A program made the translations under genes and the position numbers. From Chthoniobacterales bacterium (GTDB lineage Bacteria; Verrucomicrobiota; Verrucomicrobiia; Chthoniobacterales; UBA10450): a DNA stretch of 64,000 bases. The notes beneath the pieces were generated by a model. It did no database searches, was not told the origin of the DNA, and was given only the letters and a program-made list of their open reading frames with translations. This document shows positions 1 through 64,000 of this stretch, in pieces. The number at the start of each line of letters is the position of its first letter. Positions within the stretch are counted from its first letter, which is position 1. Location: positions 1 through 64,000 of the forward strand of contig JACDGS010000020.1 of assembly GCA_013821455.1 (NCBI GenBank), in the 5' to 3' direction.

Positions 1-968
1 GCCTTGAGGACGTGGAGGTGAATGGGCCGGGCGGTTATGGCTACGCGCCGTTGCTGAAGCGGATCGCGCGGCACACCGGCGCGCCCGCGGAATGCATCGT
101 CACCGCTGCCGGGACCTCGATGGCGAATCATCTGGCGCTGGCGGCGTTGCTCCGGCCGGGCGACGAGGTGGTGATCGAAGAACCGGCCTACGGTCCGCTG
201 CTTGATGTGGCGCATTATCTTGGCGCGCGCATCCAACGGGTGGCGCGGCGCTTCGAGGACGATTTTGCAATTTCGTTAGGCGAAATGGAGGCGGCGATTA
301 CCCCGGCCACGCGCCTGGTCGTGCTGACCAACCTGCACAATCCTACCGGCGCGCTTTTAACTGCGAAAACTTTGCGCGCGATCGGAGAAATGGCGCAACA
401 CGTGGGCGCTTATGTGTTGGTGGACGAAGCCTATCTTGACATGCTTTTCGACCCGGCGGCGCCTTTTGCCTTTTCGTTAGGCGAGAATTTTGTCGTCACC
501 ACCAGTCTCACCAAAACGTATGGCCTGAGCAGTCTGCGCTGTGGGTGGATTTTGGCGGCGCCGGACCTGGCACGCCGCATCTGGTTGATGAACGACCTGT
601 TCGCCGCGACGCCCGCGCACGTCGCGGAAAGGCTGTCGGTCGCCGCCTTCGATCATCTGGAGCAATTCCGCACGCGCTCTCGGGATTTGCTCACGACCAA
701 TCGGAATTTAGTTATCTCGTTTCTCGATGGACGAACCGATTTGGAATGTTTCCGGCCGCCGGCCGGGACAGTGTTTTTTCCGCGCCTAACGAAGGGGGAT
801 CCGGAAATTTTCTTCAATTTGCTGCGCGAGAAATATGAAACATCGGTCGTGCCCGGGAGGTTCTTCGAGTTGCCACGCCACTTCCGTCTCGGCATCGGCG
901 GCGACACGGAAAACCTGCGCGCGGGACTCGAGCGATTGGGCGCGGCGCTCGAACTCTTCCACAGATAA
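1..968 (+). CDS. Aminotransferase class I/II, 5' end outside window
   Basis: Fold type I PLP-dependent aminotransferase. The reading frame is open to the left edge, and the residues before the GTG at position 12 (LEDVEVNGPGGYGY) continue the family alignment, so the real start is upstream. Visible family marks are the cofactor-binding stretch around TAAGTSMANHLAL, the HNPTG motif, VDEAYLDM with the Asp that contacts the pyridine ring, and the SLTKTYGLSSLRCGW block carrying the Schiff-base lysine. About 320 residues of a usual 380-400 are present. The substrate cannot be told from sequence. Two motif copies (273, 474) encode Ser-Leu-Gly through the rare TTA leucine codon, and a third (785) lies near the 3' end. 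Confidence 0.85.
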   Translation, partial: LEDVEVNGPGGYGYAPLLKRIARHTGAPAECIVTAAGTSMANHLALAALLRPGDEVVIEEPAYGPLLDVAHYLGARIQRVARRFEDDFAISLGEMEAAITPATRLVVLTNLHNPTGALLTAKTLRAIGEMAQHVGAYVLVDEAYLDMLFDPAAPFAFSLGENFVVTTSLTKTYGLSSLRCGWILAAPDLARRIWLMNDLFAATPAHVAERLSVAAFDHLEQFRTRSRDLLTTNRNLVISFLDGRTDLECFRPPAGTVFFPRLTKGDPEIFFNLLREKYETSVVPGRFFELPRHFRLGIGGDTENLRAGLERLGAALELFHR

Positions 969-971
969 CAA

Positions 972-1433
972 TTACCAGGACGACCTCTGCTTCTCGCTCT
1001 TGCCTGCGGCCGTTCTTTGCAAAAAGATGCCTAACGAGTCGAGAAAACCGCGCGAGCCGCGCAAATGTCCAGTCCCGAGACGGATCGATTTTTTCACGAG
1101 CTTGATCGCCGCAATCCAGGGTTCAGAGGAAAGAGGAGTTTCCGTTTCGGCGCCGTCGGGTCCGATTTTCTTTTCGAAAATCGAGGCGCGCAGGAGGATG
1201 AACTGCTCTGCCAGTGCCGCAAGAATTTGATCTCGCGGAACGCGCGCCGGGCTGCTCTTTGCCCCTTTCCCACGGGCGCTGGCGGCGACTTTGTTTAGGA
1301 GCGAAAGGATCTGCGCATCGGTCAGGACGATGCTGTTTACGCGCGCGATGCGGTCGCCCTCGCCAATTTTCTTTTCAAGCGCCGCGACGATCGAGAGGAA
1401 GAATGGATCTTTGGTTAGGGTATCCTTTCGCAT
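972..1433 (-). CDS. Hypothetical protein, 153 aa
   Basis: Not recognised. It runs convergently with the aminotransferase, three bases apart. The predicted protein is Lys/Arg-rich and soluble, without signal peptide or membrane segment. Residues 1-50 look helical (an ALEKKIGEGDRIARVNSIVLTDAQILSLLNKV stretch interrupted by charged residues), followed by a basic Ser/Ala/Lys linker and a second helical half. The ATG is the first codon of a clean frame, and the gap to rpe on the other side is about 115 bp. The convergent fit and sensible composition suggest a real gene, but no function can be given. A motif copy at 1030 lies inside it. Confidence 0.5.
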   Translation of the reverse strand: MRKDTLTKDPFFLSIVAALEKKIGEGDRIARVNSIVLTDAQILSLLNKVAASARGKGAKSSPARVPRDQILAALAEQFILLRASIFEKKIGPDGAETETPLSSEPWIAAIKLVKKSIRLGTGHLRGSRGFLDSLGIFLQRTAAGKSEKQRSSW

Positions 1434-1547
1434 CCGGAGCGGGTTTTACTGCGGCCTTACCGCCGGAGTAAACTCCTTTCTTTAATCAGTTGCGCAAAGG
1501 GGGCGGCGCGGGTTATGAAGACGTATCCCATGCCTAACGAGTAAAGG

Positions 1548-2225
1548 ATGAATCCTAAAGTCAAAATCTCAACTTCCATTCTTTCCGCGGATTTCGCGCG
1601 CCTGGGCGAGCAGATCAACGAAGCCGAAACCGGCGGCGCGGATTACATTCACGTTGATGTGATGGACGGCCATTTTGTGCCGAACATCACGATCGGTCCG
1701 CTTATTGTAAGAGCGATCCGGCCTGTGACCTCGCTTCCTTTAGATGTGCATTTGATGATCGAAAATCCCGATCGTTACCTCGCCGATTTTGCCAAGGCCG
1801 GGGCGGACATTATCACGGTCCAATTGGAAGCCTGCACTCATCTGCATCGCGTGGTGCAGGCCATAAAGGAACATGATGTGAAAGCCGGCGTCGCGATTAA
1901 TCCAGCCACGCCGGTCGCGCTTCTGGCCGATATCCTGGCCGACCTTGACCTGGTCCTAATTATGACGGTAAACCCGGGCTTCGCCGGGCAGGCTTTCATT
2001 CCCAATTCGCTCCGCAAGTTGAGGGCGCTGCAAAAGATGATCGCGGAGCAGGATGCAGTATGTGAAGTGGAAGTGGATGGCGGAATCAACGCGGGAACGG
2101 TGGCGGAAGTAGTGGCCGCGGGAGCGGAAGTTCTCGTGGCCGGCTCGGCAATTTTCAACGACAAGGCGTCGGTCGCCGAGAACATCGCGGCGTTGCGTAG
2201 CCTAACGAGTAAAGGACTGAAATAA
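1548..2225 (+). CDS. rpe: Ribulose-phosphate 3-epimerase
   Basis: Interconverts D-ribulose 5-phosphate and D-xylulose 5-phosphate in the pentose phosphate pathway; cytosolic TIM barrel. At 225 residues it is full length. Motifs in order are ISTSILSADFARLG (active-site Ser and Asp region), HVDVMDGHFVPNITIG with the metal-binding His and catalytic Asp, DVHLMIENP with the second metal His, MTVNPGFAGQAF, and VEVDGGINAGT with the second catalytic Asp, then the phosphate-binding VAGSAIF. The 16-base form CCTAACGAGTAAAGGA occurs at both ends of the gene: 1533-1548, ending on the A of the ATG, and 2201-2216, inside the last codons. The first copy sits too close to the ATG to be a normal ribosome site. 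Confidence 0.95.
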   Translation: MNPKVKISTSILSADFARLGEQINEAETGGADYIHVDVMDGHFVPNITIGPLIVRAIRPVTSLPLDVHLMIENPDRYLADFAKAGADIITVQLEACTHLHRVVQAIKEHDVKAGVAINPATPVALLADILADLDLVLIMTVNPGFAGQAFIPNSLRKLRALQKMIAEQDAVCEVEVDGGINAGTVAEVVAAGAEVLVAGSAIFNDKASVAENIAALRSLTSKGLK

Positions 2226-2228
2226 CTT

Positions 2229-2549
2229 ATGCCCCATGTTGTGACGAGTAAGTGTATCGCGTGCAAGTTCACCGATTGCGTGGTGGTCTGCCCGGTAGCT
2301 TGTTTCTATGAAGTAGAGAGTCAGCTCTTAATTCATCCAGACGAATGCATCGACTGCATGGCTTGCGTGGATGAATGCCCGGTGCATGCCATCTACGCTG
2401 AGGAGGAAGTGCCGGCAGAGTTTCAGTCGGACACCGCCTTAAACGCGACTGAGGCCCGGCGCGTGCAGGAGTCCGGCCAGGGTGCGATTGAGGCCAAGAA
2501 GGATCCTTTGCCGACGGCCGCGCAAAGGAAAGCCGAGCTGGGTTATTGA
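2229..2549 (+). CDS. 7Fe/8Fe ferredoxin, FdxA-like
   Basis: Small electron carrier of the bacterial 7Fe-8S/8Fe-8S ferredoxin type, 106 residues. The N-terminal half carries [18 protein letters not shown] (ligands for one cluster; the spacing resembles the Azotobacter FdI type) and then [16 protein letters not shown], a classic CxxCxxCxxxCP 4Fe-4S motif. The Cys-poor tail of about 45 residues is typical of FdxA-like proteins. It starts three bases after the rpe stop, so the two are probably co-transcribed. The AAAGGA in the 3' motif of rpe (2211-2216) lies 12 bases before this ATG and may be its ribosome-binding site. The redox partner is not evident. Confidence 0.85.
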
Positions 2550-2661
2550 ATCCACTGTCCACTGGCTGCGACGCTGCGGTTAACGCCTAACGAACTCTTC
2601 CGATCTTTGTCTCTTCGACTTTGGCGATTTTCGTCGTAGAGGTGCGGCAGGGATTCGGGAA

Positions 2662-4740
2662 ATGGGGCGCTTGTTTTTTCTTCGGCTGTTCGCGTTGAGC
2701 ATGCTGGTCGTGCCGCTGGCGACGCGAGCGCTGAGCGACGATCAAATCGTTTACGACGATGCCCGGCAAAACGGCTGGCAGGATTACGGCTGGGCTACGA
2801 TCAATTATGCGAACACCAATCCCGTGCACAGCGGGAGCGATTCAATCAGCGCGATCGATCCCGGCACAAGCTATCAGGCGCTCTATCTGCATCACGCCGC
2901 GCAAAGCACCGCGCTTTATCAAAGTCTGCGTTTCTGGGTTTACGTCACCACGGGCAATCCCCAGCCGCTCGCCGTGCAGGCGACGCGCAACGGCACTGCG
3001 CAAGTTGCGTTCGCGCTCACGAACCTAACGCTGAATGGATGGACCCAGGTCACCATCCCGCTCGCGAATCTCGGCGTCGCGAACGTGACCGACTTCGACG
3101 GGTTCTGGATTCAAAATGACACCGGCGCTCCGCAGACGTGGTATGTGGACGATATTGCGCTGGTCGGCGTGCCGGCGCCGAATCCGATCACAATCACGGT
3201 CGATGCTGCGAGTGTGATTCGCACGATCGACGGCCGGATTTACGGAGTGAACACCGCGATCTGGGATGGCGAACTGGCCAGCGTGGCGAGCGGTAGTTTG
3301 CTGGCGACGATCGACACGCAGTTGCTGCGTTTCCCCGGCGGCAGTGCGTCGGACGATTACGATTGGCAAACGGATCGAAGCGTTTCCAACGGTTCGTTTC
3401 AATGGGTGAATAGCGCCGCGACTTTTGCCACCGTGGCCGCGGCGCGCGGCGCGCAGACGGTGATCACGGCGAACTACGGGAGCGGGACACCGGAAGAGGC
3501 CGCGGCGTGGGTTGCTTACTATAATAGTACAGCGTCAAGCACGACGACGATTGGCGTAGATTCCAAGGGGCGCGACTGGCAGACGGCAGGCTATTGGGCC
3601 GCGATACGTAGCGCGTCACCCCTGGGCACGGATGATGGTTATAATTTCCTGCGCATCGCTCACCCTGCGCCGCTCGGTTTTAAGTACTGGGAAATCGGCA
3701 ATGAATGTTATGGCGACTGGGAGTACGATCTGCACGGCGCGAGCGGCAGCGGCCTGAGCGGTGTGCCGCACGATCCCTATACCTACGCGCAATTCTTCGC
3801 CAGCTTCTACCCAAAGATGCTCGCGATCGACAGCACCATCCGCATCGGCGCGGTCGGCATTCCGGGCGAAGATTCCTATGGGAACGGGACCCACGCGGTG
3901 CCCAACCCTAACGAGAATAACACTCTGCACAGCGGTTGGACGCCGGTCGTGCTCGCGAACCTGAAGTTGCTCGGCATCACCCCGCATTTTCTGATTCATC
4001 ACAGCTATGTGCAGCAACCGGGCGGCGAGAGCGACTCCGGGTTACTGCAAGCGAGCAGCAGCGCGGCGAGCGATGCGGCAAACTTGCGCACGATGATCAC
4101 TGATTATGTGGGCGCGGGCGGCTCGGCCATCGAGCTGCAAATGACGGAGCTAAATTCCGTTAGCACTAATCCCGGCAAACAGACCGTGAGTCTCGTCAAC
4201 GGCCTCTATTTCGCCGACCTGCTGGGGCAACTGGCGCGGACTGAATTCAACGCCTGCACCTGGTGGGATTACCGCGAAGGAAGTTCCACCAGCGGCAACA
4301 ATAGCCCTTCGCTTTATGGCTGGAGACTCTTTGGCAATTACGGAATCGTGGCCAGCGGCGATCGCAGCGACACACCCTTGAACACGCCCTATCCGTCGTT
4401 CTACGCCGCCAAGTTAATGACTCACTGGGGACGCGGCGGCGACCAGGTCGTGAGCGCGAGCACGAACTATCCTCTCATCGCCGCGCACGCCGCGCTGCTG
4501 GCCAACGGCGATCTCGCGCTCCTCGTGATTAACAAGAGCGCCACGACTGATTTCACTCCCCGGATCACGCTCAAGCATTTTGTGCCGGGATCAACCAGCG
4601 CGAGCGAGTTCAGTTACGGGAAAGCAAACGACCTCGCCGACGGCGACCTGAGCGTGAGCACGCTCAGCCAAATCGCGCGGCGTTTTCGGACGAAATTCCC
4701 GGCCTACTCGATGACGGTCATCGTGCTGCCAAAGCCCTAG
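2662..4740 (+). CDS. Secreted glycoside hydrolase, alpha-L-arabinofuranosidase-like
   Basis: Predicted extracellular carbohydrate-active enzyme, 692 residues. Residues 1-24 form a Sec signal peptide (hydrophobic LFALSMLVVPLATRA). Residues about 28-170 look like a carbohydrate-binding jelly roll (QIVYDDARQNGWQDYGW ... WYVDDIALVG). After a short proline linker comes a TIM-barrel catalytic region. The acid/base is probably Glu348 in WEIGNECYG, and the nucleophile may be Glu496 in QMTELNS; the N-E motif and the roughly 150-residue spacing fit clan GH-A enzymes such as GH51 or GH39. A beta-sandwich tail ends the protein. Exact family and substrate are uncertain. It stands alone, with no sugar-transport gene beside it. 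Confidence 0.7.
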   Translation: MGRLFFLRLFALSMLVVPLATRALSDDQIVYDDARQNGWQDYGWATINYANTNPVHSGSDSISAIDPGTSYQALYLHHAAQSTALYQSLRFWVYVTTGNPQPLAVQATRNGTAQVAFALTNLTLNGWTQVTIPLANLGVANVTDFDGFWIQNDTGAPQTWYVDDIALVGVPAPNPITITVDAASVIRTIDGRIYGVNTAIWDGELASVASGSLLATIDTQLLRFPGGSASDDYDWQTDRSVSNGSFQWVNSAATFATVAAARGAQTVITANYGSGTPEEAAAWVAYYNSTASSTTTIGVDSKGRDWQTAGYWAAIRSASPLGTDDGYNFLRIAHPAPLGFKYWEIGNECYGDWEYDLHGASGSGLSGVPHDPYTYAQFFASFYPKMLAIDSTIRIGAVGIPGEDSYGNGTHAVPNPNENNTLHSGWTPVVLANLKLLGITPHFLIHHSYVQQPGGESDSGLLQASSSAASDAANLRTMITDYVGAGGSAIELQMTELNSVSTNPGKQTVSLVNGLYFADLLGQLARTEFNACTWWDYREGSSTSGNNSPSLYGWRLFGNYGIVASGDRSDTPLNTPYPSFYAAKLMTHWGRGGDQVVSASTNYPLIAAHAALLANGDLALLVINKSATTDFTPRITLKHFVPGSTSASEFSYGKANDLADGDLSVSTLSQIARRFRTKFPAYSMTVIVLPKP

Positions 4741-4761
4741 TGTTTTCGTGGCCCGGCCGGC

Positions 4762-4811
4762 GCCTAACGATCATTTCTTAAACGGCGAACCGATCAGTTT
4801 ATTCGTTAGGC
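4762..4811. repeat. Inverted pair of the GCCTAACGA motif downstream of the glycoside hydrolase
   Basis: GCCTAACGA (4762-4770) and its reverse complement TCGTTAGGC (4803-4811) lie 32 bases apart, just after the hydrolase stop. They could pair as a 9-bp stem and act as a transcript end, but there is no T-run. The rest of 4741-4943 shows no gene; a further partial copy (CCTAACTG) is at 4865. Confidence 0.5.
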
Positions 4812-4943
4812 ATTTTGGCCTGCGGGAATTGAGCGTGACGCAGCTCCCGGCATTGCGAGGAGAACCTAACTGCCGTAAATAAAATCCTGGAGAGAATCCG
4901 ATGTTCCTCCCGGCGACGTAACTTGATGAGATAGAAAACCATC

Positions 4944-5552
4944 GTGGATAAACCCAACACCAAGGAATTTCAGGAGCGGCTGGGCCGGGTGGAGGAATTG
5001 ATTGCCACGTTGGAAAGCACGCCCGACGCCGCGGTCCGTGAACAGGTGCGCGAGTTAATTCAGTCTTTGCTCGAGCTGCATGGGAACGGGCTCGAGCGAA
5101 TCCTGAGTGTCATTTATGATGCGAACGGCGCGGGCATGGAGACGATCGATCAGTTGGGACGCGATCACCTTGTCTCGGGTTTGCTTTTGCTACACGGACT
5201 TCATCCGCTTGATCTCGAAACGCGCGTGCGCAACGCGATTGAGGAAGTAAAGCCGCGGCTGGGCCTGCATGGCGGGAGTGTGGAACTACTCGGAGTGAGC
5301 CCGGAAGGCCGGGTGCATTTGAAACTACAGGGGAACTGCCATGAATGTCCTTCCTCACGGTTGACGCTCCGTTTTTCGATCGAGGAGGCTTTGAATGCGG
5401 CGGCGCCGGACTTGACCGGGCTGGACGTGGAAGGTCTTCCGGAAGAACAGCCGAAAGCTATGCCTGAGGGCAAAGTGATCACGCCGAAATTTAACGACTG
5501 CCCGCTTCCGAATGGAAACGGGCGAACTGCAGAGATAGGAGTAAGCATATGA
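4944..5552 (+). CDS. NifU-like C-terminal domain protein of the hydrogenase cluster
   Basis: Probable Fe-S carrier serving the hydrogenase, 202 residues. Residues 1-85 are helical and lack a known domain. Residues about 90-150 match the NifU C-terminal (Nfu) domain: VRNAIEEVKPRLGLHGGSVELLG followed by LKLQGNCHECPSSRLTL, with the CxxC that holds a transferable 4Fe-4S cluster. The start is GTG in ATCGTGGATAAACCC; no strong ribosome site is visible. It opens the accessory operon and its stop overlaps the next start (ATGA). NifU-like genes are a known component of group 1h hydrogenase clusters, where they are thought to supply the cluster-rich small subunit. Confidence 0.85.
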   Translation: MDKPNTKEFQERLGRVEELIATLESTPDAAVREQVRELIQSLLELHGNGLERILSVIYDANGAGMETIDQLGRDHLVSGLLLLHGLHPLDLETRVRNAIEEVKPRLGLHGGSVELLGVSPEGRVHLKLQGNCHECPSSRLTLRFSIEEALNAAAPDLTGLDVEGLPEEQPKAMPEGKVITPKFNDCPLPNGNGRTAEIGVSI

Positions 5553-5737
5553 ATAAACCACCACGACCAGTCCATATCCCCGGCAACCCAAAAGGCGAAG
5601 AACTAGCGCTCGATCACAAAGAGGCAGGGCGCGGAGAAGGCGGGAAGAGTTACACGACGGCGCGTGACGCCACCGGGATTAATCCGGAAGCGCGGGCGCC
5701 GATTCATCCCGACATGCCGAATCTGCAGCCTTCCTAG
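5549..5737 (+). CDS. Small conserved hydrogenase-cluster protein, 62 aa
   Basis: Overlaps the NifU-like gene by four bases (ATGA), which argues for translational coupling and a real gene. The product is hydrophilic, rich in Pro, Gly and charged residues, and contains HIPGNPKGEELAL near the N-terminus and INPEARAPIHPDMPNL near the end. There is no membrane segment or cysteine. I have no function for it. From memory, small proteins with a similar IPGNPKGEE core accompany group 1h hydrogenase genes, but I could not check this. It is probably disordered when free. Confidence 0.6.
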   Translation: MNKPPRPVHIPGNPKGEELALDHKEAGRGEGGKSYTTARDATGINPEARAPIHPDMPNLQPS

Positions 5738-5762
5738 CCGGGATTTTAGCGCCATAGAACCG

Positions 5763-6434
5763 ATGGGCGTATCCTCGGTTGGTGCCGACCTGACGCCCGC
5801 TTTTTCTGCAATGAGCTCTTCCTCGTTTGCCACCTTGCGCCGTTTCGCTGGGGCGCCGAAGAGTAACGGACTCGCTGCCAAGGCTCCGCCTGAGCTGGAG
5901 CATTGCGAGCTTTGCAGCGTGCGGCTGGCGCCGATACATCGCCATATGCTCGAGATGGCGACGCGGCGGATTGTTTGTTCGTGCAGTCCCTGCTCGCTGC
6001 TTTTCGAAAATGCAGTTGGCGGGAAGTTCAAGTTGATCCCGCGGGATGCGCGCTCGCTACCGGATTTTCAAATGAGCGATGCGGAATGGGAGAATCTCTC
6101 GCTCCCGATCAGTCTCGCCTTCTTTTTCTATGATTCGCCTAACGAGAAGATGGCGGCCTACTACCCGAGCCCCGCGGGCGCGACGGAATCGCTTCTGCCT
6201 CTGAGCGCTTGGGAAGCGCTGGTGGTGGCAAATCCTTTTCTGCGCGAGATGCAGCCGGATGTGGAGACCCTGCTGGTCAATCGTGTGGAAGACGCGCGTG
6301 AATATTTCCTGGCGCCGATCGATGTTTGTTTCGAGCTCGTCGGTTTGATCCGGGTGCACTGGCGCGGCTTTTCCGGCGGCGAAGAGGTTTGGCGCGCGAT
6401 CAACGGATTTTTTGCACGGTTGAAGGATAGTTAG
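5763..6434 (+). CDS. DUF5947 family protein
   Basis: A protein family of unknown function associated with group 1h [NiFe]-hydrogenases. The frame is open from 5664, but that would overlap the 62-residue gene by 74 bases; the ATG at 5763 leaves a 25-bp gap and gives 223 residues. Near residue 40 is HCELCSVRL and about 30 residues later CSCSPCSLLF, two Cys-rich clusters that could bind Zn or Fe-S. The remainder, YPSPAGATESLLPLSAWEAL through VCFELVGLIRVHWRGFSGG, is typical of the family. It is soluble. Its constant place between the NifU-like and DUF6084 genes points to a role in assembly or electron transfer. Confidence 0.8.
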   Translation: MGVSSVGADLTPAFSAMSSSSFATLRRFAGAPKSNGLAAKAPPELEHCELCSVRLAPIHRHMLEMATRRIVCSCSPCSLLFENAVGGKFKLIPRDARSLPDFQMSDAEWENLSLPISLAFFFYDSPNEKMAAYYPSPAGATESLLPLSAWEALVVANPFLREMQPDVETLLVNRVEDAREYFLAPIDVCFELVGLIRVHWRGFSGGEEVWRAINGFFARLKDS

Positions 6435-6435
6435 G

Positions 6436-7116
6436 ATGCCTGATCTCGATTTTAAGATACTCGGGGTGGAGGCGGCTAACTATGGGATCGTGCCGCTCCT
6501 TCATTTCAAACTCGAGATCACAAATCAGCCCGCGGATCAGGTCATTCAGAGCGTCATGTTGCAGTCGCAGATTCAGCTCCAACCAACGCAGCGCGCCTAC
6601 CAAGCCGCCGAGAAAGAAAAGTTGGGCGAACTCTTTGGCACACCGGATCGCTGGGGTCAAACCTTGCGCGCACGCCTGTGGACGCACGCAACGGCAAACG
6701 TTAGGCAATTCACGGAGAAGACGGAGACGATTCTTTCCGTCCCGTGCACCTACGATTTGAATGTTTCGGCCACGAAATATTTTTACGCGCTCGAGGGCGG
6801 CGAAGTGCCTCTGCTTTTTTTATTTAGCGGGACAATTTTTTATCAAGGCCCCGACGAACGGTTGCAGATCCAGCAGGTTTCCTGGAACAAGGAGTGCGCC
6901 TACCGCATGCTCGTATCGACGTGGCAGAAGATGATGGACGAGCATTATCCTAATACCGCCTGGCTCTCGCTGGATCGGGGATTGTTTGAGCGCCTCTATG
7001 CGTTTCGGCGCCGTGAAGGATTGGCGGATTGGGAGCAAACGATCGAACGCTTGCTCCCCGAGCCTAACGAACTGGCGGAAGAGGTCGCGACCGCTCCGGC
7101 GGCAGTGCATTCATGA
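6436..7116 (+). CDS. DUF6084 family protein
   Basis: Follows DUF5947 after one base and overlaps the next gene by four, so it sits within a tightly coupled operon. The 226-residue product is soluble. It begins with DLDFKILGVEAANYGIVPLL and looks beta-rich in the first half (a LHFKLEITNQ strand), with a conserved-looking LPCTYDLNVSATKYFYAL type centre (here VPCTYDLNVSATKYFYAL) and a basic/aromatic C-terminal third. DUF6084 is known only as a companion of group 1h hydrogenase genes; no biochemical role is established. No cofactor motif is visible. Confidence 0.8.
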   Translation: MPDLDFKILGVEAANYGIVPLLHFKLEITNQPADQVIQSVMLQSQIQLQPTQRAYQAAEKEKLGELFGTPDRWGQTLRARLWTHATANVRQFTEKTETILSVPCTYDLNVSATKYFYALEGGEVPLLFLFSGTIFYQGPDERLQIQQVSWNKECAYRMLVSTWQKMMDEHYPNTAWLSLDRGLFERLYAFRRREGLADWEQTIERLLPEPNELAEEVATAPAAVHS

Positions 7117-8453
7117 ACACGGAGCTCGTCGAGAAAGTGGTTAACGCGGTTCTTTACGAGGGCTACATCCTTTATCCCTATCGCGCCTCGTCGAAGAAAA
7201 ATCGGGAACGCTTTACCTTCGGTCGCGTTTACCCGGAGGACTACAGCATCGCGCAAAATGGCGCCGAACCTTTCGTGATGCAGACCGAATGTCTGGTGCG
7301 CAACGAGTCGAAGGATGCGGTCGTTGGCATCAGCGTCCGTTTCCTTCACCCGATGGCGCGAGAAGTAGGCCTGCTCGCAGCGCCGATCGCTGAGATGCCT
7401 GCGAATGGGACGCCGGATTTTGCCGTGGTGCCGGATTTTCGAGTTGGCGAACAGCTCTACCAGACCTGGCAGGAAGTGGTGGAGCAAAAGGTGGAAGTGC
7501 CCGCGTTCGCTTTGCGCGAGGCGTCGCAGACTTCACATAAGTTCGAGTTTCCTTCGTCTCGTGCGGTCGAGCCGATTCGGGGCGATGACGGGAAGATCAA
7601 CGCTCTTCTCATACGGCGACAAGATGCGGTGCGTGGCGCGATCGAAGTCGTCGTCCAACCAATTGACGAAGTGGTTTATCAAATCACCGTGCGCGTCTTG
7701 AATCGTACGCCGCTTCCGCCTAACGAACTCGAAAATCAAAGCGCGATCATCATGCGGACGTTCACTTCGACGCATACCATTCTCCATGCGCAGGGCGGCG
7801 AGTGGCTTTCGTTAACCGATCCGCCGCCGGCTTACGCAGAAGCGACCGCGGCCTGCAAGAACATCGGCACCTGGCCGGTGCTGGTCGGTGATGAAAGCAA
7901 GAACGCCCGCGATGCGATGCTTTCGTCGCCGATCATTCTTTATGATTATCCGAAGATCGCTCCCGAAAGTCCCGGCGATCTTTTCGATGGTCTTGAAATC
8001 GACGAGATTCTGACTTTGCGCGTGATGGCGATGAGTGACGCGGAGAAGGTTGAGATGCGACAAGTCGATGATCAAGCGCGGCGCATTCTCGAGCGCGCAG
8101 AAAACATGTCGAGCGATCACCTGCTCAAGCTGCACGGAGTGATGCGCAGCGTGCGTTCGTCGAACGAAGATTTTTTTAATCCGAGCACGGTTTTGGAAAG
8201 CGCCTCTGTCGACGGCGTGCTGGTGAAAGCCGGTGACCGTGTGCGTATTCGCCCGAAAAAACGCGCTGACATCATGGACATGGCGCTCGCCGGGAAAGTG
8301 GCCGTGATCGAAGCGGTCGAGCAGGACGTGGAAGGCGGAGTCCAGTTTGCCTTAGTCTTAGACGACGATCCGGGGCGTGATCTTGGCATGATGCGCCAAC
8401 CCGGACATCGATTCTTCTACGGAATGGATGAGGTGGAAGTCATACGAGAATGA
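7113..8453 (+). CDS. Conserved hydrogenase-cluster protein of unknown function, 446 aa
   Basis: Overlaps both neighbours by four bases (ATGA), so it is translated with DUF6084 upstream and the maturation protease downstream. The 446 residues contain no signal peptide, membrane helix or recognised catalytic motif. The N-terminal region (VVNAVLYEGYILYPYR, then RFTFGRVYPEDY) and the centre (EQLYQTWQEVVEQKVEVP) are probably beta-rich. The region around DDPGRDLGMMRQPGHRFFYG at the C-terminus looks like a compact small domain, preceded by VDGVLVKAGDRVRIRP, reminiscent of a small beta-barrel. Its position ties it to hydrogenase maturation or to coupling with the respiratory chain. Confidence 0.75.
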   Translation: MNTELVEKVVNAVLYEGYILYPYRASSKKNRERFTFGRVYPEDYSIAQNGAEPFVMQTECLVRNESKDAVVGISVRFLHPMAREVGLLAAPIAEMPANGTPDFAVVPDFRVGEQLYQTWQEVVEQKVEVPAFALREASQTSHKFEFPSSRAVEPIRGDDGKINALLIRRQDAVRGAIEVVVQPIDEVVYQITVRVLNRTPLPPNELENQSAIIMRTFTSTHTILHAQGGEWLSLTDPPPAYAEATAACKNIGTWPVLVGDESKNARDAMLSSPIILYDYPKIAPESPGDLFDGLEIDEILTLRVMAMSDAEKVEMRQVDDQARRILERAENMSSDHLLKLHGVMRSVRSSNEDFFNPSTVLESASVDGVLVKAGDRVRIRPKKRADIMDMALAGKVAVIEAVEQDVEGGVQFALVLDDDPGRDLGMMRQPGHRFFYGMDEVEVIRE

Positions 8454-8980
8454 AACGAATCCTTGTCGCTGGAATAGGAAACATTTTCTTTCGGGACGAC
8501 GCCTTTGGCTGTGAAGTGGTTAGCCAGCTGGCACGTCGCCCGTTGCCGGAAGGCGTGAGCGTAAAAGATTTCGGAATTCGGAGTTACGACCTTGCCTACG
8601 CTATGATGGATGGCTACGACGCGACCATCCTGGTCGATGCCACCGCGCAGGGGGCGGAGCCCGGCACAATTTATTTAATCGAGCCGGACATAAAAAAGCT
8701 GGACGAGCTGGAAAACGAGGCCGTAAATGCACATAGCATGAATCCGGTTCGCGTTCTGCAACTGGTCCGCTCATTAGGCGGAAACACGGGCTGGTTGCGT
8801 GTTGTAGGTTGCGAGCCCGCGCTCCTCGAGTCCGAGGATGGCGCGATGGGATTGAGCGAGAAGGTTCAGGCGGCGGTCCTGCCTGCGATCGAGATGATCG
8901 AGTCGCTCATTCGAGATATTTTAGATGAGTCCGAAAACGCAAGCGCGCCGAATAATTTGCAGTGCAACACGATTTCTTAG
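8450..8980 (+). CDS. Hydrogenase maturation protease
   Basis: HyaD/HybD-type endopeptidase that cuts the C-terminal extension from the large subunit once the NiFe(CN)2CO centre is in place; cytosolic. At 176 residues it is full length. The family marks are GIGNIFFRDDAFG at residues 8-20 (acidic nickel-sensing residue at D16/D17), ILVDATAQGAEPGT with the second acidic ligand, and NAHSMNPVRVL with the ligand histidine. It overlaps the 446-residue protein by four bases. The target is presumably hhyL downstream, whose C-terminus carries the expected cleavage site. Confidence 0.93.
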   Translation: MKRILVAGIGNIFFRDDAFGCEVVSQLARRPLPEGVSVKDFGIRSYDLAYAMMDGYDATILVDATAQGAEPGTIYLIEPDIKKLDELENEAVNAHSMNPVRVLQLVRSLGGNTGWLRVVGCEPALLESEDGAMGLSEKVQAAVLPAIEMIESLIRDILDESENASAPNNLQCNTIS

Positions 8981-8993
8981 AAAACGAAACCAA

Positions 8994-9128
8994 ATGAAAG
9001 ACGATGACATGAATACAGCGGAAATTTGTTGGCTGGCTTTGCTGGGCGGGATCGTAATCGTGGCCGTGATCTCAATCATTTCGATGATCCCGGAAATGCG
9101 GCGCTATGCTCGGTTACGCAGCATGTAA
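8994..9128 (+). CDS. Small single-pass membrane protein, 44 aa (DUF6893-like)
   Basis: A short frame between the protease and hhyS: acidic start MKDDDMNT, a hydrophobic helix of about 22 residues (ICWLALLGGIVIVAVISIIS), then a basic tail MRRYARLRSM. By the positive-inside rule the tail faces the cytosol. An alternative start is the ATG at 9009. A small membrane protein at this place is known in group 1h hydrogenase clusters (DUF6893 in actinobacteria), and assignment to that family is by size, position and shape only. It could anchor the otherwise soluble hydrogenase to the membrane. Confidence 0.65.
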   Translation: MKDDDMNTAEICWLALLGGIVIVAVISIISMIPEMRRYARLRSM

Positions 9129-9244
9129 TTCCCCCTTTTTTCGTAAACCAAAACCCTTTTATCAGTCATGTAAGTTCGTAGTAAAATAAGTAACGCCGCA
9201 GCTCGGGAAGGAATCCTGGCTGCGTCCGCCCGGAGACATAACCT

Positions 9245-10309
9245 ATGGTAGCAGCAAACGAAGCATTCAAGCATCGGGAGTCGGCGGTTAAAGAAATCCA
9301 TGTCATCTGGATGACGACGGGATTGAGTTGTGATGGTGACTCCGTCTCGATCACAGCCGCGACTCAACCCAGCATCGAGGATCTAGTCATGGGCAATATC
9401 CCCGGGTTGCCAAAAGTGCATGTGCACAATCCGGTGATCGCCTATGAGAATGGCGATGAGTTCATGAAGTATTGGTACGATGCGGCAGCCGGGAAGCTGG
9501 ATCCGTTCGTCCTCGTCATGGAAGGCTCCATCCCTAACGAGAAGATCAAGAAGGAAGGTTACTGGGCAGCTCTTGGGACCGATCCTGATACGGGTCAGCC
9601 TACGACCACCAATGAGTGGATCGATCGCCTTGCGCCAAAAGCATTAGGCATCGTCGCTTGTGGGACCTGCGCCACCTACGGCGGGATTCACGCGATGGAA
9701 GGTAATCCTACCGGAGCGATGGGTCTTGCTGACTATCTTGGATGGGGCTGGCGCTCGAAAGCCGGCCTGCCGATCGTGAATGTCCCTGGTTGCCCGGTTC
9801 AGCCGGATAACATGATGGAGACCCTACTCTATCTCCTTTATCAGGTGGCCGGGCTCGCTCCGCTGATTCCGCTCGACGAACAGCTGCGTCCGACCTGGCT
9901 CTTTGGTAAGACTGTGCATGAAGGTTGCGACCGTGCCGGTTACTACGAGCAAGGTGACTTCGCAACTGAGTACGGTTCACCTAAGTGCCTGGTGAAAATC
10001 GGCTGCTGGGGTCCGGTCGTAAATTGCAACGTAACCAAGCGCGGCTGGATGGCCGGCATTGGCGGTTGCCCTAACGTCGGTGGCATATGCATTGGCTGCA
10101 CCATGCCGGGATTCCCCGATAAGTTCATGCCCTTCATGGATGCCCCGCCGGGATCTGCGCTCTCCACCAAGGTGGTAAGCGCTTGGGGTGGCGTTCTCCG
10201 TAAACTGCGCTCCATCACTAACACTACTGTAAACAAGGAACCGAAATGGCGGCATCCGCGCGCCGAGCTTACGACGGGCTACGAACCGAGAAACTACGCG
10301 CGTAACTAA
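9245..10309 (+). CDS. hhyS: Group 1h [NiFe]-hydrogenase small subunit
   Basis: Electron-transferring Fe-S subunit of a high-affinity, oxygen-tolerant uptake hydrogenase. 354 residues, with no Tat signal visible, as in the actinobacterial-type enzymes. The proximal cluster motif is TTGLSCDGDSVS: Cys29 is kept but the second position of the usual CxxC is Asp32, matching the three-Cys/one-Asp ligation known for this group. Further ligands lie in VACGTCATYGG, NVPGCPVQPDN, HEGCDRAGYY and KCLVKIGCWGPVVNCN, and in GGCPNVGGICIGCTMPGF. It is followed 38 bp later by the large subunit. Codon use favours GGT, CGT and other codons typical of highly expressed genes, and the dispersed octamer occurs only once (9533). 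Confidence 0.96.
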   Translation: MVAANEAFKHRESAVKEIHVIWMTTGLSCDGDSVSITAATQPSIEDLVMGNIPGLPKVHVHNPVIAYENGDEFMKYWYDAAAGKLDPFVLVMEGSIPNEKIKKEGYWAALGTDPDTGQPTTTNEWIDRLAPKALGIVACGTCATYGGIHAMEGNPTGAMGLADYLGWGWRSKAGLPIVNVPGCPVQPDNMMETLLYLLYQVAGLAPLIPLDEQLRPTWLFGKTVHEGCDRAGYYEQGDFATEYGSPKCLVKIGCWGPVVNCNVTKRGWMAGIGGCPNVGGICIGCTMPGFPDKFMPFMDAPPGSALSTKVVSAWGGVLRKLRSITNTTVNKEPKWRHPRAELTTGYEPRNYARN

Positions 10310-10347
10310 CGAGGAATAGAAATTTATAACTCAACCGGAACAATAAT

Positions 10348-12153
10348 ATGCCTGATACATTAACTGCACCCGCCGCCAAGACTTCCGCGCCCCAGGGTAA
10401 CATCGTCGAGATGTCGTGGGACCCAATTACACGCATCGTCGGCAGTCTTGGCATCTATACTAAGATCGATTTCGACGCCAAAAAAGTCGTCGAGTGTTAT
10501 AGCACGTCCTCCATCTTCCGCGGCTACAGCATCTTTATGCAGAATAAGGACCCGCGTGATTCGCACTTCATTACCAGCCGTATCTGCGGCATCTGCGGTG
10601 ATAACCACGCAACCTGTTCCGTCTATGCGCAAAACATGGCGTACGGCGTAAAGCCGCCGCCTTTGGCAGAGTGGATCGTCAACCTCGGTGAAGCGGCCGA
10701 GTACATGTTCGATCACAACATTTTCCAGGATAACCTCGTCGGAGTCGACTTCTGTGAAATGATGGTGAAGGAGACCAACCCGAGCGTCTGGGAAAAAGCG
10801 CAGAAAACGCTCGCGCCGCACTCGGCCGATCACGGTTACCGCACCATCGCCGACATCATGACGGCACTTAATCCCTTCTCGGGCGAGTTCTATCGTGAGA
10901 CTTTGCATGTTAGCCGTTACACCCGCGAGATGTTCTGCCTCATGGAAGGACGCCACGTGCATCCTTCTACGCTATATCCGGGTGGGGTAGGAACCGTGCC
11001 ATCCATCCAGATCTTCACCGATTACACCGTGCGCTTGATGCGTTACATCGAGTTCATGAAGAGGTGCGTGCCGCTGCACGACGATCTCTTCGATTTCTTC
11101 TACGAAGCGCTGCCGGGTTACGAGGAAGTCGGCCGCCGCCGCATCCTCCTTGCCTGCTGGGGATCATTTCAGGATCCGGACGTCTGCGATTACGACTATA
11201 AGACGATGCAGAAATGGGGCGACGCCATGTTCGTCACGCCGGGTATAATTATCGATGGTGAGCTCGTCACGACCAACCTCGTCGACATCAACCTCGGTAT
11301 CCGCATTCTGCTCGGCTCGTCCTACTACGATGATTGGGATAACTGCGAGACCTTTGTTAAAAATGATCCGTTAGGTAATCCGGTCGATAAGAAGCACCCG
11401 TGGAATCAGACCACCATTCCTAAGCCGCAACGGCGCGACTTCGGCGGTAACTACACTTGGGTCATGTCCCCTCGCTGGCTCGATAAACGGACCGGGGACC
11501 ATCTCGCTATGGATACCGGCGGTGGCCCGATCGCGCGCCTCTGGTCCACGGCACTCGCCAAGTTGGTTAACATCGGTTACGTCGAGTCGACTGGCCAAAG
11601 TGTGAAGATTCGCCTGCCGAAAACGGCGTTGAAGGGTGAAGTCGAATTCGAATGGAAAATCCCGCAATGGAGCAATGCGATCGAGCGCGACCGTGCCCGG
11701 ACCTACTTCCAAGCCTATGCGGCGGCCTGTGCGCTTCACTTTCTCGATAAAGCGATGAAAGAAGTGCACGCCGGAAGGACGGCGACCTTCACTCCCTTCA
11801 AAGTGCCGGACGAAGCCATCGGCTGCGGATTTCACGAAGCGGTTCGTGGCGTCCTCTCGCACCACATGGTTATCCGCAAGGGTAAGATCGCTAACTATCA
11901 TCCCTATCCGCCGACGCCATGGAACGCGAACCCGCGCGACATTTACGGCACACCTGGGCCATATGAAGATGCAATCCAAAACACTCCGATCTTCGAGGAG
12001 AACGGACCGGATAACTTCAAAGGCATCGACATCATGCGCGCGGTGCGCAGCTTCGATCCTTGTCTGCCATGCGGCGTTCATATGTATCTGGGCGGCGGTA
12101 AAACGCTGAAACAGATGCACACGCCGACCGCGTTGGCGGGGTTGGCGCGCTAA
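10348..12153 (+). CDS. hhyL: Group 1h [NiFe]-hydrogenase large subunit
   Basis: Catalytic subunit that splits H2 at the NiFe centre. 601 residues. The L1 motif SRICGICGDNH carries Cys80 and Cys83; the L2 motif FDPCLPCGVHMY carries Cys572 and Cys575 with His578, after which the protease should remove the last 23 residues. The WDPITRIVGSLGIY N-terminus and RGYSIFMQNKDPRDSHFITSRICG block are typical of group 1h. The gene contains no exact copy of the dispersed octamer; the nearest variant is CCGTTAGG near 11370. With hhyS it forms the enzyme that lets starved soil bacteria live on atmospheric H2 (known for the group; inferred here). Confidence 0.97.
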   Translation: MPDTLTAPAAKTSAPQGNIVEMSWDPITRIVGSLGIYTKIDFDAKKVVECYSTSSIFRGYSIFMQNKDPRDSHFITSRICGICGDNHATCSVYAQNMAYGVKPPPLAEWIVNLGEAAEYMFDHNIFQDNLVGVDFCEMMVKETNPSVWEKAQKTLAPHSADHGYRTIADIMTALNPFSGEFYRETLHVSRYTREMFCLMEGRHVHPSTLYPGGVGTVPSIQIFTDYTVRLMRYIEFMKRCVPLHDDLFDFFYEALPGYEEVGRRRILLACWGSFQDPDVCDYDYKTMQKWGDAMFVTPGIIIDGELVTTNLVDINLGIRILLGSSYYDDWDNCETFVKNDPLGNPVDKKHPWNQTTIPKPQRRDFGGNYTWVMSPRWLDKRTGDHLAMDTGGGPIARLWSTALAKLVNIGYVESTGQSVKIRLPKTALKGEVEFEWKIPQWSNAIERDRARTYFQAYAAACALHFLDKAMKEVHAGRTATFTPFKVPDEAIGCGFHEAVRGVLSHHMVIRKGKIANYHPYPPTPWNANPRDIYGTPGPYEDAIQNTPIFEENGPDNFKGIDIMRAVRSFDPCLPCGVHMYLGGGKTLKQMHTPTALAGLAR

Positions 12154-12156
12154 GTT

Positions 12157-12849
12157 ATGGCGAACGAAGGTGCGGTGCAGGTGATGCTCGAAGCGTCACC
12201 AGACGAGATCTACGACATCGAGCTCGAGCATAGCCTGCTCGAAGCGAACGCCAAACTTGCGGTCGAAAATCGAGCGTTGCTGGACAAAAATGGCATTACC
12301 GCGATCGATTTCATGGGCGCGATCGGTTCCGGTAAGACGACGCTGATCACCAAGCTTGTCGAGAGACTAAAAGACAAATTCGGTGTCGCAGTTTTTAACG
12401 GCGACGCCACTACGAGCAACGATGCCGATGCGATCGCAAAGCAAAACGTGCCCGTCGTGCAGATCGCGACCATCAATGGCTGTCATCTCGACGCCAATCT
12501 CGTCGGCAAAGGCTTGAAGCGAATCGAGCTCGAAAATCTGAAAATGATTTTTATCGAAAACATCGGCAACCTTATTTGTCCTGCCGAGTTCCCGTTAGGC
12601 TCGAAAGCGCGCGTTGTTGTCGTCAGCGTCACCGAGGGCCCGTGGATGGTGCGCAAACATCCGCATATGTTCCTCGGCTCGCAGGTCGTCGTGATCAACA
12701 AAATCGATCTCGCGGAAGCGATGGAAGTGAGCGTCGATCAGTTGATCGCCGACGTGCACTCGCTCAAGCCCGACATCAAAGTCATCCCGACCAGTTGCAA
12801 GCGCGGCACCGGACTCGACGAAGTCGTGGACGCGTTGCTCGCCATTTGA
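12157..12849 (+). CDS. hypB: Hydrogenase nickel incorporation GTPase HypB
   Basis: SIMIBI-class GTPase that with HypA loads nickel into the large subunit. 230 residues. P-loop GAIGSGKTT (residues 54-62), NGDATTSNDADAIAK switch region, NGCHLDA with the metal-binding Cys-His pair at the dimer interface, and NKIDLAEA for guanine recognition. The His-rich N-terminal nickel-storage stretch found in some HypB proteins is absent; the N-terminus is acidic instead. It starts three bases after hhyL, so it is part of the structural operon. Confidence 0.95.
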   Translation: MANEGAVQVMLEASPDEIYDIELEHSLLEANAKLAVENRALLDKNGITAIDFMGAIGSGKTTLITKLVERLKDKFGVAVFNGDATTSNDADAIAKQNVPVVQIATINGCHLDANLVGKGLKRIELENLKMIFIENIGNLICPAEFPLGSKARVVVVSVTEGPWMVRKHPHMFLGSQVVVINKIDLAEAMEVSVDQLIADVHSLKPDIKVIPTSCKRGTGLDEVVDALLAI

Positions 12850-12885
12850 CGGCCGGTAATTGTCAGATCGCTTCGTTAGGCTTCG

Positions 12886-13281
12886 ATGCACGAATTTTCG
12901 ATCGCGTCGGGCCTGGTCGAAAAGCTTTTGGATTTCGCCGAGAAAAATCCCGACAAGAAAATCGTCGAAATCCGTGTCGCCATCGGCGAGTTCACCCAAA
13001 TCGAAGAAGAGCAGTTGAGCTTTTGCTACGAATCGATCATCACCGAAATGCCGATCGCGGGCTCGCGCCTAACGATCGAACCGATCCTCGGCCAGGTTGC
13101 TTGTCCGCACTGTTCCTATAGCGGGTTGCCCAAATACTGGGAAGGCGCCTTGTCCGGTCCGCCCGTCGCTACCCTCGAATGTCCCGCTTGCGGTAAAGCA
13201 GCCGGCATTATTGCCGGGGAAGATTGCTCCATAAAGTCGATCCGTTACGTCCAGCGAGAAAATGCCTCAGTCGATCGTTAG
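12886..13281 (+). CDS. hypA: Hydrogenase nickel incorporation protein HypA
   Basis: Nickel metallochaperone partner of HypB. 131 residues. Starts MHEFSIASG with the nickel-binding His2; zinc site from CPHC (about residue 68) and CPAC (about residue 103). The C-terminal ECPACGKAAGIIAGEDCSIKSI is typical. The spacing between the two CxxC pairs is somewhat longer than in enteric HypA. A motif copy (12873-12880) lies five bases before the ATG and another (13275-13282) supplies the TAG stop codon. Confidence 0.93.
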   Translation: MHEFSIASGLVEKLLDFAEKNPDKKIVEIRVAIGEFTQIEEEQLSFCYESIITEMPIAGSRLTIEPILGQVACPHCSYSGLPKYWEGALSGPPVATLECPACGKAAGIIAGEDCSIKSIRYVQRENASVDR

Positions 13282-13364
13282 GCAGTCTCGTCCCGCGTGA
13301 TTGCCCGATTGCCGTGGGACTAAAGCCGAAGCGGGCTCGTGCCGCGAGATTGAAGGCTCAGAGA

Positions 13365-13394
13365 AGTATCACGTTGCGCTCGTCGAGTAATACT
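13365..13394. promoter_or_regulatory. Candidate NikR operator
   Basis: An imperfect dyad, AGTATCAC (13365-13372), 14-base spacer, GTAATACT (13387-13394), with 7 of 8 positions symmetric. It lies about 100 bases before nikR in the 214-bp gap after hypA. NikR sites in other bacteria are dyads such as GTATGA-N16-TCATAC or GTGTTAC-N14-GTAACAC, so sequence and spacing fit autoregulation of the nikR-cbiMQO-hyp unit. This is an inference. The rest of 13282-13495 shows no gene. Confidence 0.55.
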
Positions 13395-13495
13395 ATTTCC
13401 TGATTTCTGCGCGGTCTCGGTTGTTCCGAGACGAACCTTCGAGGATTCAGCGCTTCCTTTTCCGGGTGGATGATTTCACCTACTGTTGAAACCAT

Positions 13496-13924
13496 ATGAA
13501 AGCCAAAATCGCGGCTCGTTTCAGCGTCTCTCTACCTCCCGATCTCTTTCGCGAACTCGAGCGCATGGCGAAACAGAAAGGCTACGATAATCGTTCGCTC
13601 GCCATCGCGGATATGATCCGCGATCAACTCGTTGAGCACCGCACCCAACAGCGCCGAGGCGAGATTGCTGGCACGATTACGTTAGTCTATGATCATCATA
13701 CGCGTCGCGTGCAGGAGTTGTTGACTTCGTTGCAGCACGACCACCCCGATTTGATCATCGCGACCATGCACGTGCATCTCGATCACGATAATTGCCTGGA
13801 AGTTTTAGTCGCGCGCGGCGATGCGTCCGCGGTCAAACGCATGGCCGATCAGCTCATCGGGGCGCGCGGCGTCAAGCACGGCCGGCTCACCGTCACCAGC
13901 ACCGGCCGAGACCTGCCTGCCTAA
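13496..13924 (+). CDS. nikR: Nickel-responsive regulator NikR
   Basis: Ribbon-helix-helix repressor that binds DNA when loaded with Ni(II). 142 residues. Residues 1-45 form the DNA-binding domain (ARFSVSLPPDLFRELERMA); the remainder is the ACT-like nickel domain with His and Cys ligands in TMHVHLDHDNCLEVLV, matching the His-x-His ... Cys pattern, and a further His in the VYDHHTRRVQE segment. It is first in a unit with the nickel transporter, so it probably controls uptake according to nickel need of the hydrogenase. The stop TAA lies within a motif copy (13920-13927); a second copy (13931-13938) lies directly before cbiM. Confidence 0.93.
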   Translation: MKAKIAARFSVSLPPDLFRELERMAKQKGYDNRSLAIADMIRDQLVEHRTQQRRGEIAGTITLVYDHHTRRVQELLTSLQHDHPDLIIATMHVHLDHDNCLEVLVARGDASAVKRMADQLIGARGVKHGRLTVTSTGRDLPA

Positions 13925-13938
13925 CGAGTGCCTAACGA

Positions 13939-15012
13939 ATGCATATTCCCGACGGCTATCTGAGTCCTTCCACCTGCGCGGTCATGTATGGGGGAGCGTT
14001 GCCGTTCTGGACTTTCGCCGCCCGTCGCCTGCGCCAGAGCGTGGGCTCGCGACTCGTTCCGCTCCTGTCCGTTTTCGCCGCCTTTTCGTTTGTCGTCATG
14101 ATGTTCAACCTTCCGCTGCCCGGCGGGACGACGGGCCACGCCGTTGGCATGGGCATCGGTGCGATTGTGCTCGGGCCATGGGCTGCGATGCTCGCGATCT
14201 CCATCGCATTGCTCATCCAGGCGCTTTTTTTTGGCGACGGCGGGATCACTGCTTACGGAGCGAATTGTTTTAACATGGCGATCGTCGGCTCGCTCGTGAG
14301 CTACGGAATTTATCGAGCTTTCGCGGGCCATTCGCCGTTGACCGCACCGCGTCGAGTCTTCGCCGCGGGCTGCGCGGGCTACGTTGCGATTAATGTTTCC
14401 GCTCTCCTCGCCGCGATTGAATTTGGGATTCAACCGCTGCTTTTTCATGACGCTGCCGGGGCGCCGCTTTACGCGCCTTATCCCCTGCGAATCGCAATCC
14501 CAGCGATGCTCGTCGGCCACCTTACTTTCGCAGGAATCGCGGAGCTGATTATTTCTGCGGGCGTGGTCGCGTGGCTGCAACGCGCGGAGCCTGCTCTGCT
14601 GGCGCGTTCGGCGCCTAACGCGGTCGTCACTTTGGGGAAGGCCACTGCATCGGGAAGGGAAAGTCTGCGCCGGCTCTGGGTCGCTCTGGCTGCACTCATG
14701 ATTCTGACACCGCTCGGTTTGCTCGCCGCGGGCACGGCGTGGGGTGAATGGAGTGCGAAGCAATTCCAGGATCCCGCGAACCGTCGCGCGATCGCGGCCG
14801 CATCTTTTCAGACCGAAGTGCCGTCGCGCGCGCCCGCGGGTTTGGAAAAGCTCTCGACTCTTTGGACCGCGCCCTTCCCCGCCTACGCGCCGCCGTTTCT
14901 GAAGAGCGCATCGTTAGGCTACATCCTCTCCGCTGTTCTGGGCACGGGATTGATCATCGCGGCCTGTCTCGGCTTTGGCTGGGGCGCGCGCTTGCTCGCG
15001 GCGCGATTCTGA
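13939..15012 (+). CDS. cbiM: Nickel/cobalt ECF transporter substrate-binding subunit (CbiM/NikM fused to NikN-like part)
   Basis: Integral membrane S component of an energy-coupling-factor transporter. 357 residues. The N-terminus MHIPDGYLSP is the metal site, where the N-terminal amine and His2 bind Ni(II). About six membrane helices follow to residue 215 (FWTFAARRL, LLSVFAAFSFVVMMF and IGAIVLGPWAAMLAISIALL are examples). The last 120 residues, with a helix at LAALMILTPLGLLAAGTA, a periplasmic loop and a final helix at GYILSAVLGTGLIIAACLGF, match the NikN/PDGLE-type partner, so M and N are fused. Context with nikR and hydrogenase genes favours nickel over cobalt. Confidence 0.9.
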   Translation: MHIPDGYLSPSTCAVMYGGALPFWTFAARRLRQSVGSRLVPLLSVFAAFSFVVMMFNLPLPGGTTGHAVGMGIGAIVLGPWAAMLAISIALLIQALFFGDGGITAYGANCFNMAIVGSLVSYGIYRAFAGHSPLTAPRRVFAAGCAGYVAINVSALLAAIEFGIQPLLFHDAAGAPLYAPYPLRIAIPAMLVGHLTFAGIAELIISAGVVAWLQRAEPALLARSAPNAVVTLGKATASGRESLRRLWVALAALMILTPLGLLAAGTAWGEWSAKQFQDPANRRAIAAASFQTEVPSRAPAGLEKLSTLWTAPFPAYAPPFLKSASLGYILSAVLGTGLIIAACLGFGWGARLLAARF

Positions 15013-15013
15013 A

Positions 15014-15823
15014 ATGTCCTCACGGTCATTTCTCGAACGCAGTCTCGCTTCCTTCGTTGCGATTATCGAACAGGCGATCGTCGCCGAGGAGTTCGCGCGG
15101 CGGGACGGCTTTCTACAAAAGCTCGATCCGCGAGTAAAGCTGGGCGGCTTTCTCGCGCTCATTTTCGTGTCCGTGGCGACGCATAATCTTGCCATCGTGG
15201 CGGCGACGTTTTTCCTTGCGACTGCGCTTGCCTTTTTCTCGGAAATTTCCCTCAGCGCTCTTGCTTTACGCGCCTGGTTACCGGTCGCGCTTTTTACGGG
15301 AGTGATCGCAATGCCAGCGCTTTTCCTCACGCCCGGGCCCGCGCTGATTCGCGCGCCTATGATCACGGCCAACGGTTTGCGCGCAGCGACATTTCTCATC
15401 GGACGCGCCGAGACGGCAGCGACCTGCGCGTTGATTTTGGTGTTAAGCACAAAGTGGCCGCACCTACTCCACGCCCTGCGAGCGTTGCGTCTCCCGCGCG
15501 CCGTCATCGTCGTTCTCGGAATGACGCAACGTTATATTTTTTTTCTGCTGCGCGCGGCTCAGGATCTATTTGCCGCGCGCCGTAGCCGCATCATCGCTCC
15601 TCTCGACGGGCGGACGCGGCGTCATCTCGCCGCCGCGAATGCCGGTGTCTTGATCAGCCGCAGTCTCGATCTCAGCGGCGAAGTTTACGCCGCGATGCAG
15701 GCGCGCGGCTTTCGCGGCGAGATCCATACCCTGGAGGCGTTGCGCATGCGGCCTAACGACTGGCTCGCGCTCACCCTTTTTCTCGCCGTGGCGGTGACTT
15801 TGTTTTGGGTCGGCGGCCACTAA
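15014..15823 (+). CDS. cbiQ: ECF transporter transmembrane component CbiQ/NikQ
   Basis: Membrane T component that couples the ATPase to the nickel-binding subunit. The frame is open from 14975, but the ATG at 15014, two bases after the cbiM stop, gives the expected 269 residues and removes an unlikely Arg/Cys-rich extension. Membrane helices are visible around residues 45-85 and 90-125 and at the C-terminus (LALTLFLAVAVTLFWV). The coupling helices carry Ala-Arg-Gly type motifs: RSLDLSGEVYAAMQARGFRGE near residue 225 (split here by family variation). Confidence 0.9.
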   Translation: MSSRSFLERSLASFVAIIEQAIVAEEFARRDGFLQKLDPRVKLGGFLALIFVSVATHNLAIVAATFFLATALAFFSEISLSALALRAWLPVALFTGVIAMPALFLTPGPALIRAPMITANGLRAATFLIGRAETAATCALILVLSTKWPHLLHALRALRLPRAVIVVLGMTQRYIFFLLRAAQDLFAARRSRIIAPLDGRTRRHLAAANAGVLISRSLDLSGEVYAAMQARGFRGEIHTLEALRMRPNDWLALTLFLAVAVTLFWVGGH

Positions 15824-16630
15824 ATGTTCGACCTGAACGAGGTCAGCTTTCGCTATCCCGACGCGGCAGCGCTGTGCGGCGTCACTCTTTCGATCGCGGC
15901 CCGGCAACGGATCGCACTCCTCGGCGCGAACGGCTCCGGCAAATCGACCCTGCTGCGGCTGCTCGACGGTCTCGCTTTTGCCGAGAGCGGCACGATTACC
16001 TTCAACGGGAAATGCCTAACGAGCGCGCAGTTCGAGGAAGAAGCCTTCGCCTTCGATTTTCGCCGCCGTGTCGCGCTCGTTTTCCAAAACCCAGATGTGC
16101 AACTTTTCAATCCCACGGTCTTCGACGAGCTGGCCTTTGCGCCGTTGCAACTGCGCTGGCCTAACGATGAAATCCGCGCACGGATCGCCGACCTCCTGCA
16201 GACGATGGGCCTGGCTCATCTCGCCGAACGCGCGCCGCATCGACTGTCTGAAGGAGAGAAAAAACGCGTCGCGCTCGCCAGCGTCATGATTACGCAACCC
16301 GATGTGCTCCTGCTCGACGAACCGACCGCGAGCCTCGATCCGCGGAGCCGCAATTTCATGATCGAATACCTGCTCGATTGCCGCGGCCGGCGCACCGTGA
16401 TTACCGCGACCCACGATCTCCATATTCTCGAAGAGATCGCCGACTATTGTTTCGTGCTGCACGAGGGCCGGCTCGTTGCCGCGGGCGCTCCTAACGAGTT
16501 GCTCGCCGACGAAAAGCTGCTGCGTGAGACCGGTCTCGTGCACGCGCATCGGCATCGGCATGAAGGTGGGGTGGTGCATTCCCATCCGCACGATCACCAC
16601 TCGCCTTCGGGCGCGCACCGGCATTCGTGA
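15824..16630 (+). CDS. cbiO: ECF transporter ATP-binding subunit CbiO/NikO with His-rich tail
   Basis: ABC ATPase that powers nickel uptake. 268 residues. Walker A LLGANGSGKST, Q-loop VFQNPDVQLFNPTVFDEL (typical of CbiO), signature LSEGEKKRVALA, Walker B DVLLLDEPTASLDP and the switch His in TATHDLHILEE. The ATG follows the cbiQ stop directly. The last 30 residues are an unusual His-rich tail with about 12 histidines in HAHRHRHE and HSHPHDHH type runs, likely to bind or sense metal on the cytosolic face. Its end overlaps hypF by four bases (GTGA). Confidence 0.93.
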   Translation: MFDLNEVSFRYPDAAALCGVTLSIAARQRIALLGANGSGKSTLLRLLDGLAFAESGTITFNGKCLTSAQFEEEAFAFDFRRRVALVFQNPDVQLFNPTVFDELAFAPLQLRWPNDEIRARIADLLQTMGLAHLAERAPHRLSEGEKKRVALASVMITQPDVLLLDEPTASLDPRSRNFMIEYLLDCRGRRTVITATHDLHILEEIADYCFVLHEGRLVAAGAPNELLADEKLLRETGLVHAHRHRHEGGVVHSHPHDHHSPSGAHRHS

Positions 16631-18939
16631 AAATCGAGCGCGTCAAAGTCGCGATCCGAGGAGCGGTCCAAGGCGTCGGCTTCCGTCCGTTCGTTTATCG
16701 GCTGGCGACGGAAATGAAGCTTTGCGGCTGGGTCACGAACTCGGCCGAGGGAGTTTTGCTGGAGATCGAGGGAACGGGTGCGGTGCTGCGAGACTTCGTC
16801 GTTAGGCTGAAGGACGAGAAACCGGCGCGCGCGGTCGTGCAAAGCTGCGAGACGTCGTTTCTCGATGCAGTTGGCTACGAACGCTTCGAAATTCGCGAGA
16901 CCGAAAGTAGCGGCGAGAAGAGCGCGCTCATCCTGCCGGACATCGCGACTTGCGCAGATTGCCTGCGCGAAACCTTCGCGCCGGACGATCGCCGCTTTCG
17001 TTACCCGTTTACGAATTGCACCAATTGCGGGCCGCGTTTCTCCATCATCGAAGCGCTGCCCTACGATCGTGCCAACACGTCGATGAAGAAGTTCCCGATG
17101 TGCGAAGAATGTGAGCGCGAATATCACGATCCGGGCGATCGGAGATTTCACGCGCAGCCCACGGCGTGTCCGCGCTGCGGGCCACAATTGGAACTTTGGG
17201 ACTCGTTAGGCAAGACTCTTAGCGGGAGAGACGAGGCGCTGCAGCAAGCAGCCGCGGAAATCCGCGCTGGTAAAATTCTCGCCCTCAAAGGGCTCGGCGG
17301 ATTTCAATTGCTCGTCGATGCGCGGGACGAGGAGGCCGTCGTTAGGCTGCGCGAGCGCAAACATCGCGAGGAAAAACCTTTCGCCGTTCTTTTCCCATCT
17401 CTCATCGCCGCGCAGGCCGTTTGCGAAATTTCGGAGCTCGCGGAGCGACTGCTCATCTGCATCGAGTCGCCAATTGTCCTGGTGCCGAAAAGGTCAGGGC
17501 TCGCGCCATCGCTTGCTCCGCAAAATCCCTACCTTGGCGCGATGTTGCCTTACACGCCGCTGCATCATCTTCTCATGCGCGAGCTCGATTTCCCGGTCGT
17601 CGCGACGAGCGGAAATCTGAGCGACGAACCGATCTGCATCGACGAAGACGAAGCGCGCGAGCGGCTGCGCGGGATCGCGGATTTGTTCCTCGTGCACGAC
17701 CGGCCCATCGTTAGGCCGATCGACGATTCGGTCGCGCGCATCATGTGCGGGCGCGAGCTGGTTATGCGCCGGGCGCGCGGCTTTGCGCCGCTGCCGATTT
17801 CGTTGGAGTTGCCTAACGACGCGCCAAAATCGAAGCCCGTTCTCGCCCTAGGCGCGCACTTAAAAAATACCGTCGCGCTGCGAGTGCACGAAAACGTCTT
17901 CGTCAGCCAGCATATCGGCGATCTTTCGACCCATCCGGCCTACGAATCCTTTCTGCGCGCCGCGGCCGATTTGCCGCGCCTTTACGAGGCGGAGCCGCAG
18001 GTGACCGCGCACGACCTGCACCCGGAATATCTCTCGACGAAACACGCGCTCAGCCTCACCGGACGCCACGTCGCGGTGCAACATCACTTTGCGCACATCG
18101 CGGCCTGTATGGCGGAAAACGAAATCGACGGGCCCGCGCTCGGCGTTTCCTGGGATGGCACGGGTTACGGAAACGACGGCACGATTTGGGGCGGAGAATT
18201 TCTATTCGTTAGGCAAAATGGGTCGTTTGACCGCGTCGCGCATCTGCGCGCGTTCCGCCTGCCCGGAGGCGACCAGGCGACTAAAGAGCCGCGCCGCGCG
18301 GCGCTTGGCCTCCTCCACGAAATGGTGGGCGATGGACTTTGGCAGCAGCCTGAGTTGCTAAGCGCGATTGAGGAAAACGAGCGGCTTGTCTTTCGGCAAA
18401 TGCTCGAGCGGAAAATCAACGCGCCGCTGACTTCGAGCGCGGGGAGATTATTCGACGCGGTCGCGGCCATCATCGGCTTGCGGGAGCGCGCGAGTTTTGA
18501 AGGCCAGGCGGCGATGGCCCTCGAATTTGCCGCCGATGCCGCTGTTCGCGCGAGTTATCCTTTCACCTTACGCGAAGCAGACCCGATGATCGTTGATTGG
18601 GAACCGGCGATTTCCGCGCTGTTAGGCGATTTAAATACCGGCGCGTCTATACCCACCATGGCGGGAAAATTTCATCAAACTTTGGTCGAGATGATCGTCG
18701 CACTCGCGCGAAAGGTGGGAGAAGAAAAAGTAGTTCTAAGCGGCGGTTGTTTTCAAAATCGTCTTTTGACTGAGCGCACGATCACAGGCCTGCGCGCTGC
18801 GAATTTTCGCCCATATTGGCACCAACGCATTCCGCCTAACGACGGCGGGATTTCCCTCGGGCAAATCGTTGCGGCGAGCTGGAGTCTGCGCCATCACCCG
18901 TCCGCGGGGGCCCGGAGAAAATTGCCCTCAAACTCCTGA
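16627..18939 (+). CDS. hypF: Carbamoyltransferase HypF
   Basis: Makes the thiocarbamate on HypE that becomes the cyanide ligands of the NiFe centre. 770 residues, full length. Domains in order: acylphosphatase (residues 1-90, VAIRGAVQGVGFRPFVYRLA), a zinc-finger region with CADC, CTNC, CEEC and CPRC pairs (about 105-190), a YrdC-like carbamoyl-adenylate domain (about 205-390) and a Kae1-like transferase domain (about 400-760) with HHFAHIAACMAEN and VLSGGCFQNRLL. The start is GTG overlapping cbiO. Seven exact copies of the octamer lie within the gene (16799, 17203, 17339, 17708, 17812, 18206, 18835), about one per 330 bp. Confidence 0.96.
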   Translation: MKIERVKVAIRGAVQGVGFRPFVYRLATEMKLCGWVTNSAEGVLLEIEGTGAVLRDFVVRLKDEKPARAVVQSCETSFLDAVGYERFEIRETESSGEKSALILPDIATCADCLRETFAPDDRRFRYPFTNCTNCGPRFSIIEALPYDRANTSMKKFPMCEECEREYHDPGDRRFHAQPTACPRCGPQLELWDSLGKTLSGRDEALQQAAAEIRAGKILALKGLGGFQLLVDARDEEAVVRLRERKHREEKPFAVLFPSLIAAQAVCEISELAERLLICIESPIVLVPKRSGLAPSLAPQNPYLGAMLPYTPLHHLLMRELDFPVVATSGNLSDEPICIDEDEARERLRGIADLFLVHDRPIVRPIDDSVARIMCGRELVMRRARGFAPLPISLELPNDAPKSKPVLALGAHLKNTVALRVHENVFVSQHIGDLSTHPAYESFLRAAADLPRLYEAEPQVTAHDLHPEYLSTKHALSLTGRHVAVQHHFAHIAACMAENEIDGPALGVSWDGTGYGNDGTIWGGEFLFVRQNGSFDRVAHLRAFRLPGGDQATKEPRRAALGLLHEMVGDGLWQQPELLSAIEENERLVFRQMLERKINAPLTSSAGRLFDAVAAIIGLRERASFEGQAAMALEFAADAAVRASYPFTLREADPMIVDWEPAISALLGDLNTGASIPTMAGKFHQTLVEMIVALARKVGEEKVVLSGGCFQNRLLTERTITGLRAANFRPYWHQRIPPNDGGISLGQIVAASWSLRHHPSAGARRKLPSNS

Positions 18940-19021
18940 CAGAAGCCGCGTGCGGTGATACAATTTTAACCTGCGAAGGCGTGGCGATCAGCAAAGTCCC
19001 CCCGCCTAACGAGGACTCACC

Positions 19022-19312
19022 ATGTGCCTGGCAATACCCGGAAAACTCACTGAGATCAGCATCGACGCCAATGGCGTGCGGATGGGGAAAGCGAACTTTG
19101 GCGGCATCGTCAAGCAGGTCTGTCTCGAATACACGCCGGAGGTGGAGATGGGCGATTACGTTTTGGTGCACGTCGGTTTTGCGCTGAGCAAAGTGGATGA
19201 GGAGGAAGCAGCCCGCACTTACAAGGCGCTCGAGCAAATGCAGCAGTTAGGCGAATTGGAAACGCCGGATGTGACCGAAGAAGATTTGCCTAACGAATCG
19301 GCCGCGGCATGA
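19022..19312 (+). CDS. hypC: Hydrogenase assembly chaperone HypC
   Basis: Carries the Fe(CN)2CO unit together with HypD to the large subunit. 96 residues. Starts [12 protein letters not shown], where Cys2 is essential; the [22 protein letters not shown] segment is typical. The C-terminal 30 residues are acidic and variable. An in-phase GAGGA (19011-19015), formed by the end of a motif copy (19005-19012), sits seven bases before the ATG and is a good ribosome site. It overlaps hypD by four bases (ATGA). Confidence 0.95.
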
Positions 19313-20442
19313 AATTTCTCGACGAATATCGCGACGAGGCTCTGGCGAAAGGCATCATCGACGAAATTCGCCGCACGGTCACGAAACCGTGGGTGCTGAT
19401 GGAAGTCTGCGGCGGGCAGACGCACTCGATCGTCAAATACGGGATCGACCGTTTATTGCCTAGCGAGATCGAACTCGTGCACGGTCCGGGTTGCCCGGTC
19501 TGCGTCACCTCGCTCGAAATGATCGACAAAGCGCTCGAGATCGCGCGCAAGCCCGGCGTGATTTTTTGTTCCTTCGGCGACATGTTGCGCGTTCCCGGGT
19601 CCGAGACCGACCTGCTAATCTTGAAGTCGCGCGGCGCGGATGTGCGGGTCGTTTATTCGCCGATCGATTGTCTGAAAATCGCCCGCGCAAATCCGGACAA
19701 AAAAGTCGTCTTTTTCGCGATCGGTTTCGAGACGACTGCGCCGGCCAACGCGATGTCGGTCTGGCAGGCGCGGCAACAAGGGATCAAGAATTTTTCCATC
19801 CTCGTTTCGCATGTCCTGGTGCCGCCATCGATCGCCTCCATTCTGCAATCGCCGCTCAATCGCGTGCAGGGATTTCTCGGACCGGGCCATGTTTGCACTG
19901 TCATGGGCTACCGCGAATACGAGCCGCTCGCGGCGCGTTACAAAGTGCCGATCGTCATCACCGGGTTCGAGCCGATCGATATTTTGCAAGGGACGCTGAT
20001 GACCATTCGCCAGCTCGAAACGGGCAGGGCCGAAGTGGAAAATCAATATCCACGAGTCGTTAGTCGCGATGGCAACAAAGTCGCGCAGGATTTGATCAAC
20101 AAAGTTTTCGAAGTCGGCGATCGCAAATGGCGCGGCGTGGGTTCGATTCCCAAGAGTGGCTACAAACTGCGGTATGAATTTCGCGACTACGATGCCGACC
20201 GCATTTTCGACACGCGCGAGATCGATACGAAAGAGCCGGAGATTTGCATCAGCGGGCTGGTTTTGCGCGGAGTGAAAAAGCCGCACGACTGTCCCGCCTT
20301 CGGCACGCTTTGCACTCCCGAGAAGCCGTTAGGCGCGACCATGGTTTCGGCCGAAGGCGCCTGCGCGGCCTATTACGCCTACGGTCGCCATCTGCAAAAA
20401 CCCGCCGCCACGCCTAACAAAGAACTCGCGCTCGCTCGTTAG
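19309..20442 (+). CDS. hypD: Hydrogenase formation protein HypD
   Basis: Fe-S scaffold on which the Fe(CN)2CO group is built. 377 residues. Conserved motifs are [27 protein letters not shown] with the redox-active Cxx[14 protein letters not shown], and the C-terminal cluster ligands in [21 protein letters not shown] (spaced Cys) with EGACAAYY. It is translationally coupled to hypC. The stop region reads CTCGTTAGC, one base off the dispersed motif. Confidence 0.96.
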
Positions 20443-20444
20443 CG

Positions 20445-21071
20445 ATGAGCGTTACGATCGAGACGGCCACCGACCGGCTGACGGAGCCGTTTCGCGAAAA
20501 AGTCCTGCGCAAATGCGCCGAGAGCATGGAGACAAAGGAGAAGTTCTTCGCGCAATATGCCGATGCCTTCGACGAAATGTCACGCGCTCTCGCCGGGCGT
20601 TTTCAAAGCGGCGGCAGGCTCTTCGTCATGGGCAATGGTGGCAGCCTCTGCGACGCGCTGCATATAGCGGTCGAATTTAATCATCCGATTATCGAAAAGC
20701 GTCTCGCCTTTCCCGCGATCCCGCTCATGACCGATATCGCGACCATGACCGCGATTAGCAACGACCTCGATTTCACGCGCGTTTACGTGAACCAGCTTCG
20801 CCTCCACGCTACGCCTAACGACATCGCGATGGTCTTTAGTTCGAGCGGCAAATCGCCCAATCTCATTTACGCGCTGGAGACGGCGCGCGAGAAAAAGATG
20901 TTGAGCGTCGCCTTTTCCGGCAAAGACGGCGGACGTTTTCCCGAAGTCTCGGATTATTGCTTCATTGTTCCTTCTTACAGCATCCATCGCATCCAGGAAG
21001 CGCACGCGACGGCGGTGCATATCATTTGGGATTTGGTGCACATCGCGTTAGGGGCAGAGGATGTCACCTGA
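20445..21071 (+). CDS. SIS-domain protein, GmhA-like (sedoheptulose 7-phosphate isomerase family)
   Basis: 208 residues, single SIS domain of the GmhA type: FVMGNGGSLCDALHIAVEFNHP at about residues 62-83 and FSSSGKSPNLIYAL with the phosphate-binding Ser cluster. GmhA normally makes the first step of ADP-heptose synthesis, but here it lies between hypD and hypE, two bases after hypD and overlapping hypE by 11 bases, with no heptose gene nearby. The usual GmhA has SAADAQHIA-like metal ligands; here the matching stretch is SLCDALHIA, so one should not assume heptose activity. SIS genes at this position recur in group 1h clusters as far as I recall. The role in hydrogenase maturation is unknown. 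Confidence 0.75.
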   Translation: MSVTIETATDRLTEPFREKVLRKCAESMETKEKFFAQYADAFDEMSRALAGRFQSGGRLFVMGNGGSLCDALHIAVEFNHPIIEKRLAFPAIPLMTDIATMTAISNDLDFTRVYVNQLRLHATPNDIAMVFSSSGKSPNLIYALETAREKKMLSVAFSGKDGGRFPEVSDYCFIVPSYSIHRIQEAHATAVHIIWDLVHIALGAEDVT

Positions 21072-22140
21072 CGAGTCCGCGACGCCCGCAGACCGAAGTC
21101 TCCTGACAGCGAGCTGCCCCCTGCCGATCACCGATTACAAGGAGATCGTCCTCGCGCATGGGAGCGGGGGGAAGCTGAGCCATCAGCTCATCTCGAAAAT
21201 TATCGCGCCGCAGTTTGCCAACGAGCTGCTCGCGCCGATGCACGACGGCGCCATCTTTTCGTTAGGCAACGAGCGCGTCGCTTTTAGCACCGATTCCTAT
21301 GTCGTTAGTCCAATTTTTTTCCCCGGCGGCGACATCGGGAAACTCGCAGTCCACGGGACGGTGAACGATCTCGCCATGTGCGGCGCGCGGCCGCTTTATC
21401 TTTCCTGCGGTTTTATTCTCGAGGAAGGGATACCGATGGAGGATTTTTGGCGAATCGTGCAATCGATGCGGGCCGCGGCGGATGAAGCCGGCGTAAAGCT
21501 TGTGACCGGCGACACCAAAGTCGTCGATCGCGGGAAGGCCGATAAAATTTTCATCAACACGGCCGGCATCGGCCTTGTGCCGGAAGGCGTGAACATCCAG
21601 CCAAACCGCGCTCAAATTGGCGACAAGGTTTTGATCAGCGGCCCGATCGCCGTGCATGGCATCGCGATCATGTCGGTGAGGGAAGGCTTGGAATTTGAAA
21701 CGGAAATCGCGAGCGACACGGCCGCGCTCCATGGCTTGGTCGAGGAAATCCTGCGCGCTTGTCAGGATGTGCATGTCCTGCGCGACCCGACGCGCGGCGG
21801 CGTGACGAGCGCAGTGACGGAAATCGCGCAGTCCGCGGGCGTCGGTGTGGAATTGGAGGAAGCTGCAATTCCCATTCGCGAGGACGTGAAAGGCGCTTGT
21901 GAGATTCTCGGGCTCGATCCGCTCTATGTCGCGAACGAGGGAAAGCTGATCGCGGTCGTGCCGCCGGCGGCGGCGGAAGAAGTGCTCGCGGCCATGCGCC
22001 TTCACTCGTTAGGCAAAGAGTCTGCGATCATCGGTGAAGTGGTGCCTGATCATCCGGGTTTCGTCACTATGAGAACGCGCGTGGGCGGGAGGCGCGTGGT
22101 GGATATGCTTTCCGGCGAGCAGTTGCCGCGAATTTGCTAG
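21061..22140 (+). CDS. hypE: Hydrogenase expression/formation protein HypE
   Basis: PurM-like ATP-dependent dehydratase that turns the C-terminal thiocarbamate into thiocyanate, the cyanide donor. 359 residues including an N-terminal extension of about 25 residues (variable); the conserved part begins at IVLAHGSGGKLSHQLI. Other marks are FSTDSYVVSPIFFPGGDIGKLAVHGTVNDLAMCGA, VTGDTKVVDRGKADK and LRDPTRGGVTS. The essential C-terminal Cys is present in the final residues LPRIC. The upstream overlap with the SIS gene could be removed by an internal start, but none is clearly better. Confidence 0.95.
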   Translation: MSPDESATPADRSLLTASCPLPITDYKEIVLAHGSGGKLSHQLISKIIAPQFANELLAPMHDGAIFSLGNERVAFSTDSYVVSPIFFPGGDIGKLAVHGTVNDLAMCGARPLYLSCGFILEEGIPMEDFWRIVQSMRAAADEAGVKLVTGDTKVVDRGKADKIFINTAGIGLVPEGVNIQPNRAQIGDKVLISGPIAVHGIAIMSVREGLEFETEIASDTAALHGLVEEILRACQDVHVLRDPTRGGVTSAVTEIAQSAGVGVELEEAAIPIREDVKGACEILGLDPLYVANEGKLIAVVPPAAAEEVLAAMRLHSLGKESAIIGEVVPDHPGFVTMRTRVGGRRVVDMLSGEQLPRIC

Positions 22141-22271
22141 TCATCCTGAGCGGAGCGCAGCGGAGTCGAAGGATCCCGTGGAATTTTCGGGAAGCGCGTA
22201 CGCAAGTTCGGCCAACGCTACGAGATCTTCTCATAAGCTCGACGGGATCCCTCGACTTCGCTCGGGATGAC
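22141..22271. repeat. REP-like palindromic element after hypE
   Basis: Two arms in inverted orientation: TCATCCTGAGCGGAGCGCAG (from 22141) continuing to GTCGAAGGATCCCGT, and ACGGGATCCCTCGACTTCGC continuing to TCGGGATGAC (about 22232-22270). They can fold into a long imperfect hairpin. Elements beginning CATCCTGAGCG and containing GTCGAAGGATC are common dispersed repeats of many soil bacteria. It lies one base after the hypE stop and may end the transcript. Motif copy 22315-22322 follows. No gene is seen in 22141-22341. Confidence 0.7.
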
Positions 22272-22341
22272 GATGTTCGAGACAAGTCCCATTCTTGAGA
22301 AGAGATTCCTATGTTCGTTAGGCAAGACATAAGGCGGTCGC

Positions 22342-23091
22342 CTAGTTAGTCCCTAAATCGATTTTGGGCTGGACGGAGAGACCAGGGTAGATGCGGTCTT
22401 CGTAGCCGCGCACCCTCTCAGGATCAAAGACGATTTTCACCGGCACGCGCTGGACGATCTTAGTGAAGTTGCTGGTAGCATTGTCTGGTGGAAGGAACGC
22501 AAAAGTTGAGCCACTCCCGGGTGAAAAGCTTTGCACTTTGCCGACGAAATCGTGATCGGGAATAGCATCGATCTCAATCGCGACACTTTGACCGACTCGT
22601 AGCAGCGCGAGTTGTGTTTCCTTAAGGTTAGCAAGGACCCAGACATCGCGTTCGACTACTGCCATGAGGGCCGAGTAGCACGAGTATCTGACCTGCGTTT
22701 ACGAGTTGGTTGTCATCGACACGCACTTCTTGAACGGGGCTGCGATACGGGCGCTTATCTCGTGGATGTGTCCGGTAGTATAAGCGTCGTCCGTAGAGAC
22801 GAAGTGACGGGCATGCAGGTAATACAGCAGCCCGATAATAAGGAGGACCGCCAAGCCGATAATGCCGATGCCGATGATTTTTCCAAGGTCGGTCCGCTTT
22901 TTCTCCTTCTTGTCGTCCTCATCGGAAGATTTGTTCTTGGAATTCTCTTTCCCGTTTGAGTCTTCGTTTTCCTTCTTAGGGCCGTTGGACTCCTTTTCAC
23001 CGTCGTCTTTCTTGCCTTCGGAAGAGTCGGTGGATTTTTCCTTATCGTTGCCGTTCTTCTCCTCGTCGGAGTCAGGTTCTTGGTCGAGCAT
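22342..23091 (-). pseudogene. emrA/HlyD-type membrane fusion protein, internally deleted and frameshifted
   Basis: The N-terminal piece (23091 to about 22700) has an unusual low-complexity Glu/Lys/Asp/Ser-rich cytosolic segment of 65 residues, one membrane helix (IIGIGIIGLAVLLIIGLLYYL) and the EmrA-like stretch HFVSTDDAYTTGHIHEISARIAAPF. The frame then shifts: the expected VRVDDNQLVNAGQILV is readable in another phase. The C-terminal piece (22665-22342) resumes at MAVVERDVWVLANLKETQLA and ends PGLSVQPKIDLGTN. The coiled-coil arm of roughly 150 residues that should lie between is missing. It would have been part of a multidrug efflux pump; no partner permease is nearby. Confidence 0.75.
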
Positions 23092-23150
23092 GGTTATAAA
23101 GGTTGAGGAAGATGAGTGGTTGGCTGCTGAAAGTGTATCTTCGTTCCACG

Positions 23151-24668
23151 ATGAAAAGGGTATTCGGATTGGAAACGGAATACGGCATCACCGTGGATGG
23201 CACGGAATCAATCGACGTGGTCGAGGAATCAATCGAGCTCGTGCGCAGTTACATGGAAAAAGGCGCGCATATGAAGTGGGATTACGACCTGGAGGATCCG
23301 CATCGGGATGCGCGTGGGTTCCGCGCGGCCACGTTACTTCAGGATACGGATGAGTCGGCTTACTTCGAGATCGATCGCAAGCGGCCACTGAGTTTCGAAG
23401 AGATTAAGAGCGACCTGGTGTTGAGCAACGGCGCGCGCTTTTATAACGACCACGCGCACCCTGAATATTCCACCCCGGAATGCGCCACTCTGCACAGCCT
23501 CGGGGCGCAAGATAAGGCCGGGGAACGCATTCTTCTGGAATGCGCACGGCGGCGCAATCTGAAGTTACCTAACGAACAAGAGGTCCGCCTTTATAAGAAT
23601 AACACCGATTTCTCAGGTCATAGTTACGGCTGCCATGATAACTATCTGATTCGCCGCGATGTCCCTTGGGCGCGTTTGGTTTCCGACGTGCTTCCTTTCC
23701 TGGTTACGCGACAGATTTTCGCCGGCGCGGGTAAGTTGGGGATTGAAGTAGAAAGCGCGCCCAGTCAGCCGGGAGTTTATCAGATATCGCAGCGTGCGGA
23801 TTTTTTCGCGGTCCTGGTGAGCATCGATACGATGAATCGCCGGCCGTTAGTGAATACCCGCGATGAACCCCATGCCGATGCGCGTTTCTATCGCCGCTTT
23901 CATGTCATCCTCGGCGATGCGAACATGAGTGAGTGGGCGACCGCGCTTAAAGTCGGGACCACAGCGCTGGTGCTCGACTTAATCGAGCGGGATGAGGCGC
24001 CGCAGATCGAGCTGGCTCAACCAGTCAACGCGCTCAAATCAATTAGCCGCGACCAGACCTATGATTGGATCATCGAATTGCGTGATGGCCGCAAGATATC
24101 CGCGATCGAAGTGCAAAGACTCTATCTCGCCGCCGCCCAGAAACACGCCGACCGTGGCGATGCCGAGACGGCATGGATTCTTGGCGAATGGGAAACAGTC
24201 CTTAACGATCTGGAACGCGACGTCACTATTTGCCGCGATCGAGTGGATTGGATGGCGAAGAAAACCTTACTCGACGCCTTACAGGCCGCAGAGCACTTAG
24301 CCTGGAGCGATCCGTGGTTGCAGGCAATCGATTTGCAATACCATGACATTCAACCTGACTCAGGACTCTACCATGAGTTAGTCAGACAAGGTGCGATGCG
24401 CCGCCTGCTCACGGAAGACGAAATCAAGCAGGCTATCTCAACCCCGCCGGCTGAGACACGCGCTTACTTTCGCGGGCGCGCGGTGGCGCGTTTTAACTCC
24501 GAGATCAAGTCGATCCAATGGGATGAACTGGTTTTCACGAAAGAGGGGAACCGTCAGGTCATCGCGCTCCCGGAACCGGCGAACGACGCGCGCCTCGAGA
24601 GCTTAAATGCCGCGGTCCGGGACGCGGCGAGTTATCCGGAGTTTCTCCGCATCGTGACCGCTTTGTAA
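23151..24668 (+). CDS. dop: Dop, Pup deamidase/depupylase (PafA superfamily)
   Basis: Carboxylate-amine-ligase-fold enzyme that deamidates Pup and removes it from proteins. 505 residues from the ATG at 23151 (the frame opens at 23103, but MKRVFGLETEYGIT is the natural N-terminus). Dop is favoured over PafA by the inserted KWDYDLEDPHRDARGF segment (Dop-loop region), NGARFYNDHAHPEYSTPEC, YKNNTDFSGHSYGCHDNYL, NTRDEPHADA and TRAYFRGRAVARF near the C-terminus. Neither pup, pafA nor proteasome genes are in the window, so Dop is separated from its partners here. Codon use is of the highly expressed kind and only one octamer copy is present. Confidence 0.88.
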   Translation: MKRVFGLETEYGITVDGTESIDVVEESIELVRSYMEKGAHMKWDYDLEDPHRDARGFRAATLLQDTDESAYFEIDRKRPLSFEEIKSDLVLSNGARFYNDHAHPEYSTPECATLHSLGAQDKAGERILLECARRRNLKLPNEQEVRLYKNNTDFSGHSYGCHDNYLIRRDVPWARLVSDVLPFLVTRQIFAGAGKLGIEVESAPSQPGVYQISQRADFFAVLVSIDTMNRRPLVNTRDEPHADARFYRRFHVILGDANMSEWATALKVGTTALVLDLIERDEAPQIELAQPVNALKSISRDQTYDWIIELRDGRKISAIEVQRLYLAAAQKHADRGDAETAWILGEWETVLNDLERDVTICRDRVDWMAKKTLLDALQAAEHLAWSDPWLQAIDLQYHDIQPDSGLYHELVRQGAMRRLLTEDEIKQAISTPPAETRAYFRGRAVARFNSEIKSIQWDELVFTKEGNRQVIALPEPANDARLESLNAAVRDAASYPEFLRIVTAL

Positions 24669-24686
24669 CTGTAGTTACAAAGCGGT
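24657..24686. terminator. Palindrome between convergent dop and basic repeat gene
   Basis: A perfect 14-bp inverted repeat, ACCGCTTTGTAACT (24657-24670), two-base loop, AGTTACAAAGCGGT (24673-24686). It overlaps the dop stop codon and lies 25 bases before the end of the opposing gene, so it could end transcription from both sides. No T-run follows. Confidence 0.6.
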
Positions 24687-24711
24687 CTAACGATGTTGAA
24701 AACGGAAGAGG

Positions 24712-25137
24712 TTACTTGCCCTGCGCTTTGCGCCGAGCGGCCCAGCGGGCCTTCATCATTTGCGAGAGCCTTTTACGGCCCGCTGCGCTAAGTCCTCTTT
24801 TCTTGCCGGAGGTTTTCTTCGCGGCAGTTTTGGTGGAGGCGGCGGCAGGTGCGGCAGCGCTGGCTTCACTTCCACCTGTAGCGCCGGCTTTCTTACGAGC
24901 CCAGCGCGCACGGGCGGCGGCGGCGATGCGCGCACGTCCAGCGGCGGAGATAGTACCACGGCGCTTCCTGCCATTCCCTTTTTTCGCGCTTCCAGGCGGC
25001 CGGCCTTTGCGCGCGCCAGTAGGAGCGCTAGCAGTACCACCGGAGCCACCCAGCAGACTATTGAGTTGACTTTGCAAGTGATCGATCTGCTGTCTTATCG
25101 ACACTGCTTTTTGCAATTGATTTACGGATAGGTCCAT
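24712..25137 (-). CDS. Basic DNA-binding-like protein with two repeated Ala/Arg motifs
   Basis: The frame opens at 25212, but the ATG at 25137 (MDLSVNQLQKAVSIRQQID) fits better and gives 141 residues. Residues 1-25 form an amphipathic, probably coiled-coil helix. Then come a Gly/Ser linker, a Lys/Arg-rich stretch GRPPGSAKKGNGRKRRG, a motif ISAAGRARIAAAARARWA, an Ala/Ser/Thr linker and a second copy LSAAGRKRLSQMMKARWA. The repeated SAAGRxR...ARWA unit and high basic content suggest a nucleoid-associated or histone H1-like protein. This is inference; I do not know the family name. It is convergent with dop. Confidence 0.6.
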   Translation of the reverse strand: MDLSVNQLQKAVSIRQQIDHLQSQLNSLLGGSGGTASAPTGARKGRPPGSAKKGNGRKRRGTISAAGRARIAAAARARWARKKAGATGGSEASAAAPAAASTKTAAKKTSGKKRGLSAAGRKRLSQMMKARWAARRKAQGK

Positions 25138-25259
25138 GGCGGAGTTATAAGCTATGTCTAGAAGAGAGCAAGTAGTCTTTTCACTCATAGGAAAAGATTT
25201 TGTAACTAACAATGAACCACACCTCCCTCCGACTAAGGCGCGACGGTAGCGTCTTTAAC

Positions 25260-27812
25260 TCAGCTCCACGAGATCAAGCGCAATTCGTGGTCCTGCAGAA
25301 GGTGAGGATAAGTAGGCACGACGCGCACGCTAAAACCATAGGTGCCACTTTCCGAAGCGGGGATAGAGCCTTCATACAGATAGGAACCTTCCTGGCCATT
25401 GCTTCCCTTCTCGGTTAGGACAGTCGTGCTGGCGTTGCGCAAGTCAGCGCCGTCGGCTTCCCCATGGTAAGCTTCGACGCGGACATGTTTAGGATCGACG
25501 CCGCCGAGATGGACTTGCGCACTTAGGCGCAGGGCATCGCCAACCTGGATATTCTGGCGATCAGGATTTGCTACTTGTATGTCGCCAATTCTTACCTGTG
25601 GCCAGTCTTTGCGCATTTGCGCTTTCCAATGACTCAGTTCCGTGGCAGCACGATGCTGATCGCGGGAAAACTCCATGTGCGCCTTAGCTGCCGGGAGGTA
25701 GAGTCTCTCGGCATACTCCTGGACCATGCGATGAGTATTAAAAGTTGGGGTCACACTGCGGATCGATTCACGCATTAATTGCAACCAGGCCAGCGGCAGC
25801 TTGCCATCGGGCTTCGCGTAATAGAGCGGGATGATTTGGTTTTCGAGTATCTGATATAAGCTCGCGGCATCGACTTCGTTTTGGAATTCCACTCCTCCTT
25901 CGGTGATCTCCGAGCCGATAGCCCAACCGTTCTTGCCGTTATAGCTTTCGCACCACCAGCCATCGAGCACACTCAGGTTTAGGCCGCCGTTAGGCGGAAG
26001 TTTCATCCCGCTCGTGCCGCTGGCTTCGAGTGGACGCAGCGGATTGTTTAGCCATAGGTCAACGCCTTGGACGAGGCGGCGCGCAATGTAAGTATCGTAG
26101 TCTTCGACAAAGACGATGCGGTTATGAAAACCAGGCTGGCGCGAGAGCTGGTACACTTCCTGGATGAGTGCCTTTCCGCCTTCATCTCTGGGATGGGACT
26201 TCCCAGCGAAAACAAACTGCACCGGACGCGCGCTATCATTGAGCATCCTTTGCAAACGTTCCGGATCGCTAAAGAGGAGCGCGCCTCGTTTGTAAGTCGC
26301 GAAACGGCGCGCAAAACCTATGGTCAGTATTTCCGGGTCGAGGATAGAATGGACCGCGCGAATAGACTCGGGTGACTCACCCAGCCGCTCACGACGCGCG
26401 CGGACGCGATCGCGCACGAAATTTACCAGGCGCAGCTTCAGCTTCTGATGAGTCTCCCATAACTCTGCGTCAGGAATATCCATGACGCCGCGCCAGAAAT
26501 CCGGGTCGGTTAGGTGCTCTTCCCAATCACCGAGATACTTCGTGTAAAGAGCGGAGAACTCCGGCGCCATCCAGGTCTTCGTATGGATACCGTTGGTGAT
26601 ACTCGTGATCGGCACCTCATGAGTTGGAACCTTGGCCCAGACATCTTTCCAAAGCGTCTGACTCACTTTGCCGTGCAGCTTACTCACGCCATTCGCGTGT
26701 CGGCTGGTGCGAAGTGCGAGAATGGTCATGCTAAAACTCGCCACGGGATTAGTCGTGGTTTGCCCAAAGTGGAAGAGCTCGTCGAAGGAAATTCTTAACT
26801 GGTTCGCGAGGTCGCCGAAGTAACGCACCATCATATCGCGCGGGAAGGCGTCGTTCCCCGCGGGCACGGGTGTATGTGTGGTAAAGACGTTCGCCGATGC
26901 GACGAGCTGTAACGCGGAATAGAAATCTAGATTCTCCTGTGTGACGTGGAGACGAATACGTTCGAGCGAAAGAAAGGCTGAGTGGCCTTCATTCATGTGA
27001 AACACTTCGGGCTGGAGTCCTAGTGCGTTGAGCGCTTTCACGCCACCGACACCGAGGACGATCTCCTGGCGCATCCGCATCTCGAGATCGCCGCCGTATA
27101 ACTCCGCGGTGATCAAGCGATCTTCCGGACCGTTCTCCGGAATGTCGGTATCGAGGAGATAGAGATCTATTCGGCCTACGTGAAGTCGCCAGATTTTGGC
27201 GAAGACGTGCCGGTCGAGCAAAGGAACTGCTACGAGTAAGATCTTATCATCCGCGAGCACTTCGCGGATCGGCAGATGATGGAAGTTCTGGTTGAGACTT
27301 ACCGCTTCCTGCCAGCCATCCTTATTAATCTGCTGCTTAAAGTAACCGTGCCGGTAGAGTAAGCCGACTGCGACAAAGTTGAGGTCGAGGTCACTCGCGG
27401 ATTTGCAATGATCGCCCGAAAGAATGCCAAGGCCGCCGGAGTAGTTTGGAATTGACTCATGAAAACCAAACTCAGCCGAGAAGTACGCGATGGGTCTCTT
27501 GAAAGTGCGCCCGGCGCCCTTCTTACCATAAGTGTCTTTGCGCGCGAGATACTTTTGGAAAGCGCCGTAGACCTGCGCCAGGTCGCGCAGGAAACTCTCA
27601 TCCTTCGCCACCTCGACCAGCCGCGCCTGACGCGAGAGTTGCAGCATGCGCAGCGGGTTATGATTCGTGACATGCCACAGCTCGGGATCGAGATGACGAA
27701 AGAGACGGCGCGCCGAAGGCTCCCAAGTCCACCACAGATTGAAGACGATCTCGCGCAGCGGTTCGAGCTGCTCCGGGAGATTAGGAATGACGTGATAAGT
27801 CTGAATGTTCCG
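25260..27812 (-). CDS. glgP: Alpha-glucan phosphorylase (GT35)
   Basis: Releases glucose 1-phosphate from glycogen or maltodextrin. 850 residues from the ATG at 27812 (MRNIQTYHVIPNLPE); the frame extends 11 residues further (MRPFIPRRFLM). This is the phosphorylase form starting with a DUF3417 segment (LREIVFNLWWTWEPSARRLF). Other marks are YFSAEFGFHESIPNYSGGLG, the TTHTPVPAGNDAF and SITNGIHTKTWMAPE stretches, and the PLP region EASGTSGMKLPPNGG. The C-terminal 100 residues form a beta-sandwich. No motif copy is present in 2.5 kb. It stands alone, with no glgB/glgX nearby. Confidence 0.93.
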   Translation of the reverse strand, partial: RNIQTYHVIPNLPEQLEPLREIVFNLWWTWEPSARRLFRHLDPELWHVTNHNPLRMLQLSRQARLVEVAKDESFLRDLAQVYGAFQKYLARKDTYGKKGAGRTFKRPIAYFSAEFGFHESIPNYSGGLGILSGDHCKSASDLDLNFVAVGLLYRHGYFKQQINKDGWQEAVSLNQNFHHLPIREVLADDKILLVAVPLLDRHVFAKIWRLHVGRIDLYLLDTDIPENGPEDRLITAELYGGDLEMRMRQEIVLGVGGVKALNALGLQPEVFHMNEGHSAFLSLERIRLHVTQENLDFYSALQLVASANVFTTHTPVPAGNDAFPRDMMVRYFGDLANQLRISFDELFHFGQTTTNPVASFSMTILALRTSRHANGVSKLHGKVSQTLWKDVWAKVPTHEVPITSITNGIHTKTWMAPEFSALYTKYLGDWEEHLTDPDFWRGVMDIPDAELWETHQKLKLRLVNFVRDRVRARRERLGESPESIRAVHSILDPEILTIGFARRFATYKRGALLFSDPERLQRMLNDSARPVQFVFAGKSHPRDEGGKALIQEVYQLSRQPGFHNRIVFVEDYDTYIARRLVQGVDLWLNNPLRPLEASGTSGMKLPPNGGLNLSVLDGWWCESYNGKNGWAIGSEITEGGVEFQNEVDAASLYQILENQIIPLYYAKPDGKLPLAWLQLMRESIRSVTPTFNTHRMVQEYAERLYLPAAKAHMEFSRDQHRAATELSHWKAQMRKDWPQVRIGDIQVANPDRQNIQVGDALRLSAQVHLGGVDPKHVRVEAYHGEADGADLRNASTTVLTEKGSNGQEGSYLYEGSIPASESGTYGFSVRVVPTYPHLLQDHELRLISWS

Positions 27813-27907
27813 CATAAGAAACCGTCTGGGTATGAAGGGTCGCAAACTCTGGCAGGAAAACAGATAGCAGCAAGCGTTCCCTGCCGCCCTTCTCCCGGGT
27901 GTGGGAG

Positions 27908-29512
27908 TTAGAGAGTCAAAGCGGGCGGGCTATGTTGGGCAAGAAGCAGGCCTACCAGCACCCCGGTGAAAAATCCGCTCAGATGCGCGACGAGACTTAC
28001 TTGCGGTGTGAGGAGATCGAAGATCGTCTGGAAAGCGACGATACCCAGAATCTCGCGCAAGCGTCGCCCTGCGAGTGGCGTCTGCCGATGACGCAGCAAC
28101 AATCCGGCGGAAATACCGATGACACCCATGACACAACCGGAAGCTCCGACCAGTTGATCTTCTCTCGTTAGGCCAAGAGCGCGCAGCAGCACAACGCCTC
28201 CGCTGGAACCTAGACCAGAGATAAGATACCCCGCGGCGAATGGAATCGAGCCGATAACACGTTCCAGCGCCGGCCCGAGGAGATAGAGCGCGTAAAGATT
28301 AACAAAGAGATGGAGAAAGCCATAGTGCAGGAAAAGCGCGCTCACCAGCCGCCAATACTCATGACCTTGCAGCACCACCGCCGGCTCAAGCGCGCCAAGA
28401 CGATGGAGGGTTGGCTCATTCGTGGCTCCGCCTAGCGCTAGCTCTGCGCCAAACATCGCAAGATTAAGAAAAACAAAACCCCACACCGCGACCGGACGCC
28501 GAGTGCGCAGCGGCATTTGTCCACTCCAACCGCCGGATCTTTCTTCGAGCAGACGGCTCACTAATTTTTCCGTCGCGGGTGCGAGTTGCGCGTGTGGAAA
28601 TGTCTCCGCCCGCGCGAGCCGCGCGGCGATGGCCTTTTCGAGAATAGCGTCACCGGTCTGGTTCCGCAGGCTCGTCAGGCGTGAGGTCGCTGCGTCTGTT
28701 TTTCCCGCCGTTAATTCCGCCGTCGCGATCCAAAATTCCTGATGTGCACGCGGAAAACGCGCAAGCGTGCTTTGTAAGAGCCTAACGACAGCACCGACCT
28801 TCCCGGCGAAGGCGAGCAGATAAAGCAACTCCTGCGCGGACTGCGGCGAGAGCTCAAACCGCTGCTCCAGCATCGGAGCGCGCCCGGCGAAGCTCCAGGC
28901 CAACTCTTCCACTGCGCCGGTTTCGCCGAGCGCGCGCAGATAGAGCGCTCGCACCACCGGATCTGCCGTGACCTTCAAATCGCGTCGGCACCACTCTGCC
29001 AAGCCTCTCCAATTCTCGGTCAGAGCATAAGTGTAGGCGGTTGCCACCTCAGCGCCCGGTGTCTTAGTGCGCGCAGTGGCCAGTTGATCGAGCGCCGCAA
29101 CGAGATTTCCAGCACGAGCGAGTTCCAGAGCACCGAGCGACGATGGCAAATTCCCCGCGCCGTACCATGGATGAAATATTCGCCTAACGAGTGTAAGACG
29201 ATACGCTGCGCGGTAACGCCTTTCCAAAACAAGGCCAGAAATTTTCCTCTCCGTTAACGAGGGTAGGAGCAGGAGCAACGCCCAGGCGCTGCCGCCGATG
29301 TAACCAGCAATCGCGGGCGCAAGGAGCCAGCCAAATCCGCTCACCAAAAGAACGATCGTCGCCGCCGCGATCCAGCCTCGAGGCCGCGTGCGTCGCATGC
29401 GCGCCATCCGCCAAAGCAAAATCAGCGGAGAGGCCAGCGCGATGAAGAGAAGGATATGATTGAGGTCGAGCAAACGGAAGAGCAAGTCGGTTATCGTGCG
29501 GCGGTTTGTCAA
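27908..29512 (-). CDS. Rhomboid-family intramembrane serine protease
   Basis: 534 residues. The N-terminus has two or three membrane helices (ILLFIALASPLILLW and IAAATIVLLVSGFGWLLAPAI). A soluble helical, TPR-like region follows (about 100-330: SLGALELARAGNLVAALDQL and ALYLRALGETGAVEEL). The C-terminal 200 residues are the rhomboid domain: YWRLVSALFLHYGFLHLFVN with the conserved His and Asn, the nucleophile Ser in LVGASGCVMGVIG, and the catalytic His in SLVAHLSGFFTG. The substrate is unknown. It is divergent from the DsbA-like gene, only 38 bp away. Confidence 0.9.
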   Translation of the reverse strand: MTNRRTITDLLFRLLDLNHILLFIALASPLILLWRMARMRRTRPRGWIAAATIVLLVSGFGWLLAPAIAGYIGGSAWALLLLLPSLTERKISGLVLERRYRAAYRLTLVRRIFHPWYGAGNLPSSLGALELARAGNLVAALDQLATARTKTPGAEVATAYTYALTENWRGLAEWCRRDLKVTADPVVRALYLRALGETGAVEELAWSFAGRAPMLEQRFELSPQSAQELLYLLAFAGKVGAVVRLLQSTLARFPRAHQEFWIATAELTAGKTDAATSRLTSLRNQTGDAILEKAIAARLARAETFPHAQLAPATEKLVSRLLEERSGGWSGQMPLRTRRPVAVWGFVFLNLAMFGAELALGGATNEPTLHRLGALEPAVVLQGHEYWRLVSALFLHYGFLHLFVNLYALYLLGPALERVIGSIPFAAGYLISGLGSSGGVVLLRALGLTREDQLVGASGCVMGVIGISAGLLLRHRQTPLAGRRLREILGIVAFQTIFDLLTPQVSLVAHLSGFFTGVLVGLLLAQHSPPALTL

Positions 29513-29514
29513 TC

Positions 29515-29562
29515 ATAGGTCGCATGCGACTTATAGGTCCTATGGGACCTATGCGACTCACT
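29515..29562. repeat. Overlapping palindromes between divergent genes
   Basis: The gap between two divergent starts is filled by near-repeats of ATAGGTC/GACCTAT: the perfect 12-base palindrome GTCGCATGCGAC (about 29519-29530) and the near-palindrome ATAGGTCCTATGGGACCTAT (about 29533-29552). The array spans the first start codons of the downstream frame. It may be an operator for a dimeric regulator or a short mobile repeat. Confidence 0.55.
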
Positions 29563-30207
29563 GTGACTAACTATCTCGACGTTATTTCCTCCTGGTGCCA
29601 CTGGGCGATCCCGGCCTGGCAGGAGTTGCGCGCGCACTATTCGGACGGTGTCGATTTCCGTTGGAAGATTGCCCTCATGGACAAGACCGGGCTCCCGCCG
29701 ACCCATGAGTCGATGCAATGGTACTACCGTCGCAGCGGCATGCTCATGCGCTCGCCCGTCATGTTGCAATCGAGCTGGCACGACATCGGTCGCGAAGAGT
29801 ATCCCGAGCCAAATTGCATTGCCGAAGCCGCGCGCGATCTCGGTGTGGAAGACGACCGCGTCTGGATCGCCCTCTCGACGGCGGAACTGCGCCAAGGAAA
29901 GAAAATCGGGCAATGGGAAGTCGCGGCCGAAATCGCGGCGCGCGCTTCCGGGCTTGATCGCGATCAATTACTCGAGCGCGCGCAAACTCCCGAGATCGAA
30001 AAGCGCGTCCGCCTAACGACAGCGGAATTCCACGCCCTCCAGGTCACGCAGCGGCCAACGGTCGTCATCGATACCCCGATTGGCGATCGCGCGATCTTCT
30101 CCGGCTTCGCCAAAGCCGCGCCGCTCGCCGCCACGATCGACGCCATGCTCGACGACATCGCCGGCTACGAAGCGCACGCCGCGCACTTCGGTTCGTCCCC
30201 GGCATAG
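29551..30207 (+). CDS. DsbA-family thioredoxin-like protein, FrnE-like
   Basis: 218 residues from the ATG at 29551 (MRLTVTNYLDVISSWCHWA); three earlier in-frame ATGs lie in the palindromic repeat. Typical DsbA/FrnE fold: beta start, active-site position SSWCHWA, a helical insertion and the cis-Pro region TQRPTVVIDTPIG. The active site has one cysteine only (Cys-His-Trp instead of CxxC), so it is unlikely to be a standard disulfide oxidoreductase and resembles glutathione-dependent isomerase or FrnE-like members. Without a signal peptide it is cytosolic. Function unknown. Confidence 0.75.
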   Translation: MRLTVTNYLDVISSWCHWAIPAWQELRAHYSDGVDFRWKIALMDKTGLPPTHESMQWYYRRSGMLMRSPVMLQSSWHDIGREEYPEPNCIAEAARDLGVEDDRVWIALSTAELRQGKKIGQWEVAAEIAARASGLDRDQLLERAQTPEIEKRVRLTTAEFHALQVTQRPTVVIDTPIGDRAIFSGFAKAAPLAATIDAMLDDIAGYEAHAAHFGSSPA

Positions 30208-30403
30208 AAACGCCTTGCGACGCAGCCGGATGTCAGATACAACTCCCCTTCGGTTCGGGCCAGGCCGCGAATCGATCGGCGGGCCCCTCGCAAGCGCGCC
30301 GATTCCCGAGTGCGCCAGCCTAACGAAAGGCCGGTGGTTAGATGCGACCAACGAAAACGACGGCGCCAACTTCACTCCCTGTCGCCAGCCGGGAGATTAT
30401 TAA

Positions 30404-30994
30404 ATTCTGCAACAACAAATTCGTGTAAACGGCCGGATTCGCGCACGCGATGTCCGGGTCATCGTCGGCGCCACGAGCGAGCAGCTCGGCGTCATGAAAT
30501 TATCGGACGCGATCAAGCGCGCCCAAAGCATGGGCATGGATCTCGTGGAAGTCGCGCCGACCGCGAATCCGCCGGTCTGCAAAATCGTCGATTTCGGAAA
30601 ATTCCGTTACGACATTTCGAAGCAGATCAAAGACAAGAAATCGTCGGGGACGAAGCTGAAGGAAATAAAGTTCAGGGTAAACATCGACGATCACGATTAC
30701 CTGACGAAGATCCGGCACGGGGAAAATTTTCTCGATAAGGGCAACAAGGTCCGCGTGCAGCTGCAGTTTCGCGGTCGCGAGATGGCGCACCAGGAGTTTG
30801 GCATGCAGTTAATGTATAAGGTGCGCGATGACCTTGCGACCATGGCGCAAGTCGAGATGGAGCCGAAGGCGGCCGGGCGCAACATCACCATGACGCTCTC
30901 GCCTTTACCGGCGAACAAACGCAAGCGCCGCTTCTCGCTGCCGGATGAAGAACTCGAGCCGGACATCGAGCCCGAGGATGAAACGGAAACTTAA
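30404..30994 (+). CDS. infC: Translation initiation factor IF-3, AUU start
   Basis: Binds the 30S subunit and proofreads start-codon choice. The first ATG (30494) would cut off a conserved part: upstream in the same frame reads QIRVNGRIRARDVRVIVGA, and the frame closes with TAA at 30401-30403. The likely start is therefore ATT at 30404 (or CTG at 30407), preceded by GGGAGAT (about 30390). AUU starts are known for infC and let IF-3 repress itself. This gives 196 residues with the N-domain, the KDKKSSGTKLKEIKFR linker and C-domain ending in an acidic tail. The usual followers rpmI and rplT are missing. The preceding 30208-30403 holds no gene, only motif copy 30319. Confidence 0.9.
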   Translation: MLQQQIRVNGRIRARDVRVIVGATSEQLGVMKLSDAIKRAQSMGMDLVEVAPTANPPVCKIVDFGKFRYDISKQIKDKKSSGTKLKEIKFRVNIDDHDYLTKIRHGENFLDKGNKVRVQLQFRGREMAHQEFGMQLMYKVRDDLATMAQVEMEPKAAGRNITMTLSPLPANKRKRRFSLPDEELEPDIEPEDETET

Positions 30995-31026
30995 GCGCGC
31001 ATCAATCCGATCCCGCAGAAGAGATA

Positions 31027-31101
31027 GACAGGATTAACAGGATTTACGGGATGGAAGAGAGATCGCGCTGAACTCTAGTCCCCAATCCAATTAATCCTGT
31101 C
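31027..31101. repeat. Inverted repeat between infC and mlaD
   Basis: GACAGGATTAA (31027-31037) and its exact complement TTAATCCTGTC (31091-31101), with related ACAGGATTTACGGGAT sequence inside the first arm. Repeats of the type ACAGGATTAACAGGATTTAC are dispersed in many bacterial genomes. Lies between convergent genes. Confidence 0.6.
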
Positions 31102-31112
31102 CACTAAATCTG

Positions 31113-31151
31113 CCTAACGAGAGGCATTTCGGTTACGCGCCACTCGTTAGG
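31113..31151. terminator. Inverted motif pair between convergent infC and mlaD
   Basis: CCTAACGAG (31113-31121) and CTCGTTAGG (31143-31151) form a 9-bp inverted repeat with a 21-base loop, seven bases before the mlaD stop. The geometry recalls Neisseria uptake sequences that double as terminators between convergent genes. Function is inferred only. Confidence 0.45.
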
Positions 31152-31157
31152 GAACTT

Positions 31158-32060
31158 TCAAGGCTGCTTTCCGGGGAGCGCATTCTTGCTTTTCAAGATC
31201 TCCGCCTCGGGCGTGAGCTTGTTCGCCTTCCCGCTAAAAATGATCCGGTTCGGCTTTTCCGCGAGCGTGTCCACAAGCGCCTTCGCGTGAGTCGTGATCA
31301 CCTTCAGGTTCAGCAAAATCACGTGCAGTTCGTCCATTTGCTTGCGCAGTTGCTGATCGGTTGAGCTAAGAAAGGTGCCTGCGGTATCAAAGACGCCGCT
31401 CGCTTTCGTCTCGACGCCGGTCAAACCCTGAATCGTTTTTTGCAAATCCTCCAGATCAACGCGGGCAGTGTCGGCCACGGGTGAAAGCTTCGGCAGAAAA
31501 AGGCCGAGATCGCTTTTCACCGTTGTCACGGTGCCGTTCACGTTGGTCACCGTGCCGTTGAGGTTGTCGATCAACTTGTTGGCATTCGCGAGCACCGGCC
31601 CGATCTTGCCCGCGACTTCCTCCAGGCTAAAAGCGGGCGTGCCTTCGATCACGGCATTGTTCGCCAGCGTGGGGCGCCCCGGCGTGCCCGCGGAAAGCGC
31701 GACGAATTTTGGCGAGAGCAAAGTATCCGAGCCTAACGATGCCGAAATGTCGTTAGGCAAAGGCGGCAGGAGGTTGTCCAACTCGACCACCACGCGCACG
31801 GCGTCCTTCTTGTTCGCCTTCGCCTTCCGTTCCGCGGCGGTGAGATGCTTCATCGCGATGACGCGGCCCGCGGGTGCACCGGCGTAGCGGACTTCGGAAT
31901 GGACCTTGATCCCGGTCACGTCTTCGTAATCGAGCTGCAAAGTGCGGCTCGGTTTTTGCAGGCGATAACCGGAAAGCGCGATCGTTAGGGCGCCGAGTAG
32001 AACGACGCTGCAGATGATGACAGCAAGGGCGACGAGGTAGTCGGAGAGGTTTCGTTTCAT
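31158..32060 (-). CDS. mlaD: MlaD-family (MCE) lipid-binding protein
   Basis: Periplasmic, membrane-anchored component of the Mla phospholipid transport system. 300 residues: one N-terminal helix (LVALAVIICSVVLLGALTIAL), an MCE domain at about 38-125 (DYEDVTGIKVHSEVRYAGAPAGRV), then a long helical tail with repeated NGTVTNVNGTVTTV and a final polar segment. The ATG overlaps the end of mlaF by four bases. It contains an inverted motif pair with a 10-base loop (31732-31757), which costs two unusual codons. Confidence 0.88.
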   Translation of the reverse strand: MKRNLSDYLVALAVIICSVVLLGALTIALSGYRLQKPSRTLQLDYEDVTGIKVHSEVRYAGAPAGRVIAMKHLTAAERKAKANKKDAVRVVVELDNLLPPLPNDISASLGSDTLLSPKFVALSAGTPGRPTLANNAVIEGTPAFSLEEVAGKIGPVLANANKLIDNLNGTVTNVNGTVTTVKSDLGLFLPKLSPVADTARVDLEDLQKTIQGLTGVETKASGVFDTAGTFLSSTDQQLRKQMDELHVILLNLKVITTHAKALVDTLAEKPNRIIFSGKANKLTPEAEILKSKNALPGKQP

Positions 32061-32911
32061 GGAGTTTTTTTTTCGAATCGGCCGCGGGCGTGGACGAGCG
32101 GGCGCGGCAGCGTGTGCGGATGGCGCGCATGCGCCGCTTGCGAAAGGTTGAGCGGCAGCGGGCCATCGGGCTCGCCGTTGATGAACTGCTGCACCTCAGG
32201 GTTTGGGCTGGCGCGAATTTCCGCAGGCGTGCCTTCGGCGATGATCTTGCCGTGGTTCAACATGATCATGCGCGTGGCGATGCGGAACGCGCTCGTCATG
32301 TCGTGCGTCACGACGACGGCGGTCATGCCGGCGCCTTTGGTTAATTCCAGAGTCAATTTGTCCACCACCGCGGTCATGATCGGGTCGAGACCGGAAGTCG
32401 GCTCGTCGCTGAAAAGCAGCTCCGGATCGAGCGCGAGTGCGCGCGCGAGGCCGACACGTTTTTTCATCCCGCCGCTGATTTCCGCCGGCTTGAGATTTTC
32501 AAAATCGGTCAGGCCGACGATGGATAATTTTTGCCTAACGATCTCTCCGATTTCGTTCTCGCCCATCTCCGTATGCTGCACGAGGGGGAGCGCGACGTTC
32601 TCCCCCACGGTGAGCGAAGCGAGGAGCGCGCCGGATTGAAAAAGCATCCCGAAACGCTTCCGAATTTTGTCCAGCTCGCGCTCCGACACGCCGGTAATTT
32701 CTTCGCCAAAAATTTTCACCGAACCGGAGCTCGGGCGCATCGCGCCGATGATATGGCGCAGGAGCGTGCTCTTGCCGCAGCCGCTTCCGCCCATGATGAC
32801 GAGCGTCTCGCCGCGGTGGACCTCGAGAGAAATGTGATCGATCACCGCGCGATCGCCGAAGCGCCTGACGAGATCGGACACCTGCACCACGGGTTCGTTA
32901 GGCGCGCTCAT
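32057..32911 (-). CDS. mlaF: Mla-type ABC transporter ATP-binding protein
   Basis: Powers phospholipid movement between the membranes. 284 residues: Walker A MGGSGCGKSTLLRH, signature ISGGMKKRVGLARAL, Walker B LLFSDEPTSGLDP and switch His in VVTHDMTSAF. The last 35 residues after EVQQFINGEPDGPLP are a variable His/Pro/Arg tail. Overlaps mlaE by four bases. Two motif copies lie inside (32534 and 32895, the latter right after the start region). Confidence 0.93.
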   Translation of the reverse strand: MSAPNEPVVQVSDLVRRFGDRAVIDHISLEVHRGETLVIMGGSGCGKSTLLRHIIGAMRPSSGSVKIFGEEITGVSERELDKIRKRFGMLFQSGALLASLTVGENVALPLVQHTEMGENEIGEIVRQKLSIVGLTDFENLKPAEISGGMKKRVGLARALALDPELLFSDEPTSGLDPIMTAVVDKLTLELTKGAGMTAVVVTHDMTSAFRIATRMIMLNHGKIIAEGTPAEIRASPNPEVQQFINGEPDGPLPLNLSQAAHARHPHTLPRPLVHARGRFEKKTP

Positions 32912-33645
32912 GCGAAGAAGAAAACCGAAGTGAGGAGCGCGTTGGAAACGAGCATGGCGAGCAACGCTTGCACGACCGAGCCGGTGGTTGCGCGCCCGAC
33001 ACCTTCCGCGCCTCCGTCCACGTGCAGCCCCGCGTTGCAGGCGATGGTGATGACGATCCAGGCGAAGACCACACTCTTGATCATCCCCGAATAAAGATCC
33101 CAGGTGTCGGCGCTTTGCAGCGCGCGCAAGACGTAGCCGGCGGTATTAAAACTGAGCGCGAACCGGCAGACCGCCCAGCCGCCAAGGACGCCGATGTAAT
33201 TCCCAAATATCGTTAGGGCTGGCAGCATCACGAGCATGGCGAGAAACCGCGGCACGATGAGATAGCTCACGGGATTGATCGCCATCACTTCGAGCGCTTC
33301 GATTTCCTCCGACACCTTCATCGTCCCCAACTCCGCCGCGACCGCGGAACCGCTCCGCCCGATGACGATGACCGCGATCAGAACCGGCCCCATTTCGCGC
33401 AGGAGCGTGACCATGACGAGATCGGGCACATAAGTCTCGGCGCCGAGTTGTTGCAGCGAATGCGCCGCCTGCATCGCGAGGGTGACGCCGACGCTGAAAG
33501 CCGTCAGCGCGACCATCGGCGCTGCGCGCACGCCGATCGCGACCATCTGTTTAAAGACCGGTGAGAGCTTGAACATCTCCCCTCGAAACGGCGCGACCAG
33601 GATCCAGTAGAGCAGGCTGAGGTTGAGGCGGAGGTAGTTTTTCAA
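32908..33645 (-). CDS. mlaE: Mla-type ABC transporter permease
   Basis: Integral inner-membrane permease of the MlaE family. 245 residues and about five membrane helices. Conserved stretches are MVTLLREMGPVLIAVIVIGRSGSAVAAELGTMKVSEEIEAL (split by charged turns) and PRFLAMLVMLPALTIFGNYIGVLGG. It is the first gene of the mlaEFD operon, transcribed leftwards from the 107-bp gap shared with the DUF5069 gene. Confidence 0.92.
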   Translation of the reverse strand: MKNYLRLNLSLLYWILVAPFRGEMFKLSPVFKQMVAIGVRAAPMVALTAFSVGVTLAMQAAHSLQQLGAETYVPDLVMVTLLREMGPVLIAVIVIGRSGSAVAAELGTMKVSEEIEALEVMAINPVSYLIVPRFLAMLVMLPALTIFGNYIGVLGGWAVCRFALSFNTAGYVLRALQSADTWDLYSGMIKSVVFAWIVITIACNAGLHVDGGAEGVGRATTGSVVQALLAMLVSNALLTSVFFFA

Positions 33646-33752
33646 ACGCGAGCGGCGAGACTAACATCAGATGCCCGGGCGTTGCCAGAGAAGTCTTGTC
33701 CTGTCACGATAGAGCGCCGCGCGAACGGATTTTCGCCTAACGAGAAAAGGAC

Positions 33753-34217
33753 ATGAACGAAAAGAACAAAATTTCCGCGCCCGACCTGACGAGGCGTCCG
33801 CCGCGCAGCCCGCGTTGTCATCTCGGCGGCCTCGTCACTCTGCCGCGCTTGCTCGACAAGGCGCGCGCGACGATTGCTGGCACGAATGGTGAATTTAAAT
33901 TCGGCACATCCTTCGATCAGCACGTGATGAAGTTCCTCGGCTTCGATGCGGCGGCCTTGCAGGAAGAACTCGCCACGGACAAAGGCGATGGGGAAATCCT
34001 GGAGTGGATCATGAGTCACGCGCAGCACAAACGTGAGCCGTGGGAAATCGAGCAGTGGAGCGACTACATGATCCGGCGCAGCCCGGAGAGCGACCAAGAG
34101 ACGCAACGATTTTTCCGGACACGCGTTGGCGCATTTACCAAAACGCGCGAAGACATCCGCACCTACATGGACTTGCTCGATCTCGACGATCTCGTGACTT
34201 TCGGCGGCAAACCGTAA
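33753..34217 (+). CDS. DUF5069 family protein
   Basis: 154-residue cytosolic protein of a family of unknown function that I associate with Verrucomicrobiota and relatives. Features: SAPDLTRRPPRSPRCHLGGLVTLPRLLDKARA at the N-terminus, WIMSHAQHKREPWEIEQWSDYM in the middle, and a DLLDLDDLVTFGGKP end. No catalytic motif is known. The motif copy at 33736 extends as CCTAACGAGAAAAGGA; its AAAAGG lies three bases before the ATG and could help ribosome binding. Divergent from mlaE. Confidence 0.8.
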   Translation: MNEKNKISAPDLTRRPPRSPRCHLGGLVTLPRLLDKARATIAGTNGEFKFGTSFDQHVMKFLGFDAAALQEELATDKGDGEILEWIMSHAQHKREPWEIEQWSDYMIRRSPESDQETQRFFRTRVGAFTKTREDIRTYMDLLDLDDLVTFGGKP

Positions 34218-34232
34218 AGCCGAAGTTCTGCC

Positions 34233-34901
34233 ATGCGCATACTCCTCATCGAAGACCAGAAAAAGATGGCGGCGTTTCTCGAGAAAGGCTTGCAGGAAGC
34301 CGGCTACGAAACGGAGACCGCGCGCGATGGCGCCGCAGGTTTGGATCTCGCCCTAACGAAAAGCTTCGATCTCCTCCTCGTCGATGTGATGCTGCCGAAA
34401 AAAGATGGCTGGACCGTGGTCGAAGAAGCGCGCGCCGGCGGTGTCGTTGCGCCCATTCTTTTCCTGACTGCGCGTGACGGCGTGCCCGAACGCGTGAAAG
34501 GGTTGGAGCTCGGCGGCGATGATTATTTAGTGAAACCGTTCGCCTTTGCCGAGCTGCTCGCGCGGGTGCGTTCGCTCTTGCGCAGGCCGACTGCGGCCGT
34601 TGAACACTTGCGGCTGGCCGATCTGGAACTCGATCTGCGCCATAACACCGCCGCGCGCGCCGGATCGCCGCTGAATTTAACGGGCAAGGAATTTCTCCTC
34701 CTCTCGCATCTCATCCGCGCCACGGGCGAAACGGTGTCGCGCGAGGAAATCGCGGGCCACGTTTGGGGCATCGATTTTCGCACGAGCACCAATGTGCTCG
34801 ACGTCATGGTGCGCCGTTTGCGCGCGAAGGTGGACGATCCGTATCCGAAAAAGCTCATCCACACCGTGCGCGGCGCCGGCTATGTCGCGAAGGCAAACTG
34901 A
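34233..34901 (+). CDS. Two-component response regulator, OmpR/PhoB type
   Basis: 222 residues. Receiver domain (1-115) with the acidic pair in LLIEDQ, the phospho-acceptor Asp in LLLVDVMLPKKDGW, the Thr in FLTARD and Lys in YLVKPFAFAELLARV. The winged-helix DNA-binding domain (about 125-222) contains LTGKEFLLLSHLIRATGETVSREEI and RTSTNVLDVMVRRLRAKVDD, ending HTVRGAGYVAKAN. Overlaps the sensor kinase by 20 bases. The regulon is not known; the CusR/CopR-like layout with the kinase hints at a metal or envelope stimulus. Confidence 0.93.
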   Translation: MRILLIEDQKKMAAFLEKGLQEAGYETETARDGAAGLDLALTKSFDLLLVDVMLPKKDGWTVVEEARAGGVVAPILFLTARDGVPERVKGLELGGDDYLVKPFAFAELLARVRSLLRRPTAAVEHLRLADLELDLRHNTAARAGSPLNLTGKEFLLLSHLIRATGETVSREEIAGHVWGIDFRTSTNVLDVMVRRLRAKVDDPYPKKLIHTVRGAGYVAKAN

Positions 34902-36309
34902 GCCGCGCTCAATCGCGTCGCAGCTCGTCCTGCTCTTCACGCCCGCGGCGGCATTTCTCCTCTGCTGCGGCATCGGCGTTCTTTACTGGACGGTGGTCCG
35001 GCACGCCTTCGCGGAAGATCGCGCGGTGCTGGCAGACAAAGTGTTCGCCGTGCGGGCGGACCTCAAAGCGGCAGGCGGACCAGCGGTAATAAAGGAACAA
35101 TTCAAAGCGACGCGACCGAGTGATCGCGCTGCGTACTGGGTGCGGGTGATCGACAGCGCCGGCCGATCGGTCGCGGAAACGCCGGGCATGGAAAAGCTTT
35201 TGCCGGCTTCCGTTTTCAGCGCCGATCAGACGGCCGATCCAGCGCGAGGGGGCGTGCGCGATTACTCCACTGGGCAAAAATTATTTTCGATCGTTTCGAC
35301 TAAGGCGCGGGCAGGCGATCGGGAATACACCCTTCAGATCGCCCAGGATCGCACGATGGATGAGGAATTTGAAAAGAGCTTCGGTTTGCTCGTCGCCGCG
35401 GTGCTCGTCGGCGGCATCTTTGCTTCGGCGGCGATCGCGATCACCGTGACCCGTCGCGGCCTGCGCCCACTTGCCGCCATGACCAATTCGCTCCGCCGCG
35501 TCGGGGCCGACCGCCTCGACGAGCGCGTCCCGCCTAACGAATGGCCGCGCGAGCTGCAACCGGTCGCGATCGCCTTCGACGATATGCTCGATCGCCTGCA
35601 GGACTCCTTTACGCGTCTCTCGCAGTTTTCCGCCGACCTCGCCCACGAGTTGCGCACGCCCATCGCTAACATTCGCGGCGAAGCCGAGGTCGCCCTGACG
35701 CGTCCGCGTTCGCCTAACGAATACCAGGCCGTGATCGAATCGAGCGTCGCGGAGTGCGAGCGCCTTTCCGGCATCATTGATAACCTGCTCTTCCTCGCGC
35801 GCGCGGAAGCGTCCGAGGGCCAGGTGCATCGCCAGGAATTCGACGCGCGCGCGGCCGTGGAGAAGATCGCTGCTTATTATGAAGCGGTCGCGGAAGAGCG
35901 GCGTATCCGTCTGATCTGCCAGGGCGAGGGGAGTATTTTCGCCGATCCGCTTCTCTTCGAGCGGACGCTCAGCAATCTGGTGGACAATGCGCTGCGGTTC
36001 ACGCCGGAGGAAGGCACGATTTCTATCACGGTGGACGCGCGTTCCGGCCTAACGGAAATTGTGGTGCAGGATACCGGCGCTGGCATTGCGGCCGAACATT
36101 TGCGCCATGTCTTCGATCGCTTTTATCGCGCGGATCCTGCGCGGAGTTCAGAAGGGACGGGGCTCGGGTTGGCCCTGGTCAAATCGATTGCCGAGCTGCA
36201 CGGCGGATCTGTTGCTATCGAAAGCGAGCGTGCGCGCGGGACCAAGGTGACGCTGCGATTCCCAGCGCCCGCCACCAAGAAGGCTATCGAATCTGACAAA
36301 ATATCATGA
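34882..36309 (+). CDS. Sensor histidine kinase, HAMP type
   Basis: 475 residues from the ATG at 34882; earlier in-frame codons only translate the response regulator's end in another frame. N-terminal helix (LVLLFTPAAAFLLCCGIGVLYW), periplasmic sensor of about 130 residues, second helix (LLVAAVLVGGIFASAAIAITV), HAMP, HisKA with the phospho-His in SADLAHELRTPIANIRGEAE, then HATPase with LVDNALRFTPEEG, VVQDTGAGIA and GTGLGLALVKSIAELHGG. Ends inside a rho-independent terminator. Two motif copies encode Pro-Asn-Glu in the HAMP and HisKA parts (35533, 35713). Confidence 0.93.
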   Translation: MSRRQTEPRSIASQLVLLFTPAAAFLLCCGIGVLYWTVVRHAFAEDRAVLADKVFAVRADLKAAGGPAVIKEQFKATRPSDRAAYWVRVIDSAGRSVAETPGMEKLLPASVFSADQTADPARGGVRDYSTGQKLFSIVSTKARAGDREYTLQIAQDRTMDEEFEKSFGLLVAAVLVGGIFASAAIAITVTRRGLRPLAAMTNSLRRVGADRLDERVPPNEWPRELQPVAIAFDDMLDRLQDSFTRLSQFSADLAHELRTPIANIRGEAEVALTRPRSPNEYQAVIESSVAECERLSGIIDNLLFLARAEASEGQVHRQEFDARAAVEKIAAYYEAVAEERRIRLICQGEGSIFADPLLFERTLSNLVDNALRFTPEEGTISITVDARSGLTEIVVQDTGAGIAAEHLRHVFDRFYRADPARSSEGTGLGLALVKSIAELHGGSVAIESERARGTKVTLRFPAPATKKAIESDKIS

Positions 36310-36327
36310 TAATTTTGTCAGTTTTTT
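36293..36327 (+). terminator. Rho-independent terminator after the sensor kinase
   Basis: Stem CTGACAAAAT (36293-36302) and ATTTTGTCAG (36312-36321), nine-base loop, then six T residues (36322-36327). The stop codon of the kinase lies in the loop. Confidence 0.85.
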
Positions 36328-36363
36328 CTTGGCGATCGTGGCAATTCCCGCTAAAACGGACCC

Positions 36364-37431
36364 ATGCAAAATACTTTTCCCGTTTCGGCGCTCGTGCGCG
36401 GGAGTCTTTCTCTCCTCGCTTTGGCGACTGCTCTTTCTTTCTCCTCGCCCGGTTTCGCCCAGGATGCGATCTCGCATCCCGGGTCGAATAACTCCGCCGA
36501 TTCGAGCGGCTCCTCGGTCTCGGGTAGCTCTTCCTCGCCGAGCAGCGAGTCGGGCTCTTCGACGACCAATACGACGCAGCAGAACATCATCGTGAGGGGC
36601 GAAGAAGTTCCAAGCTCGTACGGTGCTCCGCCGGCACAGTCGCGCAGCCGCTTTTCTAATCTGGTGAACGCCTACGTCCTCCCTCCGTTCGCCGTCTATG
36701 CGGCGGCTATTTACGAGGGCGACGCGCTGCGTTTCAACCGTCCCGACCATAGCTACACTACGGAGGTGGAACTGGGATTGCCCTATCGCTTCGGCGTTGC
36801 CTTCGAGAATGCCGTGGAAACTTTTCGCGGCACAACCCAGGAACGTTCCTTCAGTCTCGAGGCTCGTTATGCGCTGGCGGATTGGGACAAAATCCCTCTC
36901 AACCCCACACTCTTCTTCGAATACAAATTCGGCATTGGCGATATTCTGCACGACGAAGGTCCGCCTGCACCAGCGGGTCCTGGCGAAGCGCAGGCTTTTC
37001 TTAACGAACACAATCCGTTGCCGGACGCCGTCGAAGTGCGCCTTCTCCTGGCAGAAACTTTCGGTGAGGTGGAGTGGGCCCTGAACGGCTTTTTCGAACA
37101 GGAAACCAGCGGGGACCGCGGGCGTGAGTACGGTTTCGCCCAGGCCGCGATGGTCCCGGTCATTCTTCCAAAGGAACGCCTGAAAGTAGGCGTGGAAATG
37201 CAGTTCATGACCTTTACGGACAAGGGTATTCGCAACGATCCTTCCTATCGCTTCATCATCGGTCCGACGATCGCGTGGAAGCCGTCGAAGAACACCCGCT
37301 TCGACGTCTCGCCGCTCTTTGGCACGACGGACGATTCGCCGAGAGCTTCGGTCTTCGCCATCTTCTCTTACGTCTTTGGCGGCAGCGAGGGGACCGAGGC
37401 CGAGGCGCCCGCTTCTACGCGCAATCGTTAG
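36364..37431 (+). CDS. Exported outer-membrane-like protein
   Basis: 355 residues. Signal peptide of about 32 residues (LVRGSLSLLALATALSFSS ... GFAQ), then a Ser/Gly-rich linker of about 50 residues, then a domain rich in alternating hydrophobic/aromatic strands (HSYTTEVELGLPYRFGVAFENAV, KIPLNPTLFFEYKFG, RASVFAIFSYVFGG at the end) suggesting a small outer-membrane beta-barrel or a beta-sandwich. I do not recognise the family. The last three residues before the added tail do not end in a typical aromatic. TAG stop formed by motif copy 37425-37432. Confidence 0.6.
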   Translation: MQNTFPVSALVRGSLSLLALATALSFSSPGFAQDAISHPGSNNSADSSGSSVSGSSSSPSSESGSSTTNTTQQNIIVRGEEVPSSYGAPPAQSRSRFSNLVNAYVLPPFAVYAAAIYEGDALRFNRPDHSYTTEVELGLPYRFGVAFENAVETFRGTTQERSFSLEARYALADWDKIPLNPTLFFEYKFGIGDILHDEGPPAPAGPGEAQAFLNEHNPLPDAVEVRLLLAETFGEVEWALNGFFEQETSGDRGREYGFAQAAMVPVILPKERLKVGVEMQFMTFTDKGIRNDPSYRFIIGPTIAWKPSKNTRFDVSPLFGTTDDSPRASVFAIFSYVFGGSEGTEAEAPASTRNR

Positions 37432-37444
37432 GCGTACCTAACGA
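37425..37444. repeat. Head-to-head motif pair forming a short hairpin
   Basis: TCGTTAGG, four-base loop CGTA, CCTAACGA: a 20-base perfect hairpin at the end of the outer-membrane-like gene. The second copy continues as GAGTAAAGG, the 16-base form except its last base. The remaining gap to 37653 shows no gene. Confidence 0.6.
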
Positions 37445-37653
37445 GTAAAGGTCTTGCGGGGCGACTTTGCAGCGCCCGCGGGGTAGAGATGTCCGGCGCC
37501 GGGAGCTCCGCCCGGAGATGAGGATCTGCCCTGTCTCTTTCCGGCTTCCCCCGCGCCTCGTGTGACCTTACCTTGAACAGTGGAATAGGCGCTAAACGGC
37601 GCTGCGGGGGAATCCGTGCGGCTCAGAGTTGAGTCGATTTATTATAAGTCATC

Positions 37654-38239
37654 GTGAACCTGCCGAACTTTTTCGCCGAGCTCAGACGGCGCAATGTTTA
37701 TAAGGTCGCAGTTGGCTATGGTGTGGTCGGGTGGCTTGTCATCCAAGTGTCGGCGACGGTTGTTCCAGCACTGTATTTGCCGGCCAGCCTAACGACTGCA
37801 GTAGTCGTGCTGACTCTGCTTGGCTTCCCGCTCGCGCTCCTCATCGCCTGGGCTTTTGAGATGACGCCGGATGGGATGAAGCGGACGGAAAACATTTCGC
37901 CTAACGAGCGTATCCCGCAATGGAGCCGGCGTAAGTTTATCGCCTTTGTTTTCTGTGTCGCTTTGATCGCCACGGCACTCTTTGCATGGTCGAGGATTGG
38001 ACCGAAGACGGGGCGTAACATTGGCGCTGCGGCTAAGTCCATTGCCGTGCTCCCACTCGAAAATCTCAGTCGCGATCCCGACAATGCGTACTTTGCCGAA
38101 GGGATTCAGGATGAAATTCTCACGCGTCTGGCCCGGATCGCGGATTTAAAGGTGATCTCGCGCACTTCTACTCAGCGTTATAAGAGTTCGCCGGCTGACT
38201 TGCCGCAGATTGCACAACAGCTCGGGGTCGCGCACATCC
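37654..38239 (+). pseudogene. TolB/FlgO-TPR membrane protein, truncated copy A
   Basis: Starts GTGAACCTGCCGAAC like the intact paralogues (NLPNFFAELRRRNVYKVAVGYGVVGWLV), with three membrane helices and the first half of the TolB/FlgO-like domain (SIAVLPLENLSRDPDNAYFA ... ISRTSTQRYKSSPADL). At GVAHILE it stops matching: the sequence passes straight into the first residues of the next paralogue in another frame, giving a stop at 38289. All TPR repeats are lost. Most simply a deletion between two tandem copies. Upstream GATTTATTATAAGTC may be a promoter remnant. Confidence 0.8.
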
Positions 38240-40225
38240 TGGAATCTTGGCAACTTCTTCGCCGAGCTAAAACGGCGCGATGTTTATAAGGTGGCGATTG
38301 CCTATGCGGTCATCGCCTGGGTGCTTGTTCAGGCGGGCTCTATTTTGTTTCCGACCTTTGAGGCGCCGGGCTGGGTCATGAAGGTTTTTGTCACTGTCAT
38401 CGCGATCGGATTTCCAGTAGCGCTGGTCATCGCATGGGCCTTCGAGATGACACCGGAAGGAATGAAGCGAACCGAGAATGTGTCGCCTAACGAGTATAAC
38501 ACCAGATGGAGCCGTCGTAAGTTTGTCGCTCTCATCGTTACCCTGGGACTTACTGCCGCCAGTCTCTATCTCGGACAACATTGGCGCAGGCCTGTGCCGC
38601 CAAAACTCGGAGGAAACGGCAATAAGTCGATCGCTGTCCTGCCTTTCGAATCGCTCAGTGAAGATAAGGCTAACTCTTATTTCGCGAATGGGATTCAGGA
38701 GGAGATCCTGACTCGTCTCGCTAAGATCGCTGATCTAAAAGTCATCTCGCGCACCTCGACCCAGCAATACCAGAGCAAGCCGGGAAAGCTCTCGGAGATC
38801 GCGCAGCAACTCGGGGTCGCTCATATCCTGGAAGGGAGCGTGCAGAAGGCCGGTGACGCGGTGCGAATTAATGTGCAGTTAATCAAGGCCGAGGATGACT
38901 CACACCTTTGGGCGGACACTTACGATCGTAAGCTCACGGATATCTTCGCCGTGGAGACAGAAGTCGCGGAGCGCATCGCAGTTTCGCTCGCGGCGCAGCT
39001 TACGGGCTCGGAGCGCGAACAGCTCGCGGTAATTCCGACCACGAATCCGCAAGCATATGACGCCTACCTTCGCGGCCTGGAGTTAATCAAACGTCAGGGC
39101 GATGCAGACGTGCAAAAGGCCAACGAGTTCTTTCGCCGCGCCGTCGAGCTCGACCCAACTTACGCGCAAGCCTGGGCGCAAATCGCGATCGCCGAAGCGG
39201 AGCTTTATTATGGGGCGGATCATACGCCGGCTTGTCTGGGGAGATCTCGTCATGCTGCTGAGACGGCGGTGCGCCTGCAACCCCGCTTGAGTGAGGCGCG
39301 GGCCGCTCTAGGTGTTTTCTACTACCTGTGTTTGCAGGATTACGAACGAGCCTTAATCGAGCTGCAGGAAGCGCAAAAGAATTCGCCTAACGAGTCTAAC
39401 ATTCTCTTCTTTACCGGTTTAATAAAGCGCAGGCAAGGCAGGCTCGCGGAGTCGATAGAGTTTTTGCATCGAGCCGGTCTTTCCGATCCGCGCAATCAGG
39501 ACATCTGGGGAAATCTCGGCCGTAGTTATCGAGGCAAGCGGGACTTTGCGCACGCGCGCGAGATGTTCGATCGCGCGCTGGCGGTGTCGCCGGATGAGAA
39601 GCAATTCGTCGGCGATAAAGCGGAGACTTATGCCGCGGAAGGAGATCTGGCTGCCGCGGAGAAACTTGTCGGTAGTAATGTCCGGACGAGCGATGGCACC
39701 TTGAGCGAACGCGTGAACTTTCTGATGTATCACCATCGCTTCGAAGAAGCAGCCGCGGCCGCTGCGCAGGCGACAAATGGCGCCAAGCAGAGTGCGGATG
39801 ACAAAGCGTGGTTAGGGAGTTTGCTCTTGCTGGCAGGACATGAGGCCGAGGGAAAAACGTTACTGCAAGAGGCGCGCAAGGAGTTAGCGGGCTTACGGGA
39901 AAAAGGCGATATGAGTCTGCGGTTGGCGGATTCGCTCTTATATGCGACAGCCCTACTCGGCGACCGGGCGGAAGTGGAACGGCAGGCCACGGCGCTTCTG
40001 CACACGACGAAAGCGGACCTATGGCGAGCGCCGGAATCGGAGGAAGTCGTCGCGACCGCTTATGCGATCCTGGGCGATGCGGATCGGGCGATCCCGCTGC
40101 TTCGTCGCTGCTTGCAAGGCTTCTATCGCCGCTCCGTGACAGTGGCTTTACTCGGGTTCGATCCTATCTGGGATCGGATCCGAAATGATCCACGTTTTCA
40201 GGAACTCGCTAAGACACAGCCATGA
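38210..40225 (+). CDS. TolB/FlgO-TPR membrane protein, copy B
   Basis: 671 residues. The first 14 residues are out-of-frame sequence of copy A; the family start begins at GNFFAELKRRDVYKVAIAYAV. Three membrane helices lie at about residues 25-45, 55-80 and 105-125. The TolB/FlgO-like domain follows (SIAVLPFESLSEDKANSYFANG, DLKVISRTSTQQYQS, LGVAHILEGSVQKAGDAVRINVQLI, LWADTYDRKLTDIF), then TPR repeats from about 280 to the end (ALLGFDPIWDRIRNDPRFQEL). Family members are thought to be signalling or scaffolding membrane proteins; no specific function is known. With its own start lost, expression is uncertain. Confidence 0.75.
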   Translation: MHNSSGSRTSWNLGNFFAELKRRDVYKVAIAYAVIAWVLVQAGSILFPTFEAPGWVMKVFVTVIAIGFPVALVIAWAFEMTPEGMKRTENVSPNEYNTRWSRRKFVALIVTLGLTAASLYLGQHWRRPVPPKLGGNGNKSIAVLPFESLSEDKANSYFANGIQEEILTRLAKIADLKVISRTSTQQYQSKPGKLSEIAQQLGVAHILEGSVQKAGDAVRINVQLIKAEDDSHLWADTYDRKLTDIFAVETEVAERIAVSLAAQLTGSEREQLAVIPTTNPQAYDAYLRGLELIKRQGDADVQKANEFFRRAVELDPTYAQAWAQIAIAEAELYYGADHTPACLGRSRHAAETAVRLQPRLSEARAALGVFYYLCLQDYERALIELQEAQKNSPNESNILFFTGLIKRRQGRLAESIEFLHRAGLSDPRNQDIWGNLGRSYRGKRDFAHAREMFDRALAVSPDEKQFVGDKAETYAAEGDLAAAEKLVGSNVRTSDGTLSERVNFLMYHHRFEEAAAAAAQATNGAKQSADDKAWLGSLLLLAGHEAEGKTLLQEARKELAGLREKGDMSLRLADSLLYATALLGDRAEVERQATALLHTTKADLWRAPESEEVVATAYAILGDADRAIPLLRRCLQGFYRRSVTVALLGFDPIWDRIRNDPRFQELAKTQP

Positions 40226-40382
40226 GACTCGCTCTCGAACTTACGGGCTCGCACTCTCCTTCGCTCACCCTGACTCTCTTTCTCCGGCGTTATACTTATT
40301 GCCTTCCTCGGACCGAGTGCGCCGCGGCCTGCTTTTCGAAAAGATCGTCGTCTCTCTCGGAGAAAGCGTGGTAGAAGAGCGC

Positions 40383-42491
40383 ATGGCCATGGCGTCGGAA
40401 CCGCATCTGCCACTTGAGATCGGCCACGTTCTCTTCATCGACATTGTGGGCTATTCAAAGTTGCTCATCAATGAGCAGAGCGAAGTTTTGCAGGAGTTGA
40501 ATGAGGTCGTGCGCGAGACGGAGCGAGTGCGCCTGGCGGATCGCGCGGGCAAACTCATTCGGTTACCTGCGGGAGATGGGATGGCGCTCGTTTTCCGGGA
40601 TAGCCCGGAAGGGCCGGCAGAGTGTGCTTTACAAATTTCCCGCGAACTAAGGAGTCATCCTAACGTCAGGGTGCGCATGGGAATTCATAGCGGACCGGTG
40701 AACGAGGTGGTGGACGTCAACGAACGTTCGAACATCGCCGGGGCGGGAATCAACCTTGCGCAGAGAGTCATGGATTGCGGCGACGCCGGTCATATCCTTC
40801 TCTCGAAACGGGTGGCTGACGACCTCGCGCAATATCGCCATTGGCAGCCCTTCCTGCACGATCTCGGTGTATGTGAGGTAAAGCACGGACATAAGATCGA
40901 GGTTTTCAATCTCTTCACCGAGGAAGCGGGTAACTCTGCCCTGCCAGAAAAGTTCGCCGGCAAGGGATCGGACAAAACCAGCGGCGATAAGTCTCGGAGA
41001 AGTGCAATTCTCGTTAGTATCGCAGCCCTAATCCTTCTCGCGCTGGGCGCCGGTTCATATGTTGCCTTGCGCCGCGGACCGTCGCCGGTTTCCGCGCCAA
41101 CCTCTATGCCTAACGACAAAAGGATTGCCGTGCTTCCCTTCAAGCCTCTGCTGCCAGGCAGTGGAGATGAGGTTCTTGAGTTTGGCATGGCGGACTCGTT
41201 GATTACCAAACTAAGTAACAGCCACGAACTCATTATCTCATCTCTTCCCTCGGTCCGTAAGTATAGCGGCTTGGAGCAGGACCCGGTCGCCGCTGGCCGC
41301 GCTCTTCAAGTCGATTCCGTTCTCGAAGGCAGCCTGCAGAAAATGGGCGACCATATCCGAGTCAATGCGCGCTTCATCCGAGTCCGCGACGGAGCTTCTC
41401 TTTGGGCGGCGACCTTTGATGAGAAATTCACCGACGTTTTCGCAGTGCAGGACGCTATTTCTGAAAAGGTCGCAGAAGCTCTCGCTCTGCGCCTGAGCGG
41501 CGCCGAAAAGAGACAGCTCAACAAACGTTCCACTGAAAACCTCGAGGCCTACCAACTCTATCTCACCGGTCGTTATCATTGGAACCTTCTCTCACCACCT
41601 GAAATCAAGAAAAGTATCGGTTACTTTGAGCAGGCCATCGCACTAGATCCGACTTATGCCATGGCTTACTTCGGCTTGGCGGATGCTTATCGCACACTGT
41701 CCATCAATGGCGATAGCCGGCCTAACGACGCCCTGTCCAAAGCGAAAGCGGCCGCGAGCAAAGCGATTGAGCTCGACCAGACTCTGGCCGAGCCTCATGT
41801 CACTCTCGCTTTCATTCATGTCTGGTTTGATTGGGACTGGACTGGCGCCGAAGCGGAAGCAAAGCGCGCGATCGAGCTAAGTCCAAATCTCTCCTTTGCT
41901 TATGCCGCTCATTCCCAACTCCTGACTGCGCTGGGACATCATCCCGAAGCAGTGAGCGAAGCGACCCGCGCTCGCCAGCTTGACCCGGTCTCGCCTATCA
42001 TTAATACCTTGGAGGGCCTCGCTTTTTTTTATGCCGATCGCTATGACGAAAGCGCGGCCAGCCTGCAACGCGCGCTCGAGCTTAATCCTAACCTTTGGAT
42101 TGCGCATCTCATCCGCGGGAAAGTCCATTTACAGAAGGAGGATTATCCTGGAGCTATCGCTGAGTTTACGCTTGCCGGTCAACTTTCCGGTAATGCTTCC
42201 GAGCCGATCTCAATGATCGCATTCACCGCGACACAAACAGGAGATTCGGCCAAAGCTCTCGCGCTTCAGAAAGAATTACTCGCGACCTCGCAGCAGCGTT
42301 ATATCTCACCCTTTAACATAGCAGTCACTTATCTAGGTCTCGGGCAGCGCGAGCAGTGCTTCGACTGGCTGGATAAGGCCTTACAAGATCACGATGTGCG
42401 GCTATGTTTTCTGCGCGTCGATAAGCGCTGGGACTCGCTTCGCTCCGAGCCGCGCTTCGCCGCCATCGCGCAACGCCTCGATCTCCAGTAA
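40383..42491 (+). CDS. Class III nucleotide cyclase fused to TolB/FlgO-TPR module
   Basis: 702 residues from the ATG at 40383 (an upstream ATG at 40185 would overlap copy B). Residues about 10-170 form a class III cyclase homology domain: VLFIDIVGYSKLL with the first metal Asp, LPAGDGMALVF with the second, VRMGIHSGPVNEV, and the NIAGAGINLAQRVMDCGDAGHILLS stretch. A membrane helix follows (AILVSIAALILLALGAGSYVAL). Then comes the TolB-like domain (IAVLPFKPLLPGSGDEVLEFGMADSL) and TPR repeats (SIGYFEQAIALDPTYAMAYFGLADAY and onwards). Both metal Asps suggest an active cyclase; whether cAMP is made is not known. Confidence 0.85.
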   Translation: MAMASEPHLPLEIGHVLFIDIVGYSKLLINEQSEVLQELNEVVRETERVRLADRAGKLIRLPAGDGMALVFRDSPEGPAECALQISRELRSHPNVRVRMGIHSGPVNEVVDVNERSNIAGAGINLAQRVMDCGDAGHILLSKRVADDLAQYRHWQPFLHDLGVCEVKHGHKIEVFNLFTEEAGNSALPEKFAGKGSDKTSGDKSRRSAILVSIAALILLALGAGSYVALRRGPSPVSAPTSMPNDKRIAVLPFKPLLPGSGDEVLEFGMADSLITKLSNSHELIISSLPSVRKYSGLEQDPVAAGRALQVDSVLEGSLQKMGDHIRVNARFIRVRDGASLWAATFDEKFTDVFAVQDAISEKVAEALALRLSGAEKRQLNKRSTENLEAYQLYLTGRYHWNLLSPPEIKKSIGYFEQAIALDPTYAMAYFGLADAYRTLSINGDSRPNDALSKAKAAASKAIELDQTLAEPHVTLAFIHVWFDWDWTGAEAEAKRAIELSPNLSFAYAAHSQLLTALGHHPEAVSEATRARQLDPVSPIINTLEGLAFFYADRYDESAASLQRALELNPNLWIAHLIRGKVHLQKEDYPGAIAEFTLAGQLSGNASEPISMIAFTATQTGDSAKALALQKELLATSQQRYISPFNIAVTYLGLGQREQCFDWLDKALQDHDVRLCFLRVDKRWDSLRSEPRFAAIAQRLDLQ

Positions 42492-42558
42492 GTGGTGAGA
42501 AGGATAGGGCGTTCTTATCGCGCTAACGCTACGTTACTGCGTTCAACCGCGCGCGGGG

Positions 42559-42586
42559 TTGACACACTTTTATTCGAACTTAGCAT
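42559..42586 (+). promoter_or_regulatory. Promoter of the crcB riboswitch
   Basis: TTGACA (42559-42564), 16-base spacer, TAGCAT (42581-42586), placed just before the riboswitch aptamer. The -35 box is a perfect housekeeping match, the -10 box weaker. Confidence 0.6.
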
Positions 42587-42592
42587 TCCTAA

Positions 42593-42675
42593 CGGCAATG
42601 GAGTTTGCCACCTCACGAGAGGGAACCGCATAAGCTGATAACTCCTATCAGGATGGCCGTGGTAGGAGTTTTTTT
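42593..42675 (+). ncRNA. Fluoride riboswitch (crcB motif)
   Basis: Leader of crcB with the aptamer signature: GGCAATGGAGTTTGCC at the 5' end, AACCGCATAAGCTGATAACTCCTA in the core (given in two parts: AACCGC at 42614 and GCTGATAACTCCTA at 42624-42637). The expression platform is a hairpin pairing ACTCCTA with TAGGAGT (42663-42669), followed by a T-run (to 42675) that reaches the ATG. Fluoride binding should hinder this terminator and turn crcB on. The match to the known motif is by eye, but the crcB neighbour supports it. Confidence 0.88.
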
Positions 42676-43065
42676 ATGCTTACTTATCTCTATGTAATGC
42701 TGGGAGGCGCGCTCGGGACCGGGGCGCGCTTTTGGCTCTCGGGTTTTGTTGCAGTGCGGTTCGGTGAGTTCTTTCCCCTCGGGACGCTAGTGGTGAATGC
42801 GACCGGGTCGTTTGCTATCGGCTTTTTTGCGGCCCTGACTGAGCCGGAAGGGCCTTTCCTGGCCGCGCCCGGATTTCGCCAGTTCTTTATGATCGGCCTT
42901 TGCGGCGGTTACACGACCTTCTCATCCTTCAGTCTCCAGACTCTCGACCTAGCGCAGGAAGGGGATTGGTGGAAGGCGGGATCCTACACGGCCTTATCGT
43001 TCTTCGGCTGTATTTTCGCCGTCTGGCTAGGCCGGGTTTGCGCCTTGAGTTTTCGTTCAACCTAG
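42676..43065 (+). CDS. crcB: Fluoride channel CrcB/Fluc
   Basis: Dual-topology fluoride exporter, 129 residues, four membrane helices. Motifs: LGGALGTGARFWLSGF, PLGTLVVNATGSFAIGFF with the conserved Asn of the pore, and GLCGGYTTFSSFSLQTLDL with the Thr/Ser/Phe track and the central Na+ site. Preceded directly by the fluoride riboswitch and followed by a DUF190 gene 11 bases later, a common pairing. Confidence 0.95.
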   Translation: MLTYLYVMLGGALGTGARFWLSGFVAVRFGEFFPLGTLVVNATGSFAIGFFAALTEPEGPFLAAPGFRQFFMIGLCGGYTTFSSFSLQTLDLAQEGDWWKAGSYTALSFFGCIFAVWLGRVCALSFRST

Positions 43066-43076
43066 GAAGGTAAAAT

Positions 43077-43430
43077 ATGGAAGTTCCAAACAATGCCATC
43101 TTGTTGCGGATTTTTATTGGAGAAGCCGATCGCTGGCGCCATCAGCCCCTCTATGAAGCGCTGGTTATAAAAGCGCGCGAGCTACATCTGGCCGGAGCCA
43201 CTGTCCTGCGGGGGCCGATGGGTTTTGGCAAGGCTAGCCGCATGCATACCGCGAAAATCCTTCGGCTTTCGATGGATCTCCCGATCGTAATCGAAATCGT
43301 CGATAGCGAGGAAAAGATTAACGAATTCCTGCCCTCGCTAAAGGAGATGATCGGAGGCGGTCTCGCCACTCTTGAGAACGTGAAGGTGATCCACTACCGG
43401 GGTGCGACAGATACACCTAACGAGACTTAG
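43077..43430 (+). CDS. DUF190 family protein
   Basis: 117-residue soluble PII-like fold protein that often accompanies crcB. Features: LLRIFIGEADRWRHQPLYEALV, ATVLRGPMGFGK, and DLPIVIEIVDSEEKINEFLP. It may act as a regulator or fluoride-resistance accessory; no activity is established. Start chosen at the ATG after AGGAAGG (43063-43072), a good ribosome site. Motif copy 43416-43423 encodes the final Pro-Asn-Glu. Nothing is seen between 43431 and 43574. Confidence 0.85.
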   Translation: MEVPNNAILLRIFIGEADRWRHQPLYEALVIKARELHLAGATVLRGPMGFGKASRMHTAKILRLSMDLPIVIEIVDSEEKINEFLPSLKEMIGGGLATLENVKVIHYRGATDTPNET

Positions 43431-43574
43431 ATGACCGATTGATGACATAACGAATAGGAGACTGATGGCCTCAACTCGGGTACCCGTTCCTTTTGTCTGA
43501 CCACTTAGTCGCAGTCTACCCGACTAAGTCTCGTCTTAGGCCGAGTGGCGTTAACTCATTCATGGCCGCCGCCG

Positions 43575-44891
43575 TCAGGCGCGCCGTTGTGCTTCTCCTT
43601 TCTGGAGGGAAACGCGGCCAAGAATTGTCAGCATCAGCACACCTCCGACGAGACCGAACGGCGCCATAAAGTAGAAGTAACTACCCCAGCTCTTATCGAG
43701 TAAGGCACCGAGAAAATAGCCGGCCAAACTGCCGCCGAAATATTGAAACGAATCGATAACTCCCGAGGCAAAACCGGCCATCTTTGCGCCACCTATATCC
43801 ATCGCTGCCGCCGTCCCAAGAATCGAGTGGGTTGAGTTAGCCGTAAAGGAAATCAGGACCAGGAAAGTCACGGCCGCATCAGCGGAGTGGAACTGCGTGG
43901 CGAGAAGGATAATAGCCGTCTCGATAAAGTAGAGACCCGCTGCGACCGGCGCGCGCCGGCCTTGGAACACTGTATCCGAGACATAGCCCGAGATGAGTGA
44001 GCCGACGGACGCGACCAGTGGAATCAAAAAGCCTAACCACTGAAATTGTGCCGATTGAAAATCCACATGGTAAGCCTCGTGCATCAAGCGCGGGAACCAT
44101 TGGTCGATGCTTTGCCTGACAGCTCCAGTGCAGGCATAGGCACACGCGACAATCCAGACGACTGGGTTTGATAGGATGGTGTAGAGAACCATGCCGATTT
44201 TTGCCTGTACCTGTCCGCCCTCTGTTTCTTCAGGGTTAGGGCTGGGATAGCCCGTTTCTTCGGGAGTGTTCTTAACGAAAATAGCTCCACCGAATGCGAC
44301 TAATGTTGTTACTCCGGCGGGCACCCAAAAAAGCCAGCGCCAATGCAGCGGCGGAATCCGCCACATTCCTAGAAAGAGAAAACCCGCGAGTAGCGCCGGA
44401 CCGAAACGCGTAATCCCGAAGCGCCCGAGATTGATCATAAAACCAAAGATGCCGGCAAAGCGTCCGCGCTCGCGCTGGCCGAACCACGCGGCATTTACCT
44501 TGATCATGCCGGGCGCGCCGAAGGCCTGAAAGTAACCGTCGATTCCGCGAATAGTAACGAAGAGCCAGAGTAATCCCCAGAAGGACGCGAAACCGAAAAG
44601 GAGATTCATGAGCACCGTGCCGCAGGCGCCGATAAGCATGGCGCGCTTTCCGCCGAAGCGATCGGCGAGAAGGCCATTAAGAATTTGGCCTAAAGCGTAA
44701 GCGAGGAGCGCGGTCGTGATGATCGTGCCGATGTCAGCCTTATTGAAACCGAACTCTTTGCTGATCGCGCCGTTCGCGATGGAGAAATTATAGCGGCAAA
44801 GGTAGAACGAAGTGTAGAGCAGGCCGATAAAAGCCCAGTTCAAACCCCGGCGTGGTCGAAACCCCGGCGGATGGTCGTAGAGTTGAGTCAT
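43575..44891 (-). CDS. MFS transporter, organophosphate:phosphate antiporter (GlpT/UhpT) type
   Basis: 438 residues, 12 predicted membrane helices. Early motif FIGLLYTSFYLCRYNFSIANGAISKEFGFNK (in pieces: YLCRYNFS and FNKADIGTI), helix 4 region GLLADRFGGKRAML, and VNAAWFGQRERGRFAGIFG are typical of the OPA branch. The substrate is likely a phosphorylated sugar or glycerol phosphate, but could be otherwise. It is transcribed leftwards, opposite to its neighbours, and has no motif copy. Confidence 0.87.
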   Translation of the reverse strand: MTQLYDHPPGFRPRRGLNWAFIGLLYTSFYLCRYNFSIANGAISKEFGFNKADIGTIITTALLAYALGQILNGLLADRFGGKRAMLIGACGTVLMNLLFGFASFWGLLWLFVTIRGIDGYFQAFGAPGMIKVNAAWFGQRERGRFAGIFGFMINLGRFGITRFGPALLAGFLFLGMWRIPPLHWRWLFWVPAGVTTLVAFGGAIFVKNTPEETGYPSPNPEETEGGQVQAKIGMVLYTILSNPVVWIVACAYACTGAVRQSIDQWFPRLMHEAYHVDFQSAQFQWLGFLIPLVASVGSLISGYVSDTVFQGRRAPVAAGLYFIETAIILLATQFHSADAAVTFLVLISFTANSTHSILGTAAAMDIGGAKMAGFASGVIDSFQYFGGSLAGYFLGALLDKSWGSYFYFMAPFGLVGGVLMLTILGRVSLQKGEAQRRA

Positions 44892-45046
44892 GCGGAGGCG
44901 ACCGCAAGAATGAGACAGGAGAACAACTTTGCCTAGAGGAAAATCAGCCGGTCACGTTAGCCTAACGAGTATAAGACTGCCTGACACACTCCTTTGGCCT
45001 CCGAGCAAAACGATTTCCCACTACGACCGTTTTCGCATTCATGAAT

Positions 45047-45146
45047 TCGTCTGCCTAACGAACCTAACTGGCGGCCGAGCCGTGCGTTTGATTCCGCCGA
45101 AAGGCTACCGGGGATCCGACGCCACCCTCATATTTAGGAAAATCAT
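45047..45146 (-). pseudogene. Aldehyde dehydrogenase 3' end, remnant 1
   Basis: Reading leftwards from 45146 gives MIFLNMRVASDPR, a stop, then PFGGIKRTARPP, which matches GMVFLNAMVASDQRLPFGGIKRS of the remnant at 48.2 kb. One in-frame stop and loss of everything upstream show decay. The surrounding 44892-45154 contains motif copies at 44961 and 45054 and nothing else recognisable. Confidence 0.7.
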
Positions 45147-45154
45147 TCCGACCG

Positions 45155-46860
45155 GTCGATGCGCTCAAGCGCAAAGTTTTTCCCAAGCTCCTGCAGCACC
45201 GCGGGGCCGATGATCCGCTGCGCGTCTGGGTGCTGGGCTGTTCCACCGGCCAGGAGGCCTATTCCCTCGCCATGTTATTTGCGGAGTATTCCGAACACCT
45301 CCCACGCATGCCGAGGCTCCAGATTTTCGCGACCGATCTAAACGACGTGCTGCTCGAAAAGGCCCGGCACGCCTTCTATCCCCAAACGATCGCGCAGGAT
45401 GTCACTTCCGATCGGTTGCGGCGCTTTTTCGACGAGGAGGAAGGCGGCTATCGCGTGAACAAGACGTTGCGCCAGCAGGTGGTCTTCGCCCGGCAAAATC
45501 TGATGAGCGATCCGCCGTTCTCGCGCATGGACCTGATCAGTTGTCGCAATCTGCTGATTTATCTGGAACCGGGCTTGCAGAAAAAAATCATGCCCGCCTT
45601 CCATTATGCGCTGAAGCCAGGCGGCTTCCTCTTCTTGGGCGCGAGCGAATCGATCAGCCAGTTTGCCGCGCTCTTCACGAAGCAAAAAATCTTTTCCAGA
45701 AAAGCCGGCCTGACCCCGCTTTTTCATCTGCCTTTGCCTAACGAGCGCGGCACATATCCCTCATCCAGACAGCACGCACAGACTCTCGATTCCGCGGCCG
45801 CGCCGGATGGAGTGCGCGGCGGGGGCGACGCGCAACGCGAGGCGGACCGGATCATGGTCAACCAATTCGCGCCGCCCGGAGTGCTGATCAATGCCGAGCT
45901 GCAAATCCTGCAATTCCGCGGCGTGACCAGCGATTACCTCGAGCCTCCCACAGGCAAGGCGAGCTTCGACTTGCTGAAGATGGCGCGCCAGGGATGGATG
46001 CTCCCATTGCGCGCCGCGATCAACAGGGCGCAGCGGGAAAATAAAACGGTGCGCCGGGAGAATGTGCGGGTGGGGCAGAACGGCGGGACGCGTGCGGTGA
46101 ATCTGCAAGTCATCCCGCTCAAGAATCTCAAGGAACGTTGCTATCTGATTTCGTTTGAGGAAGACCACGAACGAAGAGCTGACCACCGTCAACGATGAGA
46201 TGGCTCATCGGAACGCGGAATTGATCCGGCTCAATGCCGATCTAAATAATCTCCAGATCAGCATCCATACCGCCATCCTGCTTTTCAGCCGCGACCTGAC
46301 CCTGCGTCGCTTCACGCCGCTGGCCGGCGACCTTTTCAATCTGCTACCGACCGATTTGGGCCGGGGGATCGGCGGCCTCCGACACAATCTCGAAATGCCC
46401 GACCTCGCTCGGTTGCTGGTCGAAGCATTGACAGCGGGAACCCGCGCGAGCGTGAGGTGCGGGACAAGGAGGGGCGTTGGTATGATCTGCGCGCGCTCCC
46501 ATACCTGCTCGACAACCAGATCGATGGCGTCGTGCTTGTGCTCGTCGAGATCGATCTGCTCAAGCGCAGCGACAGGAGATCCAGGCCGGACGCGATTACG
46601 CCGAAGCGACGCTGCGCAACCGCGCCTACGCCTCTCGTTGTGCTCCACGCAGACCTGCGAGTAAGCACGGCCAACGAGGCCTTCTACGAGACTTTTAGGG
46701 TCACACCCGCCGACACTGAGGGGCGGTTAATCTATGAGGTGGGCAACGGCCAGTGGGACATTCCCAAACTGCGCGAGCTGCTCGAAGAGATCATCCCGCA
46801 CCAACATTCCTTGAACGGCTTCGAGGTCACGCATGAGTTTGGAGTCATCGGCCCGCCGCA
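45155..46860 (+). pseudogene. CheR-PAS part of a CheB/CheR-type hybrid protein, truncated and frameshifted
   Basis: Begins inside the CheR methyltransferase domain (DALKRKVFPKLL, then VWVLGCSTGQEAYSLAMLF, FATDLNDVLLEKAR, MDLISCRNLLIYLEPGLQ, ALKPGGFLFLGASESI), with the start lost at the junction with aldehyde dehydrogenase remnant 1. A frame change after LISFEEDHERR (about 46165) moves to NEELTTVNDEMAHRNAELIRLN, another near 46440 to REVRDKEGRWYDLRALPYL, and a last one near 46840 leads into the kinase. Such hybrids sense stimuli through PAS domains and pass signals to the kinase; this one cannot be made whole. Confidence 0.75.
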
Positions 46861-48125
46861 CCATGCGGCTGAACGCCCGCCGCGTCGCCGGGGCCGGCGG
46901 CCTGTCCGAGCGCATCCTCCTCGCCATCGAAGACGTCACCCAGCGCCGGCGGCTGCTCGAGCAGCAGCTCCTCCAGTCGCAAAAAATGGAAGGCCTGGGA
47001 ACACTCGCCGGCGGTATCGCGCATGATTTCAATAATATCCTGGCCATTATTCTCGGCTACGCCTCCCGCCTGGAGGAATGGCAATCCCATCCCGACCAGA
47101 TGCTCGATGCGATCAAAGTGATTCGCGACGCGGTCGCCCGCGGAGGTGCCCTCGTGCAGCAACTGCTCACTTCCGCGCGCCAGTCGGAAACGCATTTCGC
47201 CGCGCTCGATGTCAACGCGCTCGTGCTCGAGTTCGGCCGCATGCTCGGCGCCACTTTTCCGAAGACGATTAATTTCATCCTCCATCCGGAGCCGGACCTG
47301 CCATTCGCCAAAGCCGACCGCAGCCAGATTCATCAAGTGCTCCTGAATCTCTGCGTCAATGCGCGCGACGCGATGCCGGAGGGCGGCACGATTACGCTCG
47401 AGACTGGTCTCCGTTCCGGCCAGCAGCTCCGTGAACTTTTCAATAGCGCGACCGCCGAGCGTTACCTCTTCGTCCGTGTGATCGACACCGGCACTGGCAT
47501 CAGCCACCAGGTGGAGCCGCGCATTTTCGAGCCCTTCTATACGACCAAGGAGCGGACTAAAGGCACCGGGCTCGGTCTTTCGGTCGTGCACGGGGTGGTG
47601 AACAATCACCGCGGCTTTGTGCAGGTGCAAAGCGTGCCGGGCCACGGCACGACCTTTAGCGTCTATCTGCCGCTGGGGAGTGCGAGTGAATTGACGACGG
47701 AGGACGGCGAACAACTCCCGGCCGGGCCTAACGACGGCGCGCAAACGATCCTGCTCGTCGAGGATGAGGAGATGCTGCGCGCGCTCGGCGTCGTGATGCT
47801 GGAAGGTGAGGGCTACCGCGTGCTCGCGGCGCGCGACGGCGTGGAAGCGGTCGAGATGTTCGAAGCGCAGCACGCCGCCATCGGACTCGTCATCTGTGAT
47901 CTTGGGCTCCCGCACATGGGCGGTCGCGAAGTTTTTCTAAAAATGAAAGAGGCTGAACCGAACGTGCGCGCGCTCATCGCGAGCGGCTATCTGGAACCGA
48001 ATTTGCGCGCGGAAATGCTGAGCCAGGGAGTGATCGATACGATCGACAAGCCGTATGATTATAGCAGCCTGCTCGAGAAGGTCCGAGCGATCCTCGGGCA
48101 ACCCAAGGCGGCCAGCGTTAATTGA
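46833..48125 (+). CDS. Histidine kinase with C-terminal receiver domain (3' end of broken hybrid)
   Basis: 430 residues in one open frame. It begins with the end of a PAS domain (RTMRLNARRVAGAGGL SERILLAIEDVT), then HisKA with the phospho-His in LAGGIAHDFNNILAIILGYA, HATPase (LNLCVNARDAMPEGG, VIDTGTGIS, TKGTGLGLSVVHGVV) and a receiver domain with phospho-Asp in LVICDLGLPHMGG and Lys in TIDKPYDYSS. It is the natural continuation of the upstream fragments, so it is probably part of the same dead gene, but the enzyme part is intact and an internal start could still express it. Confidence 0.6.
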   Translation: MSLESSARRTMRLNARRVAGAGGLSERILLAIEDVTQRRRLLEQQLLQSQKMEGLGTLAGGIAHDFNNILAIILGYASRLEEWQSHPDQMLDAIKVIRDAVARGGALVQQLLTSARQSETHFAALDVNALVLEFGRMLGATFPKTINFILHPEPDLPFAKADRSQIHQVLLNLCVNARDAMPEGGTITLETGLRSGQQLRELFNSATAERYLFVRVIDTGTGISHQVEPRIFEPFYTTKERTKGTGLGLSVVHGVVNNHRGFVQVQSVPGHGTTFSVYLPLGSASELTTEDGEQLPAGPNDGAQTILLVEDEEMLRALGVVMLEGEGYRVLAARDGVEAVEMFEAQHAAIGLVICDLGLPHMGGREVFLKMKEAEPNVRALIASGYLEPNLRAEMLSQGVIDTIDKPYDYSSLLEKVRAILGQPKAASVN

Positions 48126-48191
48126 TGCGATGAAGCTGGCTTCATCAATTTCGCGTGCTGTTTTGACCAACAGCCTCCCCGGTCAAGAAAG

Positions 48192-48637
48192 TCAGGCAAC
48201 CACGACAGTCTTCGCGCTCATGCATTCGCGAATGCCTAACGAGCCTAACTCTCGGCCGTAGCCGGAGCGTTTGATCCCGCCGAAGGGGAGCCGCTGATCG
48301 GAAGCAACCATGGCATTGAGAAAAACCATTCCCGCCTCCAGCTCGCTCGCGGAAAGCTCCTGCTCGGCGCGATCCGCGCCGATCAGGAGTGTTTGTAGAA
48401 CTCCCGCGGCGGCCATCGGCTTCCCTATCTCCAGGGTTATCAGTCGCGCTAACTCATCTACCTCCGTTTCCAAGAGGTGGGAGACCTTTTGCAAAAGAAG
48501 CACGCGACTCGCCAAGGCGGTGGCGCGATGCTTCTGGAAGGCGGCGGCGCGGTCGCGAGCATTCCTTCCATTTGAGCATTTGTATGCTCGGCGAATTCGC
48601 GCAGCGTCGCGCCGTTCGCAGGATTGATCGACGCCAT
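48192..48637 (-). pseudogene. Aldehyde dehydrogenase (SSADH-like), internally deleted, remnant 2
   Basis: Start MASINPANGATLREFAE at 48637, then a frame change, then LLLQKVSHLLETEVDELARL and TLEIGKPMAAAG, and directly GVLQTLLIGADRAEQELSA, GMVFLNAMVASDQRLPFGGI and GYGRELGSLGIRECM to the end. The NAD-binding and catalytic middle of about 300 residues (including the active-site Cys) is gone. The 3' end matches remnant 1 at 45.1 kb. Confidence 0.8.
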
Positions 48638-48708
48638 GGCATTCTGGAGTGAATCGCGAGATCGGCCCGCTGACCAGTTCACGAGCTGATAGGTCGCAGA
48701 GTGATAGG

Positions 48709-50036
48709 ATGGGATTCGTGCGCGGAAGAAACTCTGATATTCTTCCCGCCATTACACCTTCCTTCTCCGCCGAGCTGAAAAGGCGCAATGTTTATAAGAT
48801 CGCGGTCGCTTATGCGGTCGTGTCATGGCTGCTTCTTCAGGCCGCGTCCATCTTTCTTCCGCTTTCACCGCGCCAGCCTGGGCGATGCAGGCGATTATTG
48901 TCTTCCTTCTCCTGGGCTTTCCGATTGCCCTCATTTTGGCCTGGGCTTTTGAGCTTACGCCGGAGGGAATCAAGCGAGAGTCGGAAATTGCGCCTAACGA
49001 GTCTAACACGCGCCAGACCGGGCGGAAGATTGTCGGTGTCACCGTTGCGGTCGCGGTTCTGGCCGCGGGTTTGTTTGCCTTCCAGCTCCTGCGTCCTCGC
49101 CTAACGAGTATAAGTGCACCGGCGGTCGCGAGCGCGGGGAAGTTAGCTTCAACGCCTGGCGAGAAGGCAGCGTGCAAAAGGCAGGTGACCAGGTGCGGGT
49201 GAATGTGCAGCTCATCGACGCGCGGGCTGACTCACACCTATGGGCTAAGTCCTACGATCGCGACATCAAGGATGTCTTCGCGGTAGAAAGCGAGGTCGCG
49301 CAGGAAATCGCTGACTCCCTCCAAGCGAAACTTTCACCGGCCGAAGCCGACAAGTTGCCGACGGCGCCAACCAAGGATCCCGTGGCTTATGATCTCTTCC
49401 TGAAGGGCGAATATGAGAGTCGTCTGATGACCGTTTCGCTCAAGGTGGAGTCCTTCGATCAGGCTGCCACCTGGTATGAGCAGGCGATCGCGCGACCCGA
49501 ATTTCGCCCTCGCGATCGCGCGCCTCGCGGAAAGCCGTCTCATCCGGCATTGGTTCGTCGAAACTTTTTCCAAAGGCGGAACTGGCCGAAGTTAAAAGTA
49601 TGACCAAGCGCGCTCTTGCCCTTGCGCCAAACCTGGCCGAAGCACACGTGGCGCTCGGCCTTTACTACTACTACGGCTACCGGCGGTACGACGAGGCGAT
49701 GGTTGAGTCCAGTCGCGCGACAGAACTCCAGCCTAACAATGCTCAGGCAATAGAGTACACGGCTTATGTTCATCGGCGCCAGGGGCAATGGGATCGTTGT
49801 CTGGCTGACTACGCTAAGGCTCTGGAATCCGAGCCACGGAATGCCGACGTCGGAGGGAATCTGGCTGAGACCTATACCATCCTGCGCAGGTGGACCGAGG
49901 CCGAGCGCACCGCCCCATGCCCGCGGGCTCAAGCGTCTCGATCGCGCGGCTGAAGATCGACCCCGTCTGGGATCCGATCCGGAAGGAGCCTGGATTTCAG
50001 AAGCTCTTCGCCGGTCAAGAGCATGTTGGCCCCTAA
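48709..50036 (+). pseudogene. TolB/FlgO-TPR membrane protein, degraded copy C
   Basis: Reads FSAELKRRNVYKIAVAYAVV SWLLLQAASIF, then shifts frame near 48875 to IIVFLLLGFPIALILAWAFE and PEGIKRESEIAPNES; part of the TolB-like domain is deleted (about 49140), it resumes VQKAGDQVRVNVQLIDARA, shifts again near 49500, and a TPR piece LALAPNLAEAHVALGLYYYY follows from 49600. The family end LKIDPVWDPIRKEPGFQKL is readable to 50036, where TAA lies within a motif copy. At least three lesions. Confidence 0.85.
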
Positions 50037-50109
50037 CGAGTAAAGGAACGTTTGCGCGAGCCGACGGCTAGCAAACAATTCTCGCGGTTGCCCGAGAACG
50101 CGCCAAATG

Positions 50110-51342
50110 GCATTGGTTTTTCGGCATAGGCGCCAGAGATTGGGAAAATGCTCAACGTTGATGCATTGGTGGAAGGGTCGGTCCAGCGCTCGGGCGAAAA
50201 GGTGCGGATAAACGCGCAGTTGATCGACGCCCGCGCGGACCGGCATCTTTGGGCGAAGCCCTTCGAGCGCAAATCGAGCGATGTGCTGGCGTTGCAGGAT
50301 GAGTTAGCCTCGGCCATCGCCAGCGAGATCAAGGTCCGCCTGACGCCGAGCGAGCAAGTGCGCCTAACGAGTGCGCCGACGGTCAATCCCGCGGCCTATG
50401 ATGCCTATCTCAAAGGCCGCTATTTCTTTAACCGCCCGAGCGATGAGAACCTGAGCAATGCGATCACTCAGTTTGAAGAGGCGGTGAAGTTAGATTCTAA
50501 CTTCGCGCCAGCCTACTCAGGCTTATCGGACACCTATCTCTGGGCGGCCTTCAATGAAGGAGTCATCACCGCCGCGGACGCGCGAGCGAAGACAAAGGCC
50601 GCCGCGGAAAATGCTCTGCAAACTCAACGACGCCTCGGCGGAAGCACATACTTCTTTAGCAGCCTATCTCGCTTGGTATGACCATGACTGGGCCGCTTCC
50701 GACCGCGAGTTTCATCGCGCGATTGAGCTCAATCCTAACTACGCTTTCGCGCACGATCAGTTCTGTTTGAGTCTCGGTTGCCAGGGCCGGTTCGAGGAAG
50801 CGGTGAGCGAAGGAAGACGCGCGGTGGACCTGGATCCGCTCGATCCCTCGATCGCCAACGACCTCAGCCTGGCTCTCGGTTTTCAAGGGAAGTTCGAAGA
50901 GGCCAGAAGAGAATTGAAGCGCGCGATGCAACTAGATCCGACTTTCTTCTTTCCCCAAATGCAATACGGCTGGCTCGATCTTCAGGAAGGGAAGGCTAGC
51001 GCCGCGGTTCCGGAGTTGGAAAAGGCTGTCGCCATGGACGCGCCGCTTTTTACCACCGCCTACCTCGGTTATGCCTACGGTGCGGCGGGCGATAAGACAA
51101 AGGCGCTGGCCACGATCGAGGAATTAAAGAAGAAAGGCGTAAGCGGTTTCGTGCCGCCATATAACCTCGCGGTCGTCTATCTCAGCTTGGGCGAGCACGC
51201 GCGCGCCTTGGACTATCTGGAGCAAGCGCAGGCCACCGATTCGCAGTGGATGATGTATATCGGGCAGGACCGCATCTTCGATCCGCTGCGCTCGGATCCG
51301 CGCTTCATGGCGCTAATCAAGAAAGCTCATTTCGCTAAATGA
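50110..51342 (+). pseudogene. TolB-TPR protein, degraded copy D
   Basis: Lacks the N-terminal membrane and first TolB part. It begins near EIGKMLNVDALVEGSVQRSG and continues KVRINAQLIDARADRHLWAK and AAYDAYLKGRYFFNRPSDEN. A frame change at about 50620 moves the TPR region to the frame ending at 51342 (HDWAASDREFHRAIELNPNY, then VYLSLGEHARALDYLEQAQA, then IFDPLRSDPRFMALIKKA). The type (LNVDALVEGSV) differs from the neighbouring family (GVANILEGSV), so it is a separate subfamily. Confidence 0.8.
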
Positions 51343-51393
51343 AGGCGGATGATGCCTAACGAGACGCCCCTTTCTTAGATGCGTTTTAAGGTT

Positions 51394-51410
51394 TGAGTTT
51401 TTTAAACTCA
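51394..51410. terminator. Short A/T-rich hairpin before the DUF4143 ATPase
   Basis: TGAGTTT, three T, AAACTCA: a 7-bp perfect stem in an AT-rich gap (51343-51428). It may terminate upstream transcription. Motif copy 51355 lies just before. Confidence 0.4.
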
Positions 51411-51428
51411 CAGATTAAATAACTCATT

Positions 51429-52610
51429 GTGCAATATGTCCACCGGGAGTTGGAACCGCGTCTCCGGAAAGCGGCCCGAAGTTTTCCTGCGCTGGTCCTG
51501 ACCGGACCCCGGCGCGCGGGGAAGACCTATTTGCTGCGGCGCCTTTTCCCGGCGGCGAGCTATTATCTGTTTGAAGATCCGGACGTGGTCGGCCGCTTTC
51601 GGCACGATCCGCAGGGCTTTCTCGATGGCGTGCGGCTGCCAGCCGTCTTCGACGAAATTCAGAATGTCCCGGAGGTCTTCAACTTCGTGCGCGCGCGGAT
51701 TGATCGCGCCCCGCGCCGAACAGGCCAGTGGTTTCTCACCGGCTCCCAGGAAGCGGGACTCATGCGCCATGTTACGGAGTCGATGGCCGGGCGCGCTGCG
51801 GTCTTACAGTTACTGCCGATGTCGGTGCGGGAGACGCCCAAGGTCAGCTTACTCCGCGGTGGCTTTCCCGAAGTCCTGGCGCGGCCTGCGGCGGCTTCTT
51901 TGTGGTTCAGCTCCTATCTCCAGACCTATCTGGAGCGTGATGTGCGCTCGATTAGCGCGGTGCAGGAACCGGCCACCTTTCGCCGCTTTTTTGCGCTCGT
52001 CGCCAGCCGCCACGGTCAGGTCCTGAATAAGTCGGATCTGGCCGCGCCCCTGGGAATGAGTGTGCCCGGCATTGGCCGCTGGCTCGACATCCTGGAAACA
52101 ACGGCGCAGATTTTTTTGATTCCTCCCTACTTCGAAAACTTCGGCAAGCGCCTGATCAAGTCTCCCAAGGTCTATGTGGCCGACTCCGGCCTTGCCTGTC
52201 ATTTGTTAGGCATCGAGACCGCGGCCGAGCTAGAGAAATCCCCATTCCTGGGTGCGTTGTTCGAGGGGTTCATCGCGGGCGAAATCGTGAAGGCTCAGCT
52301 GAACGCGGGACGGCGACGCGAACTTTACTACTTCCGCGACCAACAAGGCTTGGAAGTGGATTTCGTCGTGCCTGGCCAAGGCGGAAAACTGCGTCTCGTA
52401 GAGGTAAAAGCGGCGCGCACGGTTATGCCTAACGATGCCGCTCCCATGCAACGGCTCGCGGCGGCTTGGAAAAAACTCGCGCGCGCAACCGGCGGGGTCG
52501 AGCAGGTGGTCGTCCATCGTCCCGCGCGTGCCGGTATTTCCTCGCGCGCATTGTCGCCGGGAACGCAGGCATGGCCGTGGATGGAATTCGTTACGCAAGT
52601 TTTGCCATGA
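51429..52610 (+). CDS. AAA-type ATPase with DUF4143 domain
   Basis: 393 residues from a GTG (GTGCAATATGTCC). N-terminal P-loop domain: LVLTGPRRAGKTYLLRRL (Walker A) and LPAVFDEIQNVPEVFNFV (Walker B), sensor-like FLTGSQEAGLM. The C-terminal DUF4143 part has YLERDVRSISAVQEPATF, VYVADSGLACHLLGIE and the nuclease-like end RDQQGLEVDFVVP ... LVEVKAA, resembling a PD-(D/E)xK core (D, ExK). Proteins of this type are widespread, often mobile, and poorly understood. The surroundings are dead genes, so this may be a recent arrival. Motif copy at 52428. Confidence 0.87.
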   Translation: MQYVHRELEPRLRKAARSFPALVLTGPRRAGKTYLLRRLFPAASYYLFEDPDVVGRFRHDPQGFLDGVRLPAVFDEIQNVPEVFNFVRARIDRAPRRTGQWFLTGSQEAGLMRHVTESMAGRAAVLQLLPMSVRETPKVSLLRGGFPEVLARPAAASLWFSSYLQTYLERDVRSISAVQEPATFRRFFALVASRHGQVLNKSDLAAPLGMSVPGIGRWLDILETTAQIFLIPPYFENFGKRLIKSPKVYVADSGLACHLLGIETAAELEKSPFLGALFEGFIAGEIVKAQLNAGRRRELYYFRDQQGLEVDFVVPGQGGKLRLVEVKAARTVMPNDAAPMQRLAAAWKKLARATGGVEQVVVHRPARAGISSRALSPGTQAWPWMEFVTQVLP

Positions 52611-52649
52611 TTCGCAAGACCGCACCAAGCAAGCTTGCTGTCCTCGAGC

Positions 52650-52910
52650 ATGAATGAGTTCCTGCAACGCCTGAAGCAGCGCAAGCTCGTGCAATGGGCC
52701 GTAGCTTATGTCGCCGCGGCGTCCGCCTTGCTGCAAGGAATTGACATTGTCGCGTCGCGTTTCGGTTGGCCGGATTGGATCGAGCGGGCGCTTATCATTG
52801 CTTCGTGCGTTGGATTTTTTGTCGTTGTCGTCCTGGTCTGGTATCACGGCGAACGTCAAGCTTGGAGCTAAGTCCAGCAAAAATGTCGCGCCTAACGAGT
52901 ATAGCCCGCG
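52650..52910 (+). pseudogene. TPR-family N-terminal fragment E1
   Basis: MNEFLQRLKQRKLVQWAVAYV, then two membrane helices (VAAASALLQGIDIVASRFGW and ALIIASCVGFFVVVVLVWY), ending at HGERQAWS, after which the frame is lost; a shifted frame continues with a match to the PNE region (motif copy 52891). It resembles the N-terminus of TPR proteins of a different subfamily. A sister copy is at 63.1 kb. Confidence 0.75.
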
Positions 52911-53019
52911 ATAGTGCCAAACAAAATTTGTTTCTCTGGTCCTGGGGTGAAGAATTTCCAGGCGCCCGAAAAATAGCTGCGAAAAGGAGCCCGCGCGGCT
53001 ACCTTGCACGGGTCCGCCA

Positions 53020-55047
53020 GTGAACTTTTCTCAGTTTATCGCCGAGCTCAAACGGCGCCATGTCTATCGCGTTGCAGTTACTTACGCCGTCGTCGGCTGG
53101 CTGGTCATGCAGGTCTCCGCGACCGTCGTGCCAGCACTCCATCTTTCCGATAAAGTCACCAGCGCCGTCGTCTTGCTGGTTCTCCTGGGTTTCCCCATCG
53201 CGCTCGTCTTGGCGTGGGCATTCGAGGTCACGCCGGGAGGAATCGTCCGCACGGAAGCGGACGCTGAGCCGCGGCGATCCCGTAGTCATGTTTGGATTTA
53301 TCTCGTCGTGATCGCCGCAGCCTTGTCGCTTGGTTTGTTCTTTCTCGAACGCCTGACCGTGCCTAACGAGCAAAGGACTTCGCCTAACGATAAGTCAATC
53401 GCTGTCCTGCCCTTTGAGAACCTCAGTGAAGACAGGAAGAACGCTTATTTTACGAGTGGCATGCAGGATGAGATTCTCACGCGCTTGACGAAAATCGGTG
53501 CGCTCAAAGTCATCTCGCGCACTTCAACTCAGAAATATCAGAGCGCGCCTGATAACCTGCGCGAGATTGGACAACAACTCGGCGTCGCCAACATTCTGGA
53601 AGGCAGCGTCCAGAAGGTTGGCGAACAGGTGCACATCAACGTGCAGCTCATTCGTGCCGCCACCGACGAGCACGTTTGGGCGGACAGCTACGACCGGGAG
53701 TTAAAGAATATCTTCGGAGTAGAACGCGAGATCGCGGAGACGGTTGCGGGCGAACTCAAAGCCAACCTGCTTCCGCAAGAAAAGACCGAGCTCGCCCGCG
53801 TGCCAACGACTAACCCACAAGCTTACGATTTGTATCTCAGGGCCAAATACGCCGACCAGCAGTACTGGAATGGGGAAGCAGATAGCGTGAAGCCTGCCCT
53901 CGAGCTATATCATAAAGCAGTCGCACTTGATCCGAACTTCGCCCTGGCCTATGCCTGGTTGGCTCGGTCGCAGTCCCGTATGTACTGGACCGGCGAGGAC
54001 CATTCTCCGGAACGGCTGGCTCAGGCAGAGGCCGATGCGGCAAAAGCCCTCGAGCTCCAGCCGGAGTTGCCCGAAGGACGCTACGCGCAAGCCGTGATTC
54101 TCCTGAGCAAGGAAGAGAACGCGAAAGCGCTGGCTCAATTGGAACTCTTACAGAAGCGTGTGCCGAATGACGCACAATTCGCCGCGGCGCTGGGCCTGGC
54201 AAAAGGATGCACTGGCGACCAAAAGGGGCGACTGGCTGGCTATCTGCGCGCTACTGAGCTAGATCCACACAACAGCGTCTACCTCCGCTACCTCGCGGGT
54301 ACCTATGACGCTTTGGGACGCTATTCCGAAGCGCAGCCGCTGTATGAAAAGGCCAGGGCGCTGGCGCCCGACGACTGGAACGGTCGTGTCAACGGCGTTA
54401 ACAATCTCATCTACCAAGGCAGACTTAGCGAAGCCCAGCAAGCGATTAGTGGCTGGCCGGACGCGAAGCTCAGCGCGACCGCTCGTTCCTATAAGTATGG
54501 AACCATCGAATACATTGCGGTCCTATCGCGCGAGTACGACTCTGCCCTTGCTGCGAACCAAAAAATTCCTGCTTTAGGCAACCGTCTGCCGGGGATGTTC
54601 ACACTTGGAGATATTTTAAAGAACACCAATGCCGGATTCGATCACTTGTATAAGAAGGACATTCCTGGAGCGCGAGCATTCTTCCTCACAGCCCGCGAAG
54701 GCTTGGAAAGACTGCGTTCCTCGCATTTGGATGATCCCGATTTTTATAACTCGGCTGCTTTAATCGCCGCTGGACTGGGAGAACGGGACGCCGCGATCGA
54801 CGCCGCGCGCAAAGCCTGCGATCTCGCGCCGCTGGAGAAGGACGCCATCGCGGGAAGCAATTATCTTTTCACCCTGGCGCAAGTCTATGCACATTTCGGC
54901 GATGCCGAGAAAGCCATTCCCATCCTGGAGAAGCTCATTCACTTGCAGATGATCCCGATCGCGCCCGCCATTCTTCAGCGCGATCCAACCTGGGATCCGA
55001 TTCGCAACGACCCAAGCTTTCGGAAATTGTCAGGCGAGACACCTTAA
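53020..55047 (+). CDS. TolB/FlgO-TPR membrane protein, array gene 1
   Basis: 675 residues, GTG start (GTGAACTTTTCTCAG). Three N-terminal helices (VAVTYAVVGWLVMQVSATVV, then VVLLVLLGFPIALVLAWAFE, then IYLVVIAAALSLGLFFLERL), then the TolB/FlgO domain (SIAVLPFENLSEDRKNAYFT, NILEGSVQKVGEQVHINVQL, HVWADSYDRELKNIFGVERE), then about ten TPR-like repeats from residue 260 (ALELYHKAVALDPNFALAYAW, AYAHFGDAEKAIPILEKL) and the family end PTWDPIRNDPSFRKL. It opens a five-gene run. Neither adenylate cyclase nor DNA-binding domain is present. Function unknown; a membrane-bound interaction or sensing protein is likely. Confidence 0.85.
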   Translation: MNFSQFIAELKRRHVYRVAVTYAVVGWLVMQVSATVVPALHLSDKVTSAVVLLVLLGFPIALVLAWAFEVTPGGIVRTEADAEPRRSRSHVWIYLVVIAAALSLGLFFLERLTVPNEQRTSPNDKSIAVLPFENLSEDRKNAYFTSGMQDEILTRLTKIGALKVISRTSTQKYQSAPDNLREIGQQLGVANILEGSVQKVGEQVHINVQLIRAATDEHVWADSYDRELKNIFGVEREIAETVAGELKANLLPQEKTELARVPTTNPQAYDLYLRAKYADQQYWNGEADSVKPALELYHKAVALDPNFALAYAWLARSQSRMYWTGEDHSPERLAQAEADAAKALELQPELPEGRYAQAVILLSKEENAKALAQLELLQKRVPNDAQFAAALGLAKGCTGDQKGRLAGYLRATELDPHNSVYLRYLAGTYDALGRYSEAQPLYEKARALAPDDWNGRVNGVNNLIYQGRLSEAQQAISGWPDAKLSATARSYKYGTIEYIAVLSREYDSALAANQKIPALGNRLPGMFTLGDILKNTNAGFDHLYKKDIPGARAFFLTAREGLERLRSSHLDDPDFYNSAALIAAGLGERDAAIDAARKACDLAPLEKDAIAGSNYLFTLAQVYAHFGDAEKAIPILEKLIHLQMIPIAPAILQRDPTWDPIRNDPSFRKLSGETP

Positions 55048-55049
55048 AA

Positions 55050-57044
55050 ATGAACTTCTTCGCTGAACTAAAGCGTCGCCATGTTTACAAGGTCGCGATC
55101 GCTTATGCGGTAGTTAGCTGGTTACTCATTCAGATTGCAACCCAGGTGTTTCCTTTCCTTGAGATTCCAAACTGGGCGATCCGGTTAGTCATCATGCTAC
55201 TCGCGCTCGGCTTTCCGATTGCATTGGTTCTGGCGTGGGCCTTCGAGCTAACACCGGAAGGAATCAAGCGCACGGAATCGCGCGAAGAAGAAGCTAAGCA
55301 ATCCCACAGCCGCACATGGATTTATGTCGTGATCATCGCGGGCGCGCTCTCGCTCGGGTTGTTTTTTCTTGGACGTTTTACCGCGCCGAACAAGCAGAAC
55401 GTGTCGGCTAACGATAAATCGATTGCCGTCTTACCATTCGAAAATCTGAGTGAAGAGAAAAACAATGCTTACTTCGCGGAAGGGATTCAGGACGAGATTC
55501 TCACGCGGTTAGCTAAGATTGGAGCGCTCAAGGTTATCTCGCGCACTTCGACTTCCCACTACGCTAGTAGCCCGAAAGACCTTCCCGAAATCGCGCACCA
55601 GCTTGATGTTGCTAATATCCTGGAAGGTAGCGTGCAGAAGGTAAACGATGCTGTACGCATCAATGTGCAGCTCATACGCGCTGCCACTGACGACCATCTT
55701 TGGGCGGAAAGTTACGATCGGAAATTGACTGACATTTTCGGCGTAGAAGCAGAGGTCGCGCAAAACATTGCTTCTACCCTGAATGCCAAACTAACCGGAT
55801 CTGAGCAGCAAATGCTGGCGGAGAAACCAACGAATAACCCGGCCGCCTACGACGCTTACCTGCGAGGAAGCGTACAAGTTCGCTCACTCAATCCGGACTC
55901 TATAAACGCGGCGGTCAAATCTTTCGAGGAAGCAGTCCGGCTCGATCCCAATTTCGCTTTGGCCTGGGCTGCTCTTTCCAGAACGTATTCCCTTTTATTT
56001 GGCTTCGGCGAGGCAACCCCAGCTCACCGAATTGCTGCCGAAAATGCCCTCGCTCAGGCCATACGTCTGCAGCCGCAATTGCCGGAGACACAAGTCGCGC
56101 GCGCCTGGTTCCAGTATCGAGTAGAAGGCGATCACAAAGGCGCGCGCGACCTCCTGCTGCAACTGCGGATGAGCTGGCCTAATAACTCCGAGATCATCGA
56201 AACTCTGGCTTATATTTCGTCACGGCTGGGAGAGTGGCAAAACAGCCTTAGTTATTTCGATCGGGCCATCGAACTGAATCCGCGCGATCATCTCCTGCGC
56301 CTGATTGCCGCATGGGTGCGCTTCGACACCCGCGACTTCGCCGCTGCGCAAAGAATGTTAGACGACTCGCTCAAGATCTGGCCTAACGACAACGACTTTC
56401 TGGGAATCAAAGCGCAGATTTTTCAAGCCCTCGGCCAATTGGACGATGCGCAGTCGATTGTCAATGAGTTGAAGCCCGGGGATCAGGATTTTTATGCGAT
56501 TGGAGCGATCGCCCAGCAGGCACGTCTGCGGCGAAACCCGGGCAGCGCGCTTCCATTCTTCCGCGCGCTCGCGAGCCGAGCGGAAAAAAGCGATGCCCGT
56601 TCGGAGTTTTGGTATCGACTATTGCCCGTCGCATGGCTCCAGGAAGAGAGCGGCGACAGCGTCGGAGCCCGGAATAACTTCACCAGAATAAGCGAAGGCC
56701 TTCGGGCACTGGTTGAACAGGGGAATATGGATGAACGCCTTTTCAGGGCGCTGGCCCTGGCGCGTACCGGCTTGGGTGAGCGCGACGCGGCCTTGAAGGC
56801 TCTCGACCGGGCCAGCGCACTCACAGCCGGGGACGCACGCACTCATCCAAACATGGAAGAGGAGCGCGCTCGCATATTGACGCGCTTCGGTGAGAAGGAC
56901 GAAGCCATCACTATTTTGCAAAAACTCCTGACGGTATCTTACGATGGGCCAATCACTCCGGCGTTGCTTCGACTCGATCCTGATTTCGATTCCTTGCGCG
57001 GCGATCCCCGCTTTGAGAAACTCTGCCAGGACAAGCAGCCGTGA
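55050..57044 (+). CDS. TolB/FlgO-TPR membrane protein, array gene 2
   Basis: 664 residues, ATG start two bases after gene 1. Its first 75 residues (MNFFAELKRRHVYKVAIAYA, QIATQVFPFLEIPNWAIRLV) are almost the same as in genes 3 and 4. The TolB domain has SIAVLPFENLSEEKNNAYFA and NILEGSVQKVNDAVRINVQL. The TPR region (SFEEAVRLDPNFALAWAALS onwards) is much less similar to the other copies, as if only the N-terminal half is conserved or gene-converted. Overlaps gene 3 by four bases (GTGA). Confidence 0.85.
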   Translation: MNFFAELKRRHVYKVAIAYAVVSWLLIQIATQVFPFLEIPNWAIRLVIMLLALGFPIALVLAWAFELTPEGIKRTESREEEAKQSHSRTWIYVVIIAGALSLGLFFLGRFTAPNKQNVSANDKSIAVLPFENLSEEKNNAYFAEGIQDEILTRLAKIGALKVISRTSTSHYASSPKDLPEIAHQLDVANILEGSVQKVNDAVRINVQLIRAATDDHLWAESYDRKLTDIFGVEAEVAQNIASTLNAKLTGSEQQMLAEKPTNNPAAYDAYLRGSVQVRSLNPDSINAAVKSFEEAVRLDPNFALAWAALSRTYSLLFGFGEATPAHRIAAENALAQAIRLQPQLPETQVARAWFQYRVEGDHKGARDLLLQLRMSWPNNSEIIETLAYISSRLGEWQNSLSYFDRAIELNPRDHLLRLIAAWVRFDTRDFAAAQRMLDDSLKIWPNDNDFLGIKAQIFQALGQLDDAQSIVNELKPGDQDFYAIGAIAQQARLRRNPGSALPFFRALASRAEKSDARSEFWYRLLPVAWLQEESGDSVGARNNFTRISEGLRALVEQGNMDERLFRALALARTGLGERDAALKALDRASALTAGDARTHPNMEEERARILTRFGEKDEAITILQKLLTVSYDGPITPALLRLDPDFDSLRGDPRFEKLCQDKQP

Positions 57045-59086
57045 ATGCGCCTGGCTTTTTCGCTGAGCTAAAGCGACGCCATGTCTACAAGGTCGCGGTC
57101 GCTTATGCGGTAGTTAGCTGGTTGCTTATTCAAATTGCGACCCAGGTATTTCCTTTCCTGGAGATACCAAATTGGATCACGCGGCTGGTTATCGTGCTAC
57201 TTGCGCTCGGCTTTCCGATTGCCTTGATAATTGCATGGGCGTTTGAACTAACGCCGGCAGGAATTAAACGCACGGAACCAGGCGAAGAAGAGGTAAACCA
57301 GCCCGGCAATCGCGCCTGGGTCTACGTCATCCTGGTTGCGGGAGCATTGTCCGCGGGCCTGTTCTTTCTCGGGCGATACACCGCGTCGAACAAGCAAAGC
57401 GCTTCGACGAACTCGGAAAACAAGTCGATCGCAGTCATGCCATTCGAGAACCTAAGCCGGGACCCCGACAATGCTTACTTTGCTGATGGTATTCAGGATG
57501 AAATCCTAACGCGCCTATCCAAGGTCGCGGATTTGAAGGTTATCTCTCGCACCTCGACCCAGAAGTATAAGAGCGAGCCAGGCAACTTGCGCGAGATCGC
57601 GCAACAATTGGGCGTTGCCAATATTCTCGAAGGCAGCGTGCAGAAGGCGGACAACGCCGTTCATGTCACGGTGCAATTGATTCGGGCGGCGACCGACGAA
57701 CATCTTTGGGCGGAGAGTTACGATCGCGATTTGCAAAACATCTTCGGAGTAGAACGCGAAATTGCCGAGACGGTCGCGGGCCAGCTCAAAGCGAAGTTAC
57801 TACCGGAAGAAGCGAAGGAACTCGCGCGTGTTCCGACAACTAACCCAGAAGCCTACGATTTGTATCTCCGGGCGAAGTATATCGTCCAGCAGGTTTGGAA
57901 TGCGGAAGCGGACAGCCTTAAGCCTGCGCTTGAGCTTTACCAGAAGGCAATTGCACTTGATCCTAATTTTGCGCTCGCCTACGCGGAATTAGGACAAGCC
58001 GAGCTTCGAATGTATTACGGGGGCGAGGATCGCTCGCCGGAACGATTGGCCGGGGCAGAGGCCGACATCGACAAATCCATTTCGCTCGACCCCAATCTGG
58101 CAGTGGGTCATTTAGGGCGACAAGCAATCTTGCAGGAGAAACAAGACGATGCCAAGGCGATGACGGAACTCCAGCTTGTGCAGCGACGCTGGCCTAACGA
58201 TCCGCAGGGTGTCCTCTCAATGGCTGCTATGAAAGGTCGAAGGGGAGATTGGCAAGCCGAACTAGCCGGACGCTTGCGGGCACTTGAGCTCGATCCGCAG
58301 AATAGCACCTGGTGGCGCTGGCTCGCTGGTCGCTATGGTGAATTAAGGCGCTACGACGACGCCGAACAATCCTACAGGAAGGTGTTGGCGTTAGCGCCGG
58401 GCGATTGGATTGCGCGTGGGAACAGGGCACTAACTCTAATCGATCAGGGCAGGCTCGACGAAGCGCGCGAAGCAATGAAAGGATGGCCCACTGCAAAGCT
58501 AGGCAACAACGCATTGTCGTTAGAGTTTGGCATCCTGGGTGACATTGAACTTTACTCCCGCAATTACGACGCCGCCCTCGAAGCGGCGCGCAAAATTCCC
58601 GCGGTGGGAAATCATATCCCAACGCGAGTCTTTCCGTTCGGAGACATCAATAAGAACATCGATATCGGTTTTATCCTGCTCTTCAAAGGCGACGTCGTTG
58701 GCGCGCGCGCAGCTTTTATGTCCGCGCGCGCGGGCTTGGAACCGCAGCGCACCGCGCATGCCGGCGACGCCGATTTTTATGATGCAGCGGCGCGCATTGC
58801 TACCGGTTTGGGCGAGCGCGACGCCGCCATCGAGGCGGCGAGTAAAGCAGTTGCCTTAGTGCCAATCGAGAAGGACGTGCACGCGGGCCAGAACTACCTG
58901 CTGACGCTGACTGGAGTCTATGCCCACTTCGGCGATGCGGACAAGGCGATGCCGTTACTGGAGAAGCTCTTTGCCATGCCGACTACCGGTCATATCGCTA
59001 CACCTGCGCTTCTGCGTCTCGAGCCGATCTGGGACCCGATTCGGAATGATCCGCGCTTTCGGAAACTTTCAGGCGAGGCCCCGTGA
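57041..59086 (+). CDS. TolB/FlgO-TPR membrane protein, array gene 3
   Basis: 681 residues, GTG start overlapping gene 2. N-terminal helices as in genes 2 and 4 (VAVAYAVVSWLLIQIATQVF). TolB domain SIAVMPFENLSRDPDNAYFA, HLWAESYDRDLQNIFGVERE. TPR region most similar to gene 1 (AKYIVQQVWNAEADSLKPAL against AKYADQQYWNGEADSVKPAL), so gene 3 looks like a chimera: front like gene 2, back like gene 1. One motif copy (58193). Confidence 0.85.
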   Translation: MNAPGFFAELKRRHVYKVAVAYAVVSWLLIQIATQVFPFLEIPNWITRLVIVLLALGFPIALIIAWAFELTPAGIKRTEPGEEEVNQPGNRAWVYVILVAGALSAGLFFLGRYTASNKQSASTNSENKSIAVMPFENLSRDPDNAYFADGIQDEILTRLSKVADLKVISRTSTQKYKSEPGNLREIAQQLGVANILEGSVQKADNAVHVTVQLIRAATDEHLWAESYDRDLQNIFGVEREIAETVAGQLKAKLLPEEAKELARVPTTNPEAYDLYLRAKYIVQQVWNAEADSLKPALELYQKAIALDPNFALAYAELGQAELRMYYGGEDRSPERLAGAEADIDKSISLDPNLAVGHLGRQAILQEKQDDAKAMTELQLVQRRWPNDPQGVLSMAAMKGRRGDWQAELAGRLRALELDPQNSTWWRWLAGRYGELRRYDDAEQSYRKVLALAPGDWIARGNRALTLIDQGRLDEAREAMKGWPTAKLGNNALSLEFGILGDIELYSRNYDAALEAARKIPAVGNHIPTRVFPFGDINKNIDIGFILLFKGDVVGARAAFMSARAGLEPQRTAHAGDADFYDAAARIATGLGERDAAIEAASKAVALVPIEKDVHAGQNYLLTLTGVYAHFGDADKAMPLLEKLFAMPTTGHIATPALLRLEPIWDPIRNDPRFRKLSGEAP

Positions 59087-61074
59087 ATCTCACCAGCTTT
59101 TTCACAGAGCTAAAGCGCCGGAGCGTTTACAAAGTAGCTGTGGCTTACGCGGTAGTTAGCTGGTTGCTCATTCAGATTGCAACCCAGGTGTTTCCTTTCC
59201 TTGAGATACCTAACTGGGCGATCCGATTGGTCATTGTACTGCTGGCGCTCGGTTTTCCGATCGCGTTGATCCTGGCCTGGGCCTTCGAGTTAACCCCTGA
59301 AGGAATCAAACGGGCGGCATCGGCTGAAGGAGAAGTTCAGCGATCGCGCAGTCGAGTGTGGGTCTATGTGGCGCTAATTGCTGGCGCACTGTCATTAGGC
59401 TTGTTCTTTCTCGGCCGATATACCGCGTCGAACAGGCGAAGTGCGACGGTAATCTCAGATAACAAATCGATCGCAGTATTACCGTTCGAAAGTTTGAGCG
59501 AAGATAAGAGCAACGCTTACTTCGCTGATGGAATTCAGGATCAAATCCTGGCGCGGCTTTCCAAGATCGCGGATTTAAAAGTCATCTCCCGCACTTCCAC
59601 TCAGAAATACAAAAGCGCGCCGGCAAACTTGCGCGAGATAGCTCAGCAACTTGGCGTCACCAATATTCTGGAAGGCAGTGTGCAGAAAGCCGGCGATCAG
59701 GTGCGGATCACCGTGCAGTTGATTAATGCGCTGAAGGACAACCACCTTTGGGCCGATACCTACGACCGCAACATGAGCAACGTCTTCAGCGTCGAAAGCG
59801 ACGTCGCGCAAAAAATCGCCGAATCGCTCGAAGCCAAACTAACGGGACGCGAGAAGAAGGCGATTGCATTTATCGGAACCAATAATCCGGCTGCTTATGA
59901 TGCTTTACTGCACGGTTTGGCCCTGCGCGGCAGCCAGGACCCCGACGAAGTCGAAAAGGAGCGTGGCTTTTTTAGGCGCGCGGTTGAGCTCGACCCAAAC
60001 TACGCCCAGGCCTGGGCCTATCTCGGCGGCAGAGAGCTGGATATTTATCCCACCGTGGAGCAAAGGGAAAAAGCGCGCAGAGAAATAGAAACGGCCATTC
60101 GCCTCGCACCCGAGATGGAGGAAGGGCACGTCGCGATGGGTCTCTACAAGTATTACGCGCTGCGCGATTTTGATGGCGCGCTCGCTGAGCTGGAGATCGC
60201 GCGCGCGCAGGAACCGAATGATTGGAGCGTTTTCTATTTCTCCGGACTGGTGCTACGCCGCCAGGGAAAAATCGAGGAGGCGCTGCGCTCGATGCAGCAG
60301 GCGGCTGCGCTTGATCCTCTGAACCAGGACATCGCGGTGAACCTGGCTAGCACTTATCGCGGCATGCGCAGGTTCGATGAAGCGCGCGCCATGTTTGATC
60401 GCGCGCTGACGATTGCGCCGAACGATCAAAACATCCTTGCCAACAAGGCGGAGACTTACCTGGCCCAAGGCGATCTCGATAAGGCGTGGGAGATTGTGAG
60501 CAAACTGAAGCTTTCACCTAAAGATGCCACCTTACCGATCTTCATGGGCACGCTTCAGTATCGCCGCGAGTACGACGAAATGGTGCGACAGGCCCAGGCC
60601 ATCCTGGCCAAGGAACCAGATTACCCGCCACTGGTGGGGCAAATCACTCATGCGGCGACCGCTATGATTTATCTAATGAAAGGAGATCGCGCCGCTGCCT
60701 TGCCGTATGCCGAGCGGGCCAGGCGTGACCGGGAAGAGTTGCGCAGACAAAAGGATGTCATTCCGGGGTTACAAGGTTTCTACATTATCATGGAAGGTCA
60801 TCTCGGAAATCGGGCCGAAGTAGAAAGAGAGATTCAGGAGCTTTTCGATAAGACTCGCAACGACAAGTGGGAGTTTCCGAATGCCGAAGCGTCCGCCGCC
60901 ATTGGCTACACACAACTGGGCGACTTCGACCGAGCATTGCCCTTAATTCAGAACGCCCTTACTCAGCCTTCCGCGCTAAGTCTGACCACGGCCGGCTTGC
61001 GGCTGGATCCCAACTGGGATCCTATCCGCAATGATCCGCGTTTCCGGAAACTGTACGAAGAGAAGAAGCCGTGA
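59083..61074 (+). CDS. TolB/FlgO-TPR membrane protein, array gene 4
   Basis: 663 residues, GTG start overlapping gene 3 (GTGAATCTCACC). Front half as in genes 2 and 3; the TolB part (SIAVLPFESLSEDKSNAYFA, NILEGSVQKAGDQVRITVQL) and TPR part (RAVELDPNYAQAWAYLGGRE, FDEARAMFDRALTIAPNDQN) resemble copy B at 38 kb, including the AQEPNDWSVFYFSGLVLRRQ segment. Ends with DPNWDPIRNDPRFRKLYEEK. No exact motif copy. Confidence 0.85.
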   Translation: MNLTSFFTELKRRSVYKVAVAYAVVSWLLIQIATQVFPFLEIPNWAIRLVIVLLALGFPIALILAWAFELTPEGIKRAASAEGEVQRSRSRVWVYVALIAGALSLGLFFLGRYTASNRRSATVISDNKSIAVLPFESLSEDKSNAYFADGIQDQILARLSKIADLKVISRTSTQKYKSAPANLREIAQQLGVTNILEGSVQKAGDQVRITVQLINALKDNHLWADTYDRNMSNVFSVESDVAQKIAESLEAKLTGREKKAIAFIGTNNPAAYDALLHGLALRGSQDPDEVEKERGFFRRAVELDPNYAQAWAYLGGRELDIYPTVEQREKARREIETAIRLAPEMEEGHVAMGLYKYYALRDFDGALAELEIARAQEPNDWSVFYFSGLVLRRQGKIEEALRSMQQAAALDPLNQDIAVNLASTYRGMRRFDEARAMFDRALTIAPNDQNILANKAETYLAQGDLDKAWEIVSKLKLSPKDATLPIFMGTLQYRREYDEMVRQAQAILAKEPDYPPLVGQITHAATAMIYLMKGDRAAALPYAERARRDREELRRQKDVIPGLQGFYIIMEGHLGNRAEVEREIQELFDKTRNDKWEFPNAEASAAIGYTQLGDFDRALPLIQNALTQPSALSLTTAGLRLDPNWDPIRNDPRFRKLYEEKKP

Positions 61075-63098
61075 ATCTCACAAAATTCTTTGCCGAGCTA
61101 AAACGGCGCAATGTTTACAAGGTAGCGATCGCTTATGCGGTCATAGCCTGGCTCCTCATCCAAGCAGGCTCAATTCTCTTCCCTACCTTCGAAGCGCCGG
61201 CTTGGGTGATGAAGGTCTTTGTCACCGTGATCGCCGCCGGTTTCCCTATCGCGCTGGTCATTGCCTGGGCTTTCGAGATGACACCCGAAGGGATGAAGCG
61301 GACGGCCGACGTTGCACCTAACGAGTATATCCCGCAATGGAGCCGGTGGAAATTCGCGACGGTGGTTGTAAGTCTGGCTTTGCTGGCCGCCGGGCTGCTC
61401 ATCTTTCAGCTCCAGCGCATCCGTACTTCAACAACGGCTGCCGGCCTGGCCCAGAAGTCGGTCGCAGTCCTACCCTTTGAAAGCCTAAGCGAAGATAAAA
61501 ACAACGCCTACTTCGCGGATGGTATTCAGGATGAGATCCTGACCCGACTTTCCAAGATCGCCGATCTCAAGGTCATCTCGCGCACCTCGACGCAGAAATA
61601 CAAGAGCTCGCCGGATGATTTGCGCGAGATCGCGCAGAAGCTGGGCGTCGCCAATGTCCTCGAAGGCAGCGTGCAAAAGAGCGGCGATGCCGTGCGGGTG
61701 ACGGTACAGTTGATCGATGCGGCGAACGATTCCCATCTTTGGGCGGAGACTTATGATCGCAAATTAAGCGATGTCTTTGGAGTCGAAAGCGACATTGCGC
61801 AAAAGATCGCGAGCTCGCTCGAAGCCAAACTAACGGGACGTGAAAAGGCGGCCATTACGTCGGTCGGGACTAAGAACCCTCAGGCTTATGAGTTCTACCT
61901 TCGCGCGCTGGCCCAGCGAAACCGTTCGAGCGATCCTGATATTTTGCAACGGATCAATGCTTACCGGCGGGCGGTCGAGTTGGATCCGAATTACGCCGAT
62001 GCCTGGGCCATGCTCGCGATCGAGCAGGCAAACTACTTCACCGGTCCGGAAAAAAGTGAAGAACTGGAGAAGAATATCCGCGTCGCCGCCGAGACCGCGC
62101 TCCGTCTAGCGCCGGATTCCGCGCGGGCGCACGAGGCGATGGCTTTGTATTATGGCTATTGTCGCAATGATAACGCCGCCGCCCTGGCCGAACTCGAGAT
62201 AGCGCGGGAGCGCGCGCCAAATGATGGCGGGATCCTGAGCGAGCTCGGCGTGTTCCAACGCGCCCAAGGCAAGGTGGACGAGGCTGTCGCCACGATGAAA
62301 AAGGCGGCTGACCTTGATCCACTTAATATCAATGTTTGGAAGCAGCTCGCCCTTACTTACAGCGGACTGAGGCAATTCGCGGAAGCTCGTTCCACGCTCG
62401 AGCGCGCGCTTGCGCTGGAACCGGAAGACCTCGATGTCATTGGCGGACTGGCAGCACAGTATCAAGCTGAAGGTAACCTCGGTGCCGCTTGGAAAATACT
62501 GAGTCCGCATCCTTTTCCTAGTCCCGAGGAATGGGCTTGCGTCATCTACCACGAGCAATACTACCTCTGGCGCGATTATGGTTTTCTAATCGAGACGATC
62601 AAGGCGATGAACCTCGGGAGTAAGAGTTACCCGCCCCTCATCAACGCGGCCAATGACGTATTGCTGGCGAACCTTTACTTCCTTAACCAGGAGCGCGACC
62701 TCGCCCTCCCGCATGCGCAACAAGCCGAGCGCGAGATGCAGGAGTTACGCGCGCAGAAGTTCGTTTTGTATGAGGTTTCCGCCGCTTACATCGAGATGGC
62801 TGCGCGGGCTGGGAATCGCGCCGAGGTGGAACGCGAAATCGACTACGTCTTCGCGAAAGTCGGCGACAATAAGTGGCGCTTGCCCGCCGCCGAATCCTGG
62901 GCCGCCGCCGGTTATGCGTTGCTGGGAGATTTCGATAACGCCTTGCCTCTTCTCCAAGACTCGCTTGCTAAACCAAACGGCATCACGATCGCTGATCTTC
63001 GATTAAGTCCGGCCTGGGATAGCGTGCGCAACGATCCACGTTTTCAAGTCCTCACGCAGTCGCAGCCTAACGAGAATAAGACTGCACCCGGCCCATGA
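61071..63098 (+). CDS. TolB/FlgO-TPR membrane protein, array gene 5
   Basis: 675 residues, GTG start overlapping gene 4. Its front is of the copy B type (IAYAVIAWLLIQAGSILFPT, PAWVMKVFVTVIAAGFPIAL, EGMKRTADVAPNEYIPQWSR), not of the gene 2-4 type. TolB domain SVAVLPFESLSEDKNNAYFA, NVLEGSVQKSGDAVRVTVQL. TPR region RAVELDPNYADAWAMLAIEQ and others, ending SPAWDSVRNDPRFQVL. The stop overlaps the ATG of the next, broken, family member. Motif copies at 61317 and 63066. Confidence 0.85.
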   Translation: MNLTKFFAELKRRNVYKVAIAYAVIAWLLIQAGSILFPTFEAPAWVMKVFVTVIAAGFPIALVIAWAFEMTPEGMKRTADVAPNEYIPQWSRWKFATVVVSLALLAAGLLIFQLQRIRTSTTAAGLAQKSVAVLPFESLSEDKNNAYFADGIQDEILTRLSKIADLKVISRTSTQKYKSSPDDLREIAQKLGVANVLEGSVQKSGDAVRVTVQLIDAANDSHLWAETYDRKLSDVFGVESDIAQKIASSLEAKLTGREKAAITSVGTKNPQAYEFYLRALAQRNRSSDPDILQRINAYRRAVELDPNYADAWAMLAIEQANYFTGPEKSEELEKNIRVAAETALRLAPDSARAHEAMALYYGYCRNDNAAALAELEIARERAPNDGGILSELGVFQRAQGKVDEAVATMKKAADLDPLNINVWKQLALTYSGLRQFAEARSTLERALALEPEDLDVIGGLAAQYQAEGNLGAAWKILSPHPFPSPEEWACVIYHEQYYLWRDYGFLIETIKAMNLGSKSYPPLINAANDVLLANLYFLNQERDLALPHAQQAEREMQELRAQKFVLYEVSAAYIEMAARAGNRAEVEREIDYVFAKVGDNKWRLPAAESWAAAGYALLGDFDNALPLLQDSLAKPNGITIADLRLSPAWDSVRNDPRFQVLTQSQPNENKTAPGP

Positions 63099-63300
63099 GT
63101 GAATTCCTGCAGCGTCTCAAACAGCGCAAGCTGGTGCAGTGGGCCGTGGCCTTGTCGCGGCGGCGTCGCTTTGCTCCAAGGCGTGGACATTGTCGCGTCG
63201 CGCTTCGGTTGGCCGGATTGGATTGAGCGGGCGCTCATCATTGCTTCGTACATCGGCTTTTTCGTGGCCGTGGTCCTGGCGTGGTATCACGGCGAACGCG
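63095..63300 (+). pseudogene. TPR-family N-terminal fragment E2, frameshifted
   Basis: Starts ATGAGTGAATTCCTGCAGCG, nearly the same as fragment E1 at 52.65 kb, but two bases are lost after GTGGCC (about 63150), breaking the frame. The membrane part continues in another frame (LLQGVDIVASRFGWPDWIER, ALIIASYIGFFVAVVLAWY) to HGERGA. Then the sequence switches to an inverted piece of another family member. Confidence 0.8.
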
Positions 63301-63317
63301 GCGCGCAGAGAGCGACC

Positions 63318-63425
63318 GGCACCAACGGCCTTGCGGAAGTCTTCGGGGTTACGTCGCTGAAAATAGAAATGGCCCTGGAGATAAGCGTTATGCGCCTCCA
63401 CACTCTCCGTGTTCCTGGTAGGAGC
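63318..63425 (-). pseudogene. Inverted fragment of a TolB-TPR protein
   Basis: On the minus strand the sequence reads TRNTESVEAHNAYLQGHFYF followed by QRRNPEDFRKAV, the typical transition from TolB domain to first TPR in the DUF/cyclase-type members (compare STENLEAYQLYLTGRYHWN of the cyclase fusion). It lies in opposite orientation to the E2 fragment it touches. The rest of 63426-63547 has a short open tail (SPEEARAIFDQARSALDEEA) and no clear gene. Confidence 0.65.
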
Positions 63426-63547
63426 CTCATCCACTCGGTCTGACCGCAGTAGGTAATTCACCCGAAGAAGCGCGCGCGATTTTTGATCAGGCCAGGAGCG
63501 CGCTGGATGAAGAGGCGCGCTTCGAGGAACTCTAACGATTGTTAGAC

Positions 63548-63982
63548 TTAGCGCTTCGGCTTATTCGCTGTCTTATAAGGCAGGGGATGTTGTCCCAAAC
63601 CGATGACATGTTCGAACTCGGGATCTTTGTGCACTAAGTTCGCCCCAGCGGCCATGGCTTGGACAGCGATGATGGCATCGGCGGTGGATAACCTTACGCT
63701 CCGGCGGAGCAGACCCGCTTCAAGGCATTGATCGTCGGTCGGCGCCTCTATGGTCACGGCTAACTCCCTCAGCAACCGAATGTCCTCGCGCGCCGTCGTC
63801 TCATCGTAGTCGCGGCAAACGCTATTCGCGATTTCAGTGAGGCTGATTTGCGCGATACGGACTTCGCACTTGCTCTTGGCCGCTTCGGCGAGAATGCCGC
63901 GGACGGTCTCAAACCCCGGCTCGGCCAGGAAGAGCGCAAGGACCGCGCTGCTATCGAGCCAGTTTACGGTTTTCACGTTCAC
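63548..63982 (-). CDS. PIN-domain toxin, VapC-like
   Basis: 144-residue PIN ribonuclease. Acidic residues of the active site are in VNWLDSSAVLALF (first Asp, about residue 10), ISLTEIANSVCRD (Glu), LSTADAIIAVQAMA (Asp) and LVHKDPEFEHV (last Asp). PIN proteins of this size are mostly toxins of type II toxin-antitoxin pairs. Its antitoxin should lie directly upstream, to the right of 63982, which is at the window edge and cannot be seen. The first gene after the TPR array, transcribed against it. Confidence 0.85.
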   Translation of the reverse strand: MNVKTVNWLDSSAVLALFLAEPGFETVRGILAEAAKSKCEVRIAQISLTEIANSVCRDYDETTAREDIRLLRELAVTIEAPTDDQCLEAGLLRRSVRLSTADAIIAVQAMAAGANLVHKDPEFEHVIGLGQHPLPYKTANKPKR

Positions 63983-64000
63983 GGTCTTCCCGGCGTTGTT

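What the first reader, a model, noticed from the sequence alone, without database searches (positions are those of the whole stretch)
23151..24668. Dop without pup, pafA or proteasome genes beside it
In actinobacteria dop sits with pup and the proteasome genes. Here a Dop-type enzyme is flanked by an efflux pseudogene and a histone-like gene. Either the Pup/UBact system is elsewhere in the genome, or this Dop serves another modifier.
Basis: partly seen in the sequence, partly recalled or inferred. Interest (0 to 1): 0.5.

Follow-up and report, generated by a model that had tools for sequence, protein, structure and literature searches.

The report
Ordinary depupylase of a scattered UBact system
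This gene is the genome's only found remover (and probable activator) of a small ubiquitin-like tag; the tag, its ligase and the proteasome are in the same genome but scattered over other contigs, so the isolated gene is ordinary, with a mildly interesting history of gene-cluster break-up.

Summary
Window 23151-24668 (+) encodes a full-length Dop with all six catalytic or loop residues that I checked, and no pup/UBact, pafA or proteasome gene beside it. UBact (58 aa, ending RTGQ)-prcB-prcA is on C36, one PafA on C108, the ARC/Mpa ATPase on C97. This is the only Dop found; nothing points to another modifier.

The host is related to Chthoniobacterales (Verrucomicrobiota). In another family of its class the six genes form one cluster, ARC-dop-ubact-prcB-prcA-pafA (6 of 6 loci). 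In the window's family ARC is still upstream of dop in 52 of 68 genomes, but ubact-prcBA and pafA lie elsewhere in the genomes I read. In the window's genus and one neighbouring genus that last link is also broken: hypE of a [NiFe]-hydrogenase cluster precedes dop in all 5 genomes where that side is visible. In the window a broken HlyD-type gene lies between hypE and dop.

Most likely role: converting UBact-Gln to UBact-Glu and removing UBact from conjugates. A new, dispersed member of a known system; low interest.

The parts
23151..24668 (+). dop: UBact deamidase/de-conjugase (Dop), 505 aa, the only copy found in the assembly
   Evidence: Pfam PF03136 559.6 bits; TIGR03688 490.9 vs TIGR03686 400.8; aligned from residue 1 to about 475 with 4b0r/5lrt/9cku Dop chains, E 1e-124 to 1e-117; W43, R96, Y98, D100, H101 and W457 each shared by 91 of 91 Dop rows
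23277..23447 (+). Dop-loop region (from conserved W43 to the codon before D100), the segment that distinguishes Dop from PafA; limits approximate
   Evidence: W43 aligns with the loop Trp W47 of A. cellulolyticus Dop (role of W47 from passages of PMC8599861); the catalytic Asp is residue 100 here and residue 70 in this genome's PafA, counted on the sequences
22342..23091 (-). remnant of an HlyD/CusB-type membrane-fusion (efflux) gene, in two ORFs, lying between hypE and dop
   Evidence: C-terminal ORF 22342-22665 matches PF00529/PF16576; N-terminal ORF 22699-23091 ends at a stop; no match to either ORF in the map of 97 relative loci
21061..22140 (+). hypE; in four related genomes it ends about 55-190 bp upstream of dop
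   Evidence: TIGR02124 483.8 bits; spacing in L017-L020
19309..21071 (+). hypD and a SIS-domain (GmhA-like) gene preceding hypE
   Evidence: TIGR00075 508.4 bits; phosphoheptose-isomerase models 134-135 bits, below their cut-offs
24712..25212 (-). Lys/Ala-rich 'histone-like' gene, convergent with dop; a relative was matched only in loci of the window's genus and one neighbouring genus
   Evidence: no Pfam match; tblastn matches in L017-L020 and L060 only, of 97 loci
25260..27845 (-). glycogen/alpha-glucan phosphorylase gene, a downstream neighbour of dop in many relatives
   Evidence: PF11897/PF00343; tblastn map of relatives

Best explanation
The gene is the orthologous, single-copy Dop of a complete UBact-proteasome system whose genes are scattered over the chromosome. 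Inferred mechanism, by homology with actinobacterial Dop (mechanism from passages of PMC7947786 and PMC8599861): it binds the C-terminal tail of UBact and, using ADP and an active-site phosphate made by cleaving ATP, (1) deamidates the encoded C-terminal Gln (RTGQ) to Glu so that PafA can join it to lysines, and (2) hydrolyses the isopeptide bond, releasing UBact from tagged proteins before ARC feeds them to the 20S core. Shown here: presence, single copy in the draft assembly, catalytic residues kept, placement with other Dop, co-occurrence with UBact, and stages of cluster break-up in relatives. Inferred: both activities, the need for deamidation, and that the partners work together although unlinked.
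For: Two Pup_ligase matches in the assembly: this one and a PafA on C108 (TIGR03686 324.5 vs TIGR03688 320.6, both below cut-off). A 51-row tree splits 12 PafA rows from 39 Dop-type rows with 100/100 support; this gene and the dop of the compact clusters fall on the Dop side (four of the 39 rows carry the label PafA but are cross-hits on Dop genes). UBact: NF033388 84.1 bits against a cut-off of 35, ends RTGQ, immediately upstream of prcB-prcA; PrcB keeps the TTILAF stretch expected at the start of the mature chain. ARC: OB-N, OB-C and AAA domains. Co-occurrence: of 288 genomes of the phylum, 10 hold Pup_ligase (two copies each), and the same 10 are the only ones with UBact over cut-off. In the family: Pup_ligase in 82 of 83 genomes (30 of 30 high-quality), UBact in 73 of 83 (29 of 30), ARC in 77 of 83 (30 of 30). 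The six genes are contiguous in 6 of 6 loci of family f8.
Against: TIGR03688 is missed by 1.4 bits, and ARC, PrcB, PrcA and PafA also fall below NCBIfam cut-offs: divergent relatives of the characterised proteins. In the alpha-loop several residues typical of actinobacterial Dop are replaced (A220, L222, S224 here, positions matched by hand), so substrate recognition may differ. UBact was not found in 10 of 83 family genomes, one of them high-quality (G068); I ascribe this to incomplete assemblies but did not prove it. The tree tool warned that two long branches meet at the PafA/Dop split and rooted at the midpoint. No activity was measured. The assembly is 117 contigs, 97.5% complete and 3.1% contaminated, so a contig from another organism cannot be strictly excluded, though close relatives share the hypE-dop layout.
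Confidence: 0.93

Rival explanations
1. This Dop serves a different, unrecognised modifier near the locus.
For: No UBact gene lies nearby. Its alpha-loop differs from the actinobacterial one.
Against: Only one Dop found in the assembly; UBact ends in Gln and should need a deamidase; no short ORF ending [GST]G[QE] in the 64-kb window while the scan finds UBact in 6 of 6 controls; in f8 the orthologous dop is directly before ubact.
Confidence: 0.02
2. It is a redundant or decaying second copy.
For: It lies beside a decayed HlyD-type gene and has lost the ARC neighbour that most relatives keep.
Against: No second Dop in the assembly; full length, no stops, all checked catalytic residues kept; the same locus in the closest relatives keeps it at 76-85% identity (L017-L020).
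Confidence: 0.01
3. Dop is kept mainly as a de-conjugase, and deamidation of UBact is secondary.
For: UBact ends in Glu, which needs no deamidation, in 13 of the 79 genomes with a readable C-terminus (78 plus G337), and 12 of those 13 still have a Dop-type match (in G028 it is in pieces). Gln and Glu both occur within genera g6, g13, g14 and family f8.
Against: In this genome UBact ends in Gln, so deamidation should be needed. The one Glu genome without a Dop match (G081) is 68% complete, so it tells nothing.
Confidence: 0.35
4. In this lineage dop has become the last gene of the [NiFe]-hydrogenase maturation operon, so its expression follows hydrogenase expression.
For: dop starts about 55-190 bp after hypE, same strand, in 4 of 4 related genomes with both genes in view (L017-L020).
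Against: In the window about 1 kb with a reverse-strand HlyD remnant separates hypE and dop. No transcript data. In the loci of other genera HypE was not matched beside dop.
Confidence: 0.1

Closest known systems
Dop (deamidase/depupylase) of Acidothermus cellulolyticus (4b0r, 5lrt; species recalled and from PMC8599861) and the chain 9cku
   Same: Alignment from residue 1; equivalents of catalytic D94 and of R90, Y92, H95, loop W47 and W453 all present
   Different: Acts on UBact rather than Pup (inferred); alpha-loop residues differ; not clustered with its modifier
UBact-proteasome system (Pfam PF20513, NCBIfam NF033388)
   Same: 58-aa UBact ending in TGQ next to prcB-prcA, plus PafA, Dop and ARC in the same genome
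   Different: Genes dispersed over four contigs instead of one cluster
   Same: Same six genes; Dop 52-54% and PafA 46-50% identical to those of this genome
   Different: One contiguous cluster there; four separate places here
Pup-proteasome cluster of actinobacteria
   Same: Same enzyme families and core-particle logic
   Different: No Pup (PF05639: 0 matches in G000). Iyer et al. 2008 (PMC2588565, passages) state that PafA homologues and Pup are genomic neighbours in all lineages then seen; here they are not

Membership tests
Dop (depupylase/deamidase) | Closer to Dop than to PafA by profile and by tree | tested here: met
   490.9 vs 400.8 bits; grouped with Dop, 100/100, long-branch warning given
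Dop (depupylase/deamidase) | Curated NCBIfam equivalog cut-off (TIGR03688, 492.3 bits) | tested here: inconclusive
   490.9 bits, 1.4 below
Dop (depupylase/deamidase) | Catalytic Asp and nucleotide/loop residues (Acel W47, R90, Y92, D94, H95, W453) | tested here: met
   W43, R96, Y98, D100, H101, W457; each 91 of 91 Dop rows; residue roles from passages of PMC8599861
Dop (depupylase/deamidase) | Dop-loop present (absent from PafA) | tested here: met
   Loop Trp conserved; Asp at residue 100 here vs 70 in this genome's PafA (counted on sequences); loop as Dop hallmark from passages of PMC7947786, PMC9556782 and PMC8599861
Dop (depupylase/deamidase) | Alpha-loop residues conserved in actinobacterial Dop | tested here: inconclusive
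   F218 and V221 kept; E, E, G, L positions replaced by A220, L222, S224, I225 (positions matched by hand through)
Dop (depupylase/deamidase) | Deamidase and de-conjugase activity | not testable with these tools
   needs biochemistry
UBact-proteasome system | UBact with C-terminal G[QE] | tested here: met
   NF033388 84.1 bits, cut-off 35; ends RTGQ
UBact-proteasome system | PafA-type ligase | tested here: met
   C108; PafA side of the tree; below the TIGR03686 cut-off
UBact-proteasome system | 20S alpha and beta subunits and ARC/Mpa ATPase | tested here: met
   TIGR03690 177.1, TIGR03691 95.8 and TIGR03689 470.8 (all three below cut-off), PF00227, PF17758, PF16450
UBact-proteasome system | Genes clustered (usual, not defining) | tested here: not met
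   Four contigs; from distances to contig ends any two pieces are at least about 12 kb apart

The most novel reading that the evidence does not exclude
In the window's genus and its neighbour, the tag-removing enzyme of a ubiquitin-like system has left its unfoldase partner and become the last gene of a [NiFe]-hydrogenase maturation operon, so that protein-tag recycling is switched on together with hydrogen scavenging; in the window's own species a broken efflux gene has since cut that link.
Probability: 0.08. Interest if true: 0.45.

Novelty: new member of a known kind. Interest (0 to 1): 0.2.

Why it matters
It removes a false lead: an isolated dop is not evidence for a new modifier when the genome belongs to a group that has dispersed its UBact genes. 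It also limits the statement, made from the genomes of 2008, that Pup-type modifiers and their ligases are always neighbours. The natural Gln/Glu switches at the UBact C-terminus, with Dop retained, give a ready set of genomes for separating the two activities of Dop.

Tried and rejected
Pup (PF05639) in the own genome: 0 matches at E <= 10. The eight weaker UBact matches in the genome (E 0.23 to 3, all below cut-off) were taken as chance. Two sub-cut-off UBact matches in the phylum search (G261, G180) were rejected because those genomes have no Pup_ligase match. An alternative modifier beside dop was sought as short ORFs ending [GST]G[QE]: none in the window; two end in G[QE] at all, 19653-19904 and 56619-56921, both minus strand; the first lies antisense inside hypD, the second was not examined. 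The scan has false positives: in control locus L176 it also found two other ORFs.

Rows dropped. In the residue counts the 16 'PafA' rows include 4 that are Dop genes hit by the PafA query (seen in the tree: L048, L049, L055, L074); I use only 12 as PafA, of which G000_PafA and L014_PafA are the same gene. The exclusion list typed (L174, L175, L178, L181) named other rows, so the four stayed in the tree. The tree used 51 rows, not all 107. For one search I chose 68 Dop rows by score and neighbourhood; genomes with only short Dop pieces (such as G028, G061, G067, G068) or whose match fell in the unlisted part were left out. In one search one row (G051) has no intact UBact C-terminus, one (G082b) is a second copy in a genome already counted, and G337 failed the pattern but was read.

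Literature: searches ('UBact', 18 papers, by title mostly unrelated uses of the letters; one passage of PMC11354881 read; 20 listed of 129, 602 and 298) showed no paper whose title or abstract start describes dispersed UBact genes in Chthoniobacterales. In the 2025 review PMC12288473 the terms gram-negative, Nitrospira, Verrucomicrob and horizontal do not occur. The first UBact papers (Lehmann and colleagues) are recalled and were not read. Structure prediction was not run because sequence similarity to solved Dop structures was already decisive.

Full report
What is there. The window's gene at 23151-24668 (+) encodes a 505-residue Dop. It matches Pup_ligase with 559.6 bits and NCBIfam Dop better than PafA (490.9 vs 400.8 bits; the Dop cut-off of 492.3 is missed narrowly). 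It aligns from residue 1 with three solved Dop sequences. The residues discussed in structural work (D94, R90, Y92, H95, loop W47, W453 in A. cellulolyticus Dop; passages of PMC8599861) correspond to D100, R96, Y98, H101, W43 and W457, each identical in 91 of 91 Dop rows.

Where the rest of the system is. The assembly (4.30 Mb, 117 contigs, 97.5% complete) gives two Pup_ligase matches: this one and one on C108. The latter scores about equally on PafA and Dop models (324.5 and 320.6) but falls on the PafA side of a tree (12 PafA rows against 39 Dop-type rows, 100/100, with a long-branch warning). UBact lies on C36: 58 aa, NF033388 84.1 bits over a cut-off of 35, ending RTGQ. prcB and prcA follow on the same strand. 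The ARC/Mpa ATPase, with both OB domains and the AAA domain, is on C97. Pup itself gives no match.

Is this peculiar to one genome? No. The nearest named relatives are Chthoniobacterales and Spartobacteria MAGs at 76-85% identity (L017-L020). Over the 83 genomes of the family searched, Pup_ligase is found in 82, UBact in 73 and ARC in 77; among the 30 high-quality genomes in 30, 29 and 30. Over 288 genomes of the phylum (drawn evenly; minimum completeness set to 90), 10 have Pup_ligase, two copies each. UBact matches 12 at E <= 0.001, and the 10 over cut-off are the same 10 genomes. Dop, PafA and UBact thus come and go together.

How the cluster came apart. In family f8 of the same class, 6 of 6 loci carry ARC-dop-ubact-prcB-prcA-pafA contiguously (L167-L172). 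In G337, of another family of the same order, ubact-prcB-prcA and pafA are about 4 kb apart on one contig while ARC-dop is on another (L173, L174). In the window's family ubact-prcBA, pafA and dop lie on different contigs in the three well-assembled genomes that I read besides the window's (G038, G039, G021). ARC lies upstream of dop in the same direction in 52 of the 68 genomes used (30 within 500 bp, 13 at 500-3000 bp, 9 beyond), on another contig in 15, and was not found in 1; some of the 15 may only reflect contig breaks. In L021 the gap holds a DUF885 protein, an HI0933-like flavoprotein and a LuxR-type regulator; related ORFs occur in several other gaps.

The window's own stage. In the window's genus (5 of 5) and one neighbouring genus (1 of 1) ARC and dop are on different contigs. 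In the window and in four of the other five genomes the upstream side of dop is in view and holds hypE, not ARC; in those four hypE ends about 55-190 bp before dop (L017-L020). These four loci and L225, L226, L224, L228 are the same places, judged by equal contig lengths. In the sixth genome (G041; L060/L227) the contig ends inside dop. The dop-phosphorylase-rhomboid order downstream is shared with many other loci, so it was the upstream side that was rearranged. In the window itself about 1 kb with a reverse-strand HlyD-type remnant separates hypE from dop; no match to it appears in the map of 97 relative loci, so it looks recent.

The C-terminus of UBact. Of 80 rows read, 66 end in Gln, 13 in Glu and 1 (G051) is not intact; one of the Gln rows is a second copy in G082, and G337 was read as Gln, so 79 genomes are readable. 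Both residues occur inside genera g6, g13 and g14 and inside f8. Of the 13 Glu genomes, 12 have a Dop-type match (in G028 in pieces); the thirteenth, G081, is 68% complete. Dop is therefore probably not kept for deamidation alone, which fits its known second activity, removal of the tag. That the C-terminal signature is G[EQ] was already noted by Iyer et al. 2008 (passages of PMC2588565).

Comparison with what is known. Iyer et al. 2008 listed verrucomicrobia (e.g. Methylacidiphilum) among lineages with Pup conjugation, show Chthoniobacter flavus in an alignment legend, and stated that PafA homologues and Pup are genomic neighbours in all lineages (passages). A 2020 study reported Dop/PafA homologues 'very sporadically' in drafts of other phyla including Verrucomicrobia (passages of PMC7947786). 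The present data show the system in 82 of 83 held genomes of one family by its Pup_ligase genes, in dispersed form where I read it. That is a new instance and a modest correction, not a new kind of system.

Limits. No activity or expression was measured; the genome is a draft; the family and genus labels f1, f8, g1 and so on are the tool's anonymous labels; that f8 is Methylacidiphilaceae is my guess. That actinobacterial Mpa ends in a Gln-Tyr-Leu-type tail is recalled, not tested here.

Noticed in passing
window 4944-22140: [NiFe]-hydrogenase island: small and large subunits, hypB, hypD, a GmhA-like SIS gene and hypE by family search; hypF, hypC and CbiM/CbiQ/CbiO-type transport genes named by eye from their sequences. 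The SIS gene between hypD and hypE is kept in L017-L020.
   Followed up: partly
window 22342-23091: Broken HlyD/CusB-type gene with a very acidic/Lys-rich N-terminus; there is a stop between the two ORFs and an internal part seems to be missing.
   Followed up: partly
L077 (G056), about 2000-5100: ARC and Dop lie in one open frame of 1034 codons. Relative to L066 about 165 bp between the genes are missing, the end of ARC is lost and the Dop match starts at residue 9. Real fusion or assembly error unknown.
   Followed up: partly
L016:6342-8033 and relatives: ARC ends in a hydrophobic pair (Val/Ile-Val/Ile) after a variable linker in 68 of 70 loci; exceptions L057 and L077. It is not the Tyr-containing tail that I recall for actinobacterial Mpa; if it opens the 20S gate, the contact must differ.
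   Followed up: partly
L013:6897-7709 and window 29506-29561: Short Gly-Pro-Ile/Met repeats in the N-terminal extension of the PrcB ORF and in an ORF of the window suggest a small repeated DNA element in both places (by eye).
   Followed up: no
window 22140-22330: Sequence after hypE looks like a dispersed intergenic repeat (two halves in opposite directions); a similar stretch seems to follow pafA in L002 (by eye).
   Followed up: no
window 24712-25212: Lys/Ala-rich histone-like gene with repeated SAAGR..RWA motifs, matched beside dop only in L017-L020 and L060 of 97 loci.
   Followed up: partly
L131 and L223 (G082): Two UBact genes on two contigs of one genome with slightly different sequences; may be strain mixture in the assembly.
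   Followed up: no
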